From positions 124,001-188,000 of the forward strand of contig NZ_PPCN01000009.1 in assembly GCF_002906165.1 (NCBI RefSeq): a stretch of 64,000 nt of DNA, in the 5' to 3' direction. Below the pieces are notes generated by a model that ran no database searches, was not told the origin of the DNA, and was given only the letters and a program-made list of their open reading frames with translations. This stretch comes from Roseibium marinum (lineage in GTDB: Bacteria > Pseudomonadota > Alphaproteobacteria > Rhizobiales > Stappiaceae). The position numbers and the translations under genes were made by a program. This document shows, piece by piece, positions 1 to 64,000 of the stretch; position 1 is the stretch's first letter, and every line of letters starts with the position of its first letter.

Positions 1-1
1 G

Positions 2-661
2 ACGGCGCTGCGTGTCATGCGCGGTCTGCACAAGGTTGAAAGCGGCGAGATCGCCGTCGCGGGCAGGGCCTTGGCCGACTGGTCTCCGAAGGAACTCGCG
101 CGGCAGGTGGCGATGCTCTCCCAGTCGCCCCAGGCGCCCTCCGACCTGACGGTGGAGGACCTCGTCATGATGGGACGCTTTGCCCATCGCGGCCGCTTTT
201 CCGGCCCGTCGGCGGAAGATGTCGCGGCCTGCGGCACGGCGCTGCGGATCACCGAAATGACCGAGTTGAAGCACCGCTCCATCGCGCAGCTCTCGGGCGG
301 TCAGTTGCAGCGGGCCTGGGTGGCCATGACACTGGCGCAGAACGCGCCGCGCATTTTTCTCGACGAACCGACCAATCACCTCGATGTCGCCCATGCCTTC
401 GAACTGCTGGACCTGATCAGGCATTTGAACCGGGCGGAAAACCGCAGCTTCGTCATCGTGCTGCACGACCTCAACATGGCCATGCGCTATGCCGACCATG
501 TCGTCCTGTTCAAGCAAGGCGAGGTAGCCGCAAGTGGCCCGACGCAAGACGTGCTGACCGAAGACGCGGTCTCCAGTGTCTTCGGTATTTCCTGCCGGAT
601 CCTGCCCCTGGAAGGCCTGGAACGCCCGGTCATCGTGTCATGGGGAAAGAATAAAGCCTGA
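2..661 (+). CDS. ABC transporter ATP-binding protein, siderophore/heme/B12 type (5' end outside window)
   Basis: ATPase subunit that would power import of a ferric siderophore, heme or cobalamin through a FecCD-type permease. The frame is open from base 2 and reads TALRVMRGL, the residues just after a Walker A motif, so the start lies upstream of the window. Visible motifs are the Q-loop (MLSQSPQAP), signature LSGGQLQRAW, Walker B with the following segment (FLDEPTNHLDV) and the H-loop (VLHDLNMA). These fit the FecE/FhuC/BtuD subfamily, in which the signature is followed by QxxRA. The partner permease and binding protein are presumably upstream. The substrate cannot be told from this subunit; a cobalamin riboswitch lies about 1 kb downstream but belongs to a different transcript. 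Confidence 0.9.
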   Translation, partial: TALRVMRGLHKVESGEIAVAGRALADWSPKELARQVAMLSQSPQAPSDLTVEDLVMMGRFAHRGRFSGPSAEDVAACGTALRITEMTELKHRSIAQLSGGQLQRAWVAMTLAQNAPRIFLDEPTNHLDVAHAFELLDLIRHLNRAENRSFVIVLHDLNMAMRYADHVVLFKQGEVAASGPTQDVLTEDAVSSVFGISCRILPLEGLERPVIVSWGKNKA

Positions 662-703
662 CCACATAGCAGTAGTCGGCAAGGTCGCCTGCGTCCGCCG
701 GGA

Positions 704-1051
704 TCAGTGCCCGACCGATTTCGAAAAGACATTGATGACGACGACACCGGCAACGATCAATCCCAGCCCGAGGATCGCAGGCAGGTCGAGTTTCTGGTGA
801 AAGACCAGCCAGGCAACCAGCGTAATCAGCACGACACCCGCGCCGGACCAGATCGCATAGACAATCCCGGTCGGTAGGACACGGATCGGATAGGACAGCA
901 GCCAGAACGACACCGCGTAGCCGACAACGGTGATCACCGACGGCACCAGCCGCGTGAAGTTCTCGGTCCGTGCCAGCGCCGATGTCGCGATCACCTCCGC
1001 GACGATGGCACCGCACAGCAGCAGGTAGGTCGCGACGGGAACAGATGGCAT
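704..1051 (-). CDS. Small multidrug resistance (SMR) family efflux protein
   Basis: Inner-membrane proton-coupled exporter of the EmrE/QacE family, 115 residues with four predicted membrane helices, the normal family size. The essential membrane glutamate is Glu19 in helix 1 (AEVIATSAL, equivalent to Glu14 of EmrE). The sequence also keeps the helix 2-3 region FWLLSYPIRVLPTGIVYAIW with the YAIWSG motif and the helix 4 segment VAGVVVINVFS. It probably exports quaternary cations or guanidinium-type compounds; which one is not visible. It lies alone on the minus strand, convergent with the ABC gene on its left, and its promoter would be in the space before tRNA-Asn. Confidence 0.92.
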   Translation of the reverse strand: MPSVPVATYLLLCGAIVAEVIATSALARTENFTRLVPSVITVVGYAVSFWLLSYPIRVLPTGIVYAIWSGAGVVLITLVAWLVFHQKLDLPAILGLGLIVAGVVVINVFSKSVGH

Positions 1052-1235
1052 GGGGGATCTTTACACTGAATCGATGGGGAGACGACGAGACCGGAATCCG
1101 GATCTTGTTCGTGCGGACGGTAATTTCAATTTTCGAAGAGTGCAACGACTCGGATGCCGCCGCTGCTCATCTTGAAATATGACAGCGGTCATGGCGAATT
1201 GAAGTCAGCATTTTTTGGAAAATCTAAGGTGGTGA

Positions 1236-1311
1236 TGGCTCCCCAGGCCGGACTCGAACCAGCGACCCAGCGATTAACAGTCGCTTGCTCTACCAACTGA
1301 GCTACTGGGGA
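1236..1311 (-). tRNA. tRNA-Asn (anticodon GTT)
   Basis: Minus-strand 76-nt cloverleaf with CCA encoded. The acceptor stem is TCCCCAG (complement of 1305-1311) paired with CTGGGGA, then discriminator G and CCA (1236-1239). The D-arm contains AGCTCAGTTGGTAGAGC, the anticodon loop is CTGTTAATC with anticodon GTT, and the T-arm is CTGGTTCGAGTCCGG. All four stems can be paired by eye. Confidence 0.97.
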
Positions 1312-1591
1312 ACACCACGTACAGGACAGGCTGAAAGCCGTCCCGTCGATGGAGATGCGTATATCAAAGGCGTGATCCGTTTGCCAAGCCCCCGGCGCTG
1401 TTTTTTTCATCAAGCCCTCACTTTTTTATCCGGCATGTGGAAACCGGTATATTTTTCAGAAAGCTAACCGGACCAAGCTGGCTGGAAAACCGGCGGCTCG
1501 GGAATGCCGGAAGGCCTTTCTAGGCGTCGGGAAAAGCGCCCGCCGGGCGGAACCCTGCTTGTTTCCGCTGCAATATGTGGATAGGAAGGCA

Positions 1592-1785
1592 TTGACGGTT
1601 CCGGAAAGGGCTTTGCCCGATCCGGATGAAACGGGAATCCGGTGCGGTCCATGCGGCCTTAAACCGGAGCTGCCCCCGCAACTGTGAGCGGTGAGCGTCT
1701 GCACGATGACCACTGGCCGGAATGGCCGGGAAGGGGTGCGGGACGCGGTGAGCCGCAAGCCAGGAGACCGGCCGTCGCAAAAGCA
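1592..1785 (+). promoter_or_regulatory. Cobalamin (adenosylcobalamin) riboswitch
   Basis: Leader RNA element that represses downstream cobalamin genes when it binds B12. The conserved parts are present in order: GGGAATCCGGTG near 1633-1644, the core CCGGAGCTGCCCCCGCAACTG at 1664-1684, GCCGGGAAGG near 1725, and the B12 box AGCCGCAAGCCAGGAGACC at 1751-1769. The element ends about 40 bases before cobU. The expression platform probably works by sequestering the cobU ribosome site (GGGGAG near 1814); a terminator with a T-run is not obvious. Boundaries are approximate. Confidence 0.95.
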
Positions 1786-1823
1786 ACCCAGTGGCGCTGT
1801 CGGGCGGACGGCGGGGAGACTGT

Positions 1824-2375
1824 ATGACGCAAGCAGACGGCCCAGGCGCCACGCTCGTTCTTGGCGGTGCCCGCTCCGGAAAAAGCCGGTTCGCGGAAGA
1901 CCTGGCGGAAAATTCCGGCCTTGAGAAAATCTATGTCGCGACCGCCGCCGCCTTCGATTCGGAGATGGCGGAGCGGATCGGCGACCACCGCACCCGGCGC
2001 GGGTCCACCTGGGCCACTTTCGAAGAACAGCTTGATCTGAAAAATGTCCTCCAGCGGGAATGCCGGCAGGGCAGGGTCGTCCTGGTGGACTGCCTGACCC
2101 TGTGGCTGTCCAATCTGACCTTCGCCGAAAAAGACATCGCCGCCGAAACCTCCGAACTCTGCAAGACCGTTTCAGCCTTAGAGGGGCCATGCGTCTTCGT
2201 GTCGAATGAAGTCGGCATGGGCATCGTGCCGGAGAACCGTCTTTCAAGGTCGTTTCGCGATGCGCAGGGACGGCTCAACCAGAATATGGCGCAGGTTTGC
2301 CGGCAGGTGGTGTTTGTCGCCGCCGGCCTGCCGACCCTTTTGAAACCCAACCTTCAACCGGAAATTCGATTATGA
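1824..2375 (+). CDS. cobU: Bifunctional adenosylcobinamide kinase / adenosylcobinamide-phosphate guanylyltransferase
   Basis: Cytoplasmic enzyme (CobU of enterics, CobP of the aerobic pathway) that phosphorylates adenosylcobinamide and then transfers GMP to give AdoCbi-GDP. The 183-residue length fits. Walker A is GGARSGKS at residues 14-21, with the typical YVATA strand after it, DHRTRRG near residue 53, VDCLTLWLSN near residue 90 and SNEVGMGIVP near residue 130. I chose the ATG at 1824 because GGGGAG lies about 9 bases upstream; an in-frame start at 1791 would overlap the end of the riboswitch. It is the first gene after the riboswitch, and its stop overlaps the cobW start (ATGA), which suggests translational coupling. 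Confidence 0.95.
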   Translation: MTQADGPGATLVLGGARSGKSRFAEDLAENSGLEKIYVATAAAFDSEMAERIGDHRTRRGSTWATFEEQLDLKNVLQRECRQGRVVLVDCLTLWLSNLTFAEKDIAAETSELCKTVSALEGPCVFVSNEVGMGIVPENRLSRSFRDAQGRLNQNMAQVCRQVVFVAAGLPTLLKPNLQPEIRL

Positions 2376-3490
2376 CCACTTCGTCCATGCAGCCGGGCCG
2401 CAAGATCCCGGCAACCATCGTCACCGGGTTCCTGGGAGCGGGCAAGACAACGCTGATCCGCAACCTGCTGCGGAACGCCGACGGCCGACGGATCGCGCTG
2501 ATCGTCAATGAATTCGGCGACATGGGTTTCGACGGTTCGTTGATGAACGGCTGCGCCGATCCGGATTGCGCGGCGGAGGAAGTGGTGGAACTCACCAACG
2601 GCTGTATCTGCTGCACGGTTGCCGACGATTTTCTGCCGACAATGGAAATGCTGCTGTCCCGCGACACGCCGCCCGAACATATCGTCATCGAAACCTCCGG
2701 CCTTGCCCTTCCGCAGCCGCTGGTCAGGGCTTTTTCCTGGCCGAGCGTCAAATCGAAGGTGACCGTCGATGGTGTGGTGACCGTCCTGGATGCGGCTGCT
2801 CTTGCCGAAGGCCGGATCGTGCTCGACCAGGCGGCCCTGGATGCCCAGCGCGCCGCAGACGATGCACTGGATCACGAAAGCCCGGTGGAGGAGCTTTTCC
2901 AGGACCAGTTGCGCTGCGCGGATCTGGTCGTTCTCAACAAGGCCGACCTGGTGTCGGCCGAGGCGCTGAAAGACGTTCAGGAAAAGATCGCCGCCGACGT
3001 GCGTCCGGCGGTGCATATTGTTGCTTCGGAAAAAGGCACCTTGCCGATCGAAGTGCTGCTCGGCCGCGGCTCCGCCGCCGAGGACGATATGGCCTCGCGC
3101 CACGAGCATCACCATCACCACGATGACGATCATGATCACGATCACGACGACGACCATGACCATGATGACCATCACCACGATCATCACGACCACCACCATC
3201 ACGACGATTTCGAAAGCCATGTTCTGGAAGTCGCCGCTTTCGACAGCCTGAGGACGGCGGAAGCCAGGGTGCTGGAGGCAATGGCGCTGAAGGGCGTGCT
3301 GCGCATCAAGGGGGCGGTTCTGATCGACGGCAAGGCGGCTCCGGCCATGGTGCAGGCGGTCGGCCCGCGTGTGGAAACCTGGTTCGCCGCAGGCGCGGAA
3401 AGTGCCGGCAAACTTGTCGTGATCGGCCTCAAGGGCCTGGACCTGGAAGCCGTGCGCGGCCTGCTGGGCGGTGTGAAAGCGGCGGCCTGA
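2372..3490 (+). CDS. cobW: CobW family GTP-binding metallochaperone with histidine-rich segment
   Basis: G3E-family GTPase expected to load a metal, here probably cobalt, for the CobNST chelatase. The 372-residue product has Walker A GFLGAGKTT at residues 19-27, the metal-binding CxCC motif (NGCICC, cysteines 78, 80 and 81), a NKAD guanine-specificity motif (LNKADLV) and a CobW C-terminal domain. Residues about 244-281 are almost entirely His and Asp, a likely metal-buffering loop. The start overlaps the cobU stop by four bases, and cobN follows after 42 bases. Operon position and homology agree; Zn as the physiological metal cannot be excluded because G3E members differ. Confidence 0.95.
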   Translation: MTTSSMQPGRKIPATIVTGFLGAGKTTLIRNLLRNADGRRIALIVNEFGDMGFDGSLMNGCADPDCAAEEVVELTNGCICCTVADDFLPTMEMLLSRDTPPEHIVIETSGLALPQPLVRAFSWPSVKSKVTVDGVVTVLDAAALAEGRIVLDQAALDAQRAADDALDHESPVEELFQDQLRCADLVVLNKADLVSAEALKDVQEKIAADVRPAVHIVASEKGTLPIEVLLGRGSAAEDDMASRHEHHHHHDDDHDHDHDDDHDHDDHHHDHHDHHHHDDFESHVLEVAAFDSLRTAEARVLEAMALKGVLRIKGAVLIDGKAAPAMVQAVGPRVETWFAAGAESAGKLVVIGLKGLDLEAVRGLLGGVKAAA

Positions 3491-3532
3491 GCAATGAAAC
3501 CTGCCGCACCCATGGACCGCGTGACGCCCTAG

Positions 3533-6500
3533 ATGCATATTCTCGCCAGCCAGACGCGCCGCATCGATGACGGCGGCGACGCGGTCGATCTCGGCCAGTC
3601 ACCGGCCGACATCGTGTTTCTGTCCGCGGCCGATACGGAACTCGGAAGCTTCGCCGCCGCCCATGCAGGTCTGGATGAGGACAGGGCCGGACTGCGCCTT
3701 GCCAACCTGATGGCCCTGTCGCATCCCTATTCGGTCGATCTTTACGCTGAACAGACCGTGCGCGGCTCGAAACTGGTGATCCTTCGCATTCTGGGCGGCG
3801 TGGAATACTGGCGCTATGGTCTGGAGCGCTTCGAGGAGGAGGTCCGCGCCAGCGGCATCGACCTGATTGTCATCCCCGGTGACGACAAATGGGACGAGGA
3901 CCTGACCGGCCGCTCGACGCGCCCGGCTGAGGAAGTGCACCGGTTCTGGCGCTATTGTGTCGAGGGCGGCGCGGAAAACTATGCCAATGCGCTGCGGTTC
4001 GCGGCGTTCCTGCTGGGCAAGACGGACGAGCCCGCCCATCCCGTGCCTTTGCCACGTGCCGGCATCCATCTGCCCGGCCATGCGGCTCCGGATCTGGCGG
4101 CGCTGAAGGCCACCTGGCGCGATCCGGCGCGGCCCGTGGCGGCAATCACCTTTTACCGCGCCCTCGTGCAGGGTGCGCAGACGGCGCCCATCGACGCGCT
4201 CCTCGAGGAACTGGACCGGGCCGGCGTCAATGCGCTTCCGGTCTTCGTCTCCAGCCTCAAGGAAGCCGAATCCATCGCTGTACTGGAAAACCTGTTTGAA
4301 GGCGCGCCGCCGGATGTGGTTCTGAACGGCACCGCCTTCGCTGTCTCCAAGGCGGGGGTAGCCCATCAGCCGACGCCGCTGGACCGGCCCGGCAAACCTG
4401 TGCTGCAAGTGGTGTTTTCCTCATCCTCCCGCGAAGGCTGGGAGGACAGCGAGCAGGGCCTCTCGATTCGCGACCTTGCCATGCATGTGGTCCTGCCGGA
4501 AATCGACGGGCGTATCCTGACGCGGGCGGTCTCCTTCAAGGAAGAAGGAGTCTTTGACGCCGAGACCCAGTCCACACCGGTGAAGTTCACGCCGGTTCCG
4601 GATCGTATTCGTTTCGTCGCGGACCTCGCCGCAGGCTGGGCGAAGCTGGGGCATCTGGGTGCCGGGGACAAGAAAACGGCGCTGATCCTGGCGAACTACC
4701 CCAACCGGGACGGGCGTCTTGCCAACGGCGTCGGACTGGACACACCCGCTTCCTGCGTGTCGCTTCTGGCGGCAATGGGGGCCGCCGGCTACGACGTCGG
4801 CAACGCGCCCAATTCCTCCGCCGCGCTCATGGACATCCTGACGTCCGGCGTGACCAACGCGATGGAGGGGCGCGAAACGAGAGACGGCTTTCAGGCTCTG
4901 TCGCTGGACGACTACCGGCAAGCGTTCGCGAGACTGCCGGAGAAAGTGAAATCCGCGGTTCGGGAGCGCTGGGGCAGGCCTGAGGACGATCCTCATGTGA
5001 CGGGCGGGGAATTCCGCCTGGCGCTGCATCGCTTCGGCGCGCAGATGGTCGGCATTCAGCCGGCGCGCGGCTACAATATCGATCCGAAGGAAACCTATCA
5101 CGACCCGGCTCTGGTGCCGCCGCATCACTATTTCGCCTTTTATATCTGGCTGCGGGATCAATTCGGCGTCCATGCGGTTGTTCATCTGGGCAAGCATGGC
5201 AATCTGGAATGGTTGCCGGGCAAGGCTCTGGCGCTGTCCGAAGCCTGTTTCCCCGAAGCGGTACTCGGGCCGGTTCCCAACATCTATCCGTTCATCGTCA
5301 ACGATCCGGGCGAGGGCGCTCAGGCGAAACGCCGGACCTCCGCCGTCATCGTCGACCACCTGACCCCACCGCTCACGCGCGCCGAAAGCCACGGCGCGGC
5401 GGAGGAGCTGGAGATCCTGCTGGACGAATATTATCTGGCGAGCGGCGTCGATCCGCGCCGCCTGAAGGCCTTGACGCGGGAAATTCTCGATGCCGCCGTC
5501 CGCCACGGGCTCGACAAGGATATCGGCCTCGACGAGGCGATGGACGAGGACACCCGTCTGGCGCGGCTGGACGCCCATCTGTGCGACCTGAAGGAACTGC
5601 AGATCCGCGACGGGTTGCATATTCTCGGCGCGAGCCCGGAAGGCGGCCTGCTGACGGATCTTCTGGCTGCGCTGGTGCGCGTTCCAAGAGGCAAAGAGCT
5701 TGCGCAGGAAAGTCTCCAGCGGGCACTGGCAGGAGACCTTGGGTTGGGAGCTTTCGATCCCCTCGATTGCGATTTTTCGGAAGGCTGGAACGGACCGAAG
5801 CCGGATGTATTGCAGGCAATGTCCGACGCACCCTGGCGCTCCGGCGGAGATACCGTGGAACGCATTGAATTGCTGGCGCGGGATCTGATCGCGGGCGACA
5901 GGATCGCGTCCGCCGAGTGGGAGCGGGTCCGGGCCGTCCTGACGGAGATCGATACTTGCCTGCGCTGCGCGGTAACGTCTTCGGGACCTGCGGAGACCGC
6001 CGCTGTTCTGACTGCGCTCGATGGCGGATTCGTCGAACCGGGTCCATCCGGGGCTCCCTCGCGCGGACGGCCCGACGTGTTGCCGACCGGCAGGAACTTC
6101 TATTCCGTCGATGTCCGCGCGGTTCCCACCGAGACCGCCTGGCGGCTGGGGCAGCAATCGGCGAACCTTGTGGCCGAGCGTTATTTCCAGGAAGAAGGCG
6201 AATGGCCGTCATCGCTGGTGCTGACTTGCTGGGGGACGGCGAACATGCGCACGGGCGGCGACGATATCGCCCAGGCCCTGGCGCTCATCGGCGCGCGCCC
6301 GGTCTGGGAACAGGGGTCGGGCCGGGTTACCGGGTTCGAGATTCTGAAGCTCTCCGAACTCGGACGTCCGCGCATTGACGTTACCCTGCGCGTTTCCGGT
6401 TTCTTCCGAGACGCCTTTCCGCACCAGATGGATCTCTTTGACAGCGCCGCCCGTGCCGTCGGAGCGCTGGAAGAGCCCGAAACGGCCAATCCGATTGCTG

Positions 6501-7291
6501 CGCGTATGAAAACGGACGCGAGGGAACTGGAAAAAAGCGGTGCGAACGCGCAGGACGCGATGCAGAGGGCCGGATACCGGGTCTTCGGCTCCAGGCCGGG
6601 CGCTTACGGCGCCGGGCTGCAGGCGCTGATCGACGAAGGCATCTGGGCGGAACGGGGCGACTTCGCCGAAGCCTTCCTCACCTGGGGCGGCTATGCCTAT
6701 GGCGGCGGTGGGGACGGCGCCCCGGCAAGAGCCGCGCTGGAGACCCGGCTGACATCGGTCGACGCGGTGCTGCACAATCAGGACAACCGCGAACATGACC
6801 TGCTCGACAGCGATGATTATTACCAGTTCGAAGGCGGACTGGCGGCAACGGTGGAAACGCTGAAAGGCGCGGCCCCAAAGGTCTATCACAACGATCATTC
6901 ACGCCCGGAACGCCCGGTGGTACGCTCCTTGTCGGAGGAAATCGGCCGTGTCGTCCGCGGCCGGGCGGCCAATCCGAAATGGATCGCCGGCGTCATGCGC
7001 CACGGCTACAAGGGCGCATTCGAGATGGTCGCCACACTGGACTATCTCTTTGCCTTCGCCGCCACCACCCGCGCTGTCGGCGACCATCATTTCGACCAGC
7101 TCTATGAAGCCTATCTGGACGATGAAACCGTGCGCGATTTTCTCAGGGAGGCCAATCCGGCCGGCCTGAAGGAAATGCTCGCGAGATTTCAAGAAGCAAT
7201 CGAGCGTGGCCTCTGGACGCCGAGGCGCAATTCCACCCATGCTGCGCTCAACGATCTGAAAACTGAACTGGAAGGGACCGAAACGCCGTGA
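3533..7291 (+). CDS. cobN: Cobaltochelatase subunit CobN
   Basis: Large subunit of the ATP-dependent aerobic cobaltochelatase (CobN-CobS-CobT), which inserts Co(II) into hydrogenobyrinic acid a,c-diamide. At 1252 residues it matches full-length CobN/BchH-type subunits. Recognisable segments include HYYFAFYIWLRD followed by HLGKHGNLEWLPGKA (about residues 525-570), FIVNDPGEGAQAKRR, and the C-terminal region LLDSDDYYQFEGGL with the YHNDHSRPERP motif. No cobS or cobT is in the window, so they must be elsewhere. No good Shine-Dalgarno sequence precedes the ATG at 3533; the stop overlaps the cobO GTG start (GTGA), indicating coupling. Confidence 0.97.
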   Translation: MHILASQTRRIDDGGDAVDLGQSPADIVFLSAADTELGSFAAAHAGLDEDRAGLRLANLMALSHPYSVDLYAEQTVRGSKLVILRILGGVEYWRYGLERFEEEVRASGIDLIVIPGDDKWDEDLTGRSTRPAEEVHRFWRYCVEGGAENYANALRFAAFLLGKTDEPAHPVPLPRAGIHLPGHAAPDLAALKATWRDPARPVAAITFYRALVQGAQTAPIDALLEELDRAGVNALPVFVSSLKEAESIAVLENLFEGAPPDVVLNGTAFAVSKAGVAHQPTPLDRPGKPVLQVVFSSSSREGWEDSEQGLSIRDLAMHVVLPEIDGRILTRAVSFKEEGVFDAETQSTPVKFTPVPDRIRFVADLAAGWAKLGHLGAGDKKTALILANYPNRDGRLANGVGLDTPASCVSLLAAMGAAGYDVGNAPNSSAALMDILTSGVTNAMEGRETRDGFQALSLDDYRQAFARLPEKVKSAVRERWGRPEDDPHVTGGEFRLALHRFGAQMVGIQPARGYNIDPKETYHDPALVPPHHYFAFYIWLRDQFGVHAVVHLGKHGNLEWLPGKALALSEACFPEAVLGPVPNIYPFIVNDPGEGAQAKRRTSAVIVDHLTPPLTRAESHGAAEELEILLDEYYLASGVDPRRLKALTREILDAAVRHGLDKDIGLDEAMDEDTRLARLDAHLCDLKELQIRDGLHILGASPEGGLLTDLLAALVRVPRGKELAQESLQRALAGDLGLGAFDPLDCDFSEGWNGPKPDVLQAMSDAPWRSGGDTVERIELLARDLIAGDRIASAEWERVRAVLTEIDTCLRCAVTSSGPAETAAVLTALDGGFVEPGPSGAPSRGRPDVLPTGRNFYSVDVRAVPTETAWRLGQQSANLVAERYFQEEGEWPSSLVLTCWGTANMRTGGDDIAQALALIGARPVWEQGSGRVTGFEILKLSELGRPRIDVTLRVSGFFRDAFPHQMDLFDSAARAVGALEEPETANPIAARMKTDARELEKSGANAQDAMQRAGYRVFGSRPGAYGAGLQALIDEGIWAERGDFAEAFLTWGGYAYGGGGDGAPARAALETRLTSVDAVLHNQDNREHDLLDSDDYYQFEGGLAATVETLKGAAPKVYHNDHSRPERPVVRSLSEEIGRVVRGRAANPKWIAGVMRHGYKGAFEMVATLDYLFAFAATTRAVGDHHFDQLYEAYLDDETVRDFLREANPAGLKEMLARFQEAIERGLWTPRRNSTHAALNDLKTELEGTETP

Positions 7292-7926
7292 CCGCAGATA
7301 ACGACAAACCGGAACTGTCCGACGAGGAACTGAACGCCCGTCATGCGGAAAAGATGCGCAAGAAGAAAGCCGCGCGCGACAAGATCATGGCCACCAAGAC
7401 CATCGAGAAAGGCCTGCTCATCGTCCATACCGGCAAGGGCAAGGGCAAATCGACCGCAGGCTTTGGCATGGTGTTCCGCTCGCTCGGTCACGGCCACAAG
7501 GTGGGCGTGGTCCAGTTCGTCAAGGGCCGTATCGAGACCGGCGAACGCATGGCGCTGGAGCGGTTCTCCGATCTCGTGACCGTCAAGCGCATGGGCGAGG
7601 GGTTTACCTGGGAAACCCAGGACAGACAGCGCGATATCGACGCGGCACGGCAGGCCTGGGACGCGGCCAAGGAGATGATCACATCCGGCGACTACCGGCT
7701 GGTTCTGTGCGATGAACTCAATATCGTCCTGCGCTACGATTATCTCGATATCGCCGAAGTCGTCGAATTTCTGGAAAATGAAAAGCCGGAGGACGTGCAT
7801 GTCGTCATCACCGGCCGCAACGCCAAGGACGAACTGATCGAAATCGCCGATCTTGTCACCGACATGACGCAGATCAAGCACCCCTTCCGTTCCGGAGTGA
7901 AACCGCAGGAAGGTATCGAGTTTTAA
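7288..7926 (+). CDS. cobO: Cob(I)yrinic acid a,c-diamide adenosyltransferase
   Basis: Transfers the 5'-deoxyadenosyl group of ATP to cob(I)yrinic acid a,c-diamide (CobO/BtuR family). The product has 212 residues. The unusual P-loop TGKGKGKST is at residues 48-56 after a charged N-terminal helix rich in Lys and Arg, and LVLCDELNIVLRYDYL near residue 145 is the family's Walker B-like segment. HVVITGRNA and the C-terminal MTQIKHPFRSGVKPQEGIEF end are typical. It starts at a GTG inside the last codons of cobN, so it is probably translated by coupling to cobN. Confidence 0.96.
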   Translation: MTADNDKPELSDEELNARHAEKMRKKKAARDKIMATKTIEKGLLIVHTGKGKGKSTAGFGMVFRSLGHGHKVGVVQFVKGRIETGERMALERFSDLVTVKRMGEGFTWETQDRQRDIDAARQAWDAAKEMITSGDYRLVLCDELNIVLRYDYLDIAEVVEFLENEKPEDVHVVITGRNAKDELIEIADLVTDMTQIKHPFRSGVKPQEGIEF

Positions 7927-7944
7927 CCGCGGAACCGAGGACAT

Positions 7945-8412
7945 ATGCCTTTCACGATCATCGCCGCCAACAGTGCGGATTCTCATGAAATCGCGACGTT
8001 GCTCCACCGCTCGATCCTGGAACTCTGCACGGCCGATCACGGCAACGACCCGGAAAAATACGAGCCCTGGCTCAAGAACAAGACAGCGGCCAATATTGAA
8101 AGCTGGATAAATGGACAGGGCGGTGTTTTCACCGCCATCGACCCGCACCGCAAGGTGCTGGGCGTGGCGATGGGATCGCCGGATGGGGAAGTGCTCTTGA
8201 ATTATGTTCTGCCCGATGTCCGCTGCATGGGTGTCAGCAAGATGCTCATGCGGACTTTGGAGGACTATTTCCGCGACCGGGGGCTGGACACGGCCCGGCT
8301 GAAAAGCACGGAAACGGCCAGCAGGTTCTACCATTTGATCGGATTTACCGAGACGGGCGAGATTGAGACCCGAAGGGGAATGACCTTCCGGGAATTCGAA
8401 AAGGTATTGTAG
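7945..8412 (+). CDS. GNAT family N-acetyltransferase embedded in the cobalamin operon
   Basis: A 155-residue protein with the GNAT fold: an N-terminal strand (FTIIAANSADSHEIATLLHR), a central strand ending VLNYVLPDVRCMGVSKML, where the acetyl-CoA pyrophosphate loop (Q/R-x-x-G-x-G/A) is represented by RCMGVSK, and a C-terminal ETASRFYHLIGFTETGE motif. The substrate is unknown. It starts 18 bases after cobO behind GAGG and runs 2 bases from the next gene, so it is part of the cob transcript. No cobalamin enzyme of this family is known to me. It may be a passenger gene or may modify a small molecule linked to uptake or stress. Confidence 0.85.
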   Translation: MPFTIIAANSADSHEIATLLHRSILELCTADHGNDPEKYEPWLKNKTAANIESWINGQGGVFTAIDPHRKVLGVAMGSPDGEVLLNYVLPDVRCMGVSKMLMRTLEDYFRDRGLDTARLKSTETASRFYHLIGFTETGEIETRRGMTFREFEKVL

Positions 8413-8414
8413 CA

Positions 8415-8732
8415 ATGAGCAGACTGTTTGATACCGGCAACCGCACGGCAACCGCCGATCATGCGGAAGTCGTTCGCAAGTACGAACTATATAGAACGCT
8501 GGTCGAGTTTCTGGCGGCGTTCGCCTTTGTCGTCGGCAGCGTCTTTTTCTTTTACGAAAGCCTACTTTACGCGGGGACCTGGCTGTTTCTGGTTGGGTCT
8601 ATCCTTTTTGCCGTCCGCCCAAGCATCCGCCTGTTGCTCGAACTTCGTCTGGCCAACCTGCCGGTGCCGGATGAATTCCGCCCCTATGGAGCCGGCCCGG
8701 AGAAGGTGAAAAGTCCTCGTGCTGATGGGTGA
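8415..8732 (+). CDS. YrhK-like small membrane protein
   Basis: A 105-residue protein with two hydrophobic helices, about residues 30-48 and 54-72, separated by a short hairpin. It resembles the YrhK-domain family in the pattern of an N-terminal [11 protein letters not shown] segment, [20 protein letters not shown] and [14 protein letters not shown]. The function of the family is not known to me. It begins two bases after the GNAT gene and its last 14 bases overlap the start of cobQ, so all three are co-transcribed and probably translationally coupled. A role in cobalt or corrinoid handling is only a guess from position. Confidence 0.75.
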
Positions 8733-10194
8733 GAAGACGAAAACCCCGGCGATCATGATTCAGGGCACGGGCTCCAATGTGGGCAAGAGCCTGATCGTGG
8801 CCGGTCTCTGCCGTCTGTTCGCCGATAGTGGCCTTGCCGTGCGTCCCTTCAAGCCGCAGAACATGTCCAACAACGCTGCGGTGACCGCGGATGGCGGAGA
8901 GATCGGCCGGGCGCAGGCACTGCAGGCGATGGCCTGCCGCGTGCAGCCGTCCGTTCACATGAATCCCGTCCTGCTGAAACCGGAGACGGACACAGGCGCC
9001 CAGGTGATCGTACAGGGAAAGCGTTTCGGCACCCTGCGGGCGCGGGAATACGGAAAGCAGAAAGCAGAACTTATTCCAAAGGTTATGGAGAGTTTCTCAA
9101 TCACATCCTCAGAAGCGGATCTGGTGATTGTGGAAGGTGCCGGCAGTCCCGCGGAGATCAATCTTCGCGCTGGTGACATCGCCAATATGGGTTTTGCCGA
9201 AGCCGCCGGTCTTCCGGTTCTGCTCTGCGCAGATATCGACCGCGGCGGCGTGATTGCATCCGTTGTCGGAACTCATGCGGTTCTGGAGCCGCAGGAGCGG
9301 CAGCGCATCCGGGGATTTTTCATCAACCGGTTCCGCGGTGACCCGGGCCTTTTCGAGGAGGGCATGCGGGAAATCGAGGTCCGGACCGGCTGGCCGGGAC
9401 TGGGTATCGTTCCCTGGTTCGCCGACGCGGCCAGACTTCCGGCCGAAGATGCGCTCGGTCTGGCGGATGGTTTCGGCGGGGACGGGGTGAAGATTGCCGT
9501 GCCGGTGATTTCCAGGATCGCCAATTTCGACGATCTGGATCCCTTGCGCCTGGAACCGGGTGTTGTGCTCGAGTTGATCCGGCCCGGCGAGCCGTTGCCG
9601 GGCGATGCGGATATCGTGTTGCTGCCCGGCTCCAAGTCGACCGTCGGCGATCTGGCGTTTTTCCGCGCCCAGGGGTGGCATATCGATCTGAATGCGCATC
9701 ACCGGCGCGGCGGGCATATTCTCGGCATCTGCGGCGGTTACCAGATGCTCGGCAGGACGATTTCCGATCCCGATGGCATCGAAGGCACGCCCGGCACGGT
9801 CGAGGGACTGGGATTTCTCAACGTGGAGACCCTATTGACGCCGCAAAAGTCGACCGTCGCGGCAACGGGCGCGCATGTCGCCAGCGGTACGCCGGTCTCG
9901 GGTTACGAGATCCATATCGGCCGCACGACCGGCCTGGACTGCGGCAGGCCGATGATGAAGCTGACGGGAAACCGTCCGGACGGCGCTGTCTCCGCCGATG
10001 GCCTCGTGTCGGGAACCTATGTCCACGGCCTCTTCACCGATGACGCCTTCCGCACTGCCTATCTGGCGGCCTTCGGGGCAAGCTCGGGTGTCGCCTATGA
10101 CCGGAGCATCGACCGGATCCTGGACGATCTGGCGGCTCATCTGGAAAAGGCGCTGGATGTGGAGAAGGTGCTGGAGATCGCGCGGGAAGGCTAG
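8719..10194 (+). CDS. cobQ: Cobyric acid synthase (adenosylcobyric acid synthase, glutamine-hydrolysing)
   Basis: Amidates carboxyl groups b, d, e and g of adenosylcobyrinic acid a,c-diamide using glutamine and ATP. The 491-residue product has an N-terminal dethiobiotin-synthetase-like ATPase domain ([40 protein letters not shown]) and a C-terminal type-1 amidotransferase domain with nucleophile Cys in [14 protein letters not shown] (about residue 337) and the His of YVHGLF. GTG at 8719 with AAGGTG about 10 bases upstream is my choice; ATG at 8725 is possible. It is the last gene of the riboswitch-led operon and is convergent with cbiB, one base away. Confidence 0.96.
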
Positions 10195-10195
10195 G

Positions 10196-11173
10196 TTAAA
10201 GCGCGAATAGGATCGCAAGGACTGCCACGAAGATTGCCTGCAAGGCGAATGCTCCGAGCATGACCGTCAGCGCTCTGGAAATATCGGCCGCGGACGCGTC
10301 TCTGCGTCCGGATGCATTCAAAAAGCGGTCGTTGACCGTATAGCCCGGATAGATCCTCGGGCCCGCGAGTGACAGGTTCAGCGCCCCGGCCATTGCCGCT
10401 TCCGGCCAGCCGGCATTGGGGGAGCGATGTTTTCCGGCGTCATCGAGGACACACCTGATGCTTTTCTGGATCGATCCTCTTGCACGCGGCGCCGCGAGCG
10501 CGATGAAAAGGGCGGAAAGCCGCGAGGCGGGCAGATTGATCAGGTCGTCGAAACGCGCCGCCGCCCAGCCGAAATCCCTGTAGACCTCGTTCTTGTGGCC
10601 GATCATGCTGTCGGCGGTGTTGACCGCCTTGTAGGCGATCAGGCCCGGCAGGCCGAGCACGGCGAACCAGAAAACCGGCGCTACCACGCCGTCGGCGAAA
10701 TTCTCCGCGCAGGATTCAATGGCCGCCCGCGAGACGCCTGCTTCGTCGAGCTGTTTCGGATCCCGTCCGACGATCATCGAAACGGCTTCACGTCCACCTT
10801 CAAGGCCACCGGTTTGGAGCCCGTCGCGCACGGCCGCAACATGCCGGTAGAGACTGTTGAGCGCTATGAAAACGGCGGCGATCACGACGGTCACGAATTC
10901 CCCGAGCGGCAGGCTTGCGACAAGGGCATGGATACCGCCACCGATCAGGAGACCGCCCGTCACCAGAAAAAGCAGGGTCAGAACACCGCCGAGTTTGCGC
11001 AGGAAGGGATCATGGGCCGTCTTGTTGAAATGCCTGTCGAAGACGGCAATCACCTTGCCGATCCATACCACCGGATGTGGCAGGCGCTTCCACAGCCAGC
11101 CTGGATCGCCAATCACCGCATCGAGCAACAGCGCTGCCAGCAACACCCAGAGCGCGTTTTCATAAATCAACAT
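10196..11173 (-). CDS. cbiB: Adenosylcobinamide-phosphate synthase (CbiB/CobD family membrane protein)
   Basis: Integral inner-membrane enzyme that joins (R)-1-aminopropan-2-ol phosphate to adenosylcobyric acid. The 325-residue length is normal. N-terminal LLLDAVIGDPGWLWKRLPHPVVWIGK holds the family GDP and HPV motifs. ESCAENFADGVVAPVFWFAVLGLPG and the NTADSMIGHKNEVYRDFGWAAARFDD segment follow, and PNAGWPEAAMAGAL is near the C-terminal third. Several hydrophobic helices are visible. It lies nine bases after the threonine-phosphate decarboxylase gene, whose product supplies its substrate, so the two form a minus-strand operon. In rhizobial nomenclature the gene is called cobD. Confidence 0.95.
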   Translation of the reverse strand: MLIYENALWVLLAALLLDAVIGDPGWLWKRLPHPVVWIGKVIAVFDRHFNKTAHDPFLRKLGGVLTLLFLVTGGLLIGGGIHALVASLPLGEFVTVVIAAVFIALNSLYRHVAAVRDGLQTGGLEGGREAVSMIVGRDPKQLDEAGVSRAAIESCAENFADGVVAPVFWFAVLGLPGLIAYKAVNTADSMIGHKNEVYRDFGWAAARFDDLINLPASRLSALFIALAAPRARGSIQKSIRCVLDDAGKHRSPNAGWPEAAMAGALNLSLAGPRIYPGYTVNDRFLNASGRRDASAADISRALTVMLGAFALQAIFVAVLAILFAL

Positions 11174-11182
11174 GATTGCTGG

Positions 11183-12184
11183 TTAGAGGTCTTTTTGCGC
11201 ATCGGCAAGGGCCTGCGAAAGACGCGCGAGGTTGACGGGGCCGCCCGGCAGGCCGAAGCGGATCCATGTCGGCGCATAATCAAAGACCCGTGTCCAGATG
11301 TGGCGGCGGGCAAGAGCCTCGTGCAGGACTTTCGCATCCCTGAGACCGGCGAGCGCATAAAGCGTCGTTCCGCCGAAGACGCTCAGGCCGCGTTCGGAGA
11401 GCGCCAGGGTGAGGTCGGCCATATCCTCGGCAAGCCGGCGGGTCATACGCTCCCGAAAGGCGTCGTCCCGCAGCGCCGCGGCGCCGATTTCCAGCGCCGG
11501 TCCGCTGAGGCACCAGCTTTCCAGCATGCGGGTCACTTTGCCGGTAATCGTTTTGTTGCCGGCCAGAAAGCCGATCCGCAGACCCGCAAGGCCGTAGAAT
11601 TTGCCGAAGGACCTGAGCACCACAATGTTCTCGTCGCCAAGATGCGGCAGAATGCTGGCACCGGGAACAACGTCGGCGAACGCCTCGTCGACGATCAGAT
11701 AGCCGCCGCGCGCGGTCAGGGCGCGGCTGATGTCAAGCAGGCTTCCGACATCGACCAGACGTCCGTCCGGATTGTTCGGATTGACCAGGACAACGATCTT
11801 CGCGTCCGCCGGGACGGCGTGGATGCTGGAGATCTCAACCGGCGGACGGTTTTCACGCGTCCACACCACCCTGTGGCTGGAATAGGTCGGGGAGACGAGG
11901 GCGACGGGACCGTCCGGCAGCGCCAGGGGCAGCAGAGAAAGCAGGATCTGTGTGCCCGGCGCGGCGGCAAGGCCCAAATGCTCCGGCACGCGGTAGGCAT
12001 GGCGGGCAGCGGAAATCAGCCGCTCCTCCGCGGCCTTCGCCGGAAGATCCGTCCAGGCGCCGGCGGAAATTTCCTGTGGCAGGCGATAGCTGTACGGATT
12101 GATGCCGGTCGAAAGGTCCAGCCAGTCCTCCCGCATGCCGCCAAAGCGCTCGATCGCCAGGGTCAGATCCCCGCCATGCTCCAT
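11183..12184 (-). CDS. cobD: Threonine-phosphate decarboxylase (PLP-dependent; CobD, also called CobC)
   Basis: Decarboxylates L-threonine O-3-phosphate to aminopropanol phosphate for the lower linker of cobalamin. It belongs to the fold-type I aminotransferases (HisC-like), 333 residues. Features are DLSTGINPYSY near residue 24, PGTQILLSLLP for cofactor binding, VLVNPNNPDGR near residue 133, VDEAFAD near residue 167, and the Schiff-base lysine in SFGKFYGLAGLRIGF (about residue 195). The C-terminal TWIRFGLPG carries the substrate-carboxylate arginine. It is the first gene of the cobD-cbiB pair. No second riboswitch is visible in the 190 bases upstream. Confidence 0.93.
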   Translation of the reverse strand: MEHGGDLTLAIERFGGMREDWLDLSTGINPYSYRLPQEISAGAWTDLPAKAAEERLISAARHAYRVPEHLGLAAAPGTQILLSLLPLALPDGPVALVSPTYSSHRVVWTRENRPPVEISSIHAVPADAKIVVLVNPNNPDGRLVDVGSLLDISRALTARGGYLIVDEAFADVVPGASILPHLGDENIVVLRSFGKFYGLAGLRIGFLAGNKTITGKVTRMLESWCLSGPALEIGAAALRDDAFRERMTRRLAEDMADLTLALSERGLSVFGGTTLYALAGLRDAKVLHEALARRHIWTRVFDYAPTWIRFGLPGGPVNLARLSQALADAQKDL

Positions 12185-12374
12185 GGAAATGTCCTTTCGT
12201 GGCCTTCACTGGCCTACGCAGTGATCTTTTTCGAGAGGCTTATCCGATTTGGCAGGCAAGGTCACCGGCGGAAACGACATGGTCTTGTCAGATCTGCCGA
12301 TTGACAGAACGGGGGCGGAATAAGAAAAGAACAAAACAGGAACAATGGGCCTCGATCCGTGCTGGGAGTTTAAT

Positions 12375-12614
12375 ATGTCCGCTGGCAGCAGCAGCCAATC
12401 GCCAAACGATTTTGACCGGGCCACGGTGCTGGCGGCACTGGGAGAAGCAAGGCTTTCGCTTATCGCGGCGAAGCGGCGCATGCGGCCCAAATCCGGTCTG
12501 TCGCGATCCGCCGATGCGCTGATTTGCGAAATCGACGAATTCGCGCTCATCCTGACCGGCGCGCAGGATTACTTTCACCTGAAGGCGCATGGAACGCCTG
12601 CACGGCAGTCCTGA
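12375..12614 (+). CDS. Small hypothetical protein
   Basis: An open frame of 79 residues from the ATG at 12375, preceded by GGAG eight bases upstream; an in-frame upstream ATG at 12345 has no such site. The product is a predicted helical cytoplasmic protein (ATVLAALGEARLSLIAAKRRM, then LICEIDEFALILTGAQDYF) with no signal peptide, membrane segment or motif I recognise. It lies between the divergent cobD promoter region and the convergent ybdK-like gene. Two frames are open on the opposite strand here, but neither has a comparable ribosome site. Coding status is likely but not certain. Confidence 0.6.
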   Translation: MSAGSSSQSPNDFDRATVLAALGEARLSLIAAKRRMRPKSGLSRSADALICEIDEFALILTGAQDYFHLKAHGTPARQS

Positions 12615-12645
12615 TGTATCGGGATTTCATATGAGCGCTGTTTTA

Positions 12646-13776
12646 TCACAGTCCTGACTGGGTTTCGCGCACCAGATGATCGACAATCCTGTCGAGCCTG
12701 TTCTGGGGAACGGCGGTGTCTTCCTCGACGTCTTCGGCCAGAGCCAGTTGTCTGTCGGCGGATGTGCCTCTCGCGGCGATGGTGCGGATATATTCCAGAT
12801 CCTGCTCGCAGCCGAAATGGACCGCGTCCGGTGTCACCAGCTCGATAAGCTCGCCGACGAGGTCCTCGAACGGCGAGGTCTCGTTGCGGCCGAAATCGAT
12901 CAGCTTTGCCGCTGTGCCGTGTCTTTGGGCTTGCCAGCGGTTTTCCGCCAGCAGGAAACGGGAATAGCGCCGCCAGCCCAGATTGGCCCGGCGCAGCCGG
13001 TAGAGCATGCGGCACAGGCACCGGTAGAGGGCGGCGATCGCCACCGCGTCGTCCAGCAGCGGGCAGACATCCGTGATCCGCATTTCCAGAGTGGGGAAAC
13101 GGTCCGAAGGCCGCAGATCCCACCAGATCTTGGTCGCATCCTCAAGAACTCCGGCATGGGTGAGGATATCGACCGTGTGCCGGTAGTCGTAATTGCTTTC
13201 GAACGCGGGAGGCAGACCGGTCCGGGGCATCTCGTTGAAAACCGACAGCCGGTAGGATTTCAGGCCCGTTTTCCGGCCGCGCCAGAACGGAGACGATGTG
13301 CTCAGCGCGAGCAGATGGGGCAGGAAATAGGCAAGCTGGTTGAACAGCTCGATCCGCAATTCCTCGTCTTCTATCCCCACATGCACATGCATGCCGCAGA
13401 TCACCATTCTCTTGGCGACGACCTGCAGGCTTTTGGCGATTTCGTTGTAGCGCTCCTTGTCGGTATGCGCCTGGTCGGTCCATTCGGCAAAGGGATGCGT
13501 GGAGGCGGCAATGGGAGCCAGTCCGAATACGGCCGCTTCCCGTGCGATGGTCCTGCGGAATTTTGCAAGCTCGGTGCGAACGTCGGCAAGCGTCTCGCAG
13601 ACGGGCGTTCCAACCTCGATCTGGCAACGCAGAAATTCGGGACTGACCTGACCCTTCAGAGCCGCTTCACAGGCCTTGAACAGGTCCGTTGGCGGAGAAG
13701 GCGCCAATTTGCGCGTGGTTTTGTCGACAAGAAGATATTCTTCCTCGACACCGATGCTGAAACTGGGCTCCTTCAT
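12646..13776 (-). CDS. YbdK-type carboxylate-amine ligase (GCS2 family)
   Basis: Member of the glutamate-cysteine ligase family 2, whose E. coli relative YbdK has weak gamma-glutamyl-cysteine ligase activity. The 376-residue length is normal. Motifs are FSIGVEEEYLLVD (residues 5-17, metal- and substrate-binding acidic residues), FLRCQIEVGTPVCETLADV, CGMHVHVGIEDEEL near residue 135, NEMPRTGLPPAF, and LEMRITDVCPLLDDAVAIAAL near residue 225. The physiological substrate is unknown for most of the family. It is monocistronic on the minus strand and convergent with the small hypothetical gene. Confidence 0.92.
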   Translation of the reverse strand: MKEPSFSIGVEEEYLLVDKTTRKLAPSPPTDLFKACEAALKGQVSPEFLRCQIEVGTPVCETLADVRTELAKFRRTIAREAAVFGLAPIAASTHPFAEWTDQAHTDKERYNEIAKSLQVVAKRMVICGMHVHVGIEDEELRIELFNQLAYFLPHLLALSTSSPFWRGRKTGLKSYRLSVFNEMPRTGLPPAFESNYDYRHTVDILTHAGVLEDATKIWWDLRPSDRFPTLEMRITDVCPLLDDAVAIAALYRCLCRMLYRLRRANLGWRRYSRFLLAENRWQAQRHGTAAKLIDFGRNETSPFEDLVGELIELVTPDAVHFGCEQDLEYIRTIAARGTSADRQLALAEDVEEDTAVPQNRLDRIVDHLVRETQSGL

Positions 13777-13971
13777 GAAAGGAGCATCCGGGTTTCAAGC
13801 GCGCCGCGTCAAGGCAGGAAAAATGCGGATGGGTTCAAAACCACATTTCCGGAGATTCCCCACTGTCTGGTCAACAATGGAGACGCAATCATAACGTTGC
13901 GGAAACGGAAAGAATGCCTGACAGTGCAGTGAGTGATCCCGTTGTTGGGAAAACGCGGGAAGGCAGGAAAA

Positions 13972-14045
13972 TGGAGGCCCCGACCGGAATCGAACCGGTG
14001 TGCATGGATTTGCAATCCACTGCGTAACCACTCCGCCACAGGGCC
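13972..14045 (-). tRNA. tRNA-Cys (anticodon GCA)
   Basis: Minus-strand 74-nt tRNA with encoded CCA. The acceptor stem is GGCCCTG (complement of 14039-14045) with CGGGGCC, discriminator T, then CCA at 13972-13974. The anticodon loop GATTGCAAATC contains GCA, and the T-arm is CCGGTTCGATTCCGG. There is one G-T pair in the acceptor stem, as is common for bacterial tRNA-Cys. Confidence 0.97.
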
Positions 14046-14294
14046 CCAAAGTGGTGTGTCGCGCCTTATCAAACAGTTGCACGATTTGGTCAAGTCCTGA
14101 ATTCGGGGCATTGCGGATTTCCTCCACTGCAATGAGCGATTGCCGAAATGCAGTCTGCCGGTAACGAAAACCCGGCAGAAACCGGGGACTCCGGGTGAAG
14201 CGGTGCAGGAGATGCTTGTCAGGCAGCCATTGCCTCGTTAATGAACGTTTCTCAAGAGGCGCCGGATGCCCGGCAAGTCAAAGTGAGGGCCGAT

Positions 14295-14957
14295 ATGACG
14301 GACTTTAACCAGTCCCGCCGCAAGATGGTGGACAACCAGCTGCGCACCAACGATGTGACCGATCACCGGATCCTTGATGCCATGGAACTTATCCCCCGGG
14401 AACGCTTTGTGCCTGCCTCGAAAAAGGTCGTGGCCTATATTGACGAGGATCTCCCGGTTGGCAGCGCCGAAACGGGCAGGATGCTGATGAAACCGCATAT
14501 TTTCGGCAAGCTCGTGCAACTTGCCGAGATCCGCGAAGACGATGTCGTGCTGGTGGTCGGGGCAGGCACCGGTTACAGCGCCGCGGTTGTATCGAAACTC
14601 GCGGCGTCCGTCGTCGCGCTGGAGGAAAATGCCGATCTGGCCAAAACCGCGACTGACGTGCTTGTCGATCTTGGGATCGAAAACGCTGTTGTTGTGGAAG
14701 GACCGCTAGTGAAAGGTTACGCCAGCGAAGGCCCCTACGACGTGATCCTGGTGGACGGCGCTGTCGAGGTCCTGCCTGCCGACCTGACGGACCAGTTGAA
14801 GCCGGACGGACGCCTGACGGTTATTGAAGGCCGTGGCGGCGCCGGGGCCGCAAAGCTTTATCAGAAATCCGCAAATGCTGTCAGCGGCCGATTCGGCTTC
14901 AACGCCTCCGTCAGTCTTCTTCCAGGCTTCGGGAAAGCCGATGATTTCGTATTCTGA
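14295..14957 (+). CDS. Protein-L-isoaspartate O-methyltransferase family protein (tolC-linked)
   Basis: A 220-residue SAM-dependent methyltransferase of the PIMT family. The N-terminal segment FNQSRRKMVDNQLRTNDV and IPRERFVPASKKVVAYIDEDLP match the PIMT pre-domain, followed by the SAM-binding motif I VLVVGAGTGYSAAVV and VVALEENADLAK. The usual PIMT phrase after motif I is degenerate and the catalytic loop is less canonical than in the second copy at 58046, so its substrate may differ from isoaspartate. ATG at 14295 has GAGG about 7 bases upstream; earlier in-frame ATG 14241 lacks a ribosome site. It sits upstream of tolC, an arrangement I associate with rhizobia. Confidence 0.85.
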   Translation: MTDFNQSRRKMVDNQLRTNDVTDHRILDAMELIPRERFVPASKKVVAYIDEDLPVGSAETGRMLMKPHIFGKLVQLAEIREDDVVLVVGAGTGYSAAVVSKLAASVVALEENADLAKTATDVLVDLGIENAVVVEGPLVKGYASEGPYDVILVDGAVEVLPADLTDQLKPDGRLTVIEGRGGAGAAKLYQKSANAVSGRFGFNASVSLLPGFGKADDFVF

Positions 14958-15051
14958 GGTGCCAAGAGGTCTAGGGATGTGATTCAGACACATCCCACAC
15001 TTGAGCGAGTGCGGATGATATACTTGAACGCATTGAAACTAAATATCTTTT

Positions 15052-15159
15052 CCGCCTTTCTGCGGTCTCAGCAGAAAGCGGATTGTTCGTGGGGGTATGG
15101 GGCCCGGCGATTTGATTCGAATACATCGGGGCCCCGATGCCGGGCGGCAACTTGTTGCC
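15052..15159 (+). other. Hairpin cluster in the leader between the PIMT-like gene and tolC
   Basis: The 314-base interval 14958-15271 holds no convincing gene but three inverted repeats. At 15052-15081 an 11-bp stem (CTTTCTGC pairs with GCAGAAAG, with CCG/CGG beyond one bulge) may end the upstream transcript, although no T-run follows. At 15102-15145 a 7-bp outer stem GCCCGGC/GCCGGGC encloses the perfect palindrome ATCGGGGCCCCGAT (15125-15138). At 15146-15159 GGCAA-CTTG-TTGCC forms a small hairpin. The last two could fold in the tolC leader RNA. Confidence 0.5.
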
Positions 15160-15271
15160 TAGAAGCCGCACTCGCGGATTTTCCGAATTTATCCGGCTCG
15201 AATGGTTGAAGAAAAACACTCATCAGTTTACTCAATTTGTTCAAGATGGTTTGTTCCATGAGGAGTATGGA

Positions 15272-16663
15272 GTGTCTGGTCGTTCAACTTTGAAAGTAGT
15301 GGCCATCGCGTTGGGCCTGTTTGGTGGCGTTTCCGCCAGCGCATTGACCGGGGCGGCCTATTCGACTGCGCATGCTGAAACCATTGCCCAAGCACTTGCG
15401 CTGGCCTATACCAACAATCCGACCCTGAACGCCGCTCGCGCGCAATTGCGCAGCGTCGATGAAGGCGTTCCGCAGGCGTTGTCCGGCTGGCGCCCGACGA
15501 TCACGGCCTCCGGCTCGGCCGGGCGGATCGGCAGCGACGTTGACGGGTTCAAGTCCTACTACAACAACTCGTCAATCTCGCTTTCGATCAGCCAGATAGT
15601 TTTCAATGGGTTCCGTACCGTCAACTCAACCCGTCAGGCGGAAGCGCTTGTCCGCGCCCAGCGTGAAAGCCTGATGGCGACCGAGCAGGACACGCTCCTC
15701 GATGCGGCCAGTGCCTATGTCGATGTGATCCGCGACGCCGCGCTTGTTTCCCTTCAGCGCAGCGACCTTAAATTCCTTCAGGAACAGGTCCGCGCCGCCA
15801 GGGACCGGTTTGACGTGGGTGAGGGCACCCGCACGGATGTCAGCCAGGCGGAAGCTCGGGCCGCGGAAGCCCGCGCAAGCCTGAATACCGCGCTTGCCAA
15901 TCTGAACACCAGCCGCGCCGTCTACCGGCAGGTCGTCGGTATCGAAGTCAACAGCCTTTCCGCCGACACGACGATCAGCCGCTACGTGCCGAAGTCGCTG
16001 GAAGAAGCGCTTCAGCTCAGTGAAACCCGGCAACCGCTGATCCGGCAGGCTCAGCATCAGGTCGATGCGGCGATATTCAATATCAAGGCGATCGAAGGCG
16101 AATTGATGCCCCAGGTTACCCTGGACGGCAGCTTCACCCGCACCTGGAACCCGTCCGCGAACACGGATATCAGCGACAACGCGCAGATTTTCGGCAACGT
16201 CACCATTCCCCTGTATCAGGGCGGCAGCGTGTCGTCGCAGATCCGGCAGGCCAAGGAAGATCTGGGCCAGACCCGTTTGCAGCTGGATGTCGCTCGCGAC
16301 CAGATCCGCGCGAATGTCATCTCCGCCTGGGGGAACTACCAGGCGGCGGAAGCTTCGATCGTTGCGGCACAGGCCGCCGTCGAGGCGCAGCAACTGGCCC
16401 TGGAAGGTGTGATCGAGGAGCAGCGCGTCGGCCAGCGGACGACCCTGGACGTTCTTGACGCCCAGCAGGAGCTGGTGAGCCAGCAGTCCAATCTTGTGAC
16501 CGCGCAACGAAACCGTATCATCGGTGGATTCCAGCTTGTGGCCGCAATCGGCGGACTTGATGCCGATTCCCTTTCGCTGAATGTCGCACGCTACGATCCC
16601 ACAAAGCACTACAGGGCGGTCCGCGACCAGTGGTATGGCTGGCGCACACCCGACGGCCGGTAA
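15272..16663 (+). CDS. tolC: TolC family outer-membrane efflux channel protein
   Basis: Outer-membrane trimeric channel for type I secretion and RND/MFS tripartite efflux. The 463-residue precursor has a signal peptide of about 33 residues ending STAHA before ETIAQALALAYTNNPTL, the normal start of mature TolC-like proteins. Two OEP repeats follow, with FNGFRTVNSTRQA in the first and LYQGGSVSSQIRQAKEDL near residue 325 in the second, and QRVGQRTTLDVLDAQQELVSQQ near the end. I chose GTG at 15272 because GGAG lies six bases upstream and it gives a compact signal peptide; a frame start at 15137 would add 45 residues of unlikely sequence. Confidence 0.93.
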   Translation: MSGRSTLKVVAIALGLFGGVSASALTGAAYSTAHAETIAQALALAYTNNPTLNAARAQLRSVDEGVPQALSGWRPTITASGSAGRIGSDVDGFKSYYNNSSISLSISQIVFNGFRTVNSTRQAEALVRAQRESLMATEQDTLLDAASAYVDVIRDAALVSLQRSDLKFLQEQVRAARDRFDVGEGTRTDVSQAEARAAEARASLNTALANLNTSRAVYRQVVGIEVNSLSADTTISRYVPKSLEEALQLSETRQPLIRQAQHQVDAAIFNIKAIEGELMPQVTLDGSFTRTWNPSANTDISDNAQIFGNVTIPLYQGGSVSSQIRQAKEDLGQTRLQLDVARDQIRANVISAWGNYQAAEASIVAAQAAVEAQQLALEGVIEEQRVGQRTTLDVLDAQQELVSQQSNLVTAQRNRIIGGFQLVAAIGGLDADSLSLNVARYDPTKHYRAVRDQWYGWRTPDGR

Positions 16664-16948
16664 GATCACGGTAACTTATGTGCTTCACCATGGCAGCTGC
16701 AGATCGATAATCCGCGGCTGCTTTTTTGTTTTGCCGGTAAAAATATCGGTAAATTGGCCCATGTTGACGTGAAACGTCGAACAGGGTTCCACTGCGGACG
16801 GATATTTTCCGACTAAAAAGGGGAAAAGACGTTTGTTGGCAGTGCGCTCGCTTTGCGCGTTTCTGGTTGACCCGCATAATTCCGGTTAACGAATCATTCA
16901 GATTAAACTGGGTGTTCCGTCGCGTAGCCGAAAAGTACGGGGGAAGTC

Positions 16949-17710
16949 ATGGCACAGGCGAAAAAGGCTGAAGAGCCGTCGATGGAGGAGATCCTCGCAT
17001 CGATCCGCCGGATCATATCCGACGAGGACTCCCAAGGTGCTGATGCAGGCGAAGCCGATGTCAGCGTAGAAATTGAAACACCGGTTGCAGAAGAGGCGGC
17101 TAACGATATGGGCGATGCCTCCGAAATGTCCCAGGACGATCTCGACAAACTGTTCGACATGGACAGCGATGTCGAAGAGATTGCCGAAGACGAGGATCTG
17201 GACGACATGGCCGCGGCCATGGAAGCCGATGCTGACGCTGATTCAGACGAAATTACCGATACCGAGGCTGTTCCCGACGAAATTGAAGAAGACGTCCTGG
17301 AACTGACGGAAGAGCTTGCTGTTCCCGATGAAGAACCGCTGGACATGGTGGATGGTCTTGCGGAGGATTTCGACAGTCCGGAAAGCGACGTGTCGTTTGC
17401 CGAACCCGAAGAACTGGAACCCGAGCCCGAACCTGAACCTGCTCCGGCGATTGCGGCAATGCCGATACCGGACGACCTGCCGTCCATTGCAGGCGAGGCT
17501 CCACTGACATCGGACAACACCGGGGAAGCAGTTCACGCGGCTTTTGACAATCTGACCAACATGTTTGTCGGCTCGCAGGCGCAGACCGTGGAGGAGCTCG
17601 TCAAGGACATGCTGCGCCCGATGCTGAAAGCCTGGCTGGATCAGAACCTGCCGCCGATGGTGGAGCAGATGGTTCAAAAGGAAATCCAGAGGGTCACGCG
17701 CCGCCGCTGA
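16949..17710 (+). CDS. popZ: PopZ/DUF2497 family polar organising protein
   Basis: Alphaproteobacterial cell-pole scaffold that in Caulobacter and Agrobacterium captures the ParB-origin complex. The 253-residue protein has the family's three-part layout: a conserved N-terminal helix EEPSMEEILASIRRIISDED (residues 8-27), a long acidic Asp/Glu/Pro/Ala-rich linker of about 150 residues, and C-terminal oligomerisation helices (VEELVKDMLRPMLKAWLDQNL, MVEQMVQKEIQRVTRRR). It is transcribed alone, with a terminator directly after it. Family assignment rests on the two conserved ends; the linker is too simple to compare. Confidence 0.9.
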   Translation: MAQAKKAEEPSMEEILASIRRIISDEDSQGADAGEADVSVEIETPVAEEAANDMGDASEMSQDDLDKLFDMDSDVEEIAEDEDLDDMAAAMEADADADSDEITDTEAVPDEIEEDVLELTEELAVPDEEPLDMVDGLAEDFDSPESDVSFAEPEELEPEPEPEPAPAIAAMPIPDDLPSIAGEAPLTSDNTGEAVHAAFDNLTNMFVGSQAQTVEELVKDMLRPMLKAWLDQNLPPMVEQMVQKEIQRVTRRR

Positions 17711-17735
17711 GTTTTGACAGGAAACCAGAGAAACG

Positions 17736-17772
17736 GCACTTTGCGTTCAGGGGAATGCAAAGTGCTTTAGTA
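17736..17772 (+). terminator. Rho-independent-like terminator after popZ
   Basis: A perfect 9-bp stem GCACTTTGC (17736-17744) and GCAAAGTGC (17757-17765) with a 12-base loop, followed by TTTAGTATTT. It begins 26 bases after the popZ stop. The T-run is imperfect. Confidence 0.7.
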
Positions 17773-17821
17773 TTTGAGATCACTCATTTTTCTGCTTTCA
17801 TCCCACTGCGGGATGCCCCGA

Positions 17822-18247
17822 TCACGGGGCTGTCAGCCGGCAATCCTTGAAGCCGTCTCGGGCAATGACGCTGCAAAGCCGGCGCCATTCGCAACCCGCG
17901 CAGGCGGAGCGGATCGATCCGGCCTGAAAGGCTGTCCTGAGATCGCGAACCCGGCCACCGCTCAGCGACAGGTTTCCCCCGGTTTCAATTTCACTTCCCA
18001 GAACATCGGAGATTTCGGCGGCCGCAAGCCGGTCTCTTTCCACGACGCTGCTCCCGCGGCAGTGACAGGTCTCTTCCTTGAGCATCGGCTGGCAGATGTC
18101 GTCCGGTCCGCTGACGAGCCGCAGTGGCTCCCCGGCGTTCAGCCTCTCGACAATCCGGTCGTAATTGCGCACGAAATCCACCGTGTAACCTTTGCCGAGA
18201 TAAGTCAGCAGGCAGAGAAGGTGATGCGGACGCAGCGAGACGGTCAT
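17822..18247 (-). CDS. DUF1284 domain-containing cysteine-rich protein
   Basis: A 141-residue cytoplasmic protein that begins TVSLRPHHLLCLLTYLGKGYT, the hallmark of DUF1284. The rest carries grouped cysteines: ICQP and ETCHCRGS in the middle, then SACAGCEWRRLCSVI and FKDCRL (C-x2-C-x5-C-x10-C), a pattern suggesting a bound metal or Fe-S cluster. The biochemical role of the family is unknown to me. It is monocistronic, facing away from valS and convergent with popZ. ATG at 18247 is the first in-frame start. Confidence 0.85.
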   Translation of the reverse strand: MTVSLRPHHLLCLLTYLGKGYTVDFVRNYDRIVERLNAGEPLRLVSGPDDICQPMLKEETCHCRGSSVVERDRLAAAEISDVLGSEIETGGNLSLSGGRVRDLRTAFQAGSIRSACAGCEWRRLCSVIARDGFKDCRLTAP

Positions 18248-18506
18248 GGGGACCTTATTGCAGGAAACCGGTGGCTACCCAAGCCGGGATTTGCGGTGGC
18301 AGGAATTCACATGCTCTGAACGTTCCCGGAACCATGTCCGAAACCTGCCCGGAGATGCAAACCGATACGCAAAGAAGCGATTTCGTGGCTTACAGTGAGG
18401 GTTCACCGATGGTTTCACGGGTTTACCCGGTTGACTTGCGCCGACGCATCCGATTTACACGATGGCTCACGAATACCGAGATTCATCCTCCCATTGAGTG
18501 ACCCTG

Positions 18507-21338
18507 ATGCTGGATAAGACATACGACGCGGCCAGCGTTGAGCCGCGGATTTACGAAACCTGGGAACAGGCTGGTGCCTTCAAGGCCGGAGCCGGCGCCA
18601 AGGAAGGCGCGCCTGCCTATTCCATCGTAATTCCGCCGCCCAATGTGACAGGCTCGCTGCATATGGGCCACGCGCTGAACAACACCCTTCAGGATATCCT
18701 CGCCCGGTTCGAACGCATGCGCGGCAAGGATGTTCTCTGGCAGCCGGGCATGGACCATGCCGGCATCGCCACCCAGATGGTTGTCGAGCGCCAGCTTATG
18801 GAACGCCAGGAGCCCGGACGCAGGGACATCGGCCGCGAAGCTTTTGTCGAGAAGGTCTGGTCCTGGAAGGACGAATCCGGCGGCCTCATCTTCAACCAGC
18901 TCAAGCGTCTCGGCGCGTCCTGTGACTGGAGCCGCGAGCGCTTCACCATGGACGAAGGTCTCTCCACAGCTGTTCTGAAGGTCTTCATTCAGCTCTACCG
19001 GGAAGACCTAATCTACAAGGACAAGCGCCTCGTCAACTGGGACCCGGCGCTGCTGACCGCGATTTCCGATCTTGAAGTCGAACAGCGGGAACTGAATGGC
19101 CACCTCTGGCACTTCCGCTATCCCCTGGAAGGCGGCGCCAGCTATGAAGCTCCGATTGAGTGGGACGACGAGGGAAAACCGACCGCGTTCGAAACGCGGG
19201 ACTATATCGTTGTCGCGACGACGCGCCCCGAAACCATGCTCGGCGATACCGCCGTCGCGGTGAATCCGGAGGACGACAAATACAAAGATCTCTTCGGCAA
19301 GCATGTTGTTCTGCCGCTTGTCGGCCGCCGGATTCCGATTGTTGCCGACGATTACGCCGATCCGGAAGCCGGTTCGGGCGCCGTGAAGATCACGCCGGCC
19401 CATGACTTCAACGACTTCGAGGTCGGCAAGCGCCATGAACTGCCCATGATCAGCGTCCTCGACCGCGAGGCCAACCTCACCCTGAAGGAAAACCCGGAAT
19501 TCCTCGAAGGCCTGACGCCGGACGAGGCGCAGCTTGGTTTCTGGGAACAGCTGGAAGGCCAGGACCGCTTCGCGGCGCGCAAACGGATCGTTGAATTCTT
19601 TGAGGAAGCCGGGTTGCTCGACAGGATCGAGGACCACAAGCACATGGTGCCGCATGGGGACCGCGGCGGCGTTCCGATCGAGCCGCTTCTGACCGACCAG
19701 TGGTATGTGGACGCCAAGACGCTCGCCAAGCCGGCCATCGCTTCGGTCCGCGAGGGCCGCACCAAATTCGTTCCGGCGAACTGGGACAAGACCTATTACG
19801 AGTGGATGGAAAACATCCAGCCCTGGTGTGTGTCCCGCCAGCTTTGGTGGGGTCATCAGATCCCCGCATGGTACGGACCGGACGGCGGCTTGTTCGTTGA
19901 AGAAAACGAAGACGCGGCCGTTGCCGCCGCCAGGGCCCACTACGGCAAGGACATCGAGGTTGCCGACATCGAGACAGCGCTCGCCTCATGGGAAGGCAAT
20001 TCCGGTGGCAAGGTTCTGATTTACCGTGACGAGGACGTGCTCGACACGTGGTTTTCCTCCGCTCTCTGGCCGTTCTCCACCATGGGCTGGCCCGAGGAAA
20101 CGCCGGAGCTGAAAAAATACTTCCCGACCTCTGTGCTGATCACCGGGTTCGACATCATCTTCTTCTGGGTCGCCCGCATGATGATGATGTCCATGCACTT
20201 CATGAAAGAAGAGCCGTTCGCGGACATCTATATTCATGCCCTCGTCCGGGACGAGAAGGGGCAGAAGATGTCCAAGTCCAAGGGCAATGTCATCGACCCG
20301 CTCGCCCTGATCGAAGAGTTCGGCGCGGATCCGCTGCGTTTCACACTGGCGGCCATGGCCGCGCAGGGCCGGGACATCAAGCTGGCGACCGGCCGGGTGG
20401 CCGGCTACCGCAACTTCGCCACCAAACTGTGGAATGCCGCCCGGTTTGCCGAAATGAACGGCTGCGTCCGCGTGGAGGGTTTCGATCCCGCCTCCGCGAA
20501 CCATATGCTGAACCGCTGGATCGCCACCGAAACGGGCCGCTGCATCGCCGATGTCACGTCGGCGATCGAAAGCTACCGCTTCAACGACGCGGCGGGCGCG
20601 GCCTACCGGTTTATCTGGAACACGTTCTGCGACTGGTACCTGGAACTTGCCAAACCGATCTTCAATGGCGACGACGAGGCCGCGAAAACAGAGACACGCG
20701 CCACCGCGGCCTGGGCACTCGACGAGATCCTCAAGGTGCTGCATCCGTTCATGCCGTTCCTGACGGAAGAGCTCTGGGAGCGGCTTGGAGACAACGGAGT
20801 GAAGGCCGGTACCCTGCTCATGCAGACGGCCTGGCCCGAAGCAACGGTTGCCGATGACGCCGCGGCCGGGGAAATCAACTGGTTGGTGACGCTGATTTCC
20901 GAAATCCGGTCTGTCCGGGCGGAGATGAACGTGCCGGCGGGAGCGAAAGTGGCTGTCGTGGTTGCCGGTGCAAACGAGTTGACCCGCCGCCGCCTCAAAA
21001 CCCACGAAGCCGCGATTTTGCGCCTGGCGCGCGCCGAGACGATTGAACTCGCCGACGCGGCGCCATCGGGAGCCGCGCAGATTATCGTTGGCGAAGCGAC
21101 GGTGTGTCTGCCGCTGGCCGGAGTTATCGACCTCAGTGCGGAAAAAGCGCGGCTTCAGAAGGAAGCCGGCAAGCTCGAGGACGAAATCACCAAGATCGAG
21201 AAGAAGCTCTCCAATCCGAAATTTGTCGAGAAGGCACCTGATGAGGTGGTCGAGGGAGAACGGGAAAAGGTGGCCGTTGCCAGCGAGAAGCTGGAAAAGG
21301 TCGGGACCGCCCTGAAGCGTCTGGCGGAAATCGGCTGA
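18507..21338 (+). CDS. valS: Valine--tRNA ligase
   Basis: Class I aminoacyl-tRNA synthetase charging tRNA-Val, 943 residues. The HIGH motif reads HMGH at residues 52-55 in PPPNVTGSLHMGHALN, the KMSKS motif is at residues 587-591 in QKMSKSKGNVIDP, and the editing (CP1) domain contains TTRPETMLGDTAVAV. The C-terminal coiled-coil arm typical of ValS is visible as charged heptads (KARLQKEAGKLEDEITKIEK). ATG at 18507 with GAGTGA about six bases upstream is preferred over GTG at 18498. No T-box or other leader was recognised. Confidence 0.97.
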   Translation: MLDKTYDAASVEPRIYETWEQAGAFKAGAGAKEGAPAYSIVIPPPNVTGSLHMGHALNNTLQDILARFERMRGKDVLWQPGMDHAGIATQMVVERQLMERQEPGRRDIGREAFVEKVWSWKDESGGLIFNQLKRLGASCDWSRERFTMDEGLSTAVLKVFIQLYREDLIYKDKRLVNWDPALLTAISDLEVEQRELNGHLWHFRYPLEGGASYEAPIEWDDEGKPTAFETRDYIVVATTRPETMLGDTAVAVNPEDDKYKDLFGKHVVLPLVGRRIPIVADDYADPEAGSGAVKITPAHDFNDFEVGKRHELPMISVLDREANLTLKENPEFLEGLTPDEAQLGFWEQLEGQDRFAARKRIVEFFEEAGLLDRIEDHKHMVPHGDRGGVPIEPLLTDQWYVDAKTLAKPAIASVREGRTKFVPANWDKTYYEWMENIQPWCVSRQLWWGHQIPAWYGPDGGLFVEENEDAAVAAARAHYGKDIEVADIETALASWEGNSGGKVLIYRDEDVLDTWFSSALWPFSTMGWPEETPELKKYFPTSVLITGFDIIFFWVARMMMMSMHFMKEEPFADIYIHALVRDEKGQKMSKSKGNVIDPLALIEEFGADPLRFTLAAMAAQGRDIKLATGRVAGYRNFATKLWNAARFAEMNGCVRVEGFDPASANHMLNRWIATETGRCIADVTSAIESYRFNDAAGAAYRFIWNTFCDWYLELAKPIFNGDDEAAKTETRATAAWALDEILKVLHPFMPFLTEELWERLGDNGVKAGTLLMQTAWPEATVADDAAAGEINWLVTLISEIRSVRAEMNVPAGAKVAVVVAGANELTRRRLKTHEAAILRLARAETIELADAAPSGAAQIIVGEATVCLPLAGVIDLSAEKARLQKEAGKLEDEITKIEKKLSNPKFVEKAPDEVVEGEREKVAVASEKLEKVGTALKRLAEIG

Positions 21339-21350
21339 CCTGAACCTGCC

Positions 21351-21381
21351 GGCCCGGAGAAGATTTTGTCTTTTCCGGGCC
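21351..21381 (+). terminator. Strong hairpin after valS
   Basis: A 13-bp stem with a 5-base loop: GGCCCGGAGAAGA (21351-21363), loop TTTTG, TCTTTTCCGGGCC (21369-21381), with a single G-T pair. It starts 13 bases after the valS stop. It lacks a downstream T-run on either strand, so it may protect the 3' end or terminate inefficiently. Confidence 0.6.
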
Positions 21382-21463
21382 GCAATTCGGTGTTAGCGGG
21401 AACTTCGATGTCCTCTGGCGGCATGGAATCTGTATGAGGTTGATGGCTGACTTGTGTGAGACA

Positions 21464-21991
21464 ATGAAAGCGGCAATTCGCACCCTGAAGAGACTGAGCG
21501 TCGCGGCGGCTGCCGTCACGGTGGTGACCGCGACCGCATATGCGGAAAAAATAGAAAACCCCGTTGCCGTCTTTTCCGGCCTCGACAAGATCACCGGCCG
21601 CATCATTTCCTTCGATGTCTATATCGGCGAGACGGTCCAGTTCGGTGCCCTGCAGGTGACCCCGCGCGTTTGTCACACGCGTCCTCAAACCGAATCTCCG
21701 CTGACCACCGGCTTTGTCCAGGTGGACGAAATCACGCTCAACAACGAAGTCCGCCGGATCTTTTCCGGCTGGATGTATGCCGCGAGCCCGGGGCTTCATG
21801 CGGTGGAGCATCCCGTCTACGACATCTGGCTGACCAACTGCAAACTCGCGTCAAACGTACCGCCCCCGGAAGACTACAGCGGCCCGCCGATCAAGGGCAT
21901 CGTGGCGGAAGGCGAGGACCCGTTGGCCGGTCCGGACGACGGGATCGACAGCGGACCGGGGATACCCAGGCCCAAGCCCTTTCAGGGCTAG
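21464..21991 (+). CDS. DUF2155 domain-containing exported protein
   Basis: A 175-residue periplasmic protein of unknown function. The N-terminal signal peptide is MKAAIRTLKRLSVAAAAVTV and onward, ending TATAYA before EKIENP. The DUF2155 core follows: VFSGLDKITGRIISFDVYIGE, VCHTRPQTESP, FVQVDEI and IFSGWMYAASPGLHAVEHPVYDIW with LTNCK; the two cysteines (CHT and NCK) may form a disulfide. The C-terminal tail is rich in Pro, Gly and Asp. I chose ATG 21464 because it places the signal peptide at the N-terminus; ATGs at 21434 and 21443 are also in frame. Confidence 0.82.
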   Translation: MKAAIRTLKRLSVAAAAVTVVTATAYAEKIENPVAVFSGLDKITGRIISFDVYIGETVQFGALQVTPRVCHTRPQTESPLTTGFVQVDEITLNNEVRRIFSGWMYAASPGLHAVEHPVYDIWLTNCKLASNVPPPEDYSGPPIKGIVAEGEDPLAGPDDGIDSGPGIPRPKPFQG

Positions 21992-22069
21992 ATCGACAGA
22001 TCTGGATGGTTTTCTGCTTCGGTAGGGCGGACGGAAAACTCAGGCCCAGCCACCACTCCTTCGACCAGG

Positions 22070-22095
22070 AAAAAGCCCGCTGAAACAGCGGGCTT
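22070..22095 (-). terminator. Rho-independent terminator of the alpha/beta hydrolase gene
   Basis: Stem AGCCCGCTG (22074-22082), loop AAA, CAGCGGGCT (22086-22094), with A-T pairs extending it. On the minus strand it is followed by TTTTT (22070-22074) and lies 15 bases after the stop of the minus-strand gene. It may also stop the converging DUF2155 transcript. Confidence 0.85.
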
Positions 22096-22110
22096 AACAG
22101 TTTTGGGAAA

Positions 22111-22779
22111 TCAATCGACGTTCAGGTAATCCGCCGGGGTCAATCCCAGCCGTCCGTCGACATATGTGCCGCAGCGTTCGATCAGCTCATCCAGGTCATT
22201 TTCAAAGAAATGGTTGGCGCCGGGAATGGTCTCGTGATCGATCACGATGCCCTTCTGGGTCTTCAGTTTGTCGACCAGTGTCTGGACATCCTTTTGCGGC
22301 ACGACCTTGTCGTTGTCGCCGTGGATGATCAGACCGGAGGACGGGCAGGGGGCAAGGAAGGAGAAGTCGTGCAGGTTCGCGGGCGGGGCAACGGAAATGA
22401 AGCCTTCCACTTCCGGACGGCGCATGAGCAACTGCATGCCGATCCAGGCACCGAAGGAAAAGCCGGCGATCCAGCAGGCGCGCGCGTCCGTATGGACGGT
22501 CTGCACCCAGTCGAGAGCCGCCGCCGCGTCGGACAACTCGCCCTGGCCGTGATCGAAAGTTCCCTGAGAACGGCCGACACCGCGGAAATTGAAGCGCAAC
22601 ACGGCAAAACCGCGCCGGGCGAACATGTAGTACATCTGATAAACAATCTGGTTGTTCATCGTGCCGCCGAACTGCGGATGCAGATGCAGAACCAGGGCGA
22701 TGGGTGCGTTCCGTTTTCTTGCGGGATGGAACCGGCCCTCGAGCCGGCCGGCGGGACCGTTGAAGATCACTTCGGGCAT
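22111..22779 (-). CDS. Alpha/beta hydrolase (YsgA/dienelactone-hydrolase-like)
   Basis: A 222-residue single-domain alpha/beta hydrolase. The nucleophile is Ser in AGFSFGAWIG (GxSxG form GFSFG, about residue 107), the acid is probably Asp in IIHGDNDKVVP near residue 155, and the His is in PGANHFF near residue 187. The oxyanion region is LHLHPQFGGTMNN. This pattern (HPxxGGxMxN, RFNFRGVGRSQG) marks a family of cytosolic hydrolases common in proteobacteria whose natural substrate is not known. It has its own terminator. Its promoter region is shared with the divergent suf operon. Confidence 0.87.
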   Translation of the reverse strand: MPEVIFNGPAGRLEGRFHPARKRNAPIALVLHLHPQFGGTMNNQIVYQMYYMFARRGFAVLRFNFRGVGRSQGTFDHGQGELSDAAAALDWVQTVHTDARACWIAGFSFGAWIGMQLLMRRPEVEGFISVAPPANLHDFSFLAPCPSSGLIIHGDNDKVVPQKDVQTLVDKLKTQKGIVIDHETIPGANHFFENDLDELIERCGTYVDGRLGLTPADYLNVD

Positions 22780-22868
22780 GAAGCGTTATGTCCTTGTCAA
22801 ATTGTCGCGCCGGTTTTCAGGCGCTGGTTTTTCAGAGTCTTGTTACGTGATTTCCCGTAAGACTAAAC

Positions 22869-22897
22869 TTGACTCTTTGGCTCCGAGTTTCTAGAAC
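22869..22897 (+). promoter_or_regulatory. Possible sigma70-type promoter of the suf operon
   Basis: TTGACT at 22869-22874 and TAGAAC at 22892-22897 with a 17-base spacer, four of six consensus bases at -10. A start site near 22904 would fall inside the Irr-box-like palindrome, which would suit repression. This is a match by eye only. Confidence 0.35.
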
Positions 22898-22901
22898 CTT
22901 G

Positions 22902-22918
22902 TTTAGAATTATTCGAAA
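22902..22918. promoter_or_regulatory. Irr-box (ICE)-like palindrome upstream of the suf operon
   Basis: TTTAGAA-TTA-TTCGAAA, a 7-3-7 inverted repeat with one mismatch. It matches the iron control element described for Irr in rhizobia (TTTAGAAnnnTTCTAAA) at all but one fixed base. A second short palindrome TTCTAGAA is at 22889-22896. The site lies 160 bases before the first suf gene and beside a possible promoter, which suits iron regulation of SUF in this order. The rest of 22780-23077 shows no gene. Confidence 0.55.
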
Positions 22919-23077
22919 GTTCGCACCGCCCACCCAGTTGCAGACGACACTCGGTTCGACCGGTTGGGGGCTGTTATCGTCATCACAGCGGGAAATTTCA
23001 AGTTTTTCGAACATGTGTCTGATGTATAAGCGAATTTTCAACCCTAACCAAGCGCAGTTTCAGGCTTAAAAGGTGTC

Positions 23078-24247
23078 ATGCAGCGCCGTTTCGATCCGAT
23101 CTACCTCGACTACAACGCGGGCGCACCCCTGCGAACCGACGTGCGCGAGGCGATGATCGAAGCGCTTGAAGACCCGGGTAATGCCTCTTCCGTCCATGGC
23201 CACGGCCGCAAGGCCCGCGGCAGGATCGAAGCCGCGAGAGAGAAGGTCGCCCGTCTTTGCGGTGCCGGCAGCAGGGCAGTTACCTTCGTTTCCGGTGGCA
23301 CCGAAGCCAACATGACCGCATTGTCGCCCGTTTGGCAGGACAAGGGCGCGCCTGTCTATCTCGACAAGCTTTTCCTGAGTGCCGTCGAACACCCCTCGGT
23401 CGCGACCGGAGGACGGTTCCCGGTAGCAGACCGCTTCGTGGTTCCCGTCGATCCGGACGGCCGCCTTCGGCTTGCCGCACTGGAAGACGCCGTGAAGGAT
23501 GCCAATCCGGGACTGATCTCGGTCATGGCCGCCAACAACGAGACCGGCGTTATCCAGCCGCTTGCGGAAATAGGCGCGCTTGCCGAGAAATACGGCCATT
23601 TCTTTCATGTGGATGCGGTTCAGGCCGCGGGCCGGATGAAGATCGACATGGACGCCTGGAAGGCGGACGCCGTCTCCTTGTCGGCCCATAAATTCGGCGG
23701 GCCGCAAGGCACCGGAGCTGTTGTCGTCAGGTCGAGCGCGCGGGTACCGTCTCCCTTGATGGTCGGCGGCGGACAGGAAAACTGGCGGCGGGGCGGCACG
23801 GAAAATGTTGCGGCGATCACCGGATTTGGCGTTGCGGCGGAAACCGCTCTTGAAGAATTGTCCCAAACACGCCATCTCGCAGAGATGAGGGTCAGGCTCG
23901 AGACCGGCTTGCGAAGCGTGTGTCCGGCAACGGTCATCTTCGGAGAAGCCGCGGATCGCCTGGAAAATACGAGCTGTTTCGCCGTCGCCGGTGTTCCGGC
24001 GGAAACCGCGCTGATCTCGTTCGATCTCGATAACGTATCCCTTTCGTCCGGGTCCGCATGCTCTTCGGGAAAAGTGTCGGTGTCGCATGTTCTGACGGCA
24101 ATGGGTGTCGAGGAAGACCTCGCACGCTGTGCGCTTCGGATAAGCATGGGCTGGAACACTTCAGAGGCCGAGATCGACAGGGTTCTGGAGCTCTGGCCGC
24201 GCATTGTCGAACGGCTCAACCCGCAGGCACGCCACAGGGCGGCCTGA
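23078..24247 (+). CDS. Cysteine desulfurase, NifS/IscS-like (group I)
   Basis: PLP enzyme that takes sulfur from cysteine as an enzyme persulfide for Fe-S cluster assembly. The 389-residue product starts PIYLDYNAGAPL (usual YLDNAATTP), has GGTEANMTAL for PLP binding, NNETGVIQP, the PLP lysine in SLSAHKFGGPQGTG (about residue 206) and the catalytic cysteine in SSGSACSSGKVSVSHVL near residue 325. It is the first gene of the suf operon, before sufB, and differs in group from the SufS encoded later in the same operon. RBS AAGGTG precedes the ATG. A dedicated regulator gene (IscR or RirA) does not accompany it. Confidence 0.93.
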   Translation: MQRRFDPIYLDYNAGAPLRTDVREAMIEALEDPGNASSVHGHGRKARGRIEAAREKVARLCGAGSRAVTFVSGGTEANMTALSPVWQDKGAPVYLDKLFLSAVEHPSVATGGRFPVADRFVVPVDPDGRLRLAALEDAVKDANPGLISVMAANNETGVIQPLAEIGALAEKYGHFFHVDAVQAAGRMKIDMDAWKADAVSLSAHKFGGPQGTGAVVVRSSARVPSPLMVGGGQENWRRGGTENVAAITGFGVAAETALEELSQTRHLAEMRVRLETGLRSVCPATVIFGEAADRLENTSCFAVAGVPAETALISFDLDNVSLSSGSACSSGKVSVSHVLTAMGVEEDLARCALRISMGWNTSEAEIDRVLELWPRIVERLNPQARHRAA

Positions 24248-24358
24248 CAATGGAATTCGGCGGTTTCCCCGCCGGTGGAAAACAGCAGATGAATGTCACA
24301 GTCCATCTGCGTGAATATTTGAGTTGCGGGCATGACGCCCGCTGAATGGAGGCAAGGT

Positions 24359-25831
24359 ATGCCAGCTGTACAGGAAACCATCGACAGGGTGAAAGCCATC
24401 GATGTCGACCAGTATAAATACGGCTTCGTGACGGACATCGATTCCGAAAGAGGCGCCAAGGGGCTCTCCGAAGAGACAGTCCGGTTTCTGTCAGCCAAGA
24501 AGAACGAACCGGAATGGATGACCGAGTGGCGTCTGGATGCGCTGCGCCGTTTCATGCAGATGGAAGAGCCGGACTGGGCGCGCGTTTCCTATCCGAAGAT
24601 TGATTTTGACGAGCTTTACTACTGGGCGTCGCCGAAGTCCGTCGAAGGCCCGAAAAGCCTCGACGAGGTCGATCCGGAGCTGCTGGCCACCTATGAAAAA
24701 CTCGGCATTCCGCTTCGCGAACAGGAAGTTCTGGCAGGTGTGGAACCGAAGAACCGCGTCGCGGTCGATGCGGTGTTCGATTCCGTTTCCGTGGTGACCA
24801 CCTTCAAGGCGGAGCTCAAGAAGGCGGGCGTCATTTTCTGTTCCATCTCCGAGGCCTTGCGCGAATATCCGGATCTGGTGAAGAAATATCTCGGCTCGGT
24901 CGTTCCGGTCACCGACAACTATTATGCGACGCTGAACTCGGCTGTCTTCTCCGACGGCTCGTTCGTCTATGTTCCCGAAGGCGTACGCTGCCCGATGGAA
25001 CTGTCGACCTATTTCCGCATCAACGAACAGAATACCGGCCAGTTCGAACGCACGCTGATCATCGCCGAAAAGGGCGCATACGTGTCCTATCTGGAAGGCT
25101 GCACGGCGCCACAGCGCGATGAAAACCAGCTCCACGCTGCCGTTGTCGAACTCGTGGCGCTGGACGACGCGGAAATCAAGTACTCCACGGTCCAGAACTG
25201 GTTCCCGGGAGACAAGAACGGCAAGGGCGGCATCTACAACTTCGTTACCAAGCGGGGCGATTGCCGCGGCAAGAATTCCAAGATCTCCTGGACCCAGGTG
25301 GAAACCGGTTCGGCGATCACCTGGAAATATCCGTCCTGTATCCTGCGCGGCGAGAACTCCCGCGGCGAATTCTATTCGATCGCGGTGGCCAACGGCTATC
25401 AGCAGATCGACAGCGGCACGAAGATGATCCACCTGGGCAAGAACTCCTCCAGCCGGATCATTTCCAAGGGCATTTCCGCCGGCAAGTCGCAGAACACCTA
25501 TCGCGGTCTGGTTTCGGCACACCGCAAGGCGTCGAGCGCGCGCAACTTCACCCAGTGCGATTCGCTGCTGATCGGGCAGGACTGCGGCGCCCATACGGTG
25601 CCCTACATCGAGAGCAAGAACGCATCAGCCCAGTTCGAGCACGAGGCGACCACCTCGAAGATCTCGGACGACCAGATGTTCTATTGCCTGCAGCGTGGAC
25701 TGACCGAAGAGGAAGCCGTGGCGCTGATTGTCAACGGCTTCGTCAAGGACGTCATCCAGCAGCTGCCGATGGAATTCGCCGTCGAGGCTCAGAAGCTGAT
25801 CTCGATCAGCCTGGAAGGCTCCGTTGGCTGA
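24359..25831 (+). CDS. sufB: Fe-S cluster scaffold protein SufB
   Basis: Scaffold subunit of the SufBC2D complex on which Fe-S clusters are built. The 490-residue product contains the SufB signature region [30 protein letters not shown] split over residues about 203-232, [20 protein letters not shown] and the C-terminal [24 protein letters not shown] with the conserved cysteine and glutamate. ATG at 24359 has GGAGG seven bases upstream; the frame extends to 24332 but without a site. The stop TGA overlaps the ATG of the next, unrelated gene (TGATG? read as CTGATGG), indicating coupling. Confidence 0.97.
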
Positions 25832-26307
25832 TGGGGTTGGGTTCTTGGCTATCGAAAAAGGCAACTGAAGCTCAGAGACGTGAAGCAGACAATTTTCTGG
25901 TTTCACTCAAGGGGGCTGATCAGTTGGCATTGGACGTAGTTAGCGCAGCTACCATGTCTTACGCCGCTTATTTTGAAGCTAAGGGCAGAGACGTGTATCG
26001 AATGGCCCTCTGGATAGAGGATAAGGAACAAATGATGTTCCCACTTGAAATTGGGCAGATGATAAAAGCTCAGCAGAAACAAAAAACAACGAGCTCCACT
26101 CCGGGGTTAATGGTTTGGTTGTTTTCAGCTAGAGCACTTTTAGAGCCACAACTAAGACTTTCTGGCAGAGACATCTGGTCTCAACTCTCAAAATCAAGTG
26201 AGGAAAGTGAAGTTTTGGCGAGCGAAATGTGTGTGGCAATGAACTTGTCACATAGTCCTTTCGATAGACACTTGGTTCCGATTGGACTCGAACAGTTGCA
26301 ACGTTGA
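25831..26307 (+). CDS. Unknown low-GC gene inserted between sufB and sufC
   Basis: A 158-residue protein I do not recognise. By hand count its 477 bases hold 217 G+C (about 45%), against roughly 60% in sufB and sufC, and codons such as TTT, GAA, AAA and TTG are frequent. The start ATG shares its A with the sufB stop (TGATG), and the stop lies 14 bases before sufC, so it would be co-expressed with SUF. The product is soluble and probably mostly helical: SKKATEAQRREADNFLVSL, an aromatic stretch AAYFEAKGRDVYRMALWIED, then a conserved-looking PGLMVWLFSARALLEPQLR and GRDIWSQLSKS. No cysteine motif for Fe-S binding (one Cys, ASEMCVAMN), no signal peptide, no membrane helix. It looks horizontally acquired; its frame is intact. 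Confidence 0.8.
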   Translation: MGLGSWLSKKATEAQRREADNFLVSLKGADQLALDVVSAATMSYAAYFEAKGRDVYRMALWIEDKEQMMFPLEIGQMIKAQQKQKTTSSTPGLMVWLFSARALLEPQLRLSGRDIWSQLSKSSEESEVLASEMCVAMNLSHSPFDRHLVPIGLEQLQR

Positions 26308-26321
26308 AGAAGAAGACCACA

Positions 26322-27077
26322 ATGCTTGAGATCAAGAACCTGCACGCCCGCATCGCGGAAGACGAAACGGAAATCCTGCGCGGCGTCAATCTGACCGTCA
26401 AGGCGGGCGAAGTGCATGCCATCATGGGACCGAACGGTTCCGGCAAGTCGACCCTGTCCTATGTTCTCGCCGGCAAGGACGATTACGAGGTCACCGAGGG
26501 CGAAGTGCTTTTCGACGGCCAGAACATGCTGGACATGTCGCCGGACGAGCGCGCAGCCGCGGGCATGTTCCTGGCGTTTCAGTACCCGATCGAAATCCCG
26601 GGTGTCGCCACCATGGAATTCCTGAAAACGGCGATGAACGCGCAGCGCAAGGCGCGTGGCGAAGCCCAGCTTTCCATTCCCGACTTCATGAAGCGGGTCA
26701 AGGAAGCTGCGGGTCATCTCAACGTGTCCATGGACATGCTGAAGCGCCCGCTCAATGTCGGTTTTTCCGGCGGCGAGAAGAAGCGCGCCGAAATCCTGCA
26801 GATGTCTCTGCTGGAGCCGAAACTCTGCGTGCTGGACGAAACAGACTCCGGTCTCGACATCGATGCGCTGCGTATCGTCTCTGACGGTGTCAACAAGCTG
26901 CGCGGTCCGGACCGGGCCATGGTGGTGATCACCCACTACCAGCGTCTGCTGGATCACATCGTGCCAGATGTCGTGCATGTCCTGTCGAAAGGCCGGATCG
27001 TCAAGACCGGCGACAAGGATCTGGCGCTTGAGCTGGAAAAGAACGGTTACGCCGACTACGTCGACGCCGCGGCTTGA
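26322..27077 (+). CDS. sufC: Fe-S cluster assembly ATPase SufC
   Basis: ABC-type ATPase of the SufBC2D scaffold. The 251-residue product begins MLEIKNLHARIAEDETEILRG split over residues 1-21, and has Walker A GPNGSGKST, Q-loop FLAFQYPIEIPG, the SufC signature GFSGGEKKRAEILQ, Walker B CVLDETDSGLDIDAL and H-loop VITHYQRLL. ATG 26322 is the normal SufC start; an in-frame TTG at 26304 adds six lysine-rich residues and overlaps the previous gene. Its usual neighbour sufB is separated from it here by the low-GC insert. Confidence 0.97.
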   Translation: MLEIKNLHARIAEDETEILRGVNLTVKAGEVHAIMGPNGSGKSTLSYVLAGKDDYEVTEGEVLFDGQNMLDMSPDERAAAGMFLAFQYPIEIPGVATMEFLKTAMNAQRKARGEAQLSIPDFMKRVKEAAGHLNVSMDMLKRPLNVGFSGGEKKRAEILQMSLLEPKLCVLDETDSGLDIDALRIVSDGVNKLRGPDRAMVVITHYQRLLDHIVPDVVHVLSKGRIVKTGDKDLALELEKNGYADYVDAAA

Positions 27078-27091
27078 GGGAGCATCGCAAT

Positions 27092-28411
27092 ATGAATGCA
27101 AGTGTCCCCATCAAACACACGCAGGCTGAAAGCGATCTGATCGGCCGCTTCGAGGCCGCCAAGGGCGTCCTGACCGGTTCCGTGGCCGTCACGGCCCTCA
27201 GGGAAGCCGCTGTCAGCCAGATCCGCGACAAGGGTCTGCCGCACCGGCGCGTCGAGGAATACAAATACACCGATCTGCGCGCCTTCATGAAGTCGGCCGC
27301 TCCATTGGCCGCCGCCGCCGATGAAAGCGCCGTCAAAGCCATTCTGGGTGGCCAGGACGCCTTTGGCGGCCTGGAGCGCTACCGGATCGTCGTCGCCAAT
27401 GGCGCCTTTCTTCCCGGGCTTTCCGATGTCGAGGCGCTCGCGAGCGAAGGCGTGAGCGTTACCAGCCTGACCGGCGAACTTGCCGGTGAGCACGGCGCAC
27501 AGCTGCTCGCCTCGCCGAAATCCGCGGCGAATGACGGCGTCCTGGCCCTGAACACGGCATTCGTTCAGGGCGGCGTGGTCGTGAAGGTGAAAGAGGGCGC
27601 TGAAGTCTCCCGGCCTGTCGAACTGGTTCACGTGGCGGCTTCGGCCGGCGCCCAGGTCAGCCGGAACAAGATCTATGTCGCAAAGGGTGCGAAACTGCGC
27701 CTTCTGGAGACCTTTGCGGGCGAAACAGGCGCCGGTGAACTCAACATTGTGTTCGACTATGATGTTGCCGACACAGCGTCGCTTGTGGCGACACGGCTGA
27801 TCGTCGGGCAGTCGGATACCGCCCGGCTGATCACCTCGATCGCAACGATCGGCGCGCAAACCGAGTTCAAATCCCTCGGATTTATCGCCGGCCCGCGTTT
27901 CATACGGAACCAGCAGTTCATCAATTTCGCGGGCGAAAATTCCAATGCCGGGATTTACGGTGTCACCATGGCGCGCGATGAGGATCTGGCGGATCAGACA
28001 CTGATCGTCGATCACGCGGTTCCTCACTGCAACAGCCGCGAGTTCTTCAAGACGGTTCTCGACGGCCGGGCGAAGGGCGTCTACCAGGGGCGCATCAATG
28101 TTGCCCCGCATGCCCAGAAAACCGACGGCGAAATGATGACCCAGGCGCTGCTTCTCTCCGAGGACGCGGAAATGGCCAACAAGCCGGAGCTGGAAATCTT
28201 CGCGGACGACGTTATTTGCGCACATGGTGCAACCAGCGGCCAGATTGACGAGGATCTGCTGTTCTACCTCCGCGCCCGCGGCATCCCGGAAGACGAGGCC
28301 AGAACGCTTCTCGTGCTTGCCTTCCTTGCCGAGGCAATCGAGGAATATGGCGAAGACGATGTGACCGAGGGTCTGGAAGCGCGGGTGCGCGACTGGCTCG
28401 CCGGCCACTAA
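27092..28411 (+). CDS. sufD: Fe-S cluster scaffold protein SufD
   Basis: Third component of the SufBC2D scaffold, related to SufB and needed for iron acquisition by the complex. The 439-residue product has a helical N-terminal domain with the motif GLPHRRVEEYKYTDLRAF, a central beta-helix and the C-terminal SufBD region: VPHCNSREFFKTVLDGRAKG, QGRINVAPHAQKTDGEMMTQ and CAHGATSGQIDEDLLFYLRARG, with the conserved Cys and His of the scaffold interface. ATG 27092 has GAGGGAG about 10 bases upstream; it begins 14 bases after sufC. Confidence 0.96.
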   Translation: MNASVPIKHTQAESDLIGRFEAAKGVLTGSVAVTALREAAVSQIRDKGLPHRRVEEYKYTDLRAFMKSAAPLAAAADESAVKAILGGQDAFGGLERYRIVVANGAFLPGLSDVEALASEGVSVTSLTGELAGEHGAQLLASPKSAANDGVLALNTAFVQGGVVVKVKEGAEVSRPVELVHVAASAGAQVSRNKIYVAKGAKLRLLETFAGETGAGELNIVFDYDVADTASLVATRLIVGQSDTARLITSIATIGAQTEFKSLGFIAGPRFIRNQQFINFAGENSNAGIYGVTMARDEDLADQTLIVDHAVPHCNSREFFKTVLDGRAKGVYQGRINVAPHAQKTDGEMMTQALLLSEDAEMANKPELEIFADDVICAHGATSGQIDEDLLFYLRARGIPEDEARTLLVLAFLAEAIEEYGEDDVTEGLEARVRDWLAGH

Positions 28412-28561
28412 AGGTATCGGTCCCGGGTCGGGGCAGGGGAACCGGGAGGTTTATCCGGATTTCCTGCCCATGGCCTGGGGACCGAAAATCATCGGAATGG
28501 ATGCCGTGGCCTGGCCACGGTGTTGCGAACAGGGTGATCTGGAAACAAGGAGCAGCGGCTA

Positions 28562-29818
28562 ATGTCGGTTGCAACCGCTCACGAGACCTCCCGGGCATCG
28601 GGTTACGATGTCGAAACCATCCGCAAGGATTTCCCGATCCTGGCGCGAGAAGTCTATGGCAAACCGCTGGTCTACCTCGACAACGGCGCGTCGGCTCAAA
28701 AGCCGCAGGCCGTTATCGATGCGGTCACGAAGGCGTATTCGCATGAATACGCCAATGTGCACCGGGGCCTGCACTACCTGTCCAACACAGCGACGGACAA
28801 TTACGAAGCCGCGCGCGAGAAGGTACGCCGCTTCCTGAATGCCGCATCCGCCGACGAGGTCGTCTTCACCAAGTCGACGACGGAGGCGATCAATCTTGTC
28901 TCCTATGGCCTTGGACCGGATTATTTCGCCGATGGTGGAGAAATCGTTCTGTCCATCATGGAGCACCATTCGAACATCGTGCCCTGGCATTTCCACCGCG
29001 AGCGCCATGGTGCAAAACTGAAATGGGTCTATGTCCGCGAAGACGGATCGTTCGATCTGGATGCCTTCGCTGATGCGCTCAGCGACAGGACCAGGCTGGT
29101 GGCGATCACGCATATGTCCAACGTATTGGGCACGGTGGTTCCGGTTAAGGAAGTTTGCCGGATCGCGCATGAGCGCGGCATTCCGGTCCTGGTTGACGGC
29201 AGCCAGGCGGCGGTGCATCTGCCGGTCGATGTGCAGGATATCGACTGCGACTACTACGTCTTCACCGGCCACAAGGTTTACGGGCCAACCGGGATTGGCG
29301 TGCTTTGGGGCAAGCCCGACAGGTTGAAGGCATTGCGGCCGTTCAACGGTGGCGGCGAAATGATCCTGGATGTCACGGAAGACGCGATCACCTATAATGA
29401 TCCGCCGCACCGCTTCGAAGCGGGGACCCCGCCGATCGTCCAGGCGATCGGACTTGGAGCGGCCCTGGACTACATGGACGCGCTCGGCCGGGAGAATATT
29501 GCCCGTCATGAAGCGGATTTGAAAGAATATGCACACCGGAAACTGAAGGAAATCAATTCTCTCAGGATCTTCGGCGAAGCGCCCGGAAAGGGAGCTATCG
29601 TCTCCTTCGAGATTGAGGGCGCTCATGCCCACGATGTGGCGACGATCATCGACAGGGCAGGGGTGGCGGTTCGCGCCGGCACCCATTGCGCCCAACCGCT
29701 CTTGGCAAGATACGGCGTGACCTCTACATGTCGGGCAAGCTTCGGGCTTTATAACACTCGTGCCGAAGTCGACGCGCTTTATGAGGCGTTGCTGAAGGCG
29801 CAGAGCTTTTTCGGGTAA
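28562..29818 (+). CDS. sufS: Cysteine desulfurase SufS (group II)
   Basis: SufS/CsdA-type PLP cysteine desulfurase, 418 residues, giving sulfur to SUF, usually with a SufE or SufU partner that is not in this window. Motifs are VYLDNGASAQKPQAVIDA near residue 39, VFTKSTTEAINLV, the SufS-specific block EHHSNIVPWHF, the PLP lysine in YYVFTGHKVYGPTGIGVLWG (about residue 238), GGGEMI and RAGTHCAQPLL holding the catalytic cysteine (about residue 377). It has AAGGAG 10 bases before its ATG. A 150-base gap, rich in GGCCACG-type inverted repeats, separates it from sufD. Confidence 0.96.
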   Translation: MSVATAHETSRASGYDVETIRKDFPILAREVYGKPLVYLDNGASAQKPQAVIDAVTKAYSHEYANVHRGLHYLSNTATDNYEAAREKVRRFLNAASADEVVFTKSTTEAINLVSYGLGPDYFADGGEIVLSIMEHHSNIVPWHFHRERHGAKLKWVYVREDGSFDLDAFADALSDRTRLVAITHMSNVLGTVVPVKEVCRIAHERGIPVLVDGSQAAVHLPVDVQDIDCDYYVFTGHKVYGPTGIGVLWGKPDRLKALRPFNGGGEMILDVTEDAITYNDPPHRFEAGTPPIVQAIGLGAALDYMDALGRENIARHEADLKEYAHRKLKEINSLRIFGEAPGKGAIVSFEIEGAHAHDVATIIDRAGVAVRAGTHCAQPLLARYGVTSTCRASFGLYNTRAEVDALYEALLKAQSFFG

Positions 29819-29831
29819 GGACGGACCCAGG

Positions 29832-30227
29832 ATGGAAAACGCTACCACGATTGATACTGACGCGAATGGCGAAGAGCTGCAGACTGAAGTCTCGGCCAAA
29901 AGCGCCATTCCCGCCGATGAACTCGACAGGCTGACGAGCGATATCGTTGGTGCCCTTAAATCGGTCTACGATCCGGAAATCCCGTGCGATATCTATGAGC
30001 TCGGCCTGATCTACAAGGTCGATATCGAGGATGACCGGTCGATCAATATCGATATGACGCTGACAGCTCCGGGATGTCCGGTCGCCGGTGAAATGCCGGG
30101 CTGGGTGGAAAATGCCGTTTCCGCGGTCGCCGGTGTCGGCCCAGTCAACGTCGATATGGTCTTCGATCCGCCCTGGACGCCGGAGCGGATGTCCGACGAA
30201 GCCAAGGTCGCCCTCAACTGGTATTGA
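29832..30227 (+). CDS. sufT: SUF system Fe-S assembly protein SufT (DUF59/MIP18 family)
   Basis: Small DUF59 protein that assists Fe-S cluster maturation in SUF operons. It has 131 residues: a divergent 35-residue N-terminal extension, then IVGALKSVYDPEIPCDIYELGLIYKV, the DPEIP and DLGLIY-like signature, MTLTAPGCPVAGEMPGWVENAV with the conserved TxxxCP cysteine, and VFDPPWTPERMSDEA. It lies 13 bases after sufS and before sufA. SufT proteins are required mostly under high Fe-S demand in other bacteria. Confidence 0.93.
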   Translation: MENATTIDTDANGEELQTEVSAKSAIPADELDRLTSDIVGALKSVYDPEIPCDIYELGLIYKVDIEDDRSINIDMTLTAPGCPVAGEMPGWVENAVSAVAGVGPVNVDMVFDPPWTPERMSDEAKVALNWY

Positions 30228-30300
30228 GTTGGCAACCCTTTATCCGATAAGCTGAAACCCTATATCAGGTTTTGGTATCCCGAAACTGAATGAGGACAAC

Positions 30301-30663
30301 ATGGCTTCCGCCGGAAAATTCCAGGTTATGACTCTGACCGACACCGCCGCTGAGCGGGTAACGGAACTCGTCGAGAATTCCGGCGGGAAGGCGATCGGCC
30401 TGCGTGTCGGGATCAAGACCGGTGGCTGTGCGGGCATGGAATACACGATGGATCTGGTGGAGGAAGCAAAAGCCGGGGACGATGTGATCGAGGACAAGGG
30501 CGCGAAGCTGTTTGTCGATCCTTCGGCGGTTCTCTTCCTGCTCGGAACCGAGATGGACTTTGAGGTCACCAAGTTTCGGTCCGGATTTGTATTCAGGAAC
30601 CCGAATGAGGTTTCCGCCTGCGGCTGCGGCGAATCCGTATCGCTTCAGGCCGCCGTCCGCTGA
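30301..30663 (+). CDS. sufA: A-type Fe-S carrier protein SufA/IscA (HesB family)
   Basis: A 120-residue carrier that receives clusters from SufBCD and passes them to apo-proteins. The three conserved cysteines are present: Cys in TGGCAGMEYTMD and the CxC pair in VSACGCGESVS. LTDTAAERVTELVEN begins the HesB fold. A 73-base gap precedes it, but it stays in the same orientation as the suf genes and probably shares their transcript. A second A-type protein, ErpA-like, is at 40463-40804. Confidence 0.94.
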   Translation: MASAGKFQVMTLTDTAAERVTELVENSGGKAIGLRVGIKTGGCAGMEYTMDLVEEAKAGDDVIEDKGAKLFVDPSAVLFLLGTEMDFEVTKFRSGFVFRNPNEVSACGCGESVSLQAAVR

Positions 30664-30710
30664 CCGCGGTTGGACATTGATCCAGCCATATCTATCTCGA
30701 TGGACCCTTC

Positions 30711-31376
30711 ATGACACTGTTTGAACGGCTCAAGGCCGATGCGGCACCGCAATGGGCCAGCTATACGAACCATGACTTCGTAAGGCAGCTCGGTGACGCC
30801 TCCCTGCCGCAGGAATGCTTCCGGCACTACCTCGTGCAGGATTATCTGTTTCTGATCCAGTTCGCCCGTGCTTATGCCCTCGGCGTTTACAAGAGCCCCA
30901 CGATTGACGACATGCGCCAGTCGCTGGAAGGCGTGAAGGCGATTCTGGATGCCGAACTTGATCTGCATGTCGGTCTGTGCGGCGATTGGGGAATGTCCAG
31001 AAGCGACATCGAAAACGCTCCCGAAGAGACTCCGACGATGGCCTACACCAGGTTTGTCCTGGACGCGGGCATGTCCGGCGATCTTCTGGATCTACAGGCC
31101 GCCCTTGCACCCTGCATCATCGGTTATGCGGAGATCGGCGCGCGCCTTCAGGACGGGGGGGCGGATCATGCGGGAAACCCGTACCGGCTCTGGATCGGGG
31201 AATATGCGGGAGATGACTACCAGAAAGTCGCCGGAGGATTTTCCTGCTGGCTGGATCGGACCGCGGCACAGGTGTTGACGGAAAACCGCTATCCTCGCGT
31301 TCTGTCGATATTTGAAAAAGCCTGCCGGCTGGAAAGCGATTTCTGGCAGATGGGTCTCGATGCCGGAAGCCGATAG
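30711..31376 (+). CDS. tenA: TenA family thiaminase II / aminopyrimidine aminohydrolase
   Basis: Salvages thiamine by hydrolysing aminopyrimidine or thiamine degradation products. The 221-residue all-helical protein shows the TenA layout: FVRQLGDASLPQECFRHYLVQDYLFL with the substrate-binding Asp and Tyr, an ELDLHVGLCGDWG segment, and the catalytic cysteine in LAPCIIGYAEIG near residue 140; YRLWIGEYAGDDY and a C-terminal Glu region follow. It lies 47 bases after sufA in the same direction. No TPP riboswitch is visible before it. A link with Fe-S supply (ThiC is an Fe-S enzyme) is speculative. Confidence 0.92.
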   Translation: MTLFERLKADAAPQWASYTNHDFVRQLGDASLPQECFRHYLVQDYLFLIQFARAYALGVYKSPTIDDMRQSLEGVKAILDAELDLHVGLCGDWGMSRSDIENAPEETPTMAYTRFVLDAGMSGDLLDLQAALAPCIIGYAEIGARLQDGGADHAGNPYRLWIGEYAGDDYQKVAGGFSCWLDRTAAQVLTENRYPRVLSIFEKACRLESDFWQMGLDAGSR

Positions 31377-31493
31377 CTGCCAAGGGTGCCCTCGTGTGCC
31401 TGATCGTCGGGATTTCACGAGTAAGGAAGCATGCCGATGCGGCGGCTTTTGAAAAATTCGTTTGATCAATGAAAACAGTTTTTAAAGCGCTTT

Positions 31494-31600
31494 AGAGCGT
31501 GTCACGTTTAAGTGGATTAGTGGAGGACGCCCGAGGCAGCGTTTGCATTGCAAATGCGTTCGGGCGATTTCCTGAATTCAATTTAACGCGACACGCTTTA
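31494..31600. repeat. Imperfect palindromic element (MITE- or REP-like), long form
   Basis: A 107-base intergenic element with inverted ends AGCGTGTCACGTTTAA (31496 on) and TTTAACGCGACACGCT (to 31597). Inside it is a nested hairpin, CGCCCGA pairing with TCGGGCG, enclosing a 9-bp stem GCGTTTGCA/TGCAAATGC. Its last 25 bases, GAATTCAATTTAACGCGACACGCTT (31574-31598; written here in two parts, GAATTCAATTTA and ACGCGACACGCTT), are identical to 60485-60509. It lies between the convergent ends of tenA and the GGDEF gene. Confidence 0.7.
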
Positions 31601-31611
31601 GACGACGTCAT

Positions 31612-32673
31612 CTAGGCAACGTCCACCTGATCCGCTGCAACCGCGAGGTCCTTTTCGCTCCTCACGAGATTGCGGCCGGCGTTTTTGGCGGCATAAAGCG
31701 CTTCGTCCGCCCGCGAGACGATAGAGTGGGCATTGTCCGTATTCCGGTAAGTGGCAATACCGACGGAAATGGAGACCCGGCCAAGATTTTCGCCGGTGGA
31801 ACGTTTTACGAGTTCCTTCGACATCACCGCCACGCGAATGCGCTCACTGATATCAGTGGCGGCATCCAGGGTTTCGTGCGGAAGGATGATGGCGAATTCC
31901 TCACCGCCGTAACGGCAGGCGATATCCTGGGCCTTGATATTCTGTTTGACGGCAAGGGCAACGAGACGCAGAACCTGGTCACCTGTCTGGTGACCGTAGG
32001 TATCGTTGAATTTCTTGAAGTGATCGATATCCGTCATCAGCAACGCAAAGCCGTGCCCGCCCGTCTCGGCTTGCTCGATGGCCCGTTCGATCGAATTTTC
32101 GAAATGCTTGCGATTGCTCAGGGTCGTCAGTTCGTCCGTCAGCGATTCATATCGGATCGCTTCAAGGGAAGACTGTAGGTTTTCGATGTGTTTCTTCGAC
32201 TCCAGCAATTGGCTCTCAAGCTTGCGGTTGGAAGCGACAGCGCTTTGGGTCGATTTCACCAGATGTGTAACGTAATTCTGGAGTTTTTTTGGATCGGCGA
32301 CGGATTTGATTTTTTCGCTGGCCTGTTCCAGCGCGGCGCCATAATCGGAGGTCGCATCTGCGCTCAGCTTGAGTGAATCCACCAGCTCTTCGACTTCTCG
32401 GGAAACCTTGGTGCCAACTTCATCGAGCCGGTCGCCCAGGCGGATGGGCGACAGAAATCGGCCGTACAGCGTCAGCATTTCGTCCGTGCTGACGTGGCCG
32501 TTGGCCTTGATGGATTCATTGATGGCCCGGTTCAAACCCTGATTGTACCCGGCGGAATAGGTGTACCACAGCTCATAACTGCGCGGATAAGCCGGCAGCA
32601 TATTTTTTTTGATATAATTGAGTGCGGAGGCACCATATCCAATGGTCCGCTGGTGGTCGTCTGAATCCGACAT
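31612..32673 (-). CDS. GGDEF diguanylate cyclase
   Basis: Makes cyclic di-GMP from two GTP. The 353-residue product has an N-terminal, mostly helical sensor/oligomerisation region of about 180 residues with coiled-coil character (SQLLESKKHIENLQSSLEAI) and a C-terminal GGDEF domain starting YESLTDELTTLSNRKHFE; the active-site signature is CRYGGEEFAI (GGEEF). MTDIDHFKKFNDTYGHQTGDQVL binds metal and GTP. No inhibitory RxxD motif is seen five residues before GGEEF. It has no membrane segments, so it is cytoplasmic. ATG 32673 (MSDSDDHQR) is preferred over an in-frame start at 32721. The layout resembles rhizobial DgcB-like proteins. Confidence 0.9.
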   Translation of the reverse strand: MSDSDDHQRTIGYGASALNYIKKNMLPAYPRSYELWYTYSAGYNQGLNRAINESIKANGHVSTDEMLTLYGRFLSPIRLGDRLDEVGTKVSREVEELVDSLKLSADATSDYGAALEQASEKIKSVADPKKLQNYVTHLVKSTQSAVASNRKLESQLLESKKHIENLQSSLEAIRYESLTDELTTLSNRKHFENSIERAIEQAETGGHGFALLMTDIDHFKKFNDTYGHQTGDQVLRLVALAVKQNIKAQDIACRYGGEEFAIILPHETLDAATDISERIRVAVMSKELVKRSTGENLGRVSISVGIATYRNTDNAHSIVSRADEALYAAKNAGRNLVRSEKDLAVAADQVDVA

Positions 32674-32796
32674 CAAGCTACTCTCGCCTAAGTCCTGCGA
32701 ATCCGCCCCACACGGCCGCAAGAACTAGGCTTTAGACTCTGATGGAAGGTTTAAGGAGCCGTTAAGTCCAGACAGAATCCTTTACGGAACTCTCAG

Positions 32797-34242
32797 TTAT
32801 GAAGCTTTTTTGGGCCGGGGTTCGCGCAAAAGGAAAGCGGGAATATGAACACCCGGGCTGAAGGCCGGTTCCTGCTTCTCGTTTCTGGATTTTCTGCTTC
32901 CCGAAGAGTCCGAAATATTGGGAACCGGTATCGGTTCCAGAATTTCCTGTTTTTCTTCGATGCTGCTCACGGCCGCCTGTCGGGGCTTTGACTGCGAGCG
33001 CCGGCGTCCGGTTGTCGGGGCCTTTTCGGCCTCGTTATCGTTGCTCGACTTGACATCTTTCGCGGGTTTTCCGCCTCTCCGCCGGGCCTTGCGTTCCTTG
33101 GCCGCGGTTTCAAAGTCGATAGGCTCACCCACCCATTCGGGTGCTTTTTCGATAAGCGTTTCGATTGCGGCCAGGTATTTATGGTCTTCTTCGGTCACCA
33201 GCGTGAAGGCGGTGCCCTTCCGGCCTGCCCGGGCAGTACGGCCGATCCTGTGAACATAGTCCTCGGCATTGATCGGGACGTCATAATTGAAGACATGGCT
33301 GACCTCGGGAATGTCCAGACCCCGAGCGGCGACATCGCTTGCAACGAGAATCTTGATATTTCCCTTTCGGAAATTGTCGAGCGTGGCCATGCGCGTGCGC
33401 TGGTCCATGTCACCGTGAAGGGTGCCAACGTTGTACTCATGACGCTCCAGTGAGCGGAACAGCGTTGTTACATCCCGTTTGCGGTTACAGAAGATGATGG
33501 CGTTCTGCAGGTCTTCCGCGCCTTCGAGCAGTTCGCGCAGCGCCGCGCGCTTGTCGAAGTCCTTGGATCCGGAAGCTTTAAGCAACTGGGTCACATTGTC
33601 GGAAGTCGACGACGTCCGCGCGACTTCAATCCGCGCGGGATTCTGCAGGAAAGCTTCTGTAAGCCGCTGAATCTCGGGCGGCATGGTCGCCGAGAAGAAC
33701 AATGTCTGGCGCGTGAAGGGGATCAACTTGCAGATGCGCTCAATGTCGGGAATGAACCCCATGTCCAGCATGCGGTCAGCTTCGTCGATAACCAGAATTT
33801 CAACACCCTGCAGCAGCAGTTTACCGCGTTCGACATGGTCGAGCAGACGTCCCGGCGTCGCGATGAGCACATCCGTGCCACGGTCCAGCTTTTTGTCCTG
33901 TTCGGAAAACGAGACGCCGCCTATGAGCAGGGCGACATTGAGCTTGTGATTGGTGCCGTATTTCTCGAAGTTTTCCTCGACCTGCGCAGCGAGTTCGCGC
34001 GTCGGTTCGAGGATGAGTGTGCGCGGCATGCGCGCACGTGCCCTTCCTTTTTCAAGAAGGGTCAGCATCGGCAGCGTGAAGCTCGCGGTCTTGCCGGTGC
34101 CCGTCTGTGCGATGCCGAGCACGTCCCGTCGTTCCAGAACCAGCGGGATTGCGCCCGCCTGGATTGCCGTGGGTTCTTTATAACCTGCTGCTTCAACTGC
34201 AGCGAGGACCTTCTCGCTAAGACCGAGAGTATCAAATGCCAT
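32797..34242 (-). CDS. DEAD-box ATP-dependent RNA helicase (RhlE-like)
   Basis: RNA helicase of 481 residues with all core motifs: Q motif region FDTLGLSEKVLAAVEAAGYKEPTAIQ, Walker A AQTGTGKTAS, PTRELAAQ, TPGRLLD, DEAD, SAT, and HRIGRTARAGRKG in domain 2. The C-terminal 100 residues are basic and low in complexity (KERKARRRGGKPAKDVKSSN, GRRRSQSKPR), typical of RhlE/RhlB-like proteins that use such tails to bind RNA. Likely roles are ribosome assembly or mRNA turnover, often cold induced. It is transcribed alone from the long 344-base upstream region. Confidence 0.95.
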   Translation of the reverse strand: MAFDTLGLSEKVLAAVEAAGYKEPTAIQAGAIPLVLERRDVLGIAQTGTGKTASFTLPMLTLLEKGRARARMPRTLILEPTRELAAQVEENFEKYGTNHKLNVALLIGGVSFSEQDKKLDRGTDVLIATPGRLLDHVERGKLLLQGVEILVIDEADRMLDMGFIPDIERICKLIPFTRQTLFFSATMPPEIQRLTEAFLQNPARIEVARTSSTSDNVTQLLKASGSKDFDKRAALRELLEGAEDLQNAIIFCNRKRDVTTLFRSLERHEYNVGTLHGDMDQRTRMATLDNFRKGNIKILVASDVAARGLDIPEVSHVFNYDVPINAEDYVHRIGRTARAGRKGTAFTLVTEEDHKYLAAIETLIEKAPEWVGEPIDFETAAKERKARRRGGKPAKDVKSSNDNEAEKAPTTGRRRSQSKPRQAAVSSIEEKQEILEPIPVPNISDSSGSRKSRNEKQEPAFSPGVHIPAFLLREPRPKKAS

Positions 34243-34586
34243 GGAGCGCTTTGCCCGGATGTTATTTCGGATGTCGTGATTAAATTCGGCCGCGCCGTGG
34301 GAACCACTGCAGCCAACGTGCGCACCCTACATCCATGCGCACGGGTGTCAATGCGTCGAAGAGGTAAAATGTAAAGAAAAGCGAGTATTTCCGCGCAACT
34401 TTTGCCATCTCAGTTAATACAGCGACGTGAAGCTCATGAAATGGGCAGCGAAGTTCCATGCGCGTTACATAAATTCCGACCGGGAACAACCGGTCCAAAT
34501 GCGGGGAAAAGGAATATGTGCCGGCAGCTGGAATACACGAACTGGTTGAAATCTGGAGACTATATCGGATTTGCGAGCGAGCCGGA
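34243..34586. other. Intergenic region upstream of the helicase gene, no gene seen
   Basis: This 344-base stretch lies between the helicase start and the end of the sulfotransferase-like gene, both on the minus strand. Short frames are open on both strands (for example 34402-34614 plus), but they lack ribosome sites and recognisable sequence. A/T content is higher than in the flanking genes. It probably carries the helicase promoter and a long leader; I see no clear hairpin or operator. Confidence 0.5.
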
Positions 34587-35318
34587 TTACGCTAGGACAG
34601 CAGCTTGCGCGTAGAATAATTCATAGTCGGCTTTGTATCGACGCCTGAGTTTATGGAACAAGCCTTCGTCCTCGAAGGAACGCAGCGTGCCGGGGGAGAC
34701 ATAATCCAGCGCCCGATAGGTGAACGAGGGAGAAGGCCGGAATTTCAGCGATCCGGCTGCAAGGAACGTATCCAGAGATTGCTCGAAATGCTCCAGAAGC
34801 AGGATGATATCCGCCGTGAGTGCGCCCTTGTAAGTCAGAGCCGCGGTCTGGCTGCGAAAAAGGTTATCCGCCTCAAGATCCGAGATCGATGCCACATGTG
34901 AGACGAAATCCTCTGGCGACATGGATTTGTCGAAATAGCTTTCCTGATAATACGAAGGAAGCGGAAGTTCATTCATGATGATCTTTTCGTAGCAATAGGC
35001 GAGCCGGTGCAGCGGATCCTGTACCCAGGCTACGATCTTCATGTCGGGGTGGCGCCGCTTCAATTCACGCGCCGTGAGCAGTTCCACGTTTCCGTGGAAC
35101 AGGGACCGGTCCGAAATCTCCGTGGCTTTGGCGGACCGGTCAGTGAACGTTCCGCAGAATTCGGTGCCGGCCAAATGGTGGAGAACCGGAGCAAGAGTAT
35201 GAAATGCCGCTTCCGCGATCCGGGCAAAGGCGATGTCATGTTCGGGAAACGCAAGATACACGTGATTACGCAGCGGCCGGCGGCGTTTGTCGAAAATTGT
35301 GTACACCCGGTCTAACAT
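34587..35318 (-). CDS. Sulfotransferase-like protein (family 2 type)
   Basis: A 243-residue protein that resembles bacterial members of the PAPS-dependent sulfotransferase family 2. The best segment is KIVAWVQDPLHRLAYCYEKI, matching the R-D-P-x-x-R-x-x-S-x-Y PAPS-binding pattern, and YVSPGTLRSFEDEGLFHKLRRRYKADYELF matches the family's C-terminal Y-x-D-F/Y-E-L-F end. The N-terminal phosphosulfate loop (YLAFPEHDIAFAR) is degenerate, lacking the usual KxAGTS, so activity is doubtful. ATG 35318 is preferred to a TTG at 35372. It stands alone next to parE with no carbohydrate genes. Identification is moderate. Confidence 0.55.
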   Translation of the reverse strand: MLDRVYTIFDKRRRPLRNHVYLAFPEHDIAFARIAEAAFHTLAPVLHHLAGTEFCGTFTDRSAKATEISDRSLFHGNVELLTARELKRRHPDMKIVAWVQDPLHRLAYCYEKIIMNELPLPSYYQESYFDKSMSPEDFVSHVASISDLEADNLFRSQTAALTYKGALTADIILLLEHFEQSLDTFLAAGSLKFRPSPSFTYRALDYVSPGTLRSFEDEGLFHKLRRRYKADYELFYAQAAVLA

Positions 35319-35421
35319 AATACTGGTCCGGTAGATATTCCTGGGAGCGGAGCCGAGGATCAAACGCTCCAAATTGCGCTCCAGAGACTAAAACCAAGAA
35401 ACAAGTTACCCGTTCTTGCGG

Positions 35422-37467
35422 TTAAATATCAAGGTCGTCCGCGAATTCCGCATTCTCCTGAATGAACTGGAAACGGGCTTCAGGTTTGTTGCCCATGAGA
35501 CGTTCGACCGTGTCTTCGGTTTCCGCTATTGCCAGTGCGTCGACGCCGACTTTCAGCAGTGACCTTTTCGACGGGTCCATGGTGGTTTCCTTCAACTGGG
35601 CGGGAAGCATCTCGCCAAGCCCCTTGAAACGGCCGATTTCGACCTTCGCCTTGCCCTTGAACACTGTTGCCAGCAACTCGTCTTTATGGGCATCGTCGCG
35701 CGCATAAAGCGTCTTGCCACCCTGGCTGAGCCGGTAAAGAGGTGGAACCGCGAGATAGAGATGGCCGCCGTGAATGAGTTCCGGAATCTCGCGGTAAAAA
35801 AACGTAATCAGAAGTGATGCGATATGAGCGCCATCGACATCCGCGTCGGTCATGATGACGATCTTCTCATAGCGAAGGTCCGGCTCCCTGTATTGCGTGC
35901 GTGTACCGCATCCCAGGGCCTGAACGAGATCGGCCAGTTGCTGGTTGGCAACAAGTTTGTCGCGGCCGGCATTGGCGACATTGAGTATCTTGCCGCGCAG
36001 GGGAAGGATAGCCTGATTGGCGCGGTTGCGGGCCTGCTTCGCTGAACCGCCCGCCGAATCCCCTTCGACGATGAAGAGTTCCGTTCCTTCTGCCTGGTTG
36101 GCGGAGCAATCGGCGAGCTTTCCGGGCAGGCGCAGCTTGCGGACCGCGGTCTTGCGCGCCACGTCCTTTTCCTGCCTGCGCCGAAGCCTTTCCTCGGCAC
36201 GGTCGAGCACCCATTCCAGTATCTTGTTGGCCTGGTTCGGAGACGCGGTAAGCCAGTGGTCGAACGCATCGCGAACCGCCGTTTCGGCAATCCTGGTGGC
36301 TTCGTTCGTTGCGAGCCTGTCCTTGGTTTGGCCGACGAATTCCGGTTCCCGGATAAAGACGGACAGCATGCCCCCGGCAGAGGTCATCACGTCGTCACCG
36401 GTGATGATGGCCGCCTTCTTGTTGTTGGTCAGTTCGCCATAGGCCTTCAGGCCGCGCAGCAGAGCATAGCGGAAACCGGCTTCATGGGTGCCGCCTTCCG
36501 GTGTCGGCACCGTGTTGCAATAGGAATTGACGAACCCATCGCCGGCGAACCAGCTGACCGCCCATTCGACCGACCCGTGTTTACCCGTCTTGTCGGTGCG
36601 CCCGGCAAAGATCTCGTCGACGACACGACGCTCCTTGGTCAGCCTTTCCGCCAGAAAATCCTTCAACCCGCCGGGGAAATGGAACACGGCCTCCGCGGGT
36701 GTTTCGTCTTTTTCCGACAGGAGTTCAGGCGCGCAATGCCAGCGGATTTCTACACCGCCGAACAGATAGGCCTTGGAACGGGCCATCTTCAAAAGCCGGG
36801 CCGGCTGGAACCTTGCACCCTTGCCGAATATCTGTTCATCCGGCCTGAACCGCACTAGCGTACCGCGGCGGTTCTGGGTTTCGCCGGCAAACTCCAGCGG
36901 ACCCTGCGCGTGACCGCGGCGGAACGTCTGGCGGTAAAGCTTGCGGCTCCGGGCGACCTCGACGACGAGTTCCTCCGACAGGGCGTTCACCACGGAAATA
37001 CCAACCCCGTGCAGGCCGCCGGATGTTTCATAGACCTTGCTGTCGAACTTACCGCCCGCATGCAGCGTGGTCATGATGACTTCAAGCGCCGATTTGTCCT
37101 TGAACTTCGGGTGGGGGTCTACCGGAATACCGCGCCCGTTATCGGTGACGGTCAGAAATCCGTCGGCGGATAATGTCACGTCAATCCAGGTTGCATGGCC
37201 GGCAACCGCTTCGTCCATGCAGTTGTCGATGACTTCCGCGAAGAGGTGATGCAGCGATTTTTCGTCAGTGCCGCCGATATACATGCCGGGGCGGCGGCGC
37301 ACTGGTTCCAGTCCCTCCAGAACCTCGATATCGGCTGCGGAGTACTCATCGGGTACGGGGACGGCTGCGACCGGACGTGGTTTTTGCGGCGCAGGGGCGG
37401 GATTGTCTGCGGTCAGAGGTGCCGAAACCGCCGCGTTGCCTGCAAATAGATCGTCTTTTGCGCTCAT
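35422..37467 (-). CDS. parE: DNA topoisomerase IV subunit B
   Basis: ATPase subunit of topoisomerase IV, which decatenates daughter chromosomes with ParC (not in window). The 681-residue product has an N-terminal GHKL ATPase domain (EVIDNCMDEAVAGHA, DNGRGIPVD, GGLHGVGISVVNAL), a transducer domain, and a TOPRIM domain with FIVEGDSAGGSAKQARNR and IMTDADVDGAHIASL. About 40 N-terminal residues rich in Pro and Ala precede the ATPase core. ParE rather than GyrB is chosen from the length (no GyrB insert) and from the form of the C-terminal region (MDPSKRSLLKVGVDALAIAETEDTVERLMG). Confidence 0.94.
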   Translation of the reverse strand: MSAKDDLFAGNAAVSAPLTADNPAPAPQKPRPVAAVPVPDEYSAADIEVLEGLEPVRRRPGMYIGGTDEKSLHHLFAEVIDNCMDEAVAGHATWIDVTLSADGFLTVTDNGRGIPVDPHPKFKDKSALEVIMTTLHAGGKFDSKVYETSGGLHGVGISVVNALSEELVVEVARSRKLYRQTFRRGHAQGPLEFAGETQNRRGTLVRFRPDEQIFGKGARFQPARLLKMARSKAYLFGGVEIRWHCAPELLSEKDETPAEAVFHFPGGLKDFLAERLTKERRVVDEIFAGRTDKTGKHGSVEWAVSWFAGDGFVNSYCNTVPTPEGGTHEAGFRYALLRGLKAYGELTNNKKAAIITGDDVMTSAGGMLSVFIREPEFVGQTKDRLATNEATRIAETAVRDAFDHWLTASPNQANKILEWVLDRAEERLRRRQEKDVARKTAVRKLRLPGKLADCSANQAEGTELFIVEGDSAGGSAKQARNRANQAILPLRGKILNVANAGRDKLVANQQLADLVQALGCGTRTQYREPDLRYEKIVIMTDADVDGAHIASLLITFFYREIPELIHGGHLYLAVPPLYRLSQGGKTLYARDDAHKDELLATVFKGKAKVEIGRFKGLGEMLPAQLKETTMDPSKRSLLKVGVDALAIAETEDTVERLMGNKPEARFQFIQENAEFADDLDI

Positions 37468-38124
37468 TCCGTTTCCCTGATGGGTCCTTGACCATGAATT
37501 TCCGGCTTCAGCGCCGGTACCTACACCGAATCGGTCTCCAGTTTGAAGGACAAAGATAGAACGGCAAAGGATTTTGGCCTGAAACCCCCGTTTTCAACAG
37601 CGGCACCGGAAAAATTCGTTCCGGAAACACATCGTCAACCCGGCGGTGATCTAATACCCGGTGCCCGGGAGGGGACGCAAGGCCGGAAAATGTGCCTATT
37701 CCGCAACACTTGCCGACAGAGTTATTCGGAAGGACCTGGAATGATCGGGCTGCCAATGTTCGGCCATGTTTGGCCGCCACCCGTTGAGATATTGTCAGAC
37801 CCGGCGCCGGTTGCAACCTTCCGGTTCAATCTCCCGGGTGAGGCGCAAGGTTTCAATAAATGGTCTTATTTGGGCGCGTTACGGCCCAACTAAGGCCGAA
37901 ATGATTGGCCACTGTTGATCAACCGGCTTTCCTGTGAACTGGCGGGAAAGCAGAGTTGATCGGCCTGAAGTGCCGCAGCATCCAGCGCTCAGCTGAACCG
38001 GGATGCTGCGGGACAAACCGAAACAGGAAACCCGCAGGAGCCGGGCTCGGCGGGTTGATAGTGACTTGAGATGCGCTTGGCGCGGACAAAAAACGAGATC
38101 GGAAAGATCGTCCGTCGGAGTTAT
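37468..38124. other. 657-base divergent intergenic region with a hairpin-rich exoR leader
   Basis: No convincing gene lies between parE (minus) and the exoR-like gene (plus). The right-hand 250 bases hold at least four inverted repeats: CGGCC/GGCCG at 37882-37898; GATCAAC-x-GCTTTCC with GGAAAGC-x-GTTGATC at 37917-37961; a perfect 9-bp stem GCAGCATCC/GGATGCTGC with a 17-base loop at 37975-38009; and AACCCGC/GCGGGTT at 38029-38056, enclosing GAGC-CGG-GCTC. They are in line upstream of exoR, so a structured 5' leader or a small RNA gene is possible. None is followed by a T-run. The left-hand 400 bases show nothing clear. Confidence 0.5.
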
Positions 38125-39018
38125 ATGACTTGGCCGGCGGGTAATAGTGTGACCGGGATGCGAAACAACAGCTCAATGCGTCAACGTCTTGGCAAGGCCG
38201 GACTTGCGCTCGGCCTATTGGCGATGATGACAGCGGCGGGACCGGCTCTGGCATTCGACGGCCAGCCGGCATCGGCCAGGGCGATAGGACCGGATGATCT
38301 GTCGCCGATGGAAGCGCTCCGCGCGGGCGCTCGTCAGTATTATTCCGGCGACAAGGCCGCCGCTCTAGGCTCTCTGCGATATGCCGCGGAAAACGGGCAG
38401 CCCATGGCCGCCTGGAAACTCGGCGAGATGTATGCCAAGGGCGACGGCGTTCAGGAAGACGATCTGAAAGCGTTTCAGTATTACAGCCAGATCGTGCGCG
38501 AACACGGAGAGGACCGGCCTGACGCGCCCGATGCTCCCTTCGTCTCCAGCGCTTTCGTGGCGCTTGGATCCTATTATCTGAACGGCATAGACGGCGCGGT
38601 CCCGAAAAACGAGCCTCGTGCCAGGCAGATTTTCACCCATGCAGCCTCCTATTTCGGCGATGCGGATGCGCAATACGAGCTTGGCCGGATGTACCAGAGT
38701 TCCAACAGCCGCATGGCTGTCCGCTGGTACAACCTGGCTGCTTTGAAAGGGCATGTCGGCGCGCAGGCAAGGCTCGGCGAAACGCTTTATTCTCTCGGCT
38801 CGTCCGACAAGAAGAAGGCCCGCGGCCTCATGTGGTTGACAGTCGCGCGGGAACAGGCTGCCGGTGCTGATACTGGCTGGGTCAACTCCCTGCACGAACA
38901 GTATTTCGCCGTGTCCCCCGAGCCGGTCAGGCAGATGGCCCGTTCACTTGCCGATGGCTGGCTTCAGCAGAACCGTCCCGACATGCTGACCGCGCAGCAG
39001 GTTCCCCTGCCGCAATAA
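38125..39018 (+). CDS. exoR: ExoR-like periplasmic Sel1-repeat protein
   Basis: ExoR in Sinorhizobium and Agrobacterium is a periplasmic inhibitor of the ExoS-ChvI two-component system and so controls exopolysaccharide and motility. This 297-residue protein has a signal peptide ending AGPALA before FDGQ, then Sel1-like repeats: ALRAGARQYYSGDKAAALGSL, AAWKLGEMYAKGDGVQEDDLKA, FFTHAASYFGDADAQYELGRMY-type unit near residue 190 and AVRWYNLAALKGHVGAQARLGE. The block sequence and the C-terminal MWLTVAREQAAG closely match ExoR from memory. GGAG is four bases before ATG 38125, but GTG 38149 and ATG 38158 are possible starts. ExoS/ChvI are not in the window. Confidence 0.78.
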   Translation: MTWPAGNSVTGMRNNSSMRQRLGKAGLALGLLAMMTAAGPALAFDGQPASARAIGPDDLSPMEALRAGARQYYSGDKAAALGSLRYAAENGQPMAAWKLGEMYAKGDGVQEDDLKAFQYYSQIVREHGEDRPDAPDAPFVSSAFVALGSYYLNGIDGAVPKNEPRARQIFTHAASYFGDADAQYELGRMYQSSNSRMAVRWYNLAALKGHVGAQARLGETLYSLGSSDKKKARGLMWLTVAREQAAGADTGWVNSLHEQYFAVSPEPVRQMARSLADGWLQQNRPDMLTAQQVPLPQ

Positions 39019-39106
39019 GGCGCCGGCACCCGTCGTCTGCTACCCGGTTCGCCAAACAGCCGCAGCCGGTCGATTGTGGTGACCTTTTATCAGGAAACGG
39101 TTTTCT

Positions 39107-39514
39107 TCAGGAGGCCCGGCCCGGAACCGCGGGGACGGGTTTTAAGCCTGCCGGTTTGCTATCCGGCTGGAGCCGGGACAAGGGGCAGGGGGCGTTGCTG
39201 AATTGCCAGGACGTGTTGTTCAGAACCATGCCGCAGGTCGCCATGCGCGAACCGTCCGATCCGTTGAGGCAGATCGATTCCCCCAGGCTGTAGTCATGAC
39301 CTTTGAACCTGCATGTGCAGGAGACGTCCTGGGCATTGGCAAAAGTGCTGCCGCAGGCACTGAACACAACCGCCAGAACCGAAAAAACCGCCAGTTTCGA
39401 GGCAGAACGATTCTTCCCGGCACGTTTGCACGAGGCCGGTAAAGCGTGTCCGCGGGCTGCCTGTGCGGACGGATTGCGGCGTAGCGTTATCCCATAATCC
39501 GTAAAGCTTACCAT
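39107..39514 (-). CDS. Secreted cysteine-rich hypothetical protein
   Basis: About 135 residues. A hydrophobic segment KLAVFSVLAVVFSACGSTFANA followed by QDVSCTCRFKGHDYSLGESICL looks like a signal peptide with cleavage after ANA; the mature part of about 70 residues has six cysteines (CTC, ICL, TCGM, PCPL among others), probably disulfide-bonded, and ends in a Pro-rich tail. The stretch before the signal, from ATG 39514, is unusually long and basic, and no ribosome site is clear, so the true start may be a non-ATG codon further in. I do not recognise the family. It lies convergent with the exoR-like gene. Confidence 0.55.
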   Translation of the reverse strand: MVSFTDYGITLRRNPSAQAARGHALPASCKRAGKNRSASKLAVFSVLAVVFSACGSTFANAQDVSCTCRFKGHDYSLGESICLNGSDGSRMATCGMVLNNTSWQFSNAPCPLSRLQPDSKPAGLKPVPAVPGRAS

Positions 39515-39614
39515 GGAAGCCGGGGACTGCAAGCCCAAGAATAGCGCATTCTGCGACGCAGCTTGGCGAGCGCCGCTCCCGGAGGAAAAAAGCCGGGTTG
39601 TTATCTGGAAACCG

Positions 39615-40397
39615 TCACGCGGCGAGCTTCACCCAGACAGGGACATGGTCGGAGGGTTTTTCCCAGCCCCGCACATGCTTGTCGATCCCGCAACCTGTCA
39701 TCCGGTCGGTGGCCTGGGCCGACATGAGAATATGGTCGATGCGAATACCGTTGTTTTTTTGCCAGGCACCGGCCTGATAGTCCCAGAAAGTGTAGATATC
39801 GGCTTCTTCGCTGCAGGAGCGCACAGCTTCGGTCAGACCGAGATGCGTGAGGGCTCTGAACCTGCGGCGGCTCTCTGGCTGAAAGAGCGCGTCGCCGATC
39901 CAGTTTTCGGGGTTCTTCGCGTCGACGGGATCCGGAATGACATTGTAATCGCCAAGCAGCAGGAAAGGCGTTTCTTCCGCCAGCCGCCTTTCCGCATGCG
40001 CGATCAGACGGTCCATCCACTCCAGTTTGTAGGGGAACTTTTCCGTTCCGAGCGGATTGCCGTTGGGAAGATAGAGGCAGCCGAACCGGATGGCGCCGCC
40101 CGCCGTGGAAATGCCGGCCTCGATATAGCGGGCCTGCTCGTCGGCATCATTGCCGGGAAGTCCGCGCTGCACGTCTTCAAGCGGGGATTTCGCCAGAAGC
40201 GCCACCCCGTTAAATCCTTTTTGGCCATGAGTTTCGACGTTGTACCCGAGGTCCTCGAAGGGCTGACGCGGAAAGTTCTCGTCGACCGACTTGATTTCCT
40301 GCAGGCAGGCTACGTCCGGAGATGTCTCCTTGAGCCACGCGAGGACCGTATCGATCCGGGCCTTGACGCCATTGATGTTCCAGGTCGCGATTTTCAT
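39615..40397 (-). CDS. xth: Exodeoxyribonuclease III
   Basis: AP endonuclease and 3'-5' exonuclease of base excision repair, 260 residues. It begins MKIATWNINGVKAR (catalytic Asn), has CLQEIKSVDENFP (metal-binding Glu near residue 34), GDYNVIPDPVD near residue 150 (Asp and Asn), IDHILMS and the final SDHVPVWVKL with the catalytic Asp-His pair. It follows erpA by 65 bases on the same strand, so the two may share a transcript, as in many rhizobia (dgt divergent, then erpA, xth). Confidence 0.96.
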   Translation of the reverse strand: MKIATWNINGVKARIDTVLAWLKETSPDVACLQEIKSVDENFPRQPFEDLGYNVETHGQKGFNGVALLAKSPLEDVQRGLPGNDADEQARYIEAGISTAGGAIRFGCLYLPNGNPLGTEKFPYKLEWMDRLIAHAERRLAEETPFLLLGDYNVIPDPVDAKNPENWIGDALFQPESRRRFRALTHLGLTEAVRSCSEEADIYTFWDYQAGAWQKNNGIRIDHILMSAQATDRMTGCGIDKHVRGWEKPSDHVPVWVKLAA

Positions 40398-40462
40398 GGG
40401 CCGGTTGCCTCGATTTCCGAAAAGCCGGGGCAGCCGGCCTGATGAATTCTACATGGGCACGG

Positions 40463-40804
40463 TCAGACCGCGAAGCTGGTCCCGCAGCCGCAGCCGGCGG
40501 TCGCGTTCGGGTTGTTGATCTGGAAGGACTGACCGATCAGATCGTCGACAAAATCGATCTCCGACCCGCCCATATACTGCAGCGAAATGGAATCGATCAG
40601 CACCGTGGCGCCCTGCTTTTCAAGTATCAGGTCGTCTTCCTCGCTGCTGTCCACCACGTCGTATTTATATTGCAGTCCGGAACAGCCACCGCCCTCCACG
40701 CTGACGCGAAGCATGCTGCCGTCCGGTTCTTTCGACAAAATTGCCGCGATCCGCTTGGCAGCGCGGTCGCTGACTGTTACTCGACTTTCAAGTGTTTGGG
40801 TCAT
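40463..40804 (-). CDS. erpA: Iron-sulfur cluster insertion protein ErpA
   Basis: A-type carrier delivering Fe-S clusters to essential targets. The 113-residue product has VTVSDRAAKRIAAILSKEPD at the start, the first cysteine in VEGGGCSGLQYKYDVVD and the C-terminal pair in NATAGCGCGTSFAV. The GGGCSG form and the SLQYMGGSEIDFVDDLIGQSFQI block separate it from the SufA-like copy at 30301. It is divergent from dgt, with about 400 bases between. Confidence 0.95.
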   Translation of the reverse strand: MTQTLESRVTVSDRAAKRIAAILSKEPDGSMLRVSVEGGGCSGLQYKYDVVDSSEEDDLILEKQGATVLIDSISLQYMGGSEIDFVDDLIGQSFQINNPNATAGCGCGTSFAV

Positions 40805-41203
40805 GGTCCGCCGACTCGCTTTGCTCCTGCCGTGTGGCAGGGCTTTTAACCTGATTTCTATAGTTTAAGTATGGTTTGATGTCGCTCCCGTCAATGAGCG
40901 GCATGGGATGGATCCAAGTTAGGGTGTGGACTCATAAATGAAGACCAAATGGCATCGGAAATCGCGAAACCCCGTTAGGAAGAGTGTGCGGAGCGGGCTT
41001 CCTGCCCGGTCAAGCGCGCTGACGACACGGGGTGAAGCCATTTCCATGTCCTTGGGATTTGTCCGAATTGGTCCTTCTCTGCGTCGCGAAAGGCTTGAAA
41101 ATGAACCACATTTCCTGCGCTTTCGCTCCTTGATGAAGACCAAATCGACTCAAACCATTTTATCTTCCTTTATGAGGCCACACCCCAGGCACGGGGACAC
41201 ACC
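40805..41203. other. Intergenic region between erpA and dgt, no gene seen
   Basis: This 399-base stretch holds the divergent promoters of erpA and dgt. A 13-base direct repeat ATGAAGACCAAAT occurs at 40938-40950 and 41133-41145. A plus-strand frame (40938-41207) spans it, but its product looks like random basic sequence and has no ribosome site. No operator or terminator is clear. Confidence 0.45.
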
Positions 41204-42442
41204 GTGAGCAAAGGCTGGAAACAGATGACGGCGGAAATAGGCTTTGGGGCTCAGTCCCGCGCTGTATACGCGGAAAATCCCGCGAACAGCCGGGGCCGGC
41301 TGTTTCCGGAACCGGAAAGCCCGACACGGACACCCTTCCAGCGGGACCGCGACCGTATCATTCATTCCTCCGCCTTCCGGCGGCTGAAACACAAGACCCA
41401 GGTGTTTGTCTATCACGAAGGCGATCATTTCCGGACCCGGCTGACCCATACGATCGAAGTGTCGCAGATTGCCCGGTCCCTGGCGCGGGCGTTGCGCCTG
41501 GATGAGGATCTCGCCGAAAGCCTGGCCCTTGCCCATGATCTTGGACACACTCCCTTCGGTCATGAAGGGGAAGACGTGCTGCATGATGCCATGGCCCCTT
41601 TCGGCGGGTTCGACCACAATGCCCAGTCTCTGCGGGTCGTCACCCATCTGGAACAGCGCTATGCGGAATTCGACGGACTGAACCTTGCCTGGGAAACCCT
41701 TGAGGGCCTCGTGAAGCACAATGGCCCGCTTGTTGGACCCGACGGAGCGCCGCTCGGAAAATTCAAAGGCGGCGAATTGCCGTTCGCCATCCGGGAATAT
41801 GCCGGTCAGCAGGATCTGCTGCTGGACACGTGGCCGGGAGGGGAGGCGCAGGCCGCGGCGATCGCCGACGACATTGCCTATGACGCCCACGATCTGGATG
41901 ACGGCCTGCGAGCCGGGCTGTTTGCGATCGATGACATGCGCGCCGTGCCGTTTCTGGCGGACATCCTTGCCGAGGTGGATGGCAAATATCCCGGTCTGGA
42001 GGAAAGCCGGCGCATTCATGAAATCGTGCGCCGGTCCATCACCCGCATGGTGGAGGACGTGATCCACGAGGCCGTCCGCAACATTTCGCAGGTCGATCCC
42101 AGAAGCCCCGAGGACATTCGCATGGCGGGCCGCTGTCTGGTCGGCTTTTCCGAGCGAATGGCTGTTTCCGAAAAGGATGTGAAAAGATTTCTCTTCGCCC
42201 GGGTATACCGTCACCACGATGTCCTGGCAGTCCGCAGGCTCGTCGCCCGTGTCGTCAAGGACCTGTTCGGCGGCTTCCTGGCGGACCCGGACCTGATGCC
42301 GTCGCCCTGGAACGAGGGGCTGCAATCGCTGAGCGAAAACGACATTGCCAGACGGGTCTGCGATTATATTGCCGGAATGACGGACCGCTACGCGATAGAA
42401 GAACATAGCAGATTGTTTGACGACACCCCCGATTTGGGGTAG
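41204..42442 (+). CDS. dgt: Deoxyguanosinetriphosphate triphosphohydrolase-like protein
   Basis: HD-domain dNTPase that hydrolyses dGTP or other dNTPs to deoxynucleoside and triphosphate. The 412-residue product has [20 protein letters not shown] and the [22 protein letters not shown] block, an HD metal site with [17 protein letters not shown] (His) and [17 protein letters not shown] (HD), and [16 protein letters not shown]-like [14 protein letters not shown] near residue 227. Its length puts it in the type 2 (dGTPase-like) subfamily common in alphaproteobacteria. GTG 41204 has GGGGAC about eight bases upstream; ATG 41225 is the alternative. Confidence 0.94.
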
Positions 42443-42545
42443 GCGCAGGAACGAATTTACGGCCAGCCCTGTGACGCCGAAGCCTTTGGTCTTCGCAGCG
42501 CGCGCGGGGCTTTGTGTTTCAAAGACAAAAACCGATCGGTGTTCA

Positions 42546-44315
42546 ATGAATATCTTCGCGGACTTCACGCAACGTGTCAAAGAAGCGCTCCAGGCAATTG
42601 ATCTCAAAGATTCTAATGGAGCTTCTCCGGATCTGTCACGTGTCGTTGTCGAAGCACCGCGCGATCGCGCGCACGGCGACCTTGCCACCAATGCAGCAAT
42701 GGTGCTCGCCAAACCTTTGGGCATGAAACCGCGCGATCTGGCTGAAAAACTCGTGGGACAACTGAGCCGGGACCCTGAAATTACCGAGACGGCGATCGCC
42801 GGCCCGGGTTTCATAAACATGCGGGTCGCACCGGTTGTCTGGCATCGCATCCTGGGCAGTATCCTGCAGGACGGCATGGCCTTCGGCTCGATCGGGCAGT
42901 CTCCGGCTCCGAAGGTGAATGTCGAATATGTTTCCGCCAACCCGACCGGGCCGATGCATGTCGGTCACATCCGTGGCGCCGTTGTCGGCGATGCCCTTGC
43001 CAATCTGTTGCAATTCGCTGGCAATGAAGTGGTCAAGGAATACTATATCAACGATGCCGGATCGCAGATCGAGACACTCGCCCGCAGCGCCTTCCTGCGC
43101 TACCGGGAAGCGCTCGGTGACAATATAGGCGCAATTCCCGCAGGGCTTTATCCGGGGGACTATCTCAAACCGGTCGGAGAGCGGCTCAAAAAGGAATTCG
43201 GCGCTTCCCTGGGGGACAAGGACGAGAGCGAGTGGCTGCCGCTCGTAAAAGAGAGGGCCATGGCCGCGATGCTCGATCTGATCCGGGAGGATCTGGCGGC
43301 GCTCGGCGTTGAGCATGAAGTTTTCTTTTCGGAGAAGTCACTTCATGAACGCAAGGAAAGCAACGGTTCGAAGATCGATCACATGCTGGACGGTCTGCGC
43401 GACAAAGGCCTTGTCTATCAGGGGACTTTGCCGCCGCCGAAGGGGCAGTTGCCGGACGACTGGGAAGACCGGGAACAGACCCTGTTCCGTGCCAGCAATT
43501 TTGGTGACGATACCGACAGGGCGCTTAAGAAATCCGATGGCTCCTACACTTATTTCGCCGCGGATGTCGCCTACTTTCAGGACAAGTTCGAACGCGGCTT
43601 TCAGGAAGTGATCTATGTGCTGGGCGCGGATCACAGCGGTTACGCGAAAAGGCTCCAGGCCGTGGGAAAGGCCGTATCGGACGGAAAAACCGAAGTCATC
43701 GTCCGGTTCTGCCAACTGGTGAAACTGATGCGCGACGGCGAACCCGTGAAGATGTCCAAGCGTTCTGGCGATTTCATCACCCTGCGCGAGGTCGTGGACG
43801 AGGTCGGCTCCGACCCGGTCCGGTTCATGATGCTTTTCCGCAAGAATGACGCGCCGCTGGATTTCGACTTCAAGAAGGTCACCGAACAATCAAAAGACAA
43901 TCCGGTCTTTTATGTTCAATATGGCCACGCGCGCTGCTGCTCTGTCCTGCGTCAGGCGGGCGAAGAGTTTGCCGACCTGACGATAAATGAGGCCGAGCTC
44001 GTCAGCGCCGATTTCGCCTTGCTCGATGACAGCGGCGAACTGGAGCTGATCGCCAGAATGGCGGAATGGCCGAAAGTGGTAGAGGCGGCGGCCGAAACAC
44101 ATGAGCCGCATAGAATCGCTTTTTATCTGCATGAGCTGGCAAGTTCTCTGCACAGCCACTGGAATAGAGGCAAGGAATTGCCGCATTTACGCTTTATTGA
44201 CGGCAGTAACGCCAAATTAACCCTGGCACGTCTTGCTTTGGTTCGTGCAATGTCTTTGGTGCTCGCTTCGGGTCTGGCGATTCTTGGCGTCAATGCTCCT
44301 GAGGAAATGCGCTAG
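42546..44315 (+). CDS. argS: Arginine--tRNA ligase
   Basis: Class I synthetase charging tRNA-Arg, 589 residues. The N-terminal Add-1 domain starts [15 protein letters not shown]; the HIGH motif is HVGH at residues 138-141 in [17 protein letters not shown], and a KMSK sequence is present in [23 protein letters not shown], a canonical form that some ArgS proteins lack. The C-terminal anticodon domain includes [18 protein letters not shown] and ends NAPEEM. ATG 42546 is chosen from the family N-terminus; the frame stays open 130 bases upstream. It follows dgt and begins the conserved run to secF. Confidence 0.96.
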
Positions 44316-44386
44316 TTTAAACATATTGCCGGGGCTGACGAAACGTCAGGTCAAGGCGATGAAAAGGACCGGTTTTCGTAAGGCTC

Positions 44387-46807
44387 ATGTCAGAAGATTA
44401 CGAAACAAAACGAACGGATTCGCATGTGCCCGGTGATACTCGCGGCAATGAGCGCCCGGCTGTGGAAGACCCGCTGGTAGAACTGGCGCGGATTGTCCAC
44501 AGGAACAAGCAATCGGGGGCACATGTGAGCGGCCGGGTTGAAAATACCGATTATTTTGCCGCATTGAACGAGGTCGCGGGAGAACAGCCCGCAGCTTCGG
44601 ACACTGCGCAGGGGCGTATTGAGCCGACCTTTGCCGCAACAGGGACGGCGCAAGAACCGACCGATACGGCTGCCGAAGAAGGCATTTTCGAAGGAACTTC
44701 GGCTGCGGTCTCGTCGGAACCGGCGAAAATTCACGGGATGAACACCCCGGCTTCCGCAGAAATTTCACCGGACAGGCAAGCCGATGTCTCTGCGCTGTGG
44801 CCGCAGCAGCCGGACATCGCGGTTTCCGGAGGGGCAACGCATCCCGTCGCGGGCAAGCCCGCGGAGCCGCTTCCGCCCAATCCCGCCGATCCGTATCAGG
44901 ACTATCGACAATTTTCAGCACCGGCGGAAATTCCGGGAGCCGAGGACAGAACCGGCCTGGCTCCATCGGTTTCGCTGGACCTTGAGCAGAACCTGACCGC
45001 GGAACTTGAAGATGAGCTGATCGGCGCCTTGCGCCAGTCCGTCGACGAGACGGCAAATATAGCTGCCACGGAAGATCTTCCTCAGGACGTCGACCAAAGT
45101 CCCGAAGAACACGCGGCCTATGCGGTCCATTCTGAAACCGGTTACAGACAGCCGGAATTCGAAGCGGCCGTGGAAGTCGAGCAAAGCGATGAAACCGGCC
45201 GGACGGAACAGTGGGAGGCTGCGCCATCCCTCGCGCCTGTGGTCAGCTCCGACGTGACTGCTCCTGCTGTCGAAACGGACAGCGAACCTCGGCCTCAGCG
45301 TCCCGCGATCGACGAAAACGACTTCTTCGCTGCGTTGACCGCAACGCACACCGAAGCCGGAGCACAAGAGACTGCCCGGGTTGGACGAAACGATGACAAT
45401 CCCGCCGGAATAGATTCCCTTTTTGCCGATCTCGACTTCCCCGACCCGGAAAACCGGAAACGCACCCCTCAGGCACCAACTTCGCAGGCTGCCGAAGCAC
45501 GCGTATCCGCAGCGGAAATCGATGACATGACCTGGCCGGCTGCCGCCGATTCCGTGCCGCAAGTTGACGAAGAGGAAACGCCGCCGCCGCCCGAAGGCTA
45601 CGATCTCGATGCTGTTGCACGTGCGATGCAGGAAAGCGATCCGAGCCTGAGCGGGGCGGGGGTCCTGCCGCCGCATACGAGCGCGGAAAAGGCCGCCATG
45701 CCGCATGCCAGGGAAAAATCCCGCAGGGGCCTGTTTGTCGCGGCCGGAATACTCGGTATCGCTGTCATCGGGGCTGCTGGTTTTTTCATGACCGACGGCG
45801 ACGCGGTTCAGGTTCCGAGCGGTCCGCCGCCGGTGATCAGCGGGCTGCAGGAACCCTTGAAGATCTATCCGGACAAAGTGGCCGCGGCAGACGGTAACCA
45901 GTCCGGCAAACTGATATATGACCGTGTTGACGGACCGGGCACGTCCGGACCGGACCGGCTTGTCCTGCCGGAGACCCCGGTACCCGCAGAGCTGCCGCCG
46001 GCTCCGGTCGGTGTTAATGGCGATGCGGATCTTGTGCCCGGTTCGCCGAAACGGGTGAGGACCCTTGTCGTGCGGCCGGATGGAACGATTATTTCCGAAG
46101 GCGATCCGGCGGCGGCCGCTGAGACGCCGGCGATACCCGCGCCGTCCGCACCGTCTTCCTCCGGAGAAACGGATACGCCGAGGGTCGTTGCGACCACACC
46201 TGTGATCTCCGGGGCGGATCAACCGATCGCCGCAACGGGCCCGGTTGTGTCCCTGGATAATTCTGCCGCCGTGCCGCTGCCTGCGACGCCCGCGATTGTA
46301 GCCGTCAACGAAACCGCCACCGAAGCTGAAGCAAGCGTACCGGTGGCAACGATCCCGACCGTATTGCCGAGGAAGAAGCCGGACGCTCCGGTTCAGGTGG
46401 CGCGAGCGCCGGAGGCGAGCGCTGCGCCGGCTCCAGCGGCACCGCAAGACGGACCGCTCAACCTGGGCCAGCAGGCGAGCACACCTGCGCCGGCAGCACC
46501 GGCACAGACAGCGCCGGCACCTGCAAGCACGCCAAGCGCTTCAGGCAGCATTCCGCCTGGAACCTATATCGTTCAGGTGACGTCGCAGCGCACGTCGGCG
46601 GCGGCCAGCGAAGCCTATTCCAGTCTTCAGCGCCGGTTTCCGGCAATTCTGGGAAATCGCGAGGCGGTGGTCGTATCGGCGGACCTCGGCGACCGGGGCG
46701 TGTTCTACCGCGCAAGGATTCCGACCGGCTCACGTGACGACGCAAACTCGCTTTGCGAGAGCCTGCAATCGGCCGGTGGCGACTGTTTCGTCCGCAGGCA
46801 GCCGTGA
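44387..46807 (+). CDS. SPOR domain-containing membrane protein
   Basis: Probable cell-division or septal protein that binds denuded peptidoglycan. The 806-residue product has an acidic, low-complexity cytoplasmic region of about 440 residues, one membrane helix RGLFVAAGILGIAVIGAAGFF (about residues 446-466), a Pro/Ala-rich periplasmic linker, and a C-terminal SPOR domain (GTYIVQVTSQRTSAAASEAY, then FYRARIPTGSRDDANSLCES and GGDCFVRRQP). This type II layout is typical of rhizobial SPOR proteins located between argS and nagZ. It has its own terminator, so nagZ is not obviously co-transcribed. Confidence 0.92.
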   Translation: MSEDYETKRTDSHVPGDTRGNERPAVEDPLVELARIVHRNKQSGAHVSGRVENTDYFAALNEVAGEQPAASDTAQGRIEPTFAATGTAQEPTDTAAEEGIFEGTSAAVSSEPAKIHGMNTPASAEISPDRQADVSALWPQQPDIAVSGGATHPVAGKPAEPLPPNPADPYQDYRQFSAPAEIPGAEDRTGLAPSVSLDLEQNLTAELEDELIGALRQSVDETANIAATEDLPQDVDQSPEEHAAYAVHSETGYRQPEFEAAVEVEQSDETGRTEQWEAAPSLAPVVSSDVTAPAVETDSEPRPQRPAIDENDFFAALTATHTEAGAQETARVGRNDDNPAGIDSLFADLDFPDPENRKRTPQAPTSQAAEARVSAAEIDDMTWPAAADSVPQVDEEETPPPPEGYDLDAVARAMQESDPSLSGAGVLPPHTSAEKAAMPHAREKSRRGLFVAAGILGIAVIGAAGFFMTDGDAVQVPSGPPPVISGLQEPLKIYPDKVAAADGNQSGKLIYDRVDGPGTSGPDRLVLPETPVPAELPPAPVGVNGDADLVPGSPKRVRTLVVRPDGTIISEGDPAAAAETPAIPAPSAPSSSGETDTPRVVATTPVISGADQPIAATGPVVSLDNSAAVPLPATPAIVAVNETATEAEASVPVATIPTVLPRKKPDAPVQVARAPEASAAPAPAAPQDGPLNLGQQASTPAPAAPAQTAPAPASTPSASGSIPPGTYIVQVTSQRTSAAASEAYSSLQRRFPAILGNREAVVVSADLGDRGVFYRARIPTGSRDDANSLCESLQSAGGDCFVRRQP

Positions 46808-46841
46808 GAACAGCAAACAGCTGAAACATTTTCGAGAATGG

Positions 46842-46869
46842 AAATGGCCGGAAATTCCGGCCATTTTTG
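46842..46869 (+). terminator. Rho-independent terminator after the SPOR gene
   Basis: A 10-bp perfect stem ATGGCCGGAA (46844-46853) and TTCCGGCCAT (46855-46864), extended by A-T pairs and followed by TTTTTG. It lies about 35 bases after the SPOR stop and is symmetrical enough to work on both strands, including for the converging LysR gene. Confidence 0.88.
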
Positions 46870-46981
46870 TTTGATGACGCGTGCTGTCACGATCAAGTGT
46901 AGCCAGGGCCGGGATCCGTTCCCTTGCAACGCCTGATTTCCGGGGGTGCAGTTGAAAAATAAGCGGGCTGTTCAGGATGGG

Positions 46982-47899
46982 TTATTCTGCGGCGATGGCC
47001 GCGCTGGAAGCTGGCTCTCCGCTCAGGATTGGTGCCATGTCCTTGTAAAGCCGGGCAATCGCATCGATCGCCTTGCGGACGGCGGGTTCCCGGAGAACGT
47101 CCCGGTGAACGATGATGTTGTCCTGGCAGGCAAGTTCAGGCACAGGTCCTGCGACACTGACAAGGCCGGGATGCGTAGAGGCCATGAAGGTTGGAAGCAG
47201 GGCCAGGCCCGCACCGGAGGCGGTCATGTTCATCAACGTTGTCATCGTGTTGGTGCGCATCCCCGGCCGCCCGATACCTCTTTCCTCCATCCATCGGACA
47301 TGGGTGGGGTACCACAGTTCGTCGGGAGCAAAGCCCAGCCAGTCACACGCCTGGTATCCGTCAGCCGACAAGGCTTCGGGATGGTTATCGACATATGTCC
47401 TGGCGGCATAAACACCGTAGGTGAGGACACCGACCTTCCGGGCGATCAGCGTATCCGTCTCCGGCAGGCAGGTTCTGATCTGAAGTTCGATTCCGCGTTG
47501 CTGGTGATTCACGTTTTGATGACTTGAAATGATTTCAAGTTCGACACCTTCGAGCATCGACATCAGGTCCATGAACCGGTCGGTGAGCACCCGGGCACGC
47601 ACTTCGTCGACGGCGACACGCACGACCTTCAAGGATGTGCCGGGCAGATCGGGCAGGACCCGGCTTGCGGCATCCGCCTTCTGGCGCATCTCGGCCGCAA
47701 GCGGAATAAGTCTGAGACCCGCTTCGGTCGGTTTCAAACCGGTTGGCGTCCGGTCGAAGAGCCTGGCTCCTACCCGATCCTCGAAATACTTCAGGCGCCG
47801 GCTCAGTTGCGGCTGGCTGATGTCCAACGCTTTCGCCGCGCCGGACAGGGACCGGTGCCGTGCCGCTGCGTCGATGAGTTTGAAATCATCCCAATTCAT
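46982..47899 (-). CDS. LysR family transcriptional regulator
   Basis: A 305-residue regulator with the LysR N-terminal winged helix-turn-helix: DDFKLIDAAARHRSLSGAAKALDISQPQLSRRLKYFEDRVGARLF split around residues 4-48, then a substrate-binding domain with ALLPTFMASTHPGLV near residue 255. The effector is not predictable. It is divergent from the EamA transporter gene with a clear palindrome between them, so it probably regulates that gene and itself. Together with the transporter and esterase it forms a block that splits the SPOR and nagZ genes. Confidence 0.93.
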   Translation of the reverse strand: MNWDDFKLIDAAARHRSLSGAAKALDISQPQLSRRLKYFEDRVGARLFDRTPTGLKPTEAGLRLIPLAAEMRQKADAASRVLPDLPGTSLKVVRVAVDEVRARVLTDRFMDLMSMLEGVELEIISSHQNVNHQQRGIELQIRTCLPETDTLIARKVGVLTYGVYAARTYVDNHPEALSADGYQACDWLGFAPDELWYPTHVRWMEERGIGRPGMRTNTMTTLMNMTASGAGLALLPTFMASTHPGLVSVAGPVPELACQDNIIVHRDVLREPAVRKAIDAIARLYKDMAPILSGEPASSAAIAAE

Positions 47900-47935
47900 G
47901 CAACGGTTATACTCCTGCGTAATGCCTCAGGCAAT

Positions 47936-47955
47936 GGTATGCGAATATGCATACC
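47936..47955. promoter_or_regulatory. Palindromic operator candidate between lysR and eamA genes
   Basis: GGTATGC-GAATAT-GCATACC, a perfect 7-6-7 inverted repeat 37 bases upstream of the LysR start. LysR proteins bind T-N11-A palindromes; T at 47938 and A at 47951 or 47953 give a close fit. A second inverted repeat GCCTCAGGC lies just before it (47924-47932). Confidence 0.6.
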
Positions 47956-48099
47956 TGTTATGGGAAATTGAAGCCTGACCCGAGCAGCCCGCCGCTGCTA
48001 GACAGGACTGCCTTTCCGAAGCCGCGGAAACAAGGAACTGAACGGCTCATGGTGCGCACTGCTTTCGAACACATCGCAGATTCGACGGAGATCATCTCA

Positions 48100-49122
48100 A
48101 TGCCACCCCAGAGCGAGTACATGCGTCCGCAAAACACGCTCCTGGCTCTTGGCCTGGCCCTGGCGGGCATGACAGCGTTCACACCGATTTTTGCAGCCGG
48201 AAAAATTGCCGACGGCCTGCTTCCTGTCGCCGTGCTGGTATGGCTCAGGTTCCTCGGCGGCGCGGTGACGATCGTGTCGGTCGCGGCTGTAAGGCGCGTT
48301 CCGGTCCACAGCCGTGTCAGTTCTCTTTGGAAATTGCATCTCTTGCGTTCCTTCTGCGGCGTCGGCGGACTGGGATGCTCGATCTATGCGGCAAGCGTCC
48401 TGCCTCTGGCGGATGCGACGGCTATCGGCCTGACAAAGGGTATCATCGCCATTGTTCTCGCCGGCCTGATCCTCAAGGAAGTGATCAGCAGGCGTCATTG
48501 GTTCGCAGGGGGCCTGTGCGCCATCGGCGCCTTTCTCGTGGTGCGCGCGGCCGAGACAGGTGGAGACTACGGCGCATACGTCGCCAGCGGCGTCATCGCA
48601 GCGCTTCTGGCTGCCTTGTTCATGGCTTTCGAGGCGCTGATAATGCGTTATATCGCCCAGCGCGAAGGCACGGTAACCATCCTGGCCTATGTGAACGTCT
48701 TCGCCTCGCTCCTGCTGACAGGGCCGGTCCTTTGGCTGATCGTCACCGAGGGCATTTCCTGGCAGCAGTTGCTGGCTTTTTCCTGGATGGGACCGCTCGC
48801 CATCATCGGCCAGTCACTCAACATCTCGGCATACAGGAGGGCCGGAGCCGCGACGCTGGCGCCGATCTATTACGGCACCGTCGTTCTTTCCGCGCTGTTC
48901 GGCTACGCGTTTTGGGGAGAAGTCCCCGCACCGGTCGCGGCCATAGGCGCTCTGTTTATCATCGCGGGAGGCGCGGTTCTGACATTCCCCATTTCGATGG
49001 GAGGCGTGCGCGGAGCATCGGGAGCGGGATCATTTGCCTCGCGGGTCAGCTCAAAAGCCGGTTCACCAGAAAGGGCAGGCTTTCGTCCATCCGGTAGTCG
49101 ATCGAAGAGTGATTGTCGTTGA
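48100..49122 (+). CDS. EamA/DMT family transporter
   Basis: Inner-membrane drug/metabolite transporter, 340 residues with ten predicted helices in two EamA repeats, e.g. NTLLALGLALAGMTAFTPIF, VLVWLRFLGGAVTIVSVAAV, ATAIGLTKGIIAIVLAGLIL and IYYGTVVLSALFGYAFWGE. Such proteins often export amino acids, nucleosides or organic cations. ATG 48100 has GGAG nine bases upstream; a longer frame from 47947 is possible but adds 51 soluble residues. It is divergent from the LysR regulator. Its last 77 bases overlap the end of the convergent esterase gene; the C-terminal tail SGSRSKSDCR comes from the overlap. Confidence 0.88.
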   Translation: MPPQSEYMRPQNTLLALGLALAGMTAFTPIFAAGKIADGLLPVAVLVWLRFLGGAVTIVSVAAVRRVPVHSRVSSLWKLHLLRSFCGVGGLGCSIYAASVLPLADATAIGLTKGIIAIVLAGLILKEVISRRHWFAGGLCAIGAFLVVRAAETGGDYGAYVASGVIAALLAALFMAFEALIMRYIAQREGTVTILAYVNVFASLLLTGPVLWLIVTEGISWQQLLAFSWMGPLAIIGQSLNISAYRRAGAATLAPIYYGTVVLSALFGYAFWGEVPAPVAAIGALFIIAGGAVLTFPISMGGVRGASGAGSFASRVSSKAGSPERAGFRPSGSRSKSDCR

Positions 49123-50059
49123 ATTCCTGATAGACGTGATCGACCCCGGCCGCTTCCAGCTTTTTGTGCAGGCGGCGCGCGCCGTAAACCAGATTGTACT
49201 GATCCACATCGCCGCATTCGATCCACAATCCTTTCAGGGATTTCAGCGCGTCGACATGTCTGTCCGCGATCACGACCGGATCCCATTCAAGCCAGGCGTT
49301 CCAGCGCTCCTCGATGATTTCGCAGGTCTCTGGATCCACCGGCAGCCGGATGCCGCAAAAGACCTCCGGATCGGGATCGGGATCATAGGTGGCGGCCATG
49401 GCGAAGGTCATCAGGTCATGAAGGGCGTTGCCCGGGTATTTCGGACCTTTTTCGAAATCCGTGACGAAGGCTTCGACTGACCCGGCCTTGGCGATCGCCC
49501 TGAGCGCGTTCGCCATTTCAGGCAGATAACAGAGCTCGAACGCCATGTCTCCGGAATGGCAGGCGGCGGCGGACCAGACGTCGGAATATTTCATGGCGTG
49601 AATGAGCGACCCATAACCGCCGGAGGATTTTCCGAAAATTCCCCTTTTGCCGTTGCCTCCACAGCCGAACCTGCCTTCAACCTCCTCCAGCATCTCCGTG
49701 GTCAGCCACGTTGCCCACGGACCCATGGCATCGCTGTCGATATACTGATTGCCGCCAAGGCGCGTGAAACAGTCCGGGAAGGCGACGACAACCGGCGGCA
49801 GCGTGCCCTCGTGAATGAGGCGGTCCAGGCGTTCTGGAACGTTCTCGCCGAAATTCTTCCAGTTGACATGGGCGGGTCCACCGGCGGTGAAGCCGACAAT
49901 ATCCACCAGAAGCGGCAGTCCGTTGCCGTCGTGGCCATGGGGTGTATAGACGACGATGTCGCGCTTTGCCGTATCGCCGAGCCGGTTGCGTCCAAGGATT
50001 TCAGACCTGTGGGAAATCCGGTGCAGGGTACCGGCCGGAATATCGAGACGCGCGCGCAT
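49046..50059 (-). CDS. Esterase of the alpha/beta-hydrolase fold (esterase D/PHB depolymerase-like)
   Basis: A 337-residue cytoplasmic esterase of the PF00756 type. RDIVVYTPHGHDGNGLPLLVDIVG matches the N-terminal strand, nucleophile Ser is in GIFGKSSGGYGSL (about residue 148), and the C-terminal part DHVYQEFNDNHSSIDYRMDESL has the catalytic His (NDNHSSIDYR). LWIECGDVDQYN probably holds the acid residue. The substrate is unknown. It is transcribed toward the EamA gene and overlaps it by 77 bases tail to tail, and it is divergent from nagZ. Confidence 0.85.
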   Translation of the reverse strand: MRARLDIPAGTLHRISHRSEILGRNRLGDTAKRDIVVYTPHGHDGNGLPLLVDIVGFTAGGPAHVNWKNFGENVPERLDRLIHEGTLPPVVVAFPDCFTRLGGNQYIDSDAMGPWATWLTTEMLEEVEGRFGCGGNGKRGIFGKSSGGYGSLIHAMKYSDVWSAAACHSGDMAFELCYLPEMANALRAIAKAGSVEAFVTDFEKGPKYPGNALHDLMTFAMAATYDPDPDPEVFCGIRLPVDPETCEIIEERWNAWLEWDPVVIADRHVDALKSLKGLWIECGDVDQYNLVYGARRLHKKLEAAGVDHVYQEFNDNHSSIDYRMDESLPFLVNRLLS

Positions 50060-50176
50060 GGTGGCTCCGATCGTGGCAGTGGGGTCAGCAGCCTAGATTG
50101 CAAGTTCGCGGGGATGGCGCAAGTGGCAGCTCTTGCGTTTCTTGACGGGTCCTGCCTCTGCGGCTAAGCCGGAAGC

Positions 50177-51196
50177 ATGACCAAGGCCTTTGTTTCCGGA
50201 TGCGCCGGCCCGGTGCTTACCGCCGAAGAAATCAGCTTTTTCCGGGAGGAAGATCCCTGGGGGCTGATCCTGTTCGCCCGCAACATCGAGACACCCGATC
50301 AGGTGAGGGGGCTCACGCAAGCTTTCCGCGTTGCCGTGGGCAAGGAAGATGCGCCGGTGCTTGTCGACCAGGAGGGGGGGCGCGTCCAGCGGCTCAAGCC
50401 GCCTCACTGGCCGAAATATCCGGCTCCGAAACTCTATGGCGAGCTTTACGAAAGCCAGCCGGATCAGGCCTTGCGGGCCGCCTGGCTCGGTGCGCGCCTG
50501 ATCGCCGCCGATCTCCATGAGGTCGGCATCACCATCGATTGCCTGCCGTGTCTCGATGTCGGCTTTCCCGAGACAGTGGACGCGATCGGAGACCGGGCAT
50601 TTTCATCGGATCCTGATGTTGTTGCAAAGCTTGGTCAGGCAATGGTGGATGGTGCGATTGCGGGCGGCGTGCTGCCGGTGATCAAGCACATACCGGGCCA
50701 CGGCCGGGCGCGAGTCGACAGCCATTTGGAGCTTCCCAGGGTCGATGCGGCCAAATCATCTTTGGAAAGCGTTGATTTCCGGCCTTTCAAGGCGCTTTCC
50801 CACGTGTCATTGGGCATGACAGCCCATATTGTCTACGAGACGATTGACGGAGCCAATCCCGGAACACAGAGCAAGAAGGTCATTCAGGATATTATCAGGA
50901 CGGAGATCGGTTTTAAGGGCTGCCTGATGAGCGACGACATGTCGATGAAGGCCCTCGGTGGCGATTTTGACGAACGGGCCCGAAAAATCCTTCAGGCCGG
51001 ATGTGACATAGTTTTGCACTGCAATGGCGATATGAACGAGATGCGCGATGTCGCAAGAGCGGTTCCGGCGCTTGAGGGGGATGCACAGCGCCGCTGCGAT
51101 CTCGCCCTGACCGGATTGCAGCCACCCCGGCCCGGTTTCCAAAGGCAGGACGCCTGGAATGAGCTTCAGTCCCTGACCGGTTGGCAGGGCGTCTAG
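50177..51196 (+). CDS. nagZ: Beta-N-acetylhexosaminidase (family 3), NagZ
   Basis: Cytoplasmic peptidoglycan-recycling enzyme that removes GlcNAc from muropeptides; it affects AmpC induction in other bacteria. The 339-residue product contains VLVDQEGGRVQRLKPPHWPK near residue 60, VIKHIPGHGRARVDSHLELP with the catalytic His (GH3 NagZ motif), and GCLMSDDMSMKAL with the catalytic Asp. It lies near scpA on the same strand. Its cap position relative to the SPOR gene is broken by the LysR/EamA/esterase block. Confidence 0.95.
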   Translation: MTKAFVSGCAGPVLTAEEISFFREEDPWGLILFARNIETPDQVRGLTQAFRVAVGKEDAPVLVDQEGGRVQRLKPPHWPKYPAPKLYGELYESQPDQALRAAWLGARLIAADLHEVGITIDCLPCLDVGFPETVDAIGDRAFSSDPDVVAKLGQAMVDGAIAGGVLPVIKHIPGHGRARVDSHLELPRVDAAKSSLESVDFRPFKALSHVSLGMTAHIVYETIDGANPGTQSKKVIQDIIRTEIGFKGCLMSDDMSMKALGGDFDERARKILQAGCDIVLHCNGDMNEMRDVARAVPALEGDAQRRCDLALTGLQPPRPGFQRQDAWNELQSLTGWQGV

Positions 51197-51313
51197 GTCG
51201 CGGACCAACTTGCCTTGAGGTAAATCCGGTAGAGATCGGCAAAGTTGATCGAACTTGAAATGTTAGGGCATTCCGTGTTCACCAGAACGCGGGATGTTCC
51301 AGGCGGAGCGGAT

Positions 51314-52153
51314 ATGGCGGAGTTGGACGAAAACACCCGGACCTCGGACGATGGATCTTTCGATCTTCTGAGCACTGTCGGCGCGGGTGAGGAACGGGCG
51401 GTTTCCGATCCGCAGTTGGTTGTGGACGTCGAGGGTTTCGAAGGCCCGCTGGATCTGCTGCTGGGCCTGGCGCGCACGCAAAAGGTGGACCTGGCCCGGA
51501 TTTCCATCCTTGAACTGGTCGAACAATATCTCCAATTCGTCGCCGCCGCTCGCAAGATGCGTCTGGAACTCGCGGCGGACTACCTGGTCATGGCTGCCTG
51601 GCTGGCCTTCCTGAAGTCCAAACTGCTGTTGCCGGAACAGAAGGACGAGGACGAGCCGACCGGTGAAGAGCTGGCCGCCGCGCTTGCCTTCCGTCTCCGC
51701 CGTCTGGAAGCGATGCGCGACGTTTCGGAAAAACTGATGAACAGGAGCCGCGCGGGCAGGGAAGTGTTTCACCGCGGCGCGCCCGAAACCATGTCGGTCC
51801 GGCACCACAGTATCTGGGACGCGTCGGTCTACGATCTTCTATCCGCCTATGCGACGCAGCGCCAGCGTCAGTCGGTCACCTCCGTGCGCGTCCTGCGCCG
51901 GACCGTCTGGTCCCTGCAGGAGGCGCGTGAGCTTCTCACAAAACTTGTCGGCCGGGTCAGCGAATGGGCGCCTCTGAATTCGTATCTGCGCGACTATCTT
52001 TACGACGACAAGGACTGGGCGACGATCGTCGCCAGCACTTTTACAGCCAGTCTTGAGATGGTCCGCGAGGGCCGGGTCGAGATCCGGCAGGGCGAGCCCT
52101 TTTCCCCGGTCTATATCCGCTCGACCCTGAAGGAGGCGGATCATGATGTCTGA
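51314..52153 (+). CDS. scpA: Segregation and condensation protein A
   Basis: Kleisin subunit of the SMC-ScpAB condensin. The 279-residue product has the ScpA core VVDVEGFEGPLDLLLGLARTQKVDL split around residue 40, ISILELVEQYLQFVAAARKMRLE and LAADYLVMAAWLAFLKSKLLLP. Its C-terminal winged-helix region (IWSLQEARE, DWATIVASTFTASLEMVREGRVEIRQ) would bind the SMC head. ATG 51314 with GGAG upstream is preferred to the longer frame from 51245. It overlaps scpB by 11 bases, so they are coupled. Confidence 0.93.
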   Translation: MAELDENTRTSDDGSFDLLSTVGAGEERAVSDPQLVVDVEGFEGPLDLLLGLARTQKVDLARISILELVEQYLQFVAAARKMRLELAADYLVMAAWLAFLKSKLLLPEQKDEDEPTGEELAAALAFRLRRLEAMRDVSEKLMNRSRAGREVFHRGAPETMSVRHHSIWDASVYDLLSAYATQRQRQSVTSVRVLRRTVWSLQEARELLTKLVGRVSEWAPLNSYLRDYLYDDKDWATIVASTFTASLEMVREGRVEIRQGEPFSPVYIRSTLKEADHDV

Positions 52154-52853
52154 AACAGACCTTCTCGACCTGCCGGACGTGGAGCGGGACGGTGAGCATG
52201 TGGCGGCTGCGCTCGACCTTGCCGGTCAGCGCATGATTGAAGCGCTGCTTTTTGCGTCTTCGGAGCCCCTGTCTCTGGAAGAGCTGACCTTGCGGGTGCC
52301 GGAAGGCACGGATGTGCTGGGGGTCCTGGAGGAATTGCAGAAGATCTATGCCGCGCGCGGGGTCAATCTGGTCAAGGTAGCGGGCAAATGGTGCTTCAGG
52401 ACCGCAGAGGACCTGGCCTTTCTGATGCACCGCAACGTCGAGGAACAGCGCAAACTCTCCAGGGCGGCGCTTGAAACGCTGGCGATCATTGCCTACCACC
52501 AGCCGGTTACCCGGGCGGAAATAGAGGAGATACGGGGTGTCTCCACTTCAAAGGGAACGCTGGACGTCCTTCTGGAAACCACATGGATCCGCATGCGCGG
52601 CCGGCGGCGGACACCCGGACGCCCTGTGACATATGGCACGACGGAGCAGTTTCTGATCCATTTCGGCATGGAAAGTGTTAAGGATCTCCCCGGGCTGGAA
52701 GAGCTCAAGGGGGCAGGGCTTCTGGACAGTGCCGTGCCGGCGTCCTTCCTGGTGCCGACGCCCAATGACGATATTCTGCTGACCGAGGATGAAGACCCTT
52801 TGGAAGACGGTTCCCTGTTTGAAGAAGACGCGGACGAGATCGCCGAAGACTGA
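52143..52853 (+). CDS. scpB: Segregation and condensation protein B
   Basis: Winged-helix partner of ScpA in the SMC complex, 236 residues. RMIEALLFASSEPLSLEEL begins the first winged helix, ALETLAIIAYHQPVTRAEIEEIRGV is the second-domain signature and TYGTTEQFLIHFGMESVKDLP ends it. An acidic C-terminal tail follows. GGAGG lies six bases before the start, within scpA. The stop overlaps the next gene's ATG (CTGATG), so the following ABC ATPase gene is probably in the same transcript. Confidence 0.94.
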   Translation: MMSETDLLDLPDVERDGEHVAAALDLAGQRMIEALLFASSEPLSLEELTLRVPEGTDVLGVLEELQKIYAARGVNLVKVAGKWCFRTAEDLAFLMHRNVEEQRKLSRAALETLAIIAYHQPVTRAEIEEIRGVSTSKGTLDVLLETTWIRMRGRRRTPGRPVTYGTTEQFLIHFGMESVKDLPGLEELKGAGLLDSAVPASFLVPTPNDDILLTEDEDPLEDGSLFEEDADEIAED

Positions 52854-53992
52854 TGTCCAGACACCACAAGATCACCGGCTCCAGCGGGAACGGCCGTCCG
52901 CCGAATTGGGGCGCGCCGGGAACAGCCGGAGCAACAATTGCCGCCGGCCTGGTTTTTGAAGGCGTATCGCACGATTACGACGGCGTCTTGTCGGTTCGCG
53001 ATATGAGCCTGGCCATAGCACCGGGGGAAATCCTGTGCCTGCTCGGCCATTCCGGCTGCGGCAAGACCACCTTGATGCGCATTGCCGCCGGGGTCGAACG
53101 CCAGAGCCGCGGCCGGGTGCTCATCAACGGGCGCGAAATCTCGGGGGATGCCGTTTTTCTGCCACCCGAAAAACGCGGCGTCGGCCTGATGTTCCAGGAT
53201 TATGCCCTGTTTCCGCACATGAGCATTCTCGCCAACGTCATGTTCGGCCTCACCAACATGCCGAAGAAGGAAGCCCGGACCGCGGCTCTGGCGGCGCTCG
53301 GTCGCGTCGGTCTTTCCGACTATGCCGCCGACTATCCACATTCGCTGTCCGGCGGTGAGCAGCAGCGGGTCGCTCTGGCAAGGGCTCTCGTTCCCCGGCC
53401 CGGTATCTTGCTGATGGATGAACCGTTTTCCGGCCTCGACAAACGGCTGCGGGACAGTGTTCGCGACGAAACCATGGCCGTCATCCGCGAAACGCGCGCG
53501 ACCTGCATCATCGTGACCCACGATCCCGAAGAGGCGATGCGCATGGGTGACAGGATCGCGCTGATGCGGCGCGGGCGTCTGGTGCAGCACGGAACTGCCG
53601 CGGAACTCTACAAGGATCCGGTCGACCTTTTCTCGGCCCGTTTCTTTTCGGAATTGAACCAGTTCGAGGGTATCGTGACGTCCTCGGGCATAGAGACACC
53701 TTTAGGTGTTCTCGGCGGTGAAGGACTGAACCGGGGGGAAAAGGTCGATGTTTGCGTGCGTCCACAGGGGATACTTCTGCACCGGGACGGTCTGTGCGGC
53801 GTTTCCGGACGGATCCGTTCCAAAAGATTTGTCGGCGAGGTCGATCTGCTGTCGATCGTTGTGGAAGGCATGGATCACCCGCTGCAGGCGCGTGTCCGCG
53901 CAGGCAGTCCGTGGGAGAGGGGAATGGACGTGGCCGTAAGCACCGATCCGAAGGACGTGCTTGTTTTTCCACGGGACGCATCCCAAATCTAA
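52853..53992 (+). CDS. Orphan ABC transporter ATP-binding protein (Fbp/Pot-like, with TOBE-type C-terminus)
   Basis: A 379-residue ATPase of the iron(III)/polyamine/sulfate importer class. Walker A is LLGHSGCGKTTLM (about residues 62-74), Q-loop MFQDYALFPHM, signature SLSGGEQQRVALAR, Walker B GILLMDEPFSGLDKRLR, H-loop VTHDPEEAMRMGD. The C-terminal 110 residues (GVLGGEGLNRGEKVDVCVRP, then RIRSKRFVGEVDLLSIVVE) look like TOBE-domain folds. No permease or binding-protein gene is beside it, and the start overlaps the scpB stop, so it is probably expressed with scpAB. A 12-base tandem repeat follows its stop (53992-54015). The substrate cannot be stated. Confidence 0.88.
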   Translation: MSRHHKITGSSGNGRPPNWGAPGTAGATIAAGLVFEGVSHDYDGVLSVRDMSLAIAPGEILCLLGHSGCGKTTLMRIAAGVERQSRGRVLINGREISGDAVFLPPEKRGVGLMFQDYALFPHMSILANVMFGLTNMPKKEARTAALAALGRVGLSDYAADYPHSLSGGEQQRVALARALVPRPGILLMDEPFSGLDKRLRDSVRDETMAVIRETRATCIIVTHDPEEAMRMGDRIALMRRGRLVQHGTAAELYKDPVDLFSARFFSELNQFEGIVTSSGIETPLGVLGGEGLNRGEKVDVCVRPQGILLHRDGLCGVSGRIRSKRFVGEVDLLSIVVEGMDHPLQARVRAGSPWERGMDVAVSTDPKDVLVFPRDASQI

Positions 53993-54150
53993 ACCCAGGG
54001 CGGAACCCAGGGTGGAACATGGAATATTCACGCAGGGCTAATCATTCTGTCTAAGAGCGGCGATTGTTCCCGCGGCGCTGTTGCAGGGGCGGAATCCTTT
54101 TTGTACAAGAGCCGTAGGGCTTTTAAAGCCGATTATCAGGAGTTTGGCGT

Positions 54151-54378
54151 ATGGGCATTAGTATTTGGCAGATCTTGATCATCGCGGTGGTGGTGGTTCT
54201 GCTCTTCGGGCGGGGCAAGATTTCCGATCTCATGGGCGATGTCGCCAAGGGAATCAAAAGCTTCAAAAAGGGCATGGCCGAAGACGACACTGCCGACGAA
54301 ACCCCGAAGACAATCGATCATCAGAACAGCGAAGCGGCACCGACCGCAAAAGCTGAAGATCAGACCAAAGCGAGCTGA
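54151..54378 (+). CDS. tatA: Sec-independent protein translocase TatA
   Basis: Membrane pore/bundle-forming subunit of the twin-arginine translocon. The 75-residue product has the short transmembrane helix ([19 protein letters not shown], residues 2-20), hinge [24 protein letters not shown] amphipathic helix and an acidic, disordered tail. AGGAG lies about nine bases before the ATG. It precedes tatB and tatC in the usual order. Confidence 0.96.
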
Positions 54379-54419
54379 TCTCAATCTGCATCGCGTCTCC
54401 TTAAGGGGCGGAACTTCAA

Positions 54420-54887
54420 ATGTTCGATATCGGGTGGACCGAACTCTTGGTGATCGCCTGCGTGGCGATCATTGTCGTGGGGCCGAAGGATCTGCCGCGC
54501 ATGCTGCGCACGCTTGGGCAGACGATGGGAAAGATGCGGCGGATGTCGCGGGAATTCCAGTCGACGTTCAACGACGCACTGCGCGAAGCTGAAAGCCAAG
54601 CCGATATCGCCGATATGAAGAAACAGGTTGAGAAAGCCGCCAACTTCAATCCTCTCGGCGATATCAAGAAATCCATCGAAGAGGACGCGGCCAAACGGCC
54701 GGATAAGCCCAAGGCGGCAGCGGCAAAACCTGTTTCCGAAGATCAGCCACTCCCGGCATCCGGCGAACCGGCCGGTGAAAAACCGTCGTCGGAACCAGCG
54801 GCCGTGACCAAGGCGAAACCGGTTAAAAAAGCCGTAACCAAGGCAAAACCGGTTAAAAAACCGGTGACGGAAGATGTGAAGGCATGA
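54420..54887 (+). CDS. tatB: Sec-independent protein translocase TatB
   Basis: Receptor partner of TatC. The 155-residue product has the TatB-type N-terminus [26 protein letters not shown] with the conserved Glu8 and GPKDLP hinge, an amphipathic helix [28 protein letters not shown], and a Lys/Pro/Ala-rich tail. The tail contains a 10-residue unit repeated twice ([11 protein letters not shown]) from a 30-base tandem duplication. It is separated from tatA by 41 bases; its end overlaps tatC (ATGA). Confidence 0.94.
54804..54863 (+). repeat. 30-base tandem repeat in the tatB tail
   Basis: Two units, 54804-54833 and 54834-54863, each beginning GTNACCAAGGC and containing AAACCGGTTAAAAAA, differ at only a few bases. 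They encode [10 protein letters not shown] and [10 protein letters not shown] in the disordered C-terminal tail of TatB. Confidence 0.85.
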
Positions 54888-55699
54888 GCCAGGACGAAAT
54901 CGACGCCTCCGAAATCGACGCTTCCAAGGCGCCCCTGATCGAGCATCTGATCGAATTGCGCCAGCGGCTGATGTGGTCGCTCGCGGCGATCCTGGTGATG
55001 TTCTTGATCTGCTTTTATTTCGCCATCGACATCTACAATATTCTGACCGTTCCGTATCTGCGCGCCGCCGGCGATGCCCACCCGGTGGAGATGATCTACA
55101 CCGCGCCGCAGGAATGGTTCTTCACCCAGCTCAAACTTGCCCTGTTCGGCGCGCTCTTCCTGGCCTTTCCGGTGATTGCCAGCCAGATCTACATGTTCGT
55201 TGCTCCTGGCCTTTATAAGAACGAGCGCGGCGCCTTCCTGCCGTTTCTGATCGCGACACCGGTCCTGTTTCTGATCGGTGCGTGTCTCGTCTATTTTCTC
55301 GTCATGCCCATGGCGATGGGCTTTTTCCTGTCACAGGAACAGATGGCGAGCACCGGCAAGGTCGCGATCCAGCATCTGGCCAAGGTGAGCGAGTATCTGG
55401 GCCTGATCATGGTGCTGATCTTCGCGTTCGGTCTTGTCTTCCAGTTGCCCGTCGTGCTCACGCTTCTCGGTCGCGCCGGTCTGGTGAGCTCCGAAACCCT
55501 CAGGCACAAGCGCAAATATGCGATTGTGGGCGCCTTCGCCGCTGCTGCAATTTTGACACCTCCCGATCCGATTTCACAGATCGGTCTTGCGCTGCCCACG
55601 CTGCTTCTCTACGAAGTCTCCATTCTGTCCGTCAGACTGATAGAGCGGAAACGGGCCGAACGGGAAGCTGCGAGCGAAGCGGAAGACGCTGCGGTTTAG
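54884..55699 (+). CDS. tatC: Sec-independent protein translocase TatC
   Basis: Core receptor of the Tat pathway that recognises the twin-arginine signal. The 271-residue product has six helices, the N-terminal block [18 protein letters not shown] (typical HLxELRxR), [22 protein letters not shown] with the conserved Glu in loop 1, [18 protein letters not shown] and [22 protein letters not shown] at the C-terminus. The start overlaps the tatB stop by four bases. A 44-base palindrome follows the gene. Confidence 0.96.
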
Positions 55700-55747
55700 C
55701 GCCGGCCTCCCAGGCTGGTATTTCGTTTGCCGGACGGAACTCATGGA

Positions 55748-55791
55748 TTAGAGCATCGGGTGTTTAAGAAACGCCCAAAAAGATGCTCTAA
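55748..55791. repeat. 44-base intergenic palindrome after tatC
   Basis: TTAGAGCATC (55748-55757) pairs with GATGCTCTAA (55782-55791), and inside GGGTGTTT pairs with AAACGCCC with one G-T pair; only short loops are unpaired. It lies 49 bases after the tatC stop and could act as a terminator or belong to a dispersed repeat family. Confidence 0.75.
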
Positions 55792-55876
55792 CATTCAGGA
55801 ATCGATCAGCTTTTGGGCGACAAGCCGTTTCCGGCTTATCGCCCGCTGATCTAAGACCGCCGTTCGGGAAATGAAG

Positions 55877-57157
55877 ATGTTTGATATTAAGTGGATACGG
55901 GAAAACGCAGCCGCCTTCGACCAGGCCTTGGCAAAGCGGGGCTATGAAGCTTCCGCCGCCAGACTGATCTCGCTGGACGAATCCCGCCGCTCCCATATCG
56001 GCAAGCTTCAGGAAGCCCAGGAACGGCGCAATGCCGCCTCCAAGGAAATCGGCAAGGCCAAGGGTTCCGGCGATGACGCGCGCGCTCAGGAGCTGATCGA
56101 GGAAGTCGCGCAGATCAAGGCCTTCATCCAGTCGGGCGAGGAAGAGGAGCGCAAGCTCACTGCCGATCTGGAAGCCGCGATGGCCGTCATTCCGAACCTG
56201 CCGCATGACGATGTGCCGGTCGGCGCGGATGAAGCTGAAAACGTGCTGCTGAAAACCCACGGTGAAAAGCCGGTTTTCCGCTTCAATGAAGCGCCCAAGG
56301 AACATTTCGATCTTGGGGAAGCTCTGAACGGCATGGACTTTTCGACCGCCGCGAAGCTGTCCGGGTCCCGCTTTGTCGTTCTGAAGGGGCAGATCGCACG
56401 GCTTGAACGGGCGCTCGGCCAGTTCATGATCGATCTTCACACGCGTGAACACGGCTATACGGAAGTTTCGCCGCCGCTGCTGGTGCATGGCGATCCGCTT
56501 TACGGAACGGGTCAGCTGCCTAAATTCGAAGAAGACCTTTTCAGGACCGCGACCGATCACTACCTGATCCCGACCGCCGAGGTGCCGCTCACAAATCTGG
56601 TCGCCGGCGAGATCATTGCCGAGGACCAGTTGCCGCTGCGCGTCTCCGCCCTGACCTATTGTTTCCGGTCCGAAGCCGGGTCCGCCGGCCGCGACACCCG
56701 CGGCATGCTGCGCCAGCACCAGTTCCAGAAATGCGAATTGGTGTCGGTCACCAGACCGGAAGACTCGCTCAACGAGCTGGAACGCATGCTGGGCTGCGCC
56801 GAGAAGGTACTGCAGGAACTCGGCCTGCATTACCGCGTGATGACCCTTTGCACCGGCGACATGGGCTTCGGCGCCCGCAAGACCTATGACATCGAGGTCT
56901 GGCTGCCGGGGCAGGACGCCTACAGGGAAATCTCTTCGTGTTCCGTCTGCGGGGATTTCCAGGCAAGACGCATGAACGCGCGCTTCCGGCCGGCCGGATC
57001 GAAACAGCTCTTGCATGTGCACACGCTGAACGGCTCCGGCATTGCCGTGGGCCGCGCACTGATTGCCGTCCTGGAGAATTATCAGAACGGCGACGGTACG
57101 ATCGCCGTGCCCGACGTGCTGCGGCCCTATATGGGCGGACTGGAACAGATCGGTTAG
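55877..57157 (+). CDS. serS: Serine--tRNA ligase
   Basis: Class II synthetase charging tRNA-Ser and tRNA-Sec, 426 residues. The N-terminal coiled-coil arm ([20 protein letters not shown] through [14 protein letters not shown]) is followed by the catalytic domain with motif 1 region [22 protein letters not shown], motif 2 [22 protein letters not shown] and motif 3 [21 protein letters not shown] 55877 has GGGA seven bases upstream and gives the family start [13 protein letters not shown] 55871 is too close to that site. Confidence 0.96.
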
Positions 57158-57170
57158 AACAATTTAAAAA

Positions 57171-57213
57171 CCGGTCAACCTGCTGTCACACGTTTGAAAG
57201 CAGGTTGAGCCGG
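57171..57213 (+). terminator. Hairpin between serS and surE
   Basis: CAACCTGCT (57176-57184) pairs with AGCAGGTTG (57199-57207), and the flanking CCGG/CCGG extends the stem beyond a small bulge. It starts 13 bases after the serS stop. There is no T-run after it, so termination is uncertain. Confidence 0.5.
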
Positions 57214-57266
57214 TCAGTCGCGGCCAAGCAAACGACGCTGTCTCAAACTCGGGGAAACGCTTTCAT

Positions 57267-58025
57267 ATGCGCATTCTGATCACCAACGATGACGGCATTC
57301 ACTCTCCGGGGCTCGCTGTACTGGAACGCATCGCCCGGACACTGTCTGACGATGTCTGGGTGATCGCTCCCGAGACTGACCAGAGCGGTGTCGCCCATTC
57401 GCTGACCCTGAGCGATCCTTTGCGGCTTCGAGCGATCGACGAGCGGCATTTTGCCCTCAAGGGTACACCGACCGATTGCGTCATCATGGGAGTGCACAGG
57501 GTACTGCCGGCTGTGCCGGATCTTGTCCTGTCCGGCATCAACCGGGGGCAGAACCTGGCGGAGGACGTGACCTATTCCGGCACCGTTGCCGGTGCGATAG
57601 AAGGCGCGATTCTCGGTATCCGGTCCATTGCCGTTTCCCAGGCATATGACTGGGACGTGTCCTCGGAGCCGGATTTCAGCAATGCGGAGACACACGCGCC
57701 TGAGTTGTTCCGCAAACTGATCGATTTCAATCTGCCGCGCTATTCGCTGCTGAACGTGAATTTCCCACCCTGTCCGGCAAATGCCGTGAAGGGCGTGAAA
57801 GTCACTGTACAGGGTCATCACGCGCAGAGCGGACTGTCCATTGACGAGCGCAAGGACGGCCGTGGTTATCCTTATTTCTGGTTGCGTTTTCAGGACCGGG
57901 GTAAATCCGTACTCGAAAATTCCGATCTTCAGGCAATTGCCGATGGATATGTTTCCGTTTCACCGCTACGCATAGATTTGACAGCTCATGATCTGGTGAG
58001 TCACCTGGCAGGAGCGCTCCAATAA
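57267..58025 (+). CDS. surE: 5'/3'-nucleotidase SurE
   Basis: Metal-dependent nucleoside monophosphatase for stationary-phase survival, 252 residues. The metal site residues are visible in [13 protein letters not shown] (Asp8 and Asp9), [11 protein letters not shown] (Ser) and [27 protein letters not shown] (Asn). VNFPP appears near residue 170. It lies 20 bases before pcm, an order found in many proteobacteria (surE-pcm-nlpD). Confidence 0.96.
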
Positions 58026-58045
58026 TCCCGGAAGGGGAGCGGTAA

Positions 58046-58741
58046 ATGGCCGGCAACAAGCCCGGCACGGACCAGAAGCCGACGTACCCATTTCCACTGC
58101 CCGATGAGGCGGAGGCCCGGGCCGCGCTTGTCCTCGGCCTGAGGCGGCGTGGAGTGGGCGCGCGCGAGGTTCTTGCGGCGATTGAGCGGGTGCCGAGGCG
58201 CTTGTTCCTGTCGGCCCGACATCACGGTCTGGCCTATGAAGACGCCGCATTGCCAATCGAATGCGGACAGACGGTGTCCGCACCGTCCCTGGTCGCCTTT
58301 ACCGTCCAGGCGCTCGGCCTCGCTCCGAACCACTCGGTTCTGGAAATAGGAACGGGATCGGGTTACCAGGCCGCGATCATGGCCCACCTTGCGGCCAGGG
58401 TCGAAACCCTTGACCGGTTTGCAACCTTGGTCGATCTGGCAACCAGCAGGTTCGCCGCGCTGCGGCTTGAAAACGTCAAGGCCAGGCACATGGATGGATT
58501 GGAAGGCCTGAAGCTGAAGGGGCCCTATGATCGGATCGTCGTGACCGCGGCGGTCGAATCGGTGCCGGACACCTGGGTACAGCTGCTCAAGCCCGGCGGC
58601 GTGCTGATCGCCGCGATTGGCAAGGCAAAACAAGCCCAGTCCCTGATCCGTTTTCACAAAAGCGAAAATGTCATGACAGCTGAGCATCTGATGAGCGTGC
58701 GGACCGTGATGTTACAGCCTGGCCTTGCCAAGAAGCTGTAA
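58046..58741 (+). CDS. pcm: Protein-L-isoaspartate(D-aspartate) O-methyltransferase
   Basis: Repairs isoaspartyl residues using SAM. The 231-residue product has VPRRLFLSARHHGLAYEDAALPIECGQTVSAPSLVAFTV split around residues 50-90 (canonical PIMT active-site block with GQT-S-P), motif I VLEIGTGSGYQAAIMAHL and DRIVVTAAVESVPDTW. GGGGAG precedes the ATG. It is the more canonical of the two PIMT-type genes in this window; the other is at 14295. It follows surE and precedes the LytM factor. Confidence 0.95.
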   Translation: MAGNKPGTDQKPTYPFPLPDEAEARAALVLGLRRRGVGAREVLAAIERVPRRLFLSARHHGLAYEDAALPIECGQTVSAPSLVAFTVQALGLAPNHSVLEIGTGSGYQAAIMAHLAARVETLDRFATLVDLATSRFAALRLENVKARHMDGLEGLKLKGPYDRIVVTAAVESVPDTWVQLLKPGGVLIAAIGKAKQAQSLIRFHKSENVMTAEHLMSVRTVMLQPGLAKKL

Positions 58742-58968
58742 GGTGCCGGAAACGTCCCGGTCTTGGGATCTCTGCAGGGGTCGAATCGGGAATCGTCAGC
58801 CTTCTGGAAATTTACTATAAACAATCCGCAGGACATTTCTTTTGTCGGACGGAATACTGAGAATTCCGGGATTTTCCCAAAAGTCTGATCCGGTCTTTAG
58901 CCTTTATAAACCTTACTGGCGTCTACTCTTAACCATAACAGCCATAGTTAGCGGTCAGAGTTAAGGCG

Positions 58969-60390
58969 ATGATGAAGCGGATGCGTACCCTCCGCAGGGA
59001 CCTTTTGGGAAAAGCGGCAACTGTCTCACTGATTGCGGTGTCAATCGCGGGATGTTCAAGCGCGACTGAACGGTTCGGAGAGTCTCCCTACTACACGGCA
59101 AATACCCAGAATCAGCGCGACATACTAAACGGTGGCCAGAGCCAGCCGACCTATCAGGATATTGTCGATGGCCCGGGAGGGTCGGTTGCGGGCCTGCCGC
59201 AATCGTCTTCGCAGCCTTTGACGACCGCCTCAATTTCCAAAAAACCTTCCAGTATCCAGTCCGCACCGCTGCCGGCGCCTGGTCAGACGCGTGCCAGTGG
59301 CAAGCCGTCTCATCTGACAACGGCACCCGTCGCCACCTTGCCTGCGCCTGAAGTGGCGCGGCCGGTGCAGACCGCCGCGACCAGTCAGGCGAAAAGCTGG
59401 AAAGGCTGGACATCCGCCGGTGGTACCAGGGTGCAGGTCCGCCAGGGAGACGATCTGAATTCGATGGCCCGGCGCTATGGTGTGCCGATACAGGCGCTGG
59501 TCGCTGTAAACGGCATTGAAGATCCGAAAAATGTCCGTCCGGGTCAGAGCATCATCGTTCCGACCTATGTCTATGCGGAAGGAAACGCCTCAACCAGCGT
59601 CACCGAGGGCGAAACCAGCCGGGTGAAGCTGCCGGCCAGCCGCGATGACGTTGCGGTCACCAGCGCCGTACCAACCTCCGCCGGCTCCATGCCGCGCCCG
59701 GCCAAACAACCCGGTTTCGCCGAGATCAGCCGCGATGAAACCGGCAATGGCGGCGTGCAACGCGTCAGTACCTTGCCGAAACGCAAACCGGGTGGGAGCG
59801 ACCGGGTGCTGACCACCGCTTCGATTTCTTCTCAGGTGCCCGCGCCGCCGCGTCAGCCTGACGTCGGGAGAGATGTTGCCACCGCGCCCTCCGGATCGGT
59901 TGGAAGTTCGTCCCTGCCGCAACCGGCGTTGACACGCGAGCAGGCGCCGAGCGAACCGATAAAGACACCCGCAGTCGTTGCAAGCGTTCAGGAAGACGTT
60001 GACGCTTCAACCGAAACTTTTCGCTGGCCGGTACGCGGACGCATCATTTCCGACTTCGGTGCAAAACCCGGTGGCGGCAAGAACGAGGGCGTGAACCTGG
60101 CGGTTCCCGAAGGCACTCCAGTGAAGGCCGCGGATGACGGAACGGTCATCTATTCGGGCAACGAACTGAAGGGCTACGGCAACCTGATCCTGGTCCGTCA
60201 CAGTGAAGGCTGGGTGACCGCCTATGCCCATAACAGCGAGCTTAAGGTCAAGCGCGGAGACAAGATCCGCCGCGGCGACGTTGTTGCCCTCGCGGGTGCA
60301 ACCGGCTCCGTCAATCAGCCGCAGGTTCATTTTGAGCTGCGCCAGGGCAACAAGCCGGTCGATCCTCTGAAACACCTGCCGCAACGCTGA
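58969..60390 (+). CDS. LysM and degenerate LytM (M23) lipoprotein, NlpD/DipM-like
   Basis: Envelope factor that activates or guides peptidoglycan amidases at division. The 473-residue precursor has a lipoprotein signal with cysteine in SIAGCSSATE (about residue 29), a LysM domain (RVQVRQGDDLNSMARRYGVP, then VNGIEDPKNVRPGQSIIVP) near residue 155, a long Ser/Pro-rich linker, and a C-terminal M23 domain from FRWPVRGRIISDFGAKPGGG. The M23 zinc motif HxxxD reads NEGVN and the HxH reads QVH, so three key residues are missing and hydrolase activity is unlikely. It follows surE-pcm, the usual nlpD site. Confidence 0.92.
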   Translation: MMKRMRTLRRDLLGKAATVSLIAVSIAGCSSATERFGESPYYTANTQNQRDILNGGQSQPTYQDIVDGPGGSVAGLPQSSSQPLTTASISKKPSSIQSAPLPAPGQTRASGKPSHLTTAPVATLPAPEVARPVQTAATSQAKSWKGWTSAGGTRVQVRQGDDLNSMARRYGVPIQALVAVNGIEDPKNVRPGQSIIVPTYVYAEGNASTSVTEGETSRVKLPASRDDVAVTSAVPTSAGSMPRPAKQPGFAEISRDETGNGGVQRVSTLPKRKPGGSDRVLTTASISSQVPAPPRQPDVGRDVATAPSGSVGSSSLPQPALTREQAPSEPIKTPAVVASVQEDVDASTETFRWPVRGRIISDFGAKPGGGKNEGVNLAVPEGTPVKAADDGTVIYSGNELKGYGNLILVRHSEGWVTAYAHNSELKVKRGDKIRRGDVVALAGATGSVNQPQVHFELRQGNKPVDPLKHLPQR

Positions 60391-60425
60391 TCGAAACAGC
60401 CGAACAAATACCTCAGGAAAATGTG

Positions 60426-60451
60426 AAACCCGGCCATGCGCCGGGTTTTTC
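60426..60451 (+). terminator. Rho-independent terminator of the LytM gene
   Basis: A 9-bp stem AAACCCGGC (60426-60434) and GCCGGGTTT (60440-60448), loop CATGC, then TTTTT within 60446-60450. It lies 35 bases after the stop. Confidence 0.88.
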
Positions 60452-60466
60452 CATTTATCGTCCTAT

Positions 60467-60509
60467 AGCGTGTTGCGTTTAAGCGAATTCAATTTAACGC
60501 GACACGCTT
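60467..60509. repeat. Palindromic element, short form
   Basis: A 43-base inverted repeat AGCGTGTTGCGTTTAA (60467 on) and TTTAACGCGACACGCT around GAATTC. Its right half, 25 bases from 60485 to 60509, is identical to 31574-31598. It follows the LytM terminator and touches the stop codon of the minus-strand DUF815 gene. Confidence 0.75.
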
Positions 60510-61381
60510 CAGGAAAGCACCTTTCCCAAACGCCCGGCCAGATCCTGGATGAACTGGTAGGCAACACGGCCGGAGCGGCTTCCGCGGGTTGTCGCCCATT
60601 CAAGCGCCTGCGCCCGCAGGTCATTCGCCGGGAATTCCAGACCGAAATGATCCGCATAACCGCGCACCATGTCGAGATAATCGTCCTGACTGCATTTGTG
60701 GAAACCGAGCCACAATCCGAATCGATCGGACAGCGAAACCTTTTCCTCAACAGCCTCCGCGGGGTTGATGGCGGTGGAGCGTTCGTTCTCGATCATGTCT
60801 CTTGGCAGAAGGTGGCGGCGGTTCGACGTCGCATAAAAGATCACGTTCTCCGGACGGCCTTCAATCCCGCCCTCCAGAACCGCTTTCAGAGACTTGTAGG
60901 ACGTATCGTCATTGTCGAAGCTCAGATCGTCGCAAAAGACGATGAAGCGGAAGGGCGCCGAACGGATTTCAGCCATGAGTCCGGGCAGGGATTCAATGTC
61001 CTCCCTGTGAATTTCGATCAGTTTCAAGGCGGTAGAAGCGCTTTCCTGATTGATCGCCGCGTGTGCTGCCTTGACCAGAGACGATTTCCCCATGCCGCGG
61101 GCACCCCAAAGGAGTGCGTTGTTGGCAGGAAGGCCGTTTGCGAATCGTCTGGTGTTGTCGAGGAGAAGGTCTCTCACCCGCGACACTGCGCACAGCAAGG
61201 TGATATCGACCCGGTTCACCTTCTTCACCGCGTGAAGTTCCCCCGGTTCGGGGACCCACACGAAGGCGTCCGCAGCGGCCCAGTCGGGTCTTTGCGGCGG
61301 CGCCGGAACGGCACGGCCGATCAGCTCAAGCAGGGAATCGAGTTTTGTATTCAATGCGGAAAGGTTGTCCGGCGCACTCAT
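60509..61381 (-). CDS. DUF815 family AAA-type ATPase
   Basis: A 290-residue P-loop ATPase of unknown role. Walker A is LLWGARGMGKSSLVKA near residue 92, the Walker B-like segment is FRFIVFCDDLSFD near residue 145, and VIFYATSNRRHLLPRDM is the sensor 1 region. LSDRFGLWLGFHKCSQDDYL and a C-terminal helical region with GSRSGRVAYQFIQDL complete the typical DUF815 layout. ATG 61381 (MSAPDN) is preferred to a TTG at 61402. It is the only minus-strand gene in the last 10 kb, between the LytM gene and yajC. Confidence 0.9.
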   Translation of the reverse strand: MSAPDNLSALNTKLDSLLELIGRAVPAPPQRPDWAAADAFVWVPEPGELHAVKKVNRVDITLLCAVSRVRDLLLDNTRRFANGLPANNALLWGARGMGKSSLVKAAHAAINQESASTALKLIEIHREDIESLPGLMAEIRSAPFRFIVFCDDLSFDNDDTSYKSLKAVLEGGIEGRPENVIFYATSNRRHLLPRDMIENERSTAINPAEAVEEKVSLSDRFGLWLGFHKCSQDDYLDMVRGYADHFGLEFPANDLRAQALEWATTRGSRSGRVAYQFIQDLAGRLGKVLS

Positions 61382-61622
61382 TATTCTTGCAAGCCCCGTC
61401 AAAAAGGCCCATGTGAGGCCCTGAAGAAAGTCGCTGGAGGATTAACACGGCCAGGGAAATGCGAAAACGTCTGTTATTCCCATACTGGTACGCCGGAATC
61501 AGCTTGCAAAGCTTGAAATGAGGCGCGCCGCCGTTATAGTCCCGCCACCAGAATTAGAGCGTTTAGGCCTCAGGTCCCGGAAATGGACCCTAACCGGCAA
61601 GGACGCCACTTAGGAGAGTTGA

Positions 61623-61955
61623 ATGTTTATCACCCCAGCCTATGCACAGACCGGCGGAATTGCGGGTCCGGAATTCCTTATGTCGCTGCTGCCGTTCGTG
61701 GCCATCTTTGCGATCATGTATTTTCTGATCATCAGGCCGCAGCGCCAGCGCGTGAAGCAGCATCAGGAAATGGTCTCCAATGTCCGCCGTGGCGACACCA
61801 TCGTCACGACGGGCGGTCTGATCGGCAAGGTTGCCAAGGTTGTTGACGACGGTGAACTCCAGGTGGAGATCGGCGAAGGCGTCAAGGTGCGCGTCGTTCG
61901 CTCCATGGTTCAGGAAGTCCGTTCCAAGACCGAGCCTGCAAAAGACAACGCGTAA
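61623..61955 (+). CDS. yajC: Sec translocon accessory protein YajC
   Basis: Small inner-membrane partner of SecDF. The 110-residue product has one membrane helix (FLMSLLPFVAIFAIMYFLII) followed by RPQRQRVKQHQEMVSNVRRGDTIVTTGGLIGKV, the YajC signature, and a beta-rich KVVDDGELQVEIGEGVKVRV end. GGAG precedes the ATG. It leads the yajC-secD-secF operon. Confidence 0.96.
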   Translation: MFITPAYAQTGGIAGPEFLMSLLPFVAIFAIMYFLIIRPQRQRVKQHQEMVSNVRRGDTIVTTGGLIGKVAKVVDDGELQVEIGEGVKVRVVRSMVQEVRSKTEPAKDNA

Positions 61956-62028
61956 CGTTTCAAAACGCGGATTTGATGAATTCGCCAGGCCGGTTCCCGA
62001 TCGGCCTGGCAGTTTTTAAGGCTTGACC

Positions 62029-63639
62029 ATGCTCTATTTCGCTCGCTGGAAAATCGCGCTGATCGTGCTTGTGGTTGCCGCTGGCATCCTCGCGACCCTG
62101 CCGAATTTCTTCTCCGCCAGACAGCTTGAAAGCTGGCCGGATTTTCTGCCGAAAAGCCAGATGGTCCTCGGTCTCGATCTTCAGGGCGGTGCCTATCTGC
62201 TCTACGAAGTGGACCAGGAGGACTATATCCAGAAGCGCATGAAAGCGCTGGTCAGCGACATCCGGGCGACGCTGCGCGAGGAACCGCGTATCGGTTATAC
62301 CGGTCTCGGGGTCCAGGGAGACACCGCTCAGGTTCGTATCCGGGATCTGACGCGGCTTGACGATGCCGAAGAGCGCCTGCAGCCGTTGGTCAACCCGCTC
62401 GTTTCCAATCTCTTCGGCGGACAGCCGGTCAACGAATTCGAGATGACCGCCACCGATGACGGTCTCGTCCGGTTCGCATATACCGAACAGGGTCTTCAGG
62501 ACCGGATGGCGGCCATCGTGCAGCAATCCATCGAAGTCATCCGCCGTCGTGTCGATGAAATCGGCACGACAGAACCGAACATCCAACGCCAGGGCACCGA
62601 CAGGATCCTCGTTGAGGCTCCGGGGGAAAGCGATCCCGAGCGTCTGAAGGATCTCGTCGGCCAGACCGCCCAGCTCACCTTCCACATGGTCGATACCTCC
62701 ATGTCCGGCGAACAGGCGATGCAGAACCGCCCGCCGGTCGGCACCGTGGTCATGATGTCGGTGGACGATCCACCGTTCCCCTATCTTCTTGAGGAATCGC
62801 CGCTGCTTTCCGGCGAGGATCTTGTCGATGCGCAGGTCAGTTTCGACCCGCGCTCCAACGAACCGGTGGTGAATTTCCGATTCAATCAGTCCGGCGCGCG
62901 GAAATTCGCGCTGGTGACGCAGCAGAATGTGAACCGGCCCTTTGCGATCGTGCTTGATGACGAGGTGATCTCCGCGCCGGTTATCCGCGAACCGATTACC
63001 GGTGGCTCCGGCCAGATTTCCGGCAGTTTCACGGTTGAGGGCGCCAATGATCTGGCTGTTCTGCTCAGGGCAGGTGCGCTGCCGGCCAAGCTTACCGTGA
63101 TTGAGGAACGCTCCATCGGCCCGGGCCTTGGTGCCGATTCGATCGAGGCTGGCAAGCTCGCCTCGATCATCGGCGGTGCACTGGTCATCGCGTTCATGAT
63201 TCTTGCGTATGGCCGCTTCGGCATCATCGCCGATCTCGCTCTCATGGCGAATATCTTCATGATATTCGGTGCCTTGACCTTTCTCCAGGCGACACTGACC
63301 TTGCCCGGCATTGCCGGCATCGTGCTGACCATCGGTATGGCTGTCGATGCCAACGTGCTGATCTTCGAGCGTATCCGCGAAGAGGCGAGGGCGGGGAGAT
63401 CGGCTGTTTCGGCGATCGATGCCGGTTACAGCAGGGCGCTGGGGACCATTTTGGACGCCAACATCACCACCTTGATTGCGGCCGTCATCCTGTTCCAGCT
63501 CGGCTCCGGTCCGGTTCGCGGCTTTGCCGTGACCCTGGCCATCGGGATTTTCACCACCGTTTTCTCAGCTTTCACGTTCAGCCGGTTGCTTGTGGCCCTT
63601 TGGGTCCGCCGCCGCCGTCCGTCCAAGTTGCCGATCTGA
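62029..63639 (+). CDS. secD: Protein translocase subunit SecD
   Basis: RND-type membrane protein that uses proton-motive force to pull proteins through SecYEG. The 536-residue product starts with MLYFARWKIALIVLVVAAGI (first helix) and DLQGGAYLLYEVD, the conserved D1-D6 motif region, then a large periplasmic domain, and five helices in the C-terminal third with GPGLGADSIEAGKLAS, GIAGIVLTIGMAVDANVLIFERIREE and TTLIAAVILFQLGSGPVRGFAVTL. ATG 62029 with AAGG upstream is chosen; TTG 62023 is in frame. Confidence 0.97.
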   Translation: MLYFARWKIALIVLVVAAGILATLPNFFSARQLESWPDFLPKSQMVLGLDLQGGAYLLYEVDQEDYIQKRMKALVSDIRATLREEPRIGYTGLGVQGDTAQVRIRDLTRLDDAEERLQPLVNPLVSNLFGGQPVNEFEMTATDDGLVRFAYTEQGLQDRMAAIVQQSIEVIRRRVDEIGTTEPNIQRQGTDRILVEAPGESDPERLKDLVGQTAQLTFHMVDTSMSGEQAMQNRPPVGTVVMMSVDDPPFPYLLEESPLLSGEDLVDAQVSFDPRSNEPVVNFRFNQSGARKFALVTQQNVNRPFAIVLDDEVISAPVIREPITGGSGQISGSFTVEGANDLAVLLRAGALPAKLTVIEERSIGPGLGADSIEAGKLASIIGGALVIAFMILAYGRFGIIADLALMANIFMIFGALTFLQATLTLPGIAGIVLTIGMAVDANVLIFERIREEARAGRSAVSAIDAGYSRALGTILDANITTLIAAVILFQLGSGPVRGFAVTLAIGIFTTVFSAFTFSRLLVALWVRRRRPSKLPI

Positions 63640-63655
63640 TCCGGGAGATTAACCA

Positions 63656-64000
63656 ATGTTGCTGAGACTCGTTCCGGACAATACCAAAATCAAGTTCATG
63701 TGGCTGCGGAAGGTAAGCTTTCCGGTATCCATCCTGCTGATCATTGTCTCGCTTGCCGGTTTTTTTCTGGTCGGGCTGAACTACGGTATCGACTTCAAGG
63801 GCGGTACGATCATCGAGATCAAGACCGACGGGCCGGCCGATATCGGCGCCATTCGCTCGCGATTGTCTTCGCTTAACCTCGGTGACGTTCAGGTGCAGGA
63901 ATTCGGCGGGTCGGACGACATCCTGATCCGTGTGGAGGAGCAACCCGGCGGCGAGCTCGCGCAGCAATCGGTCGTCTCCCGCGTCCGGACGATCTTCGAA
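63656..64000 (+). CDS. secF: Protein translocase subunit SecF (3' end outside window)
   Basis: The first 115 residues are visible: MLLRLVPDNTKIKFMWLRKV, a membrane helix SFPVSILLIIVSLAGFFLVG and LNYGIDFKGGTIIEIKTDGP, the SecF D1 motif GIDFKGG. ATG 63656 has GGGAG about eight bases upstream and starts 17 bases after the secD stop. The gene continues past base 64000. Confidence 0.96.
   Translation, partial: MLLRLVPDNTKIKFMWLRKVSFPVSILLIIVSLAGFFLVGLNYGIDFKGGTIIEIKTDGPADIGAIRSRLSSLNLGDVQVQEFGGSDDILIRVEEQPGGELAQQSVVSRVRTIFE

Follow-up and report, generated by a model that had tools for sequence, protein, structure and literature searches.

A small gene with phage relatives at a probable insertion hotspot between sufB and sufC of the isc-suf operon

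A 158-codon gene, here called X, lies between sufB and sufC of the isc-suf operon in the window, by which we mean the whole stretch of 64,000 nucleotides that was analysed. Based on the comparison of this junction among relatives, we suggest that it is probably an insertion hotspot within the operon and that X is its present passenger occupant. X belongs to a patchy gene family that also occurs in phages. Since relatives hold many unrelated small genes at the same place, or none at all, this gap has the look of a slot for cargo within an essential operon.

Results

Gene X in the window

The operon in the window (Table 1) has the gene order of an annotated Sinorhizobium meliloti record, in which the sufB/sufC spacer is 77 bp. 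The ATG of X (25831-25833) overlaps the TGA of sufB (25829-25831), the frame is intact up to the stop at 26307, and 14 bases separate it from the sufC ATG at 26322. The original prediction had described this arrangement together with a low G+C content, and both were confirmed: the count of 217/477 (45.5%) is exact, and the GC3 of X agrees with it, being 0.434 compared with 0.682-0.786 in the seven surrounding suf genes (0.710, 0.780, 0.786, 0.745, 0.711, 0.682 and 0.719). The composition of X is foreign relative to its suf neighbours. The insertion had also been called precise, which understates the change, because the whole spacer, including the sufC ribosome-binding region, differs from the spacer of empty relatives. 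The start of X is consistent with the X family, in which M1 and W6 are invariant in a five-row alignment; W6 is present in at least 90% of the rows of a 30-row alignment and not in all rows of a nine-row alignment.

No promoter-like or terminator-like site was found in 25600-26500 and no Rfam match within 25500-26600, and X matched no Pfam or NCBIfam family above the cut-off, SUF family models included. There is no ORF for a recombinase, integrase or transposase between sufB and sufC of the window. The repeats at X are one imperfect direct repeat of 15 nt and one inverted pair of 12 nt, both inside the gene. Neither a clear boundary repeat nor an attachment-site pair was seen at its borders, and the junction does not have the marks of an integrase-driven island.

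Table 1. Genes and features of the isc-suf operon in the window
Feature	Coordinates	Strand	Basis or remark
Cysteine desulfurase (IscS/SufS-like, sufS1), upstream gene of the operon	23078..24247	+	ORF list; junction to sufB 36-202 bp in 86/86 resolved f1 genomes
sufB, 490 aa	24359..25831	+	Shares 83-84% identity with SufB in Shinella/Sinorhizobium records
TGATG, overlap of sufB stop and X start, translational-coupling type	25829..25833	+	Sequence
X, 158-aa passenger gene (probable), all-alpha model, GC3 0.434	25831..26307	+	
Purine-rich 14-bp spacer 5' of sufC	26308..26321	+	Lacks the spacer of 59-84 bp that empty junctions of the genus have
sufC, 251 aa	26322..27077	+	
sufD	27092..28411	+	sufC/sufD junction 11-27 bp in 84/84 resolved f1 genomes
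Second cysteine desulfurase, SufS	28562..29818	+	
SufT-like gene (presumed)	29832..30227	+	ORF list; name by position
SufA/HesB-like gene (presumed)	30301..30663	+	ORF list; name by position

A second SUF cluster, with sufB, sufC, sufD and sufS, was seen in G000 near probable nif genes (locus L090, G000:C1:298000-312000, 2428-7282 and 10691-13165). Its sufB is 78% identical, and its sufB/sufC gap is 2 bp with no passenger. The ORFs that by eye look like nifH and nifD are some 3.4 kb away from it. G029 carries a similar second suf cluster (L181).

The sufB/sufC junction across genomes

Junction lengths were taken from our own ORF calls, with gene starts set by alignment to residue 1; negative gaps (e.g. 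-352 and -1455) are artefacts of the alignment. In f1, the family of the window, 86 of 87 genomes were resolved and G001, whose sufB is split over contigs, was left out. The set for f105, a second family of the class, comprised 61 genomes (60 plus G605, added because of its X), of which 50 were resolved and 11 were left out (locus not retrieved or junction at a contig end). The class sample for junctions had 96 genomes, 37 of them without a SufB match at 1e-30; beside G000 and G163, the 41 better-scoring of 57 genomes were covered and 16 were not. Together with G061, G075 and G077, all three occupied, these 41 make up the group of other genomes (n=44).

The sufB/sufC junction exceeded 150 bp in 28/86 f1 genomes, 31/50 f105 genomes and 13/44 other genomes (10/41 without the three just named). 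When the three genomes known beforehand to carry X are removed, the counts become 27/85 in f1 and 29/48 in f105. The f1 junctions comprise 58 genomes with 46-84 bp, which are empty, and 28 genomes with 165-1678 bp. The neighbouring junctions are steady in f1, the baseline of this comparison being the other junctions of the suf operon: the median of the junction was exceeded by over 100 bp at 27/86 sufB/sufC junctions, and at 0/86 sufS1/sufB and 0/84 sufC/sufD junctions (ranges in Table 1). Further downstream in f1, sufS2/sufT is at most 62 bp (43 genomes), sufT/sufA is 24-274 bp (40 genomes), and sufD/sufS2 exceeds 130 bp in 2/45 genomes (G021 and G029). The corresponding f105 values are at most 20 bp for sufS1/sufB (49 genomes), at most 36 bp for sufS2/sufT (22) and at most 152 bp for sufT/sufA (22), with sufD/sufS2 at 107-195 bp in 3/22 genomes; sufC/sufD of f105 is excluded from the comparison because sufD starts are unreliable there. 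Among the other genomes, sufS2/sufT measures 421-538 bp in 6/10, a steady size that may reflect a regular additional suf gene. At the single locus L180 of G029, the sufD/sufS gap, normally tight, is 801 bp, and a GIY-YIG gene is present at sufB/sufC.

Large junctions might in principle arise from mis-called sufC starts or from assembly artefacts, given that many genomes are drafts and that the gene calls are our own. We regard this as hardly credible, because sufC starts were set by alignment, the same f1 loci have steady gaps on either side, occupant families recur across separate assemblies, and an ORF at this site of Caulobacter crescentus is already in print.

When occupancy was placed on a suf tree of 86 species, a quick maximum-likelihood tree of sufB and sufC DNA, at least 20 changes were required, 15 of them forced by supported branches; these counts do not separate gains from losses. 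Shuffled occupancy labels gave a mean of 23.9 changes, and 19 of 500 shuffles were as low as 20, so that occupancy is only slightly clustered on the tree. The comparison of junctions in relatives, which had been proposed as a check, showed that X is absent from the nearest kin of the window genome, where the junction is empty (G011, 64 bp; G035, 61 bp) or otherwise filled (G012, a different insert of 211 bp). The SufB proteins of the X-less G011 and G012 are about 99% identical to that of the window. We also considered an import of X along with divergent suf flanks, and dropped it: the sufB tail and sufC head are 0.92-0.97 identical to those of G011, G012 and G035, like the remaining parts of the genes, so that there is no sign of such an import. 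In many empty junctions of the genus, a small stem-loop rich in GC was noted by eye (uncounted) some 25 nt 5' of sufC; these stem-loops differ in sequence, and nothing similar is seen in the window, in which X stands in place of the spacer.

Occupants of the junction

Junctions longer than 120 bp yielded 85 co-directional ORFs of at least 50 codons, which fell into 49 clusters, part of these being chance ORFs or remnants of repeats. Pfam named five of the 20 occupants scanned (GIY-YIG, Cupin_2, Glyoxalase, DUF559 and ParE). Most occupants are small co-directional genes without relation to one another. Apart from X and a large number without a name, they encode proteins of nuclease-like, cupin, glyoxalase-like and membrane types and a ParE-type toxin. 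Occupant names on the suf tree were set by hand. The co-directional share is 20/24 in f1 and 29/31 in f105, values somewhat flattered by the sense-strand weight of 1.35 used in ORF picking. Starts overlapping the sufB stop were found for 20/29 sense-strand main ORFs in f105 and for 4/20 in f1, X included. Occupied junctions are on average lower in GC than their flanks by 5 points (f1) and 3 points (f105), and X shows the extreme difference within f1 (-14).

Three clusters occur at sufB/sufC in both families, namely X, a family with the motif YRPVG...FPPRLPEQPIFYPV, and a small CFYC/CPRC protein. The YRPVG family gave four matches in the 87 f1 genomes, all at sufB/sufC and one of them a fragment, while it was found in 7/60 f105 genomes, two of them at sufB/sufC. 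Since this family is also concentrated there in f1, sufB/sufC has favourite cargo and X is not alone. Same-family cassettes diverge more than their flanks, as judged by identities from global alignments with low gap costs, which are inflated for unrelated pairs.

The YRPVG gene was located at sufB/sufC of G020, G034, G042 and G039 in f1 and of G491 and G523 in f105, and the three full f1 copies have a common 3' border, GACGAGTAGAA, 5' of sufC. A GIY-YIG cluster was seen at the junction of G014, G021, G029 and G051, and a DUF559-like cluster at that of G503, G509, G513, G522 and G529. One nuclease-like occupant per cluster was scanned with Pfam, the others being assigned by cluster or by eye, and several of them have repeat-like coding stretches at their ends. 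It is possible that the nuclease-like occupants are movers of the site's cargo.

The X family and its distribution

Profiles built without X recovered X with E values of 3.4e-16 (four members) and 1.2e-19 (31 members) at Z = 100,000, indicating that the X ORF is not a chance frame and that its membership of the family is not circular. The proposed database and structure search of the product gave a family, with neither a Pfam or NCBIfam name nor a clear fold match. The X model is all-helical with a mean pLDDT of 93.7, and Foldseek searches of this model against PDB and BFVD gave no match at E <= 0.001. The best VIA Z value was 6.5, to a de novo design, which is within noise for helical bundles, and the PHROG match was phrog_5377 (E 3.6e-4, residues 16-59). 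W96, W116 and P150 are invariant in both the nine-row and the 30-row alignments of the family, and most members contain VWLHT.RA, which reads VWLFSARA in X. The dN/dS values were 0.095-0.344 in 27 pairs of related members, five of which compare one phage copy with near-identical others, and on this basis the family encodes a working protein. The argument that an intact frame speaks for selection therefore holds at the level of the X family.

A tblastn search with X reached distantly related sequences in Pseudorhodobacter turbinis (E 1e-7) and on plasmids of Paracoccus (E 6e-6), and it matched Pseudomonas phages weakly (E 0.01); with X of G163 as the query, the link to phages becomes firm (E 8e-36). 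The five-row alignment search of a genome collection gave 34 loci, 33 titled Rhodobacterales and one 'Alphaproteobacteria bacterium', and also six viral contigs. A further match lies on a Cupriavidus plasmid (a record without annotation). At the P. turbinis locus (L005), the X homologue at 5998-6459 adjoins an opposite-strand gene at 6692-8374 that resembles a large serine recombinase by eye. A match in G080 was dropped, as it lies in another frame of an ORF that by eye is aldo-keto-reductase-like.

X was found in one of the 87 f1 genomes, with no match in the other 86, and in two of 149 f105 genomes (G163 and G605), in both of which it lies between sufB and sufC. In the class sample 5/385 genomes had a match; G000 and G163 have it at suf, and G406 (E 1.3e-16), G266 (E 2e-7) and G306 (E 4.5e-4, weak) have it elsewhere. 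In the phylum sample 2/398 genomes had a match, both at suf. X is therefore present at sufB/sufC in three genera of two families, and each time its start overlaps the sufB stop. In G605 it overlaps sufB and abuts sufC, both by start-stop overlaps, and has a GC of 0.42 compared with 0.59; in G163 its start codon is a GTG that overlaps the TAG of sufB, and its GC is 0.54 compared with 0.64-0.66 for the sufB and sufC of that genome. X is followed in G163 (L054) by a second sufC start, truncated and diverged, then by a pair of genes and finally by a full sufC. By eye the pair resembles a toxin-antitoxin system (RelE/ParD-like), and NCBIfam matched neither gene. This junction looks as if two insertion events were stacked.

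The copies located at suf are deeply diverged (27-43% identity): X of G163 is 42.9% identical to that of G605 and 26.9% to that of the window, compared with 41.9% to the phage X. In the X tree, long branches meet, which is compatible with one or several origins of the three suf-located copies. Deep divergence and a shared site in two families are what would be expected if X were an ancient SUF gene of the class, lost from most lineages. This candidate was dropped on the distribution given above for f1, f105 and the phylum sample, and we consider it very improbable, since the GC of X is also low in G163 and G605 as well as in the window, and since sister genomes hold other contents at the junction. 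Same-site homologues with normal GC had been named beforehand as the sign of an old SUF gene. Homologues in f105 do exist at the site, but they do not make X such a gene, because they are GC-poorer than their flanks and rare.

The original prediction had also allowed for a recently added SUF accessory protein. In that case X would have been recruited repeatedly to modify or protect SufBC or Fe-S assembly under iron stress. Such a role keeps some weight because X is found at the same site in three genera, always with its start on the sufB stop, and because every X found in f1 and f105 is at suf. A SUF-specific role is nevertheless unlikely in our judgement. First, 86 of 87 f1 genomes work without X, and 58 of the 86 resolved junctions are empty. 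Second, non-homologous genes occupy the same place. Third, no suf genes lie in the examined flanks of the members from Rhodobacterales, plasmids and phages; seven Suf proteins compared with the X-family loci matched, the window aside, nothing but a SufS-like sequence (28%) on two plasmids. Fourth, SufB is nearly unchanged in the X-less G011 and G012. Finally, X of G163 is closer to the phage X and to that of G605 than to that of the window.

The places of X-family members outside suf bear on a further reading. In the Pseudomonas phage vB_PaeS-D14C a member lies 10 bp 3' of the CI repressor gene, which we take to be the place of lambda rexAB; in a P. aeruginosa plasmid record a member comes after an S24 peptidase gene, and in one IMG/VR contig after an ORF that clusters with CI. 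Members are otherwise solitary, no neighbour cluster being common to more than six of 46 loci. These positions, together with the low dN/dS of the family, would fit a phage-derived selfish or defence gene (e.g. for superinfection exclusion), whose own biology drives its spread and for which suf is a tolerant landing place. We hold this to be possible though doubtful, as PADLOC anti-phage defence models matched none of nine X-family members and the PDB and BFVD searches gave no fold match at E <= 0.001. It is a narrower version of the passenger-in-a-hotspot reading and is compatible with it.

Discussion

Based on these observations, we favour a passenger gene at an intra-operon hotspot, and hold this reading with good, not full, confidence. 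A passenger gene had been one of the two roles first proposed, and it agrees with the low GC3 of X, its absence from the 86 other f1 genomes and the unrelated genes at the site in relatives. In such a hotspot, short and mostly co-directional genes of unrelated families would be gained, lost or exchanged between sufB and sufC. X would need no promoter of its own, as it could be expressed via transcription through sufB and the TGATG stop-start overlap, and it would thus ride on the operon transcript as a passenger that gains expression cheaply. The cost to sufC would be small, since X is a short co-directional gene that contains no terminator-like site and stops 14 bp before sufC. We infer that X is co-transcribed with the suf genes and is dispensable for Fe-S assembly. 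Occupants may persist because the site would offer free iron-regulated expression beside genes that the cell cannot lose. As for the route of entry, our guess is chance capture, followed by exchange through the conserved sufB and sufC flanks.

The recurrence of X at this site in three genera and the location of both phylum matches at suf exceed what blind passage would give, and suggest site preference or SUF-linked use; the concentration of the f1 members of the YRPVG family at sufB/sufC points the same way. A bolder and only tentative proposal is that sufB/sufC is a class-wide cargo slot in an essential operon with a recurring pool of small gene families, which would include X, the YRPVG family, the CFYC..CPRC zinc-type family and a 120-aa membrane protein. 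These families would favour the site because SUF induction under iron starvation would be the expression signal they need, and the occupants would then behave like swappable alleles of one locus. X itself could, somewhat more doubtfully, be a host-interaction gene carried over from phages. For the role of X, a phage-type host interaction is our first guess and a SUF-linked role the second.

The nearest parallel is Caulobacter crescentus CC_1863, annotated as an ADP-ribosylglycohydrolase, which like X is one small extra gene at sufB/sufC of the isc-suf operon. According to the passages concerned, all isc-suf genes of C. crescentus, including this ORF, form one operon, with RT-PCR of some junctions (PMC11475020), and the ORF is listed among genes raised by iron limitation with a value of 8.30 beside 7.81 for sufB and 7.89 for sufC, the passages showing no unit (PMC3751524). 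The same passages present CC_1863 as a gene-order exception and do not mention a variable site (PMC11475020). The likeness to X is one of position. Expression of X under iron or oxidative stress had been predicted; by analogy with these operon data the iron part is plausible, whereas the oxidative part is contradicted in C. crescentus, where the passages report no response of the operon to oxidative stress (PMC11475020).

The hotspots of gene insertion and polymorphic indels described in SAR11, as far as the passages go, share with sufB/sufC the combination of the same flanks with different contents in relatives (PMC2217521). In SAR11, rearrangements within operons are given as 1.94 per boundary compared with 3.21 between operons (PMC2217521). 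Unlike those hotspots, sufB/sufC is internal to an operon and separates the genes for two subunits of the same complex; it mostly holds one or two small genes, and has no integrase at X.

Two other known systems resemble X in part. Lambda rexAB are lysogeny-expressed genes beside cI, and an X-family member likewise lies directly 3' of CI in a Pseudomonas phage; X of the window is chromosomal, and the likeness to Rex is one of position. The SUF accessory proteins SufE, SufU, SufA and SufT are encoded in the operon as X is, but X has no SUF family match and is not conserved.

That genes come and go within operons is known. The literature searched contained no title or abstract about a sufB/sufC hotspot, and as far as searched one occupant in one species is already in print. 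Such openness at a junction of a core operon, together with neighbouring junctions that hold steady and cargo families that recur, is new as far as these searches go.

Operons for one complex are expected to be tight, and here one junction is open to gene traffic while the flanking junctions, in f1, hardly change. As a caution, finding an unrecognised gene among the suf genes argues only weakly that it has an Fe-S role. The sufB/sufC junction provides a countable natural experiment on gene entry into operons, and it yields numerous small gene families, as yet without names, whose expression context is shared and probably iron-regulated.
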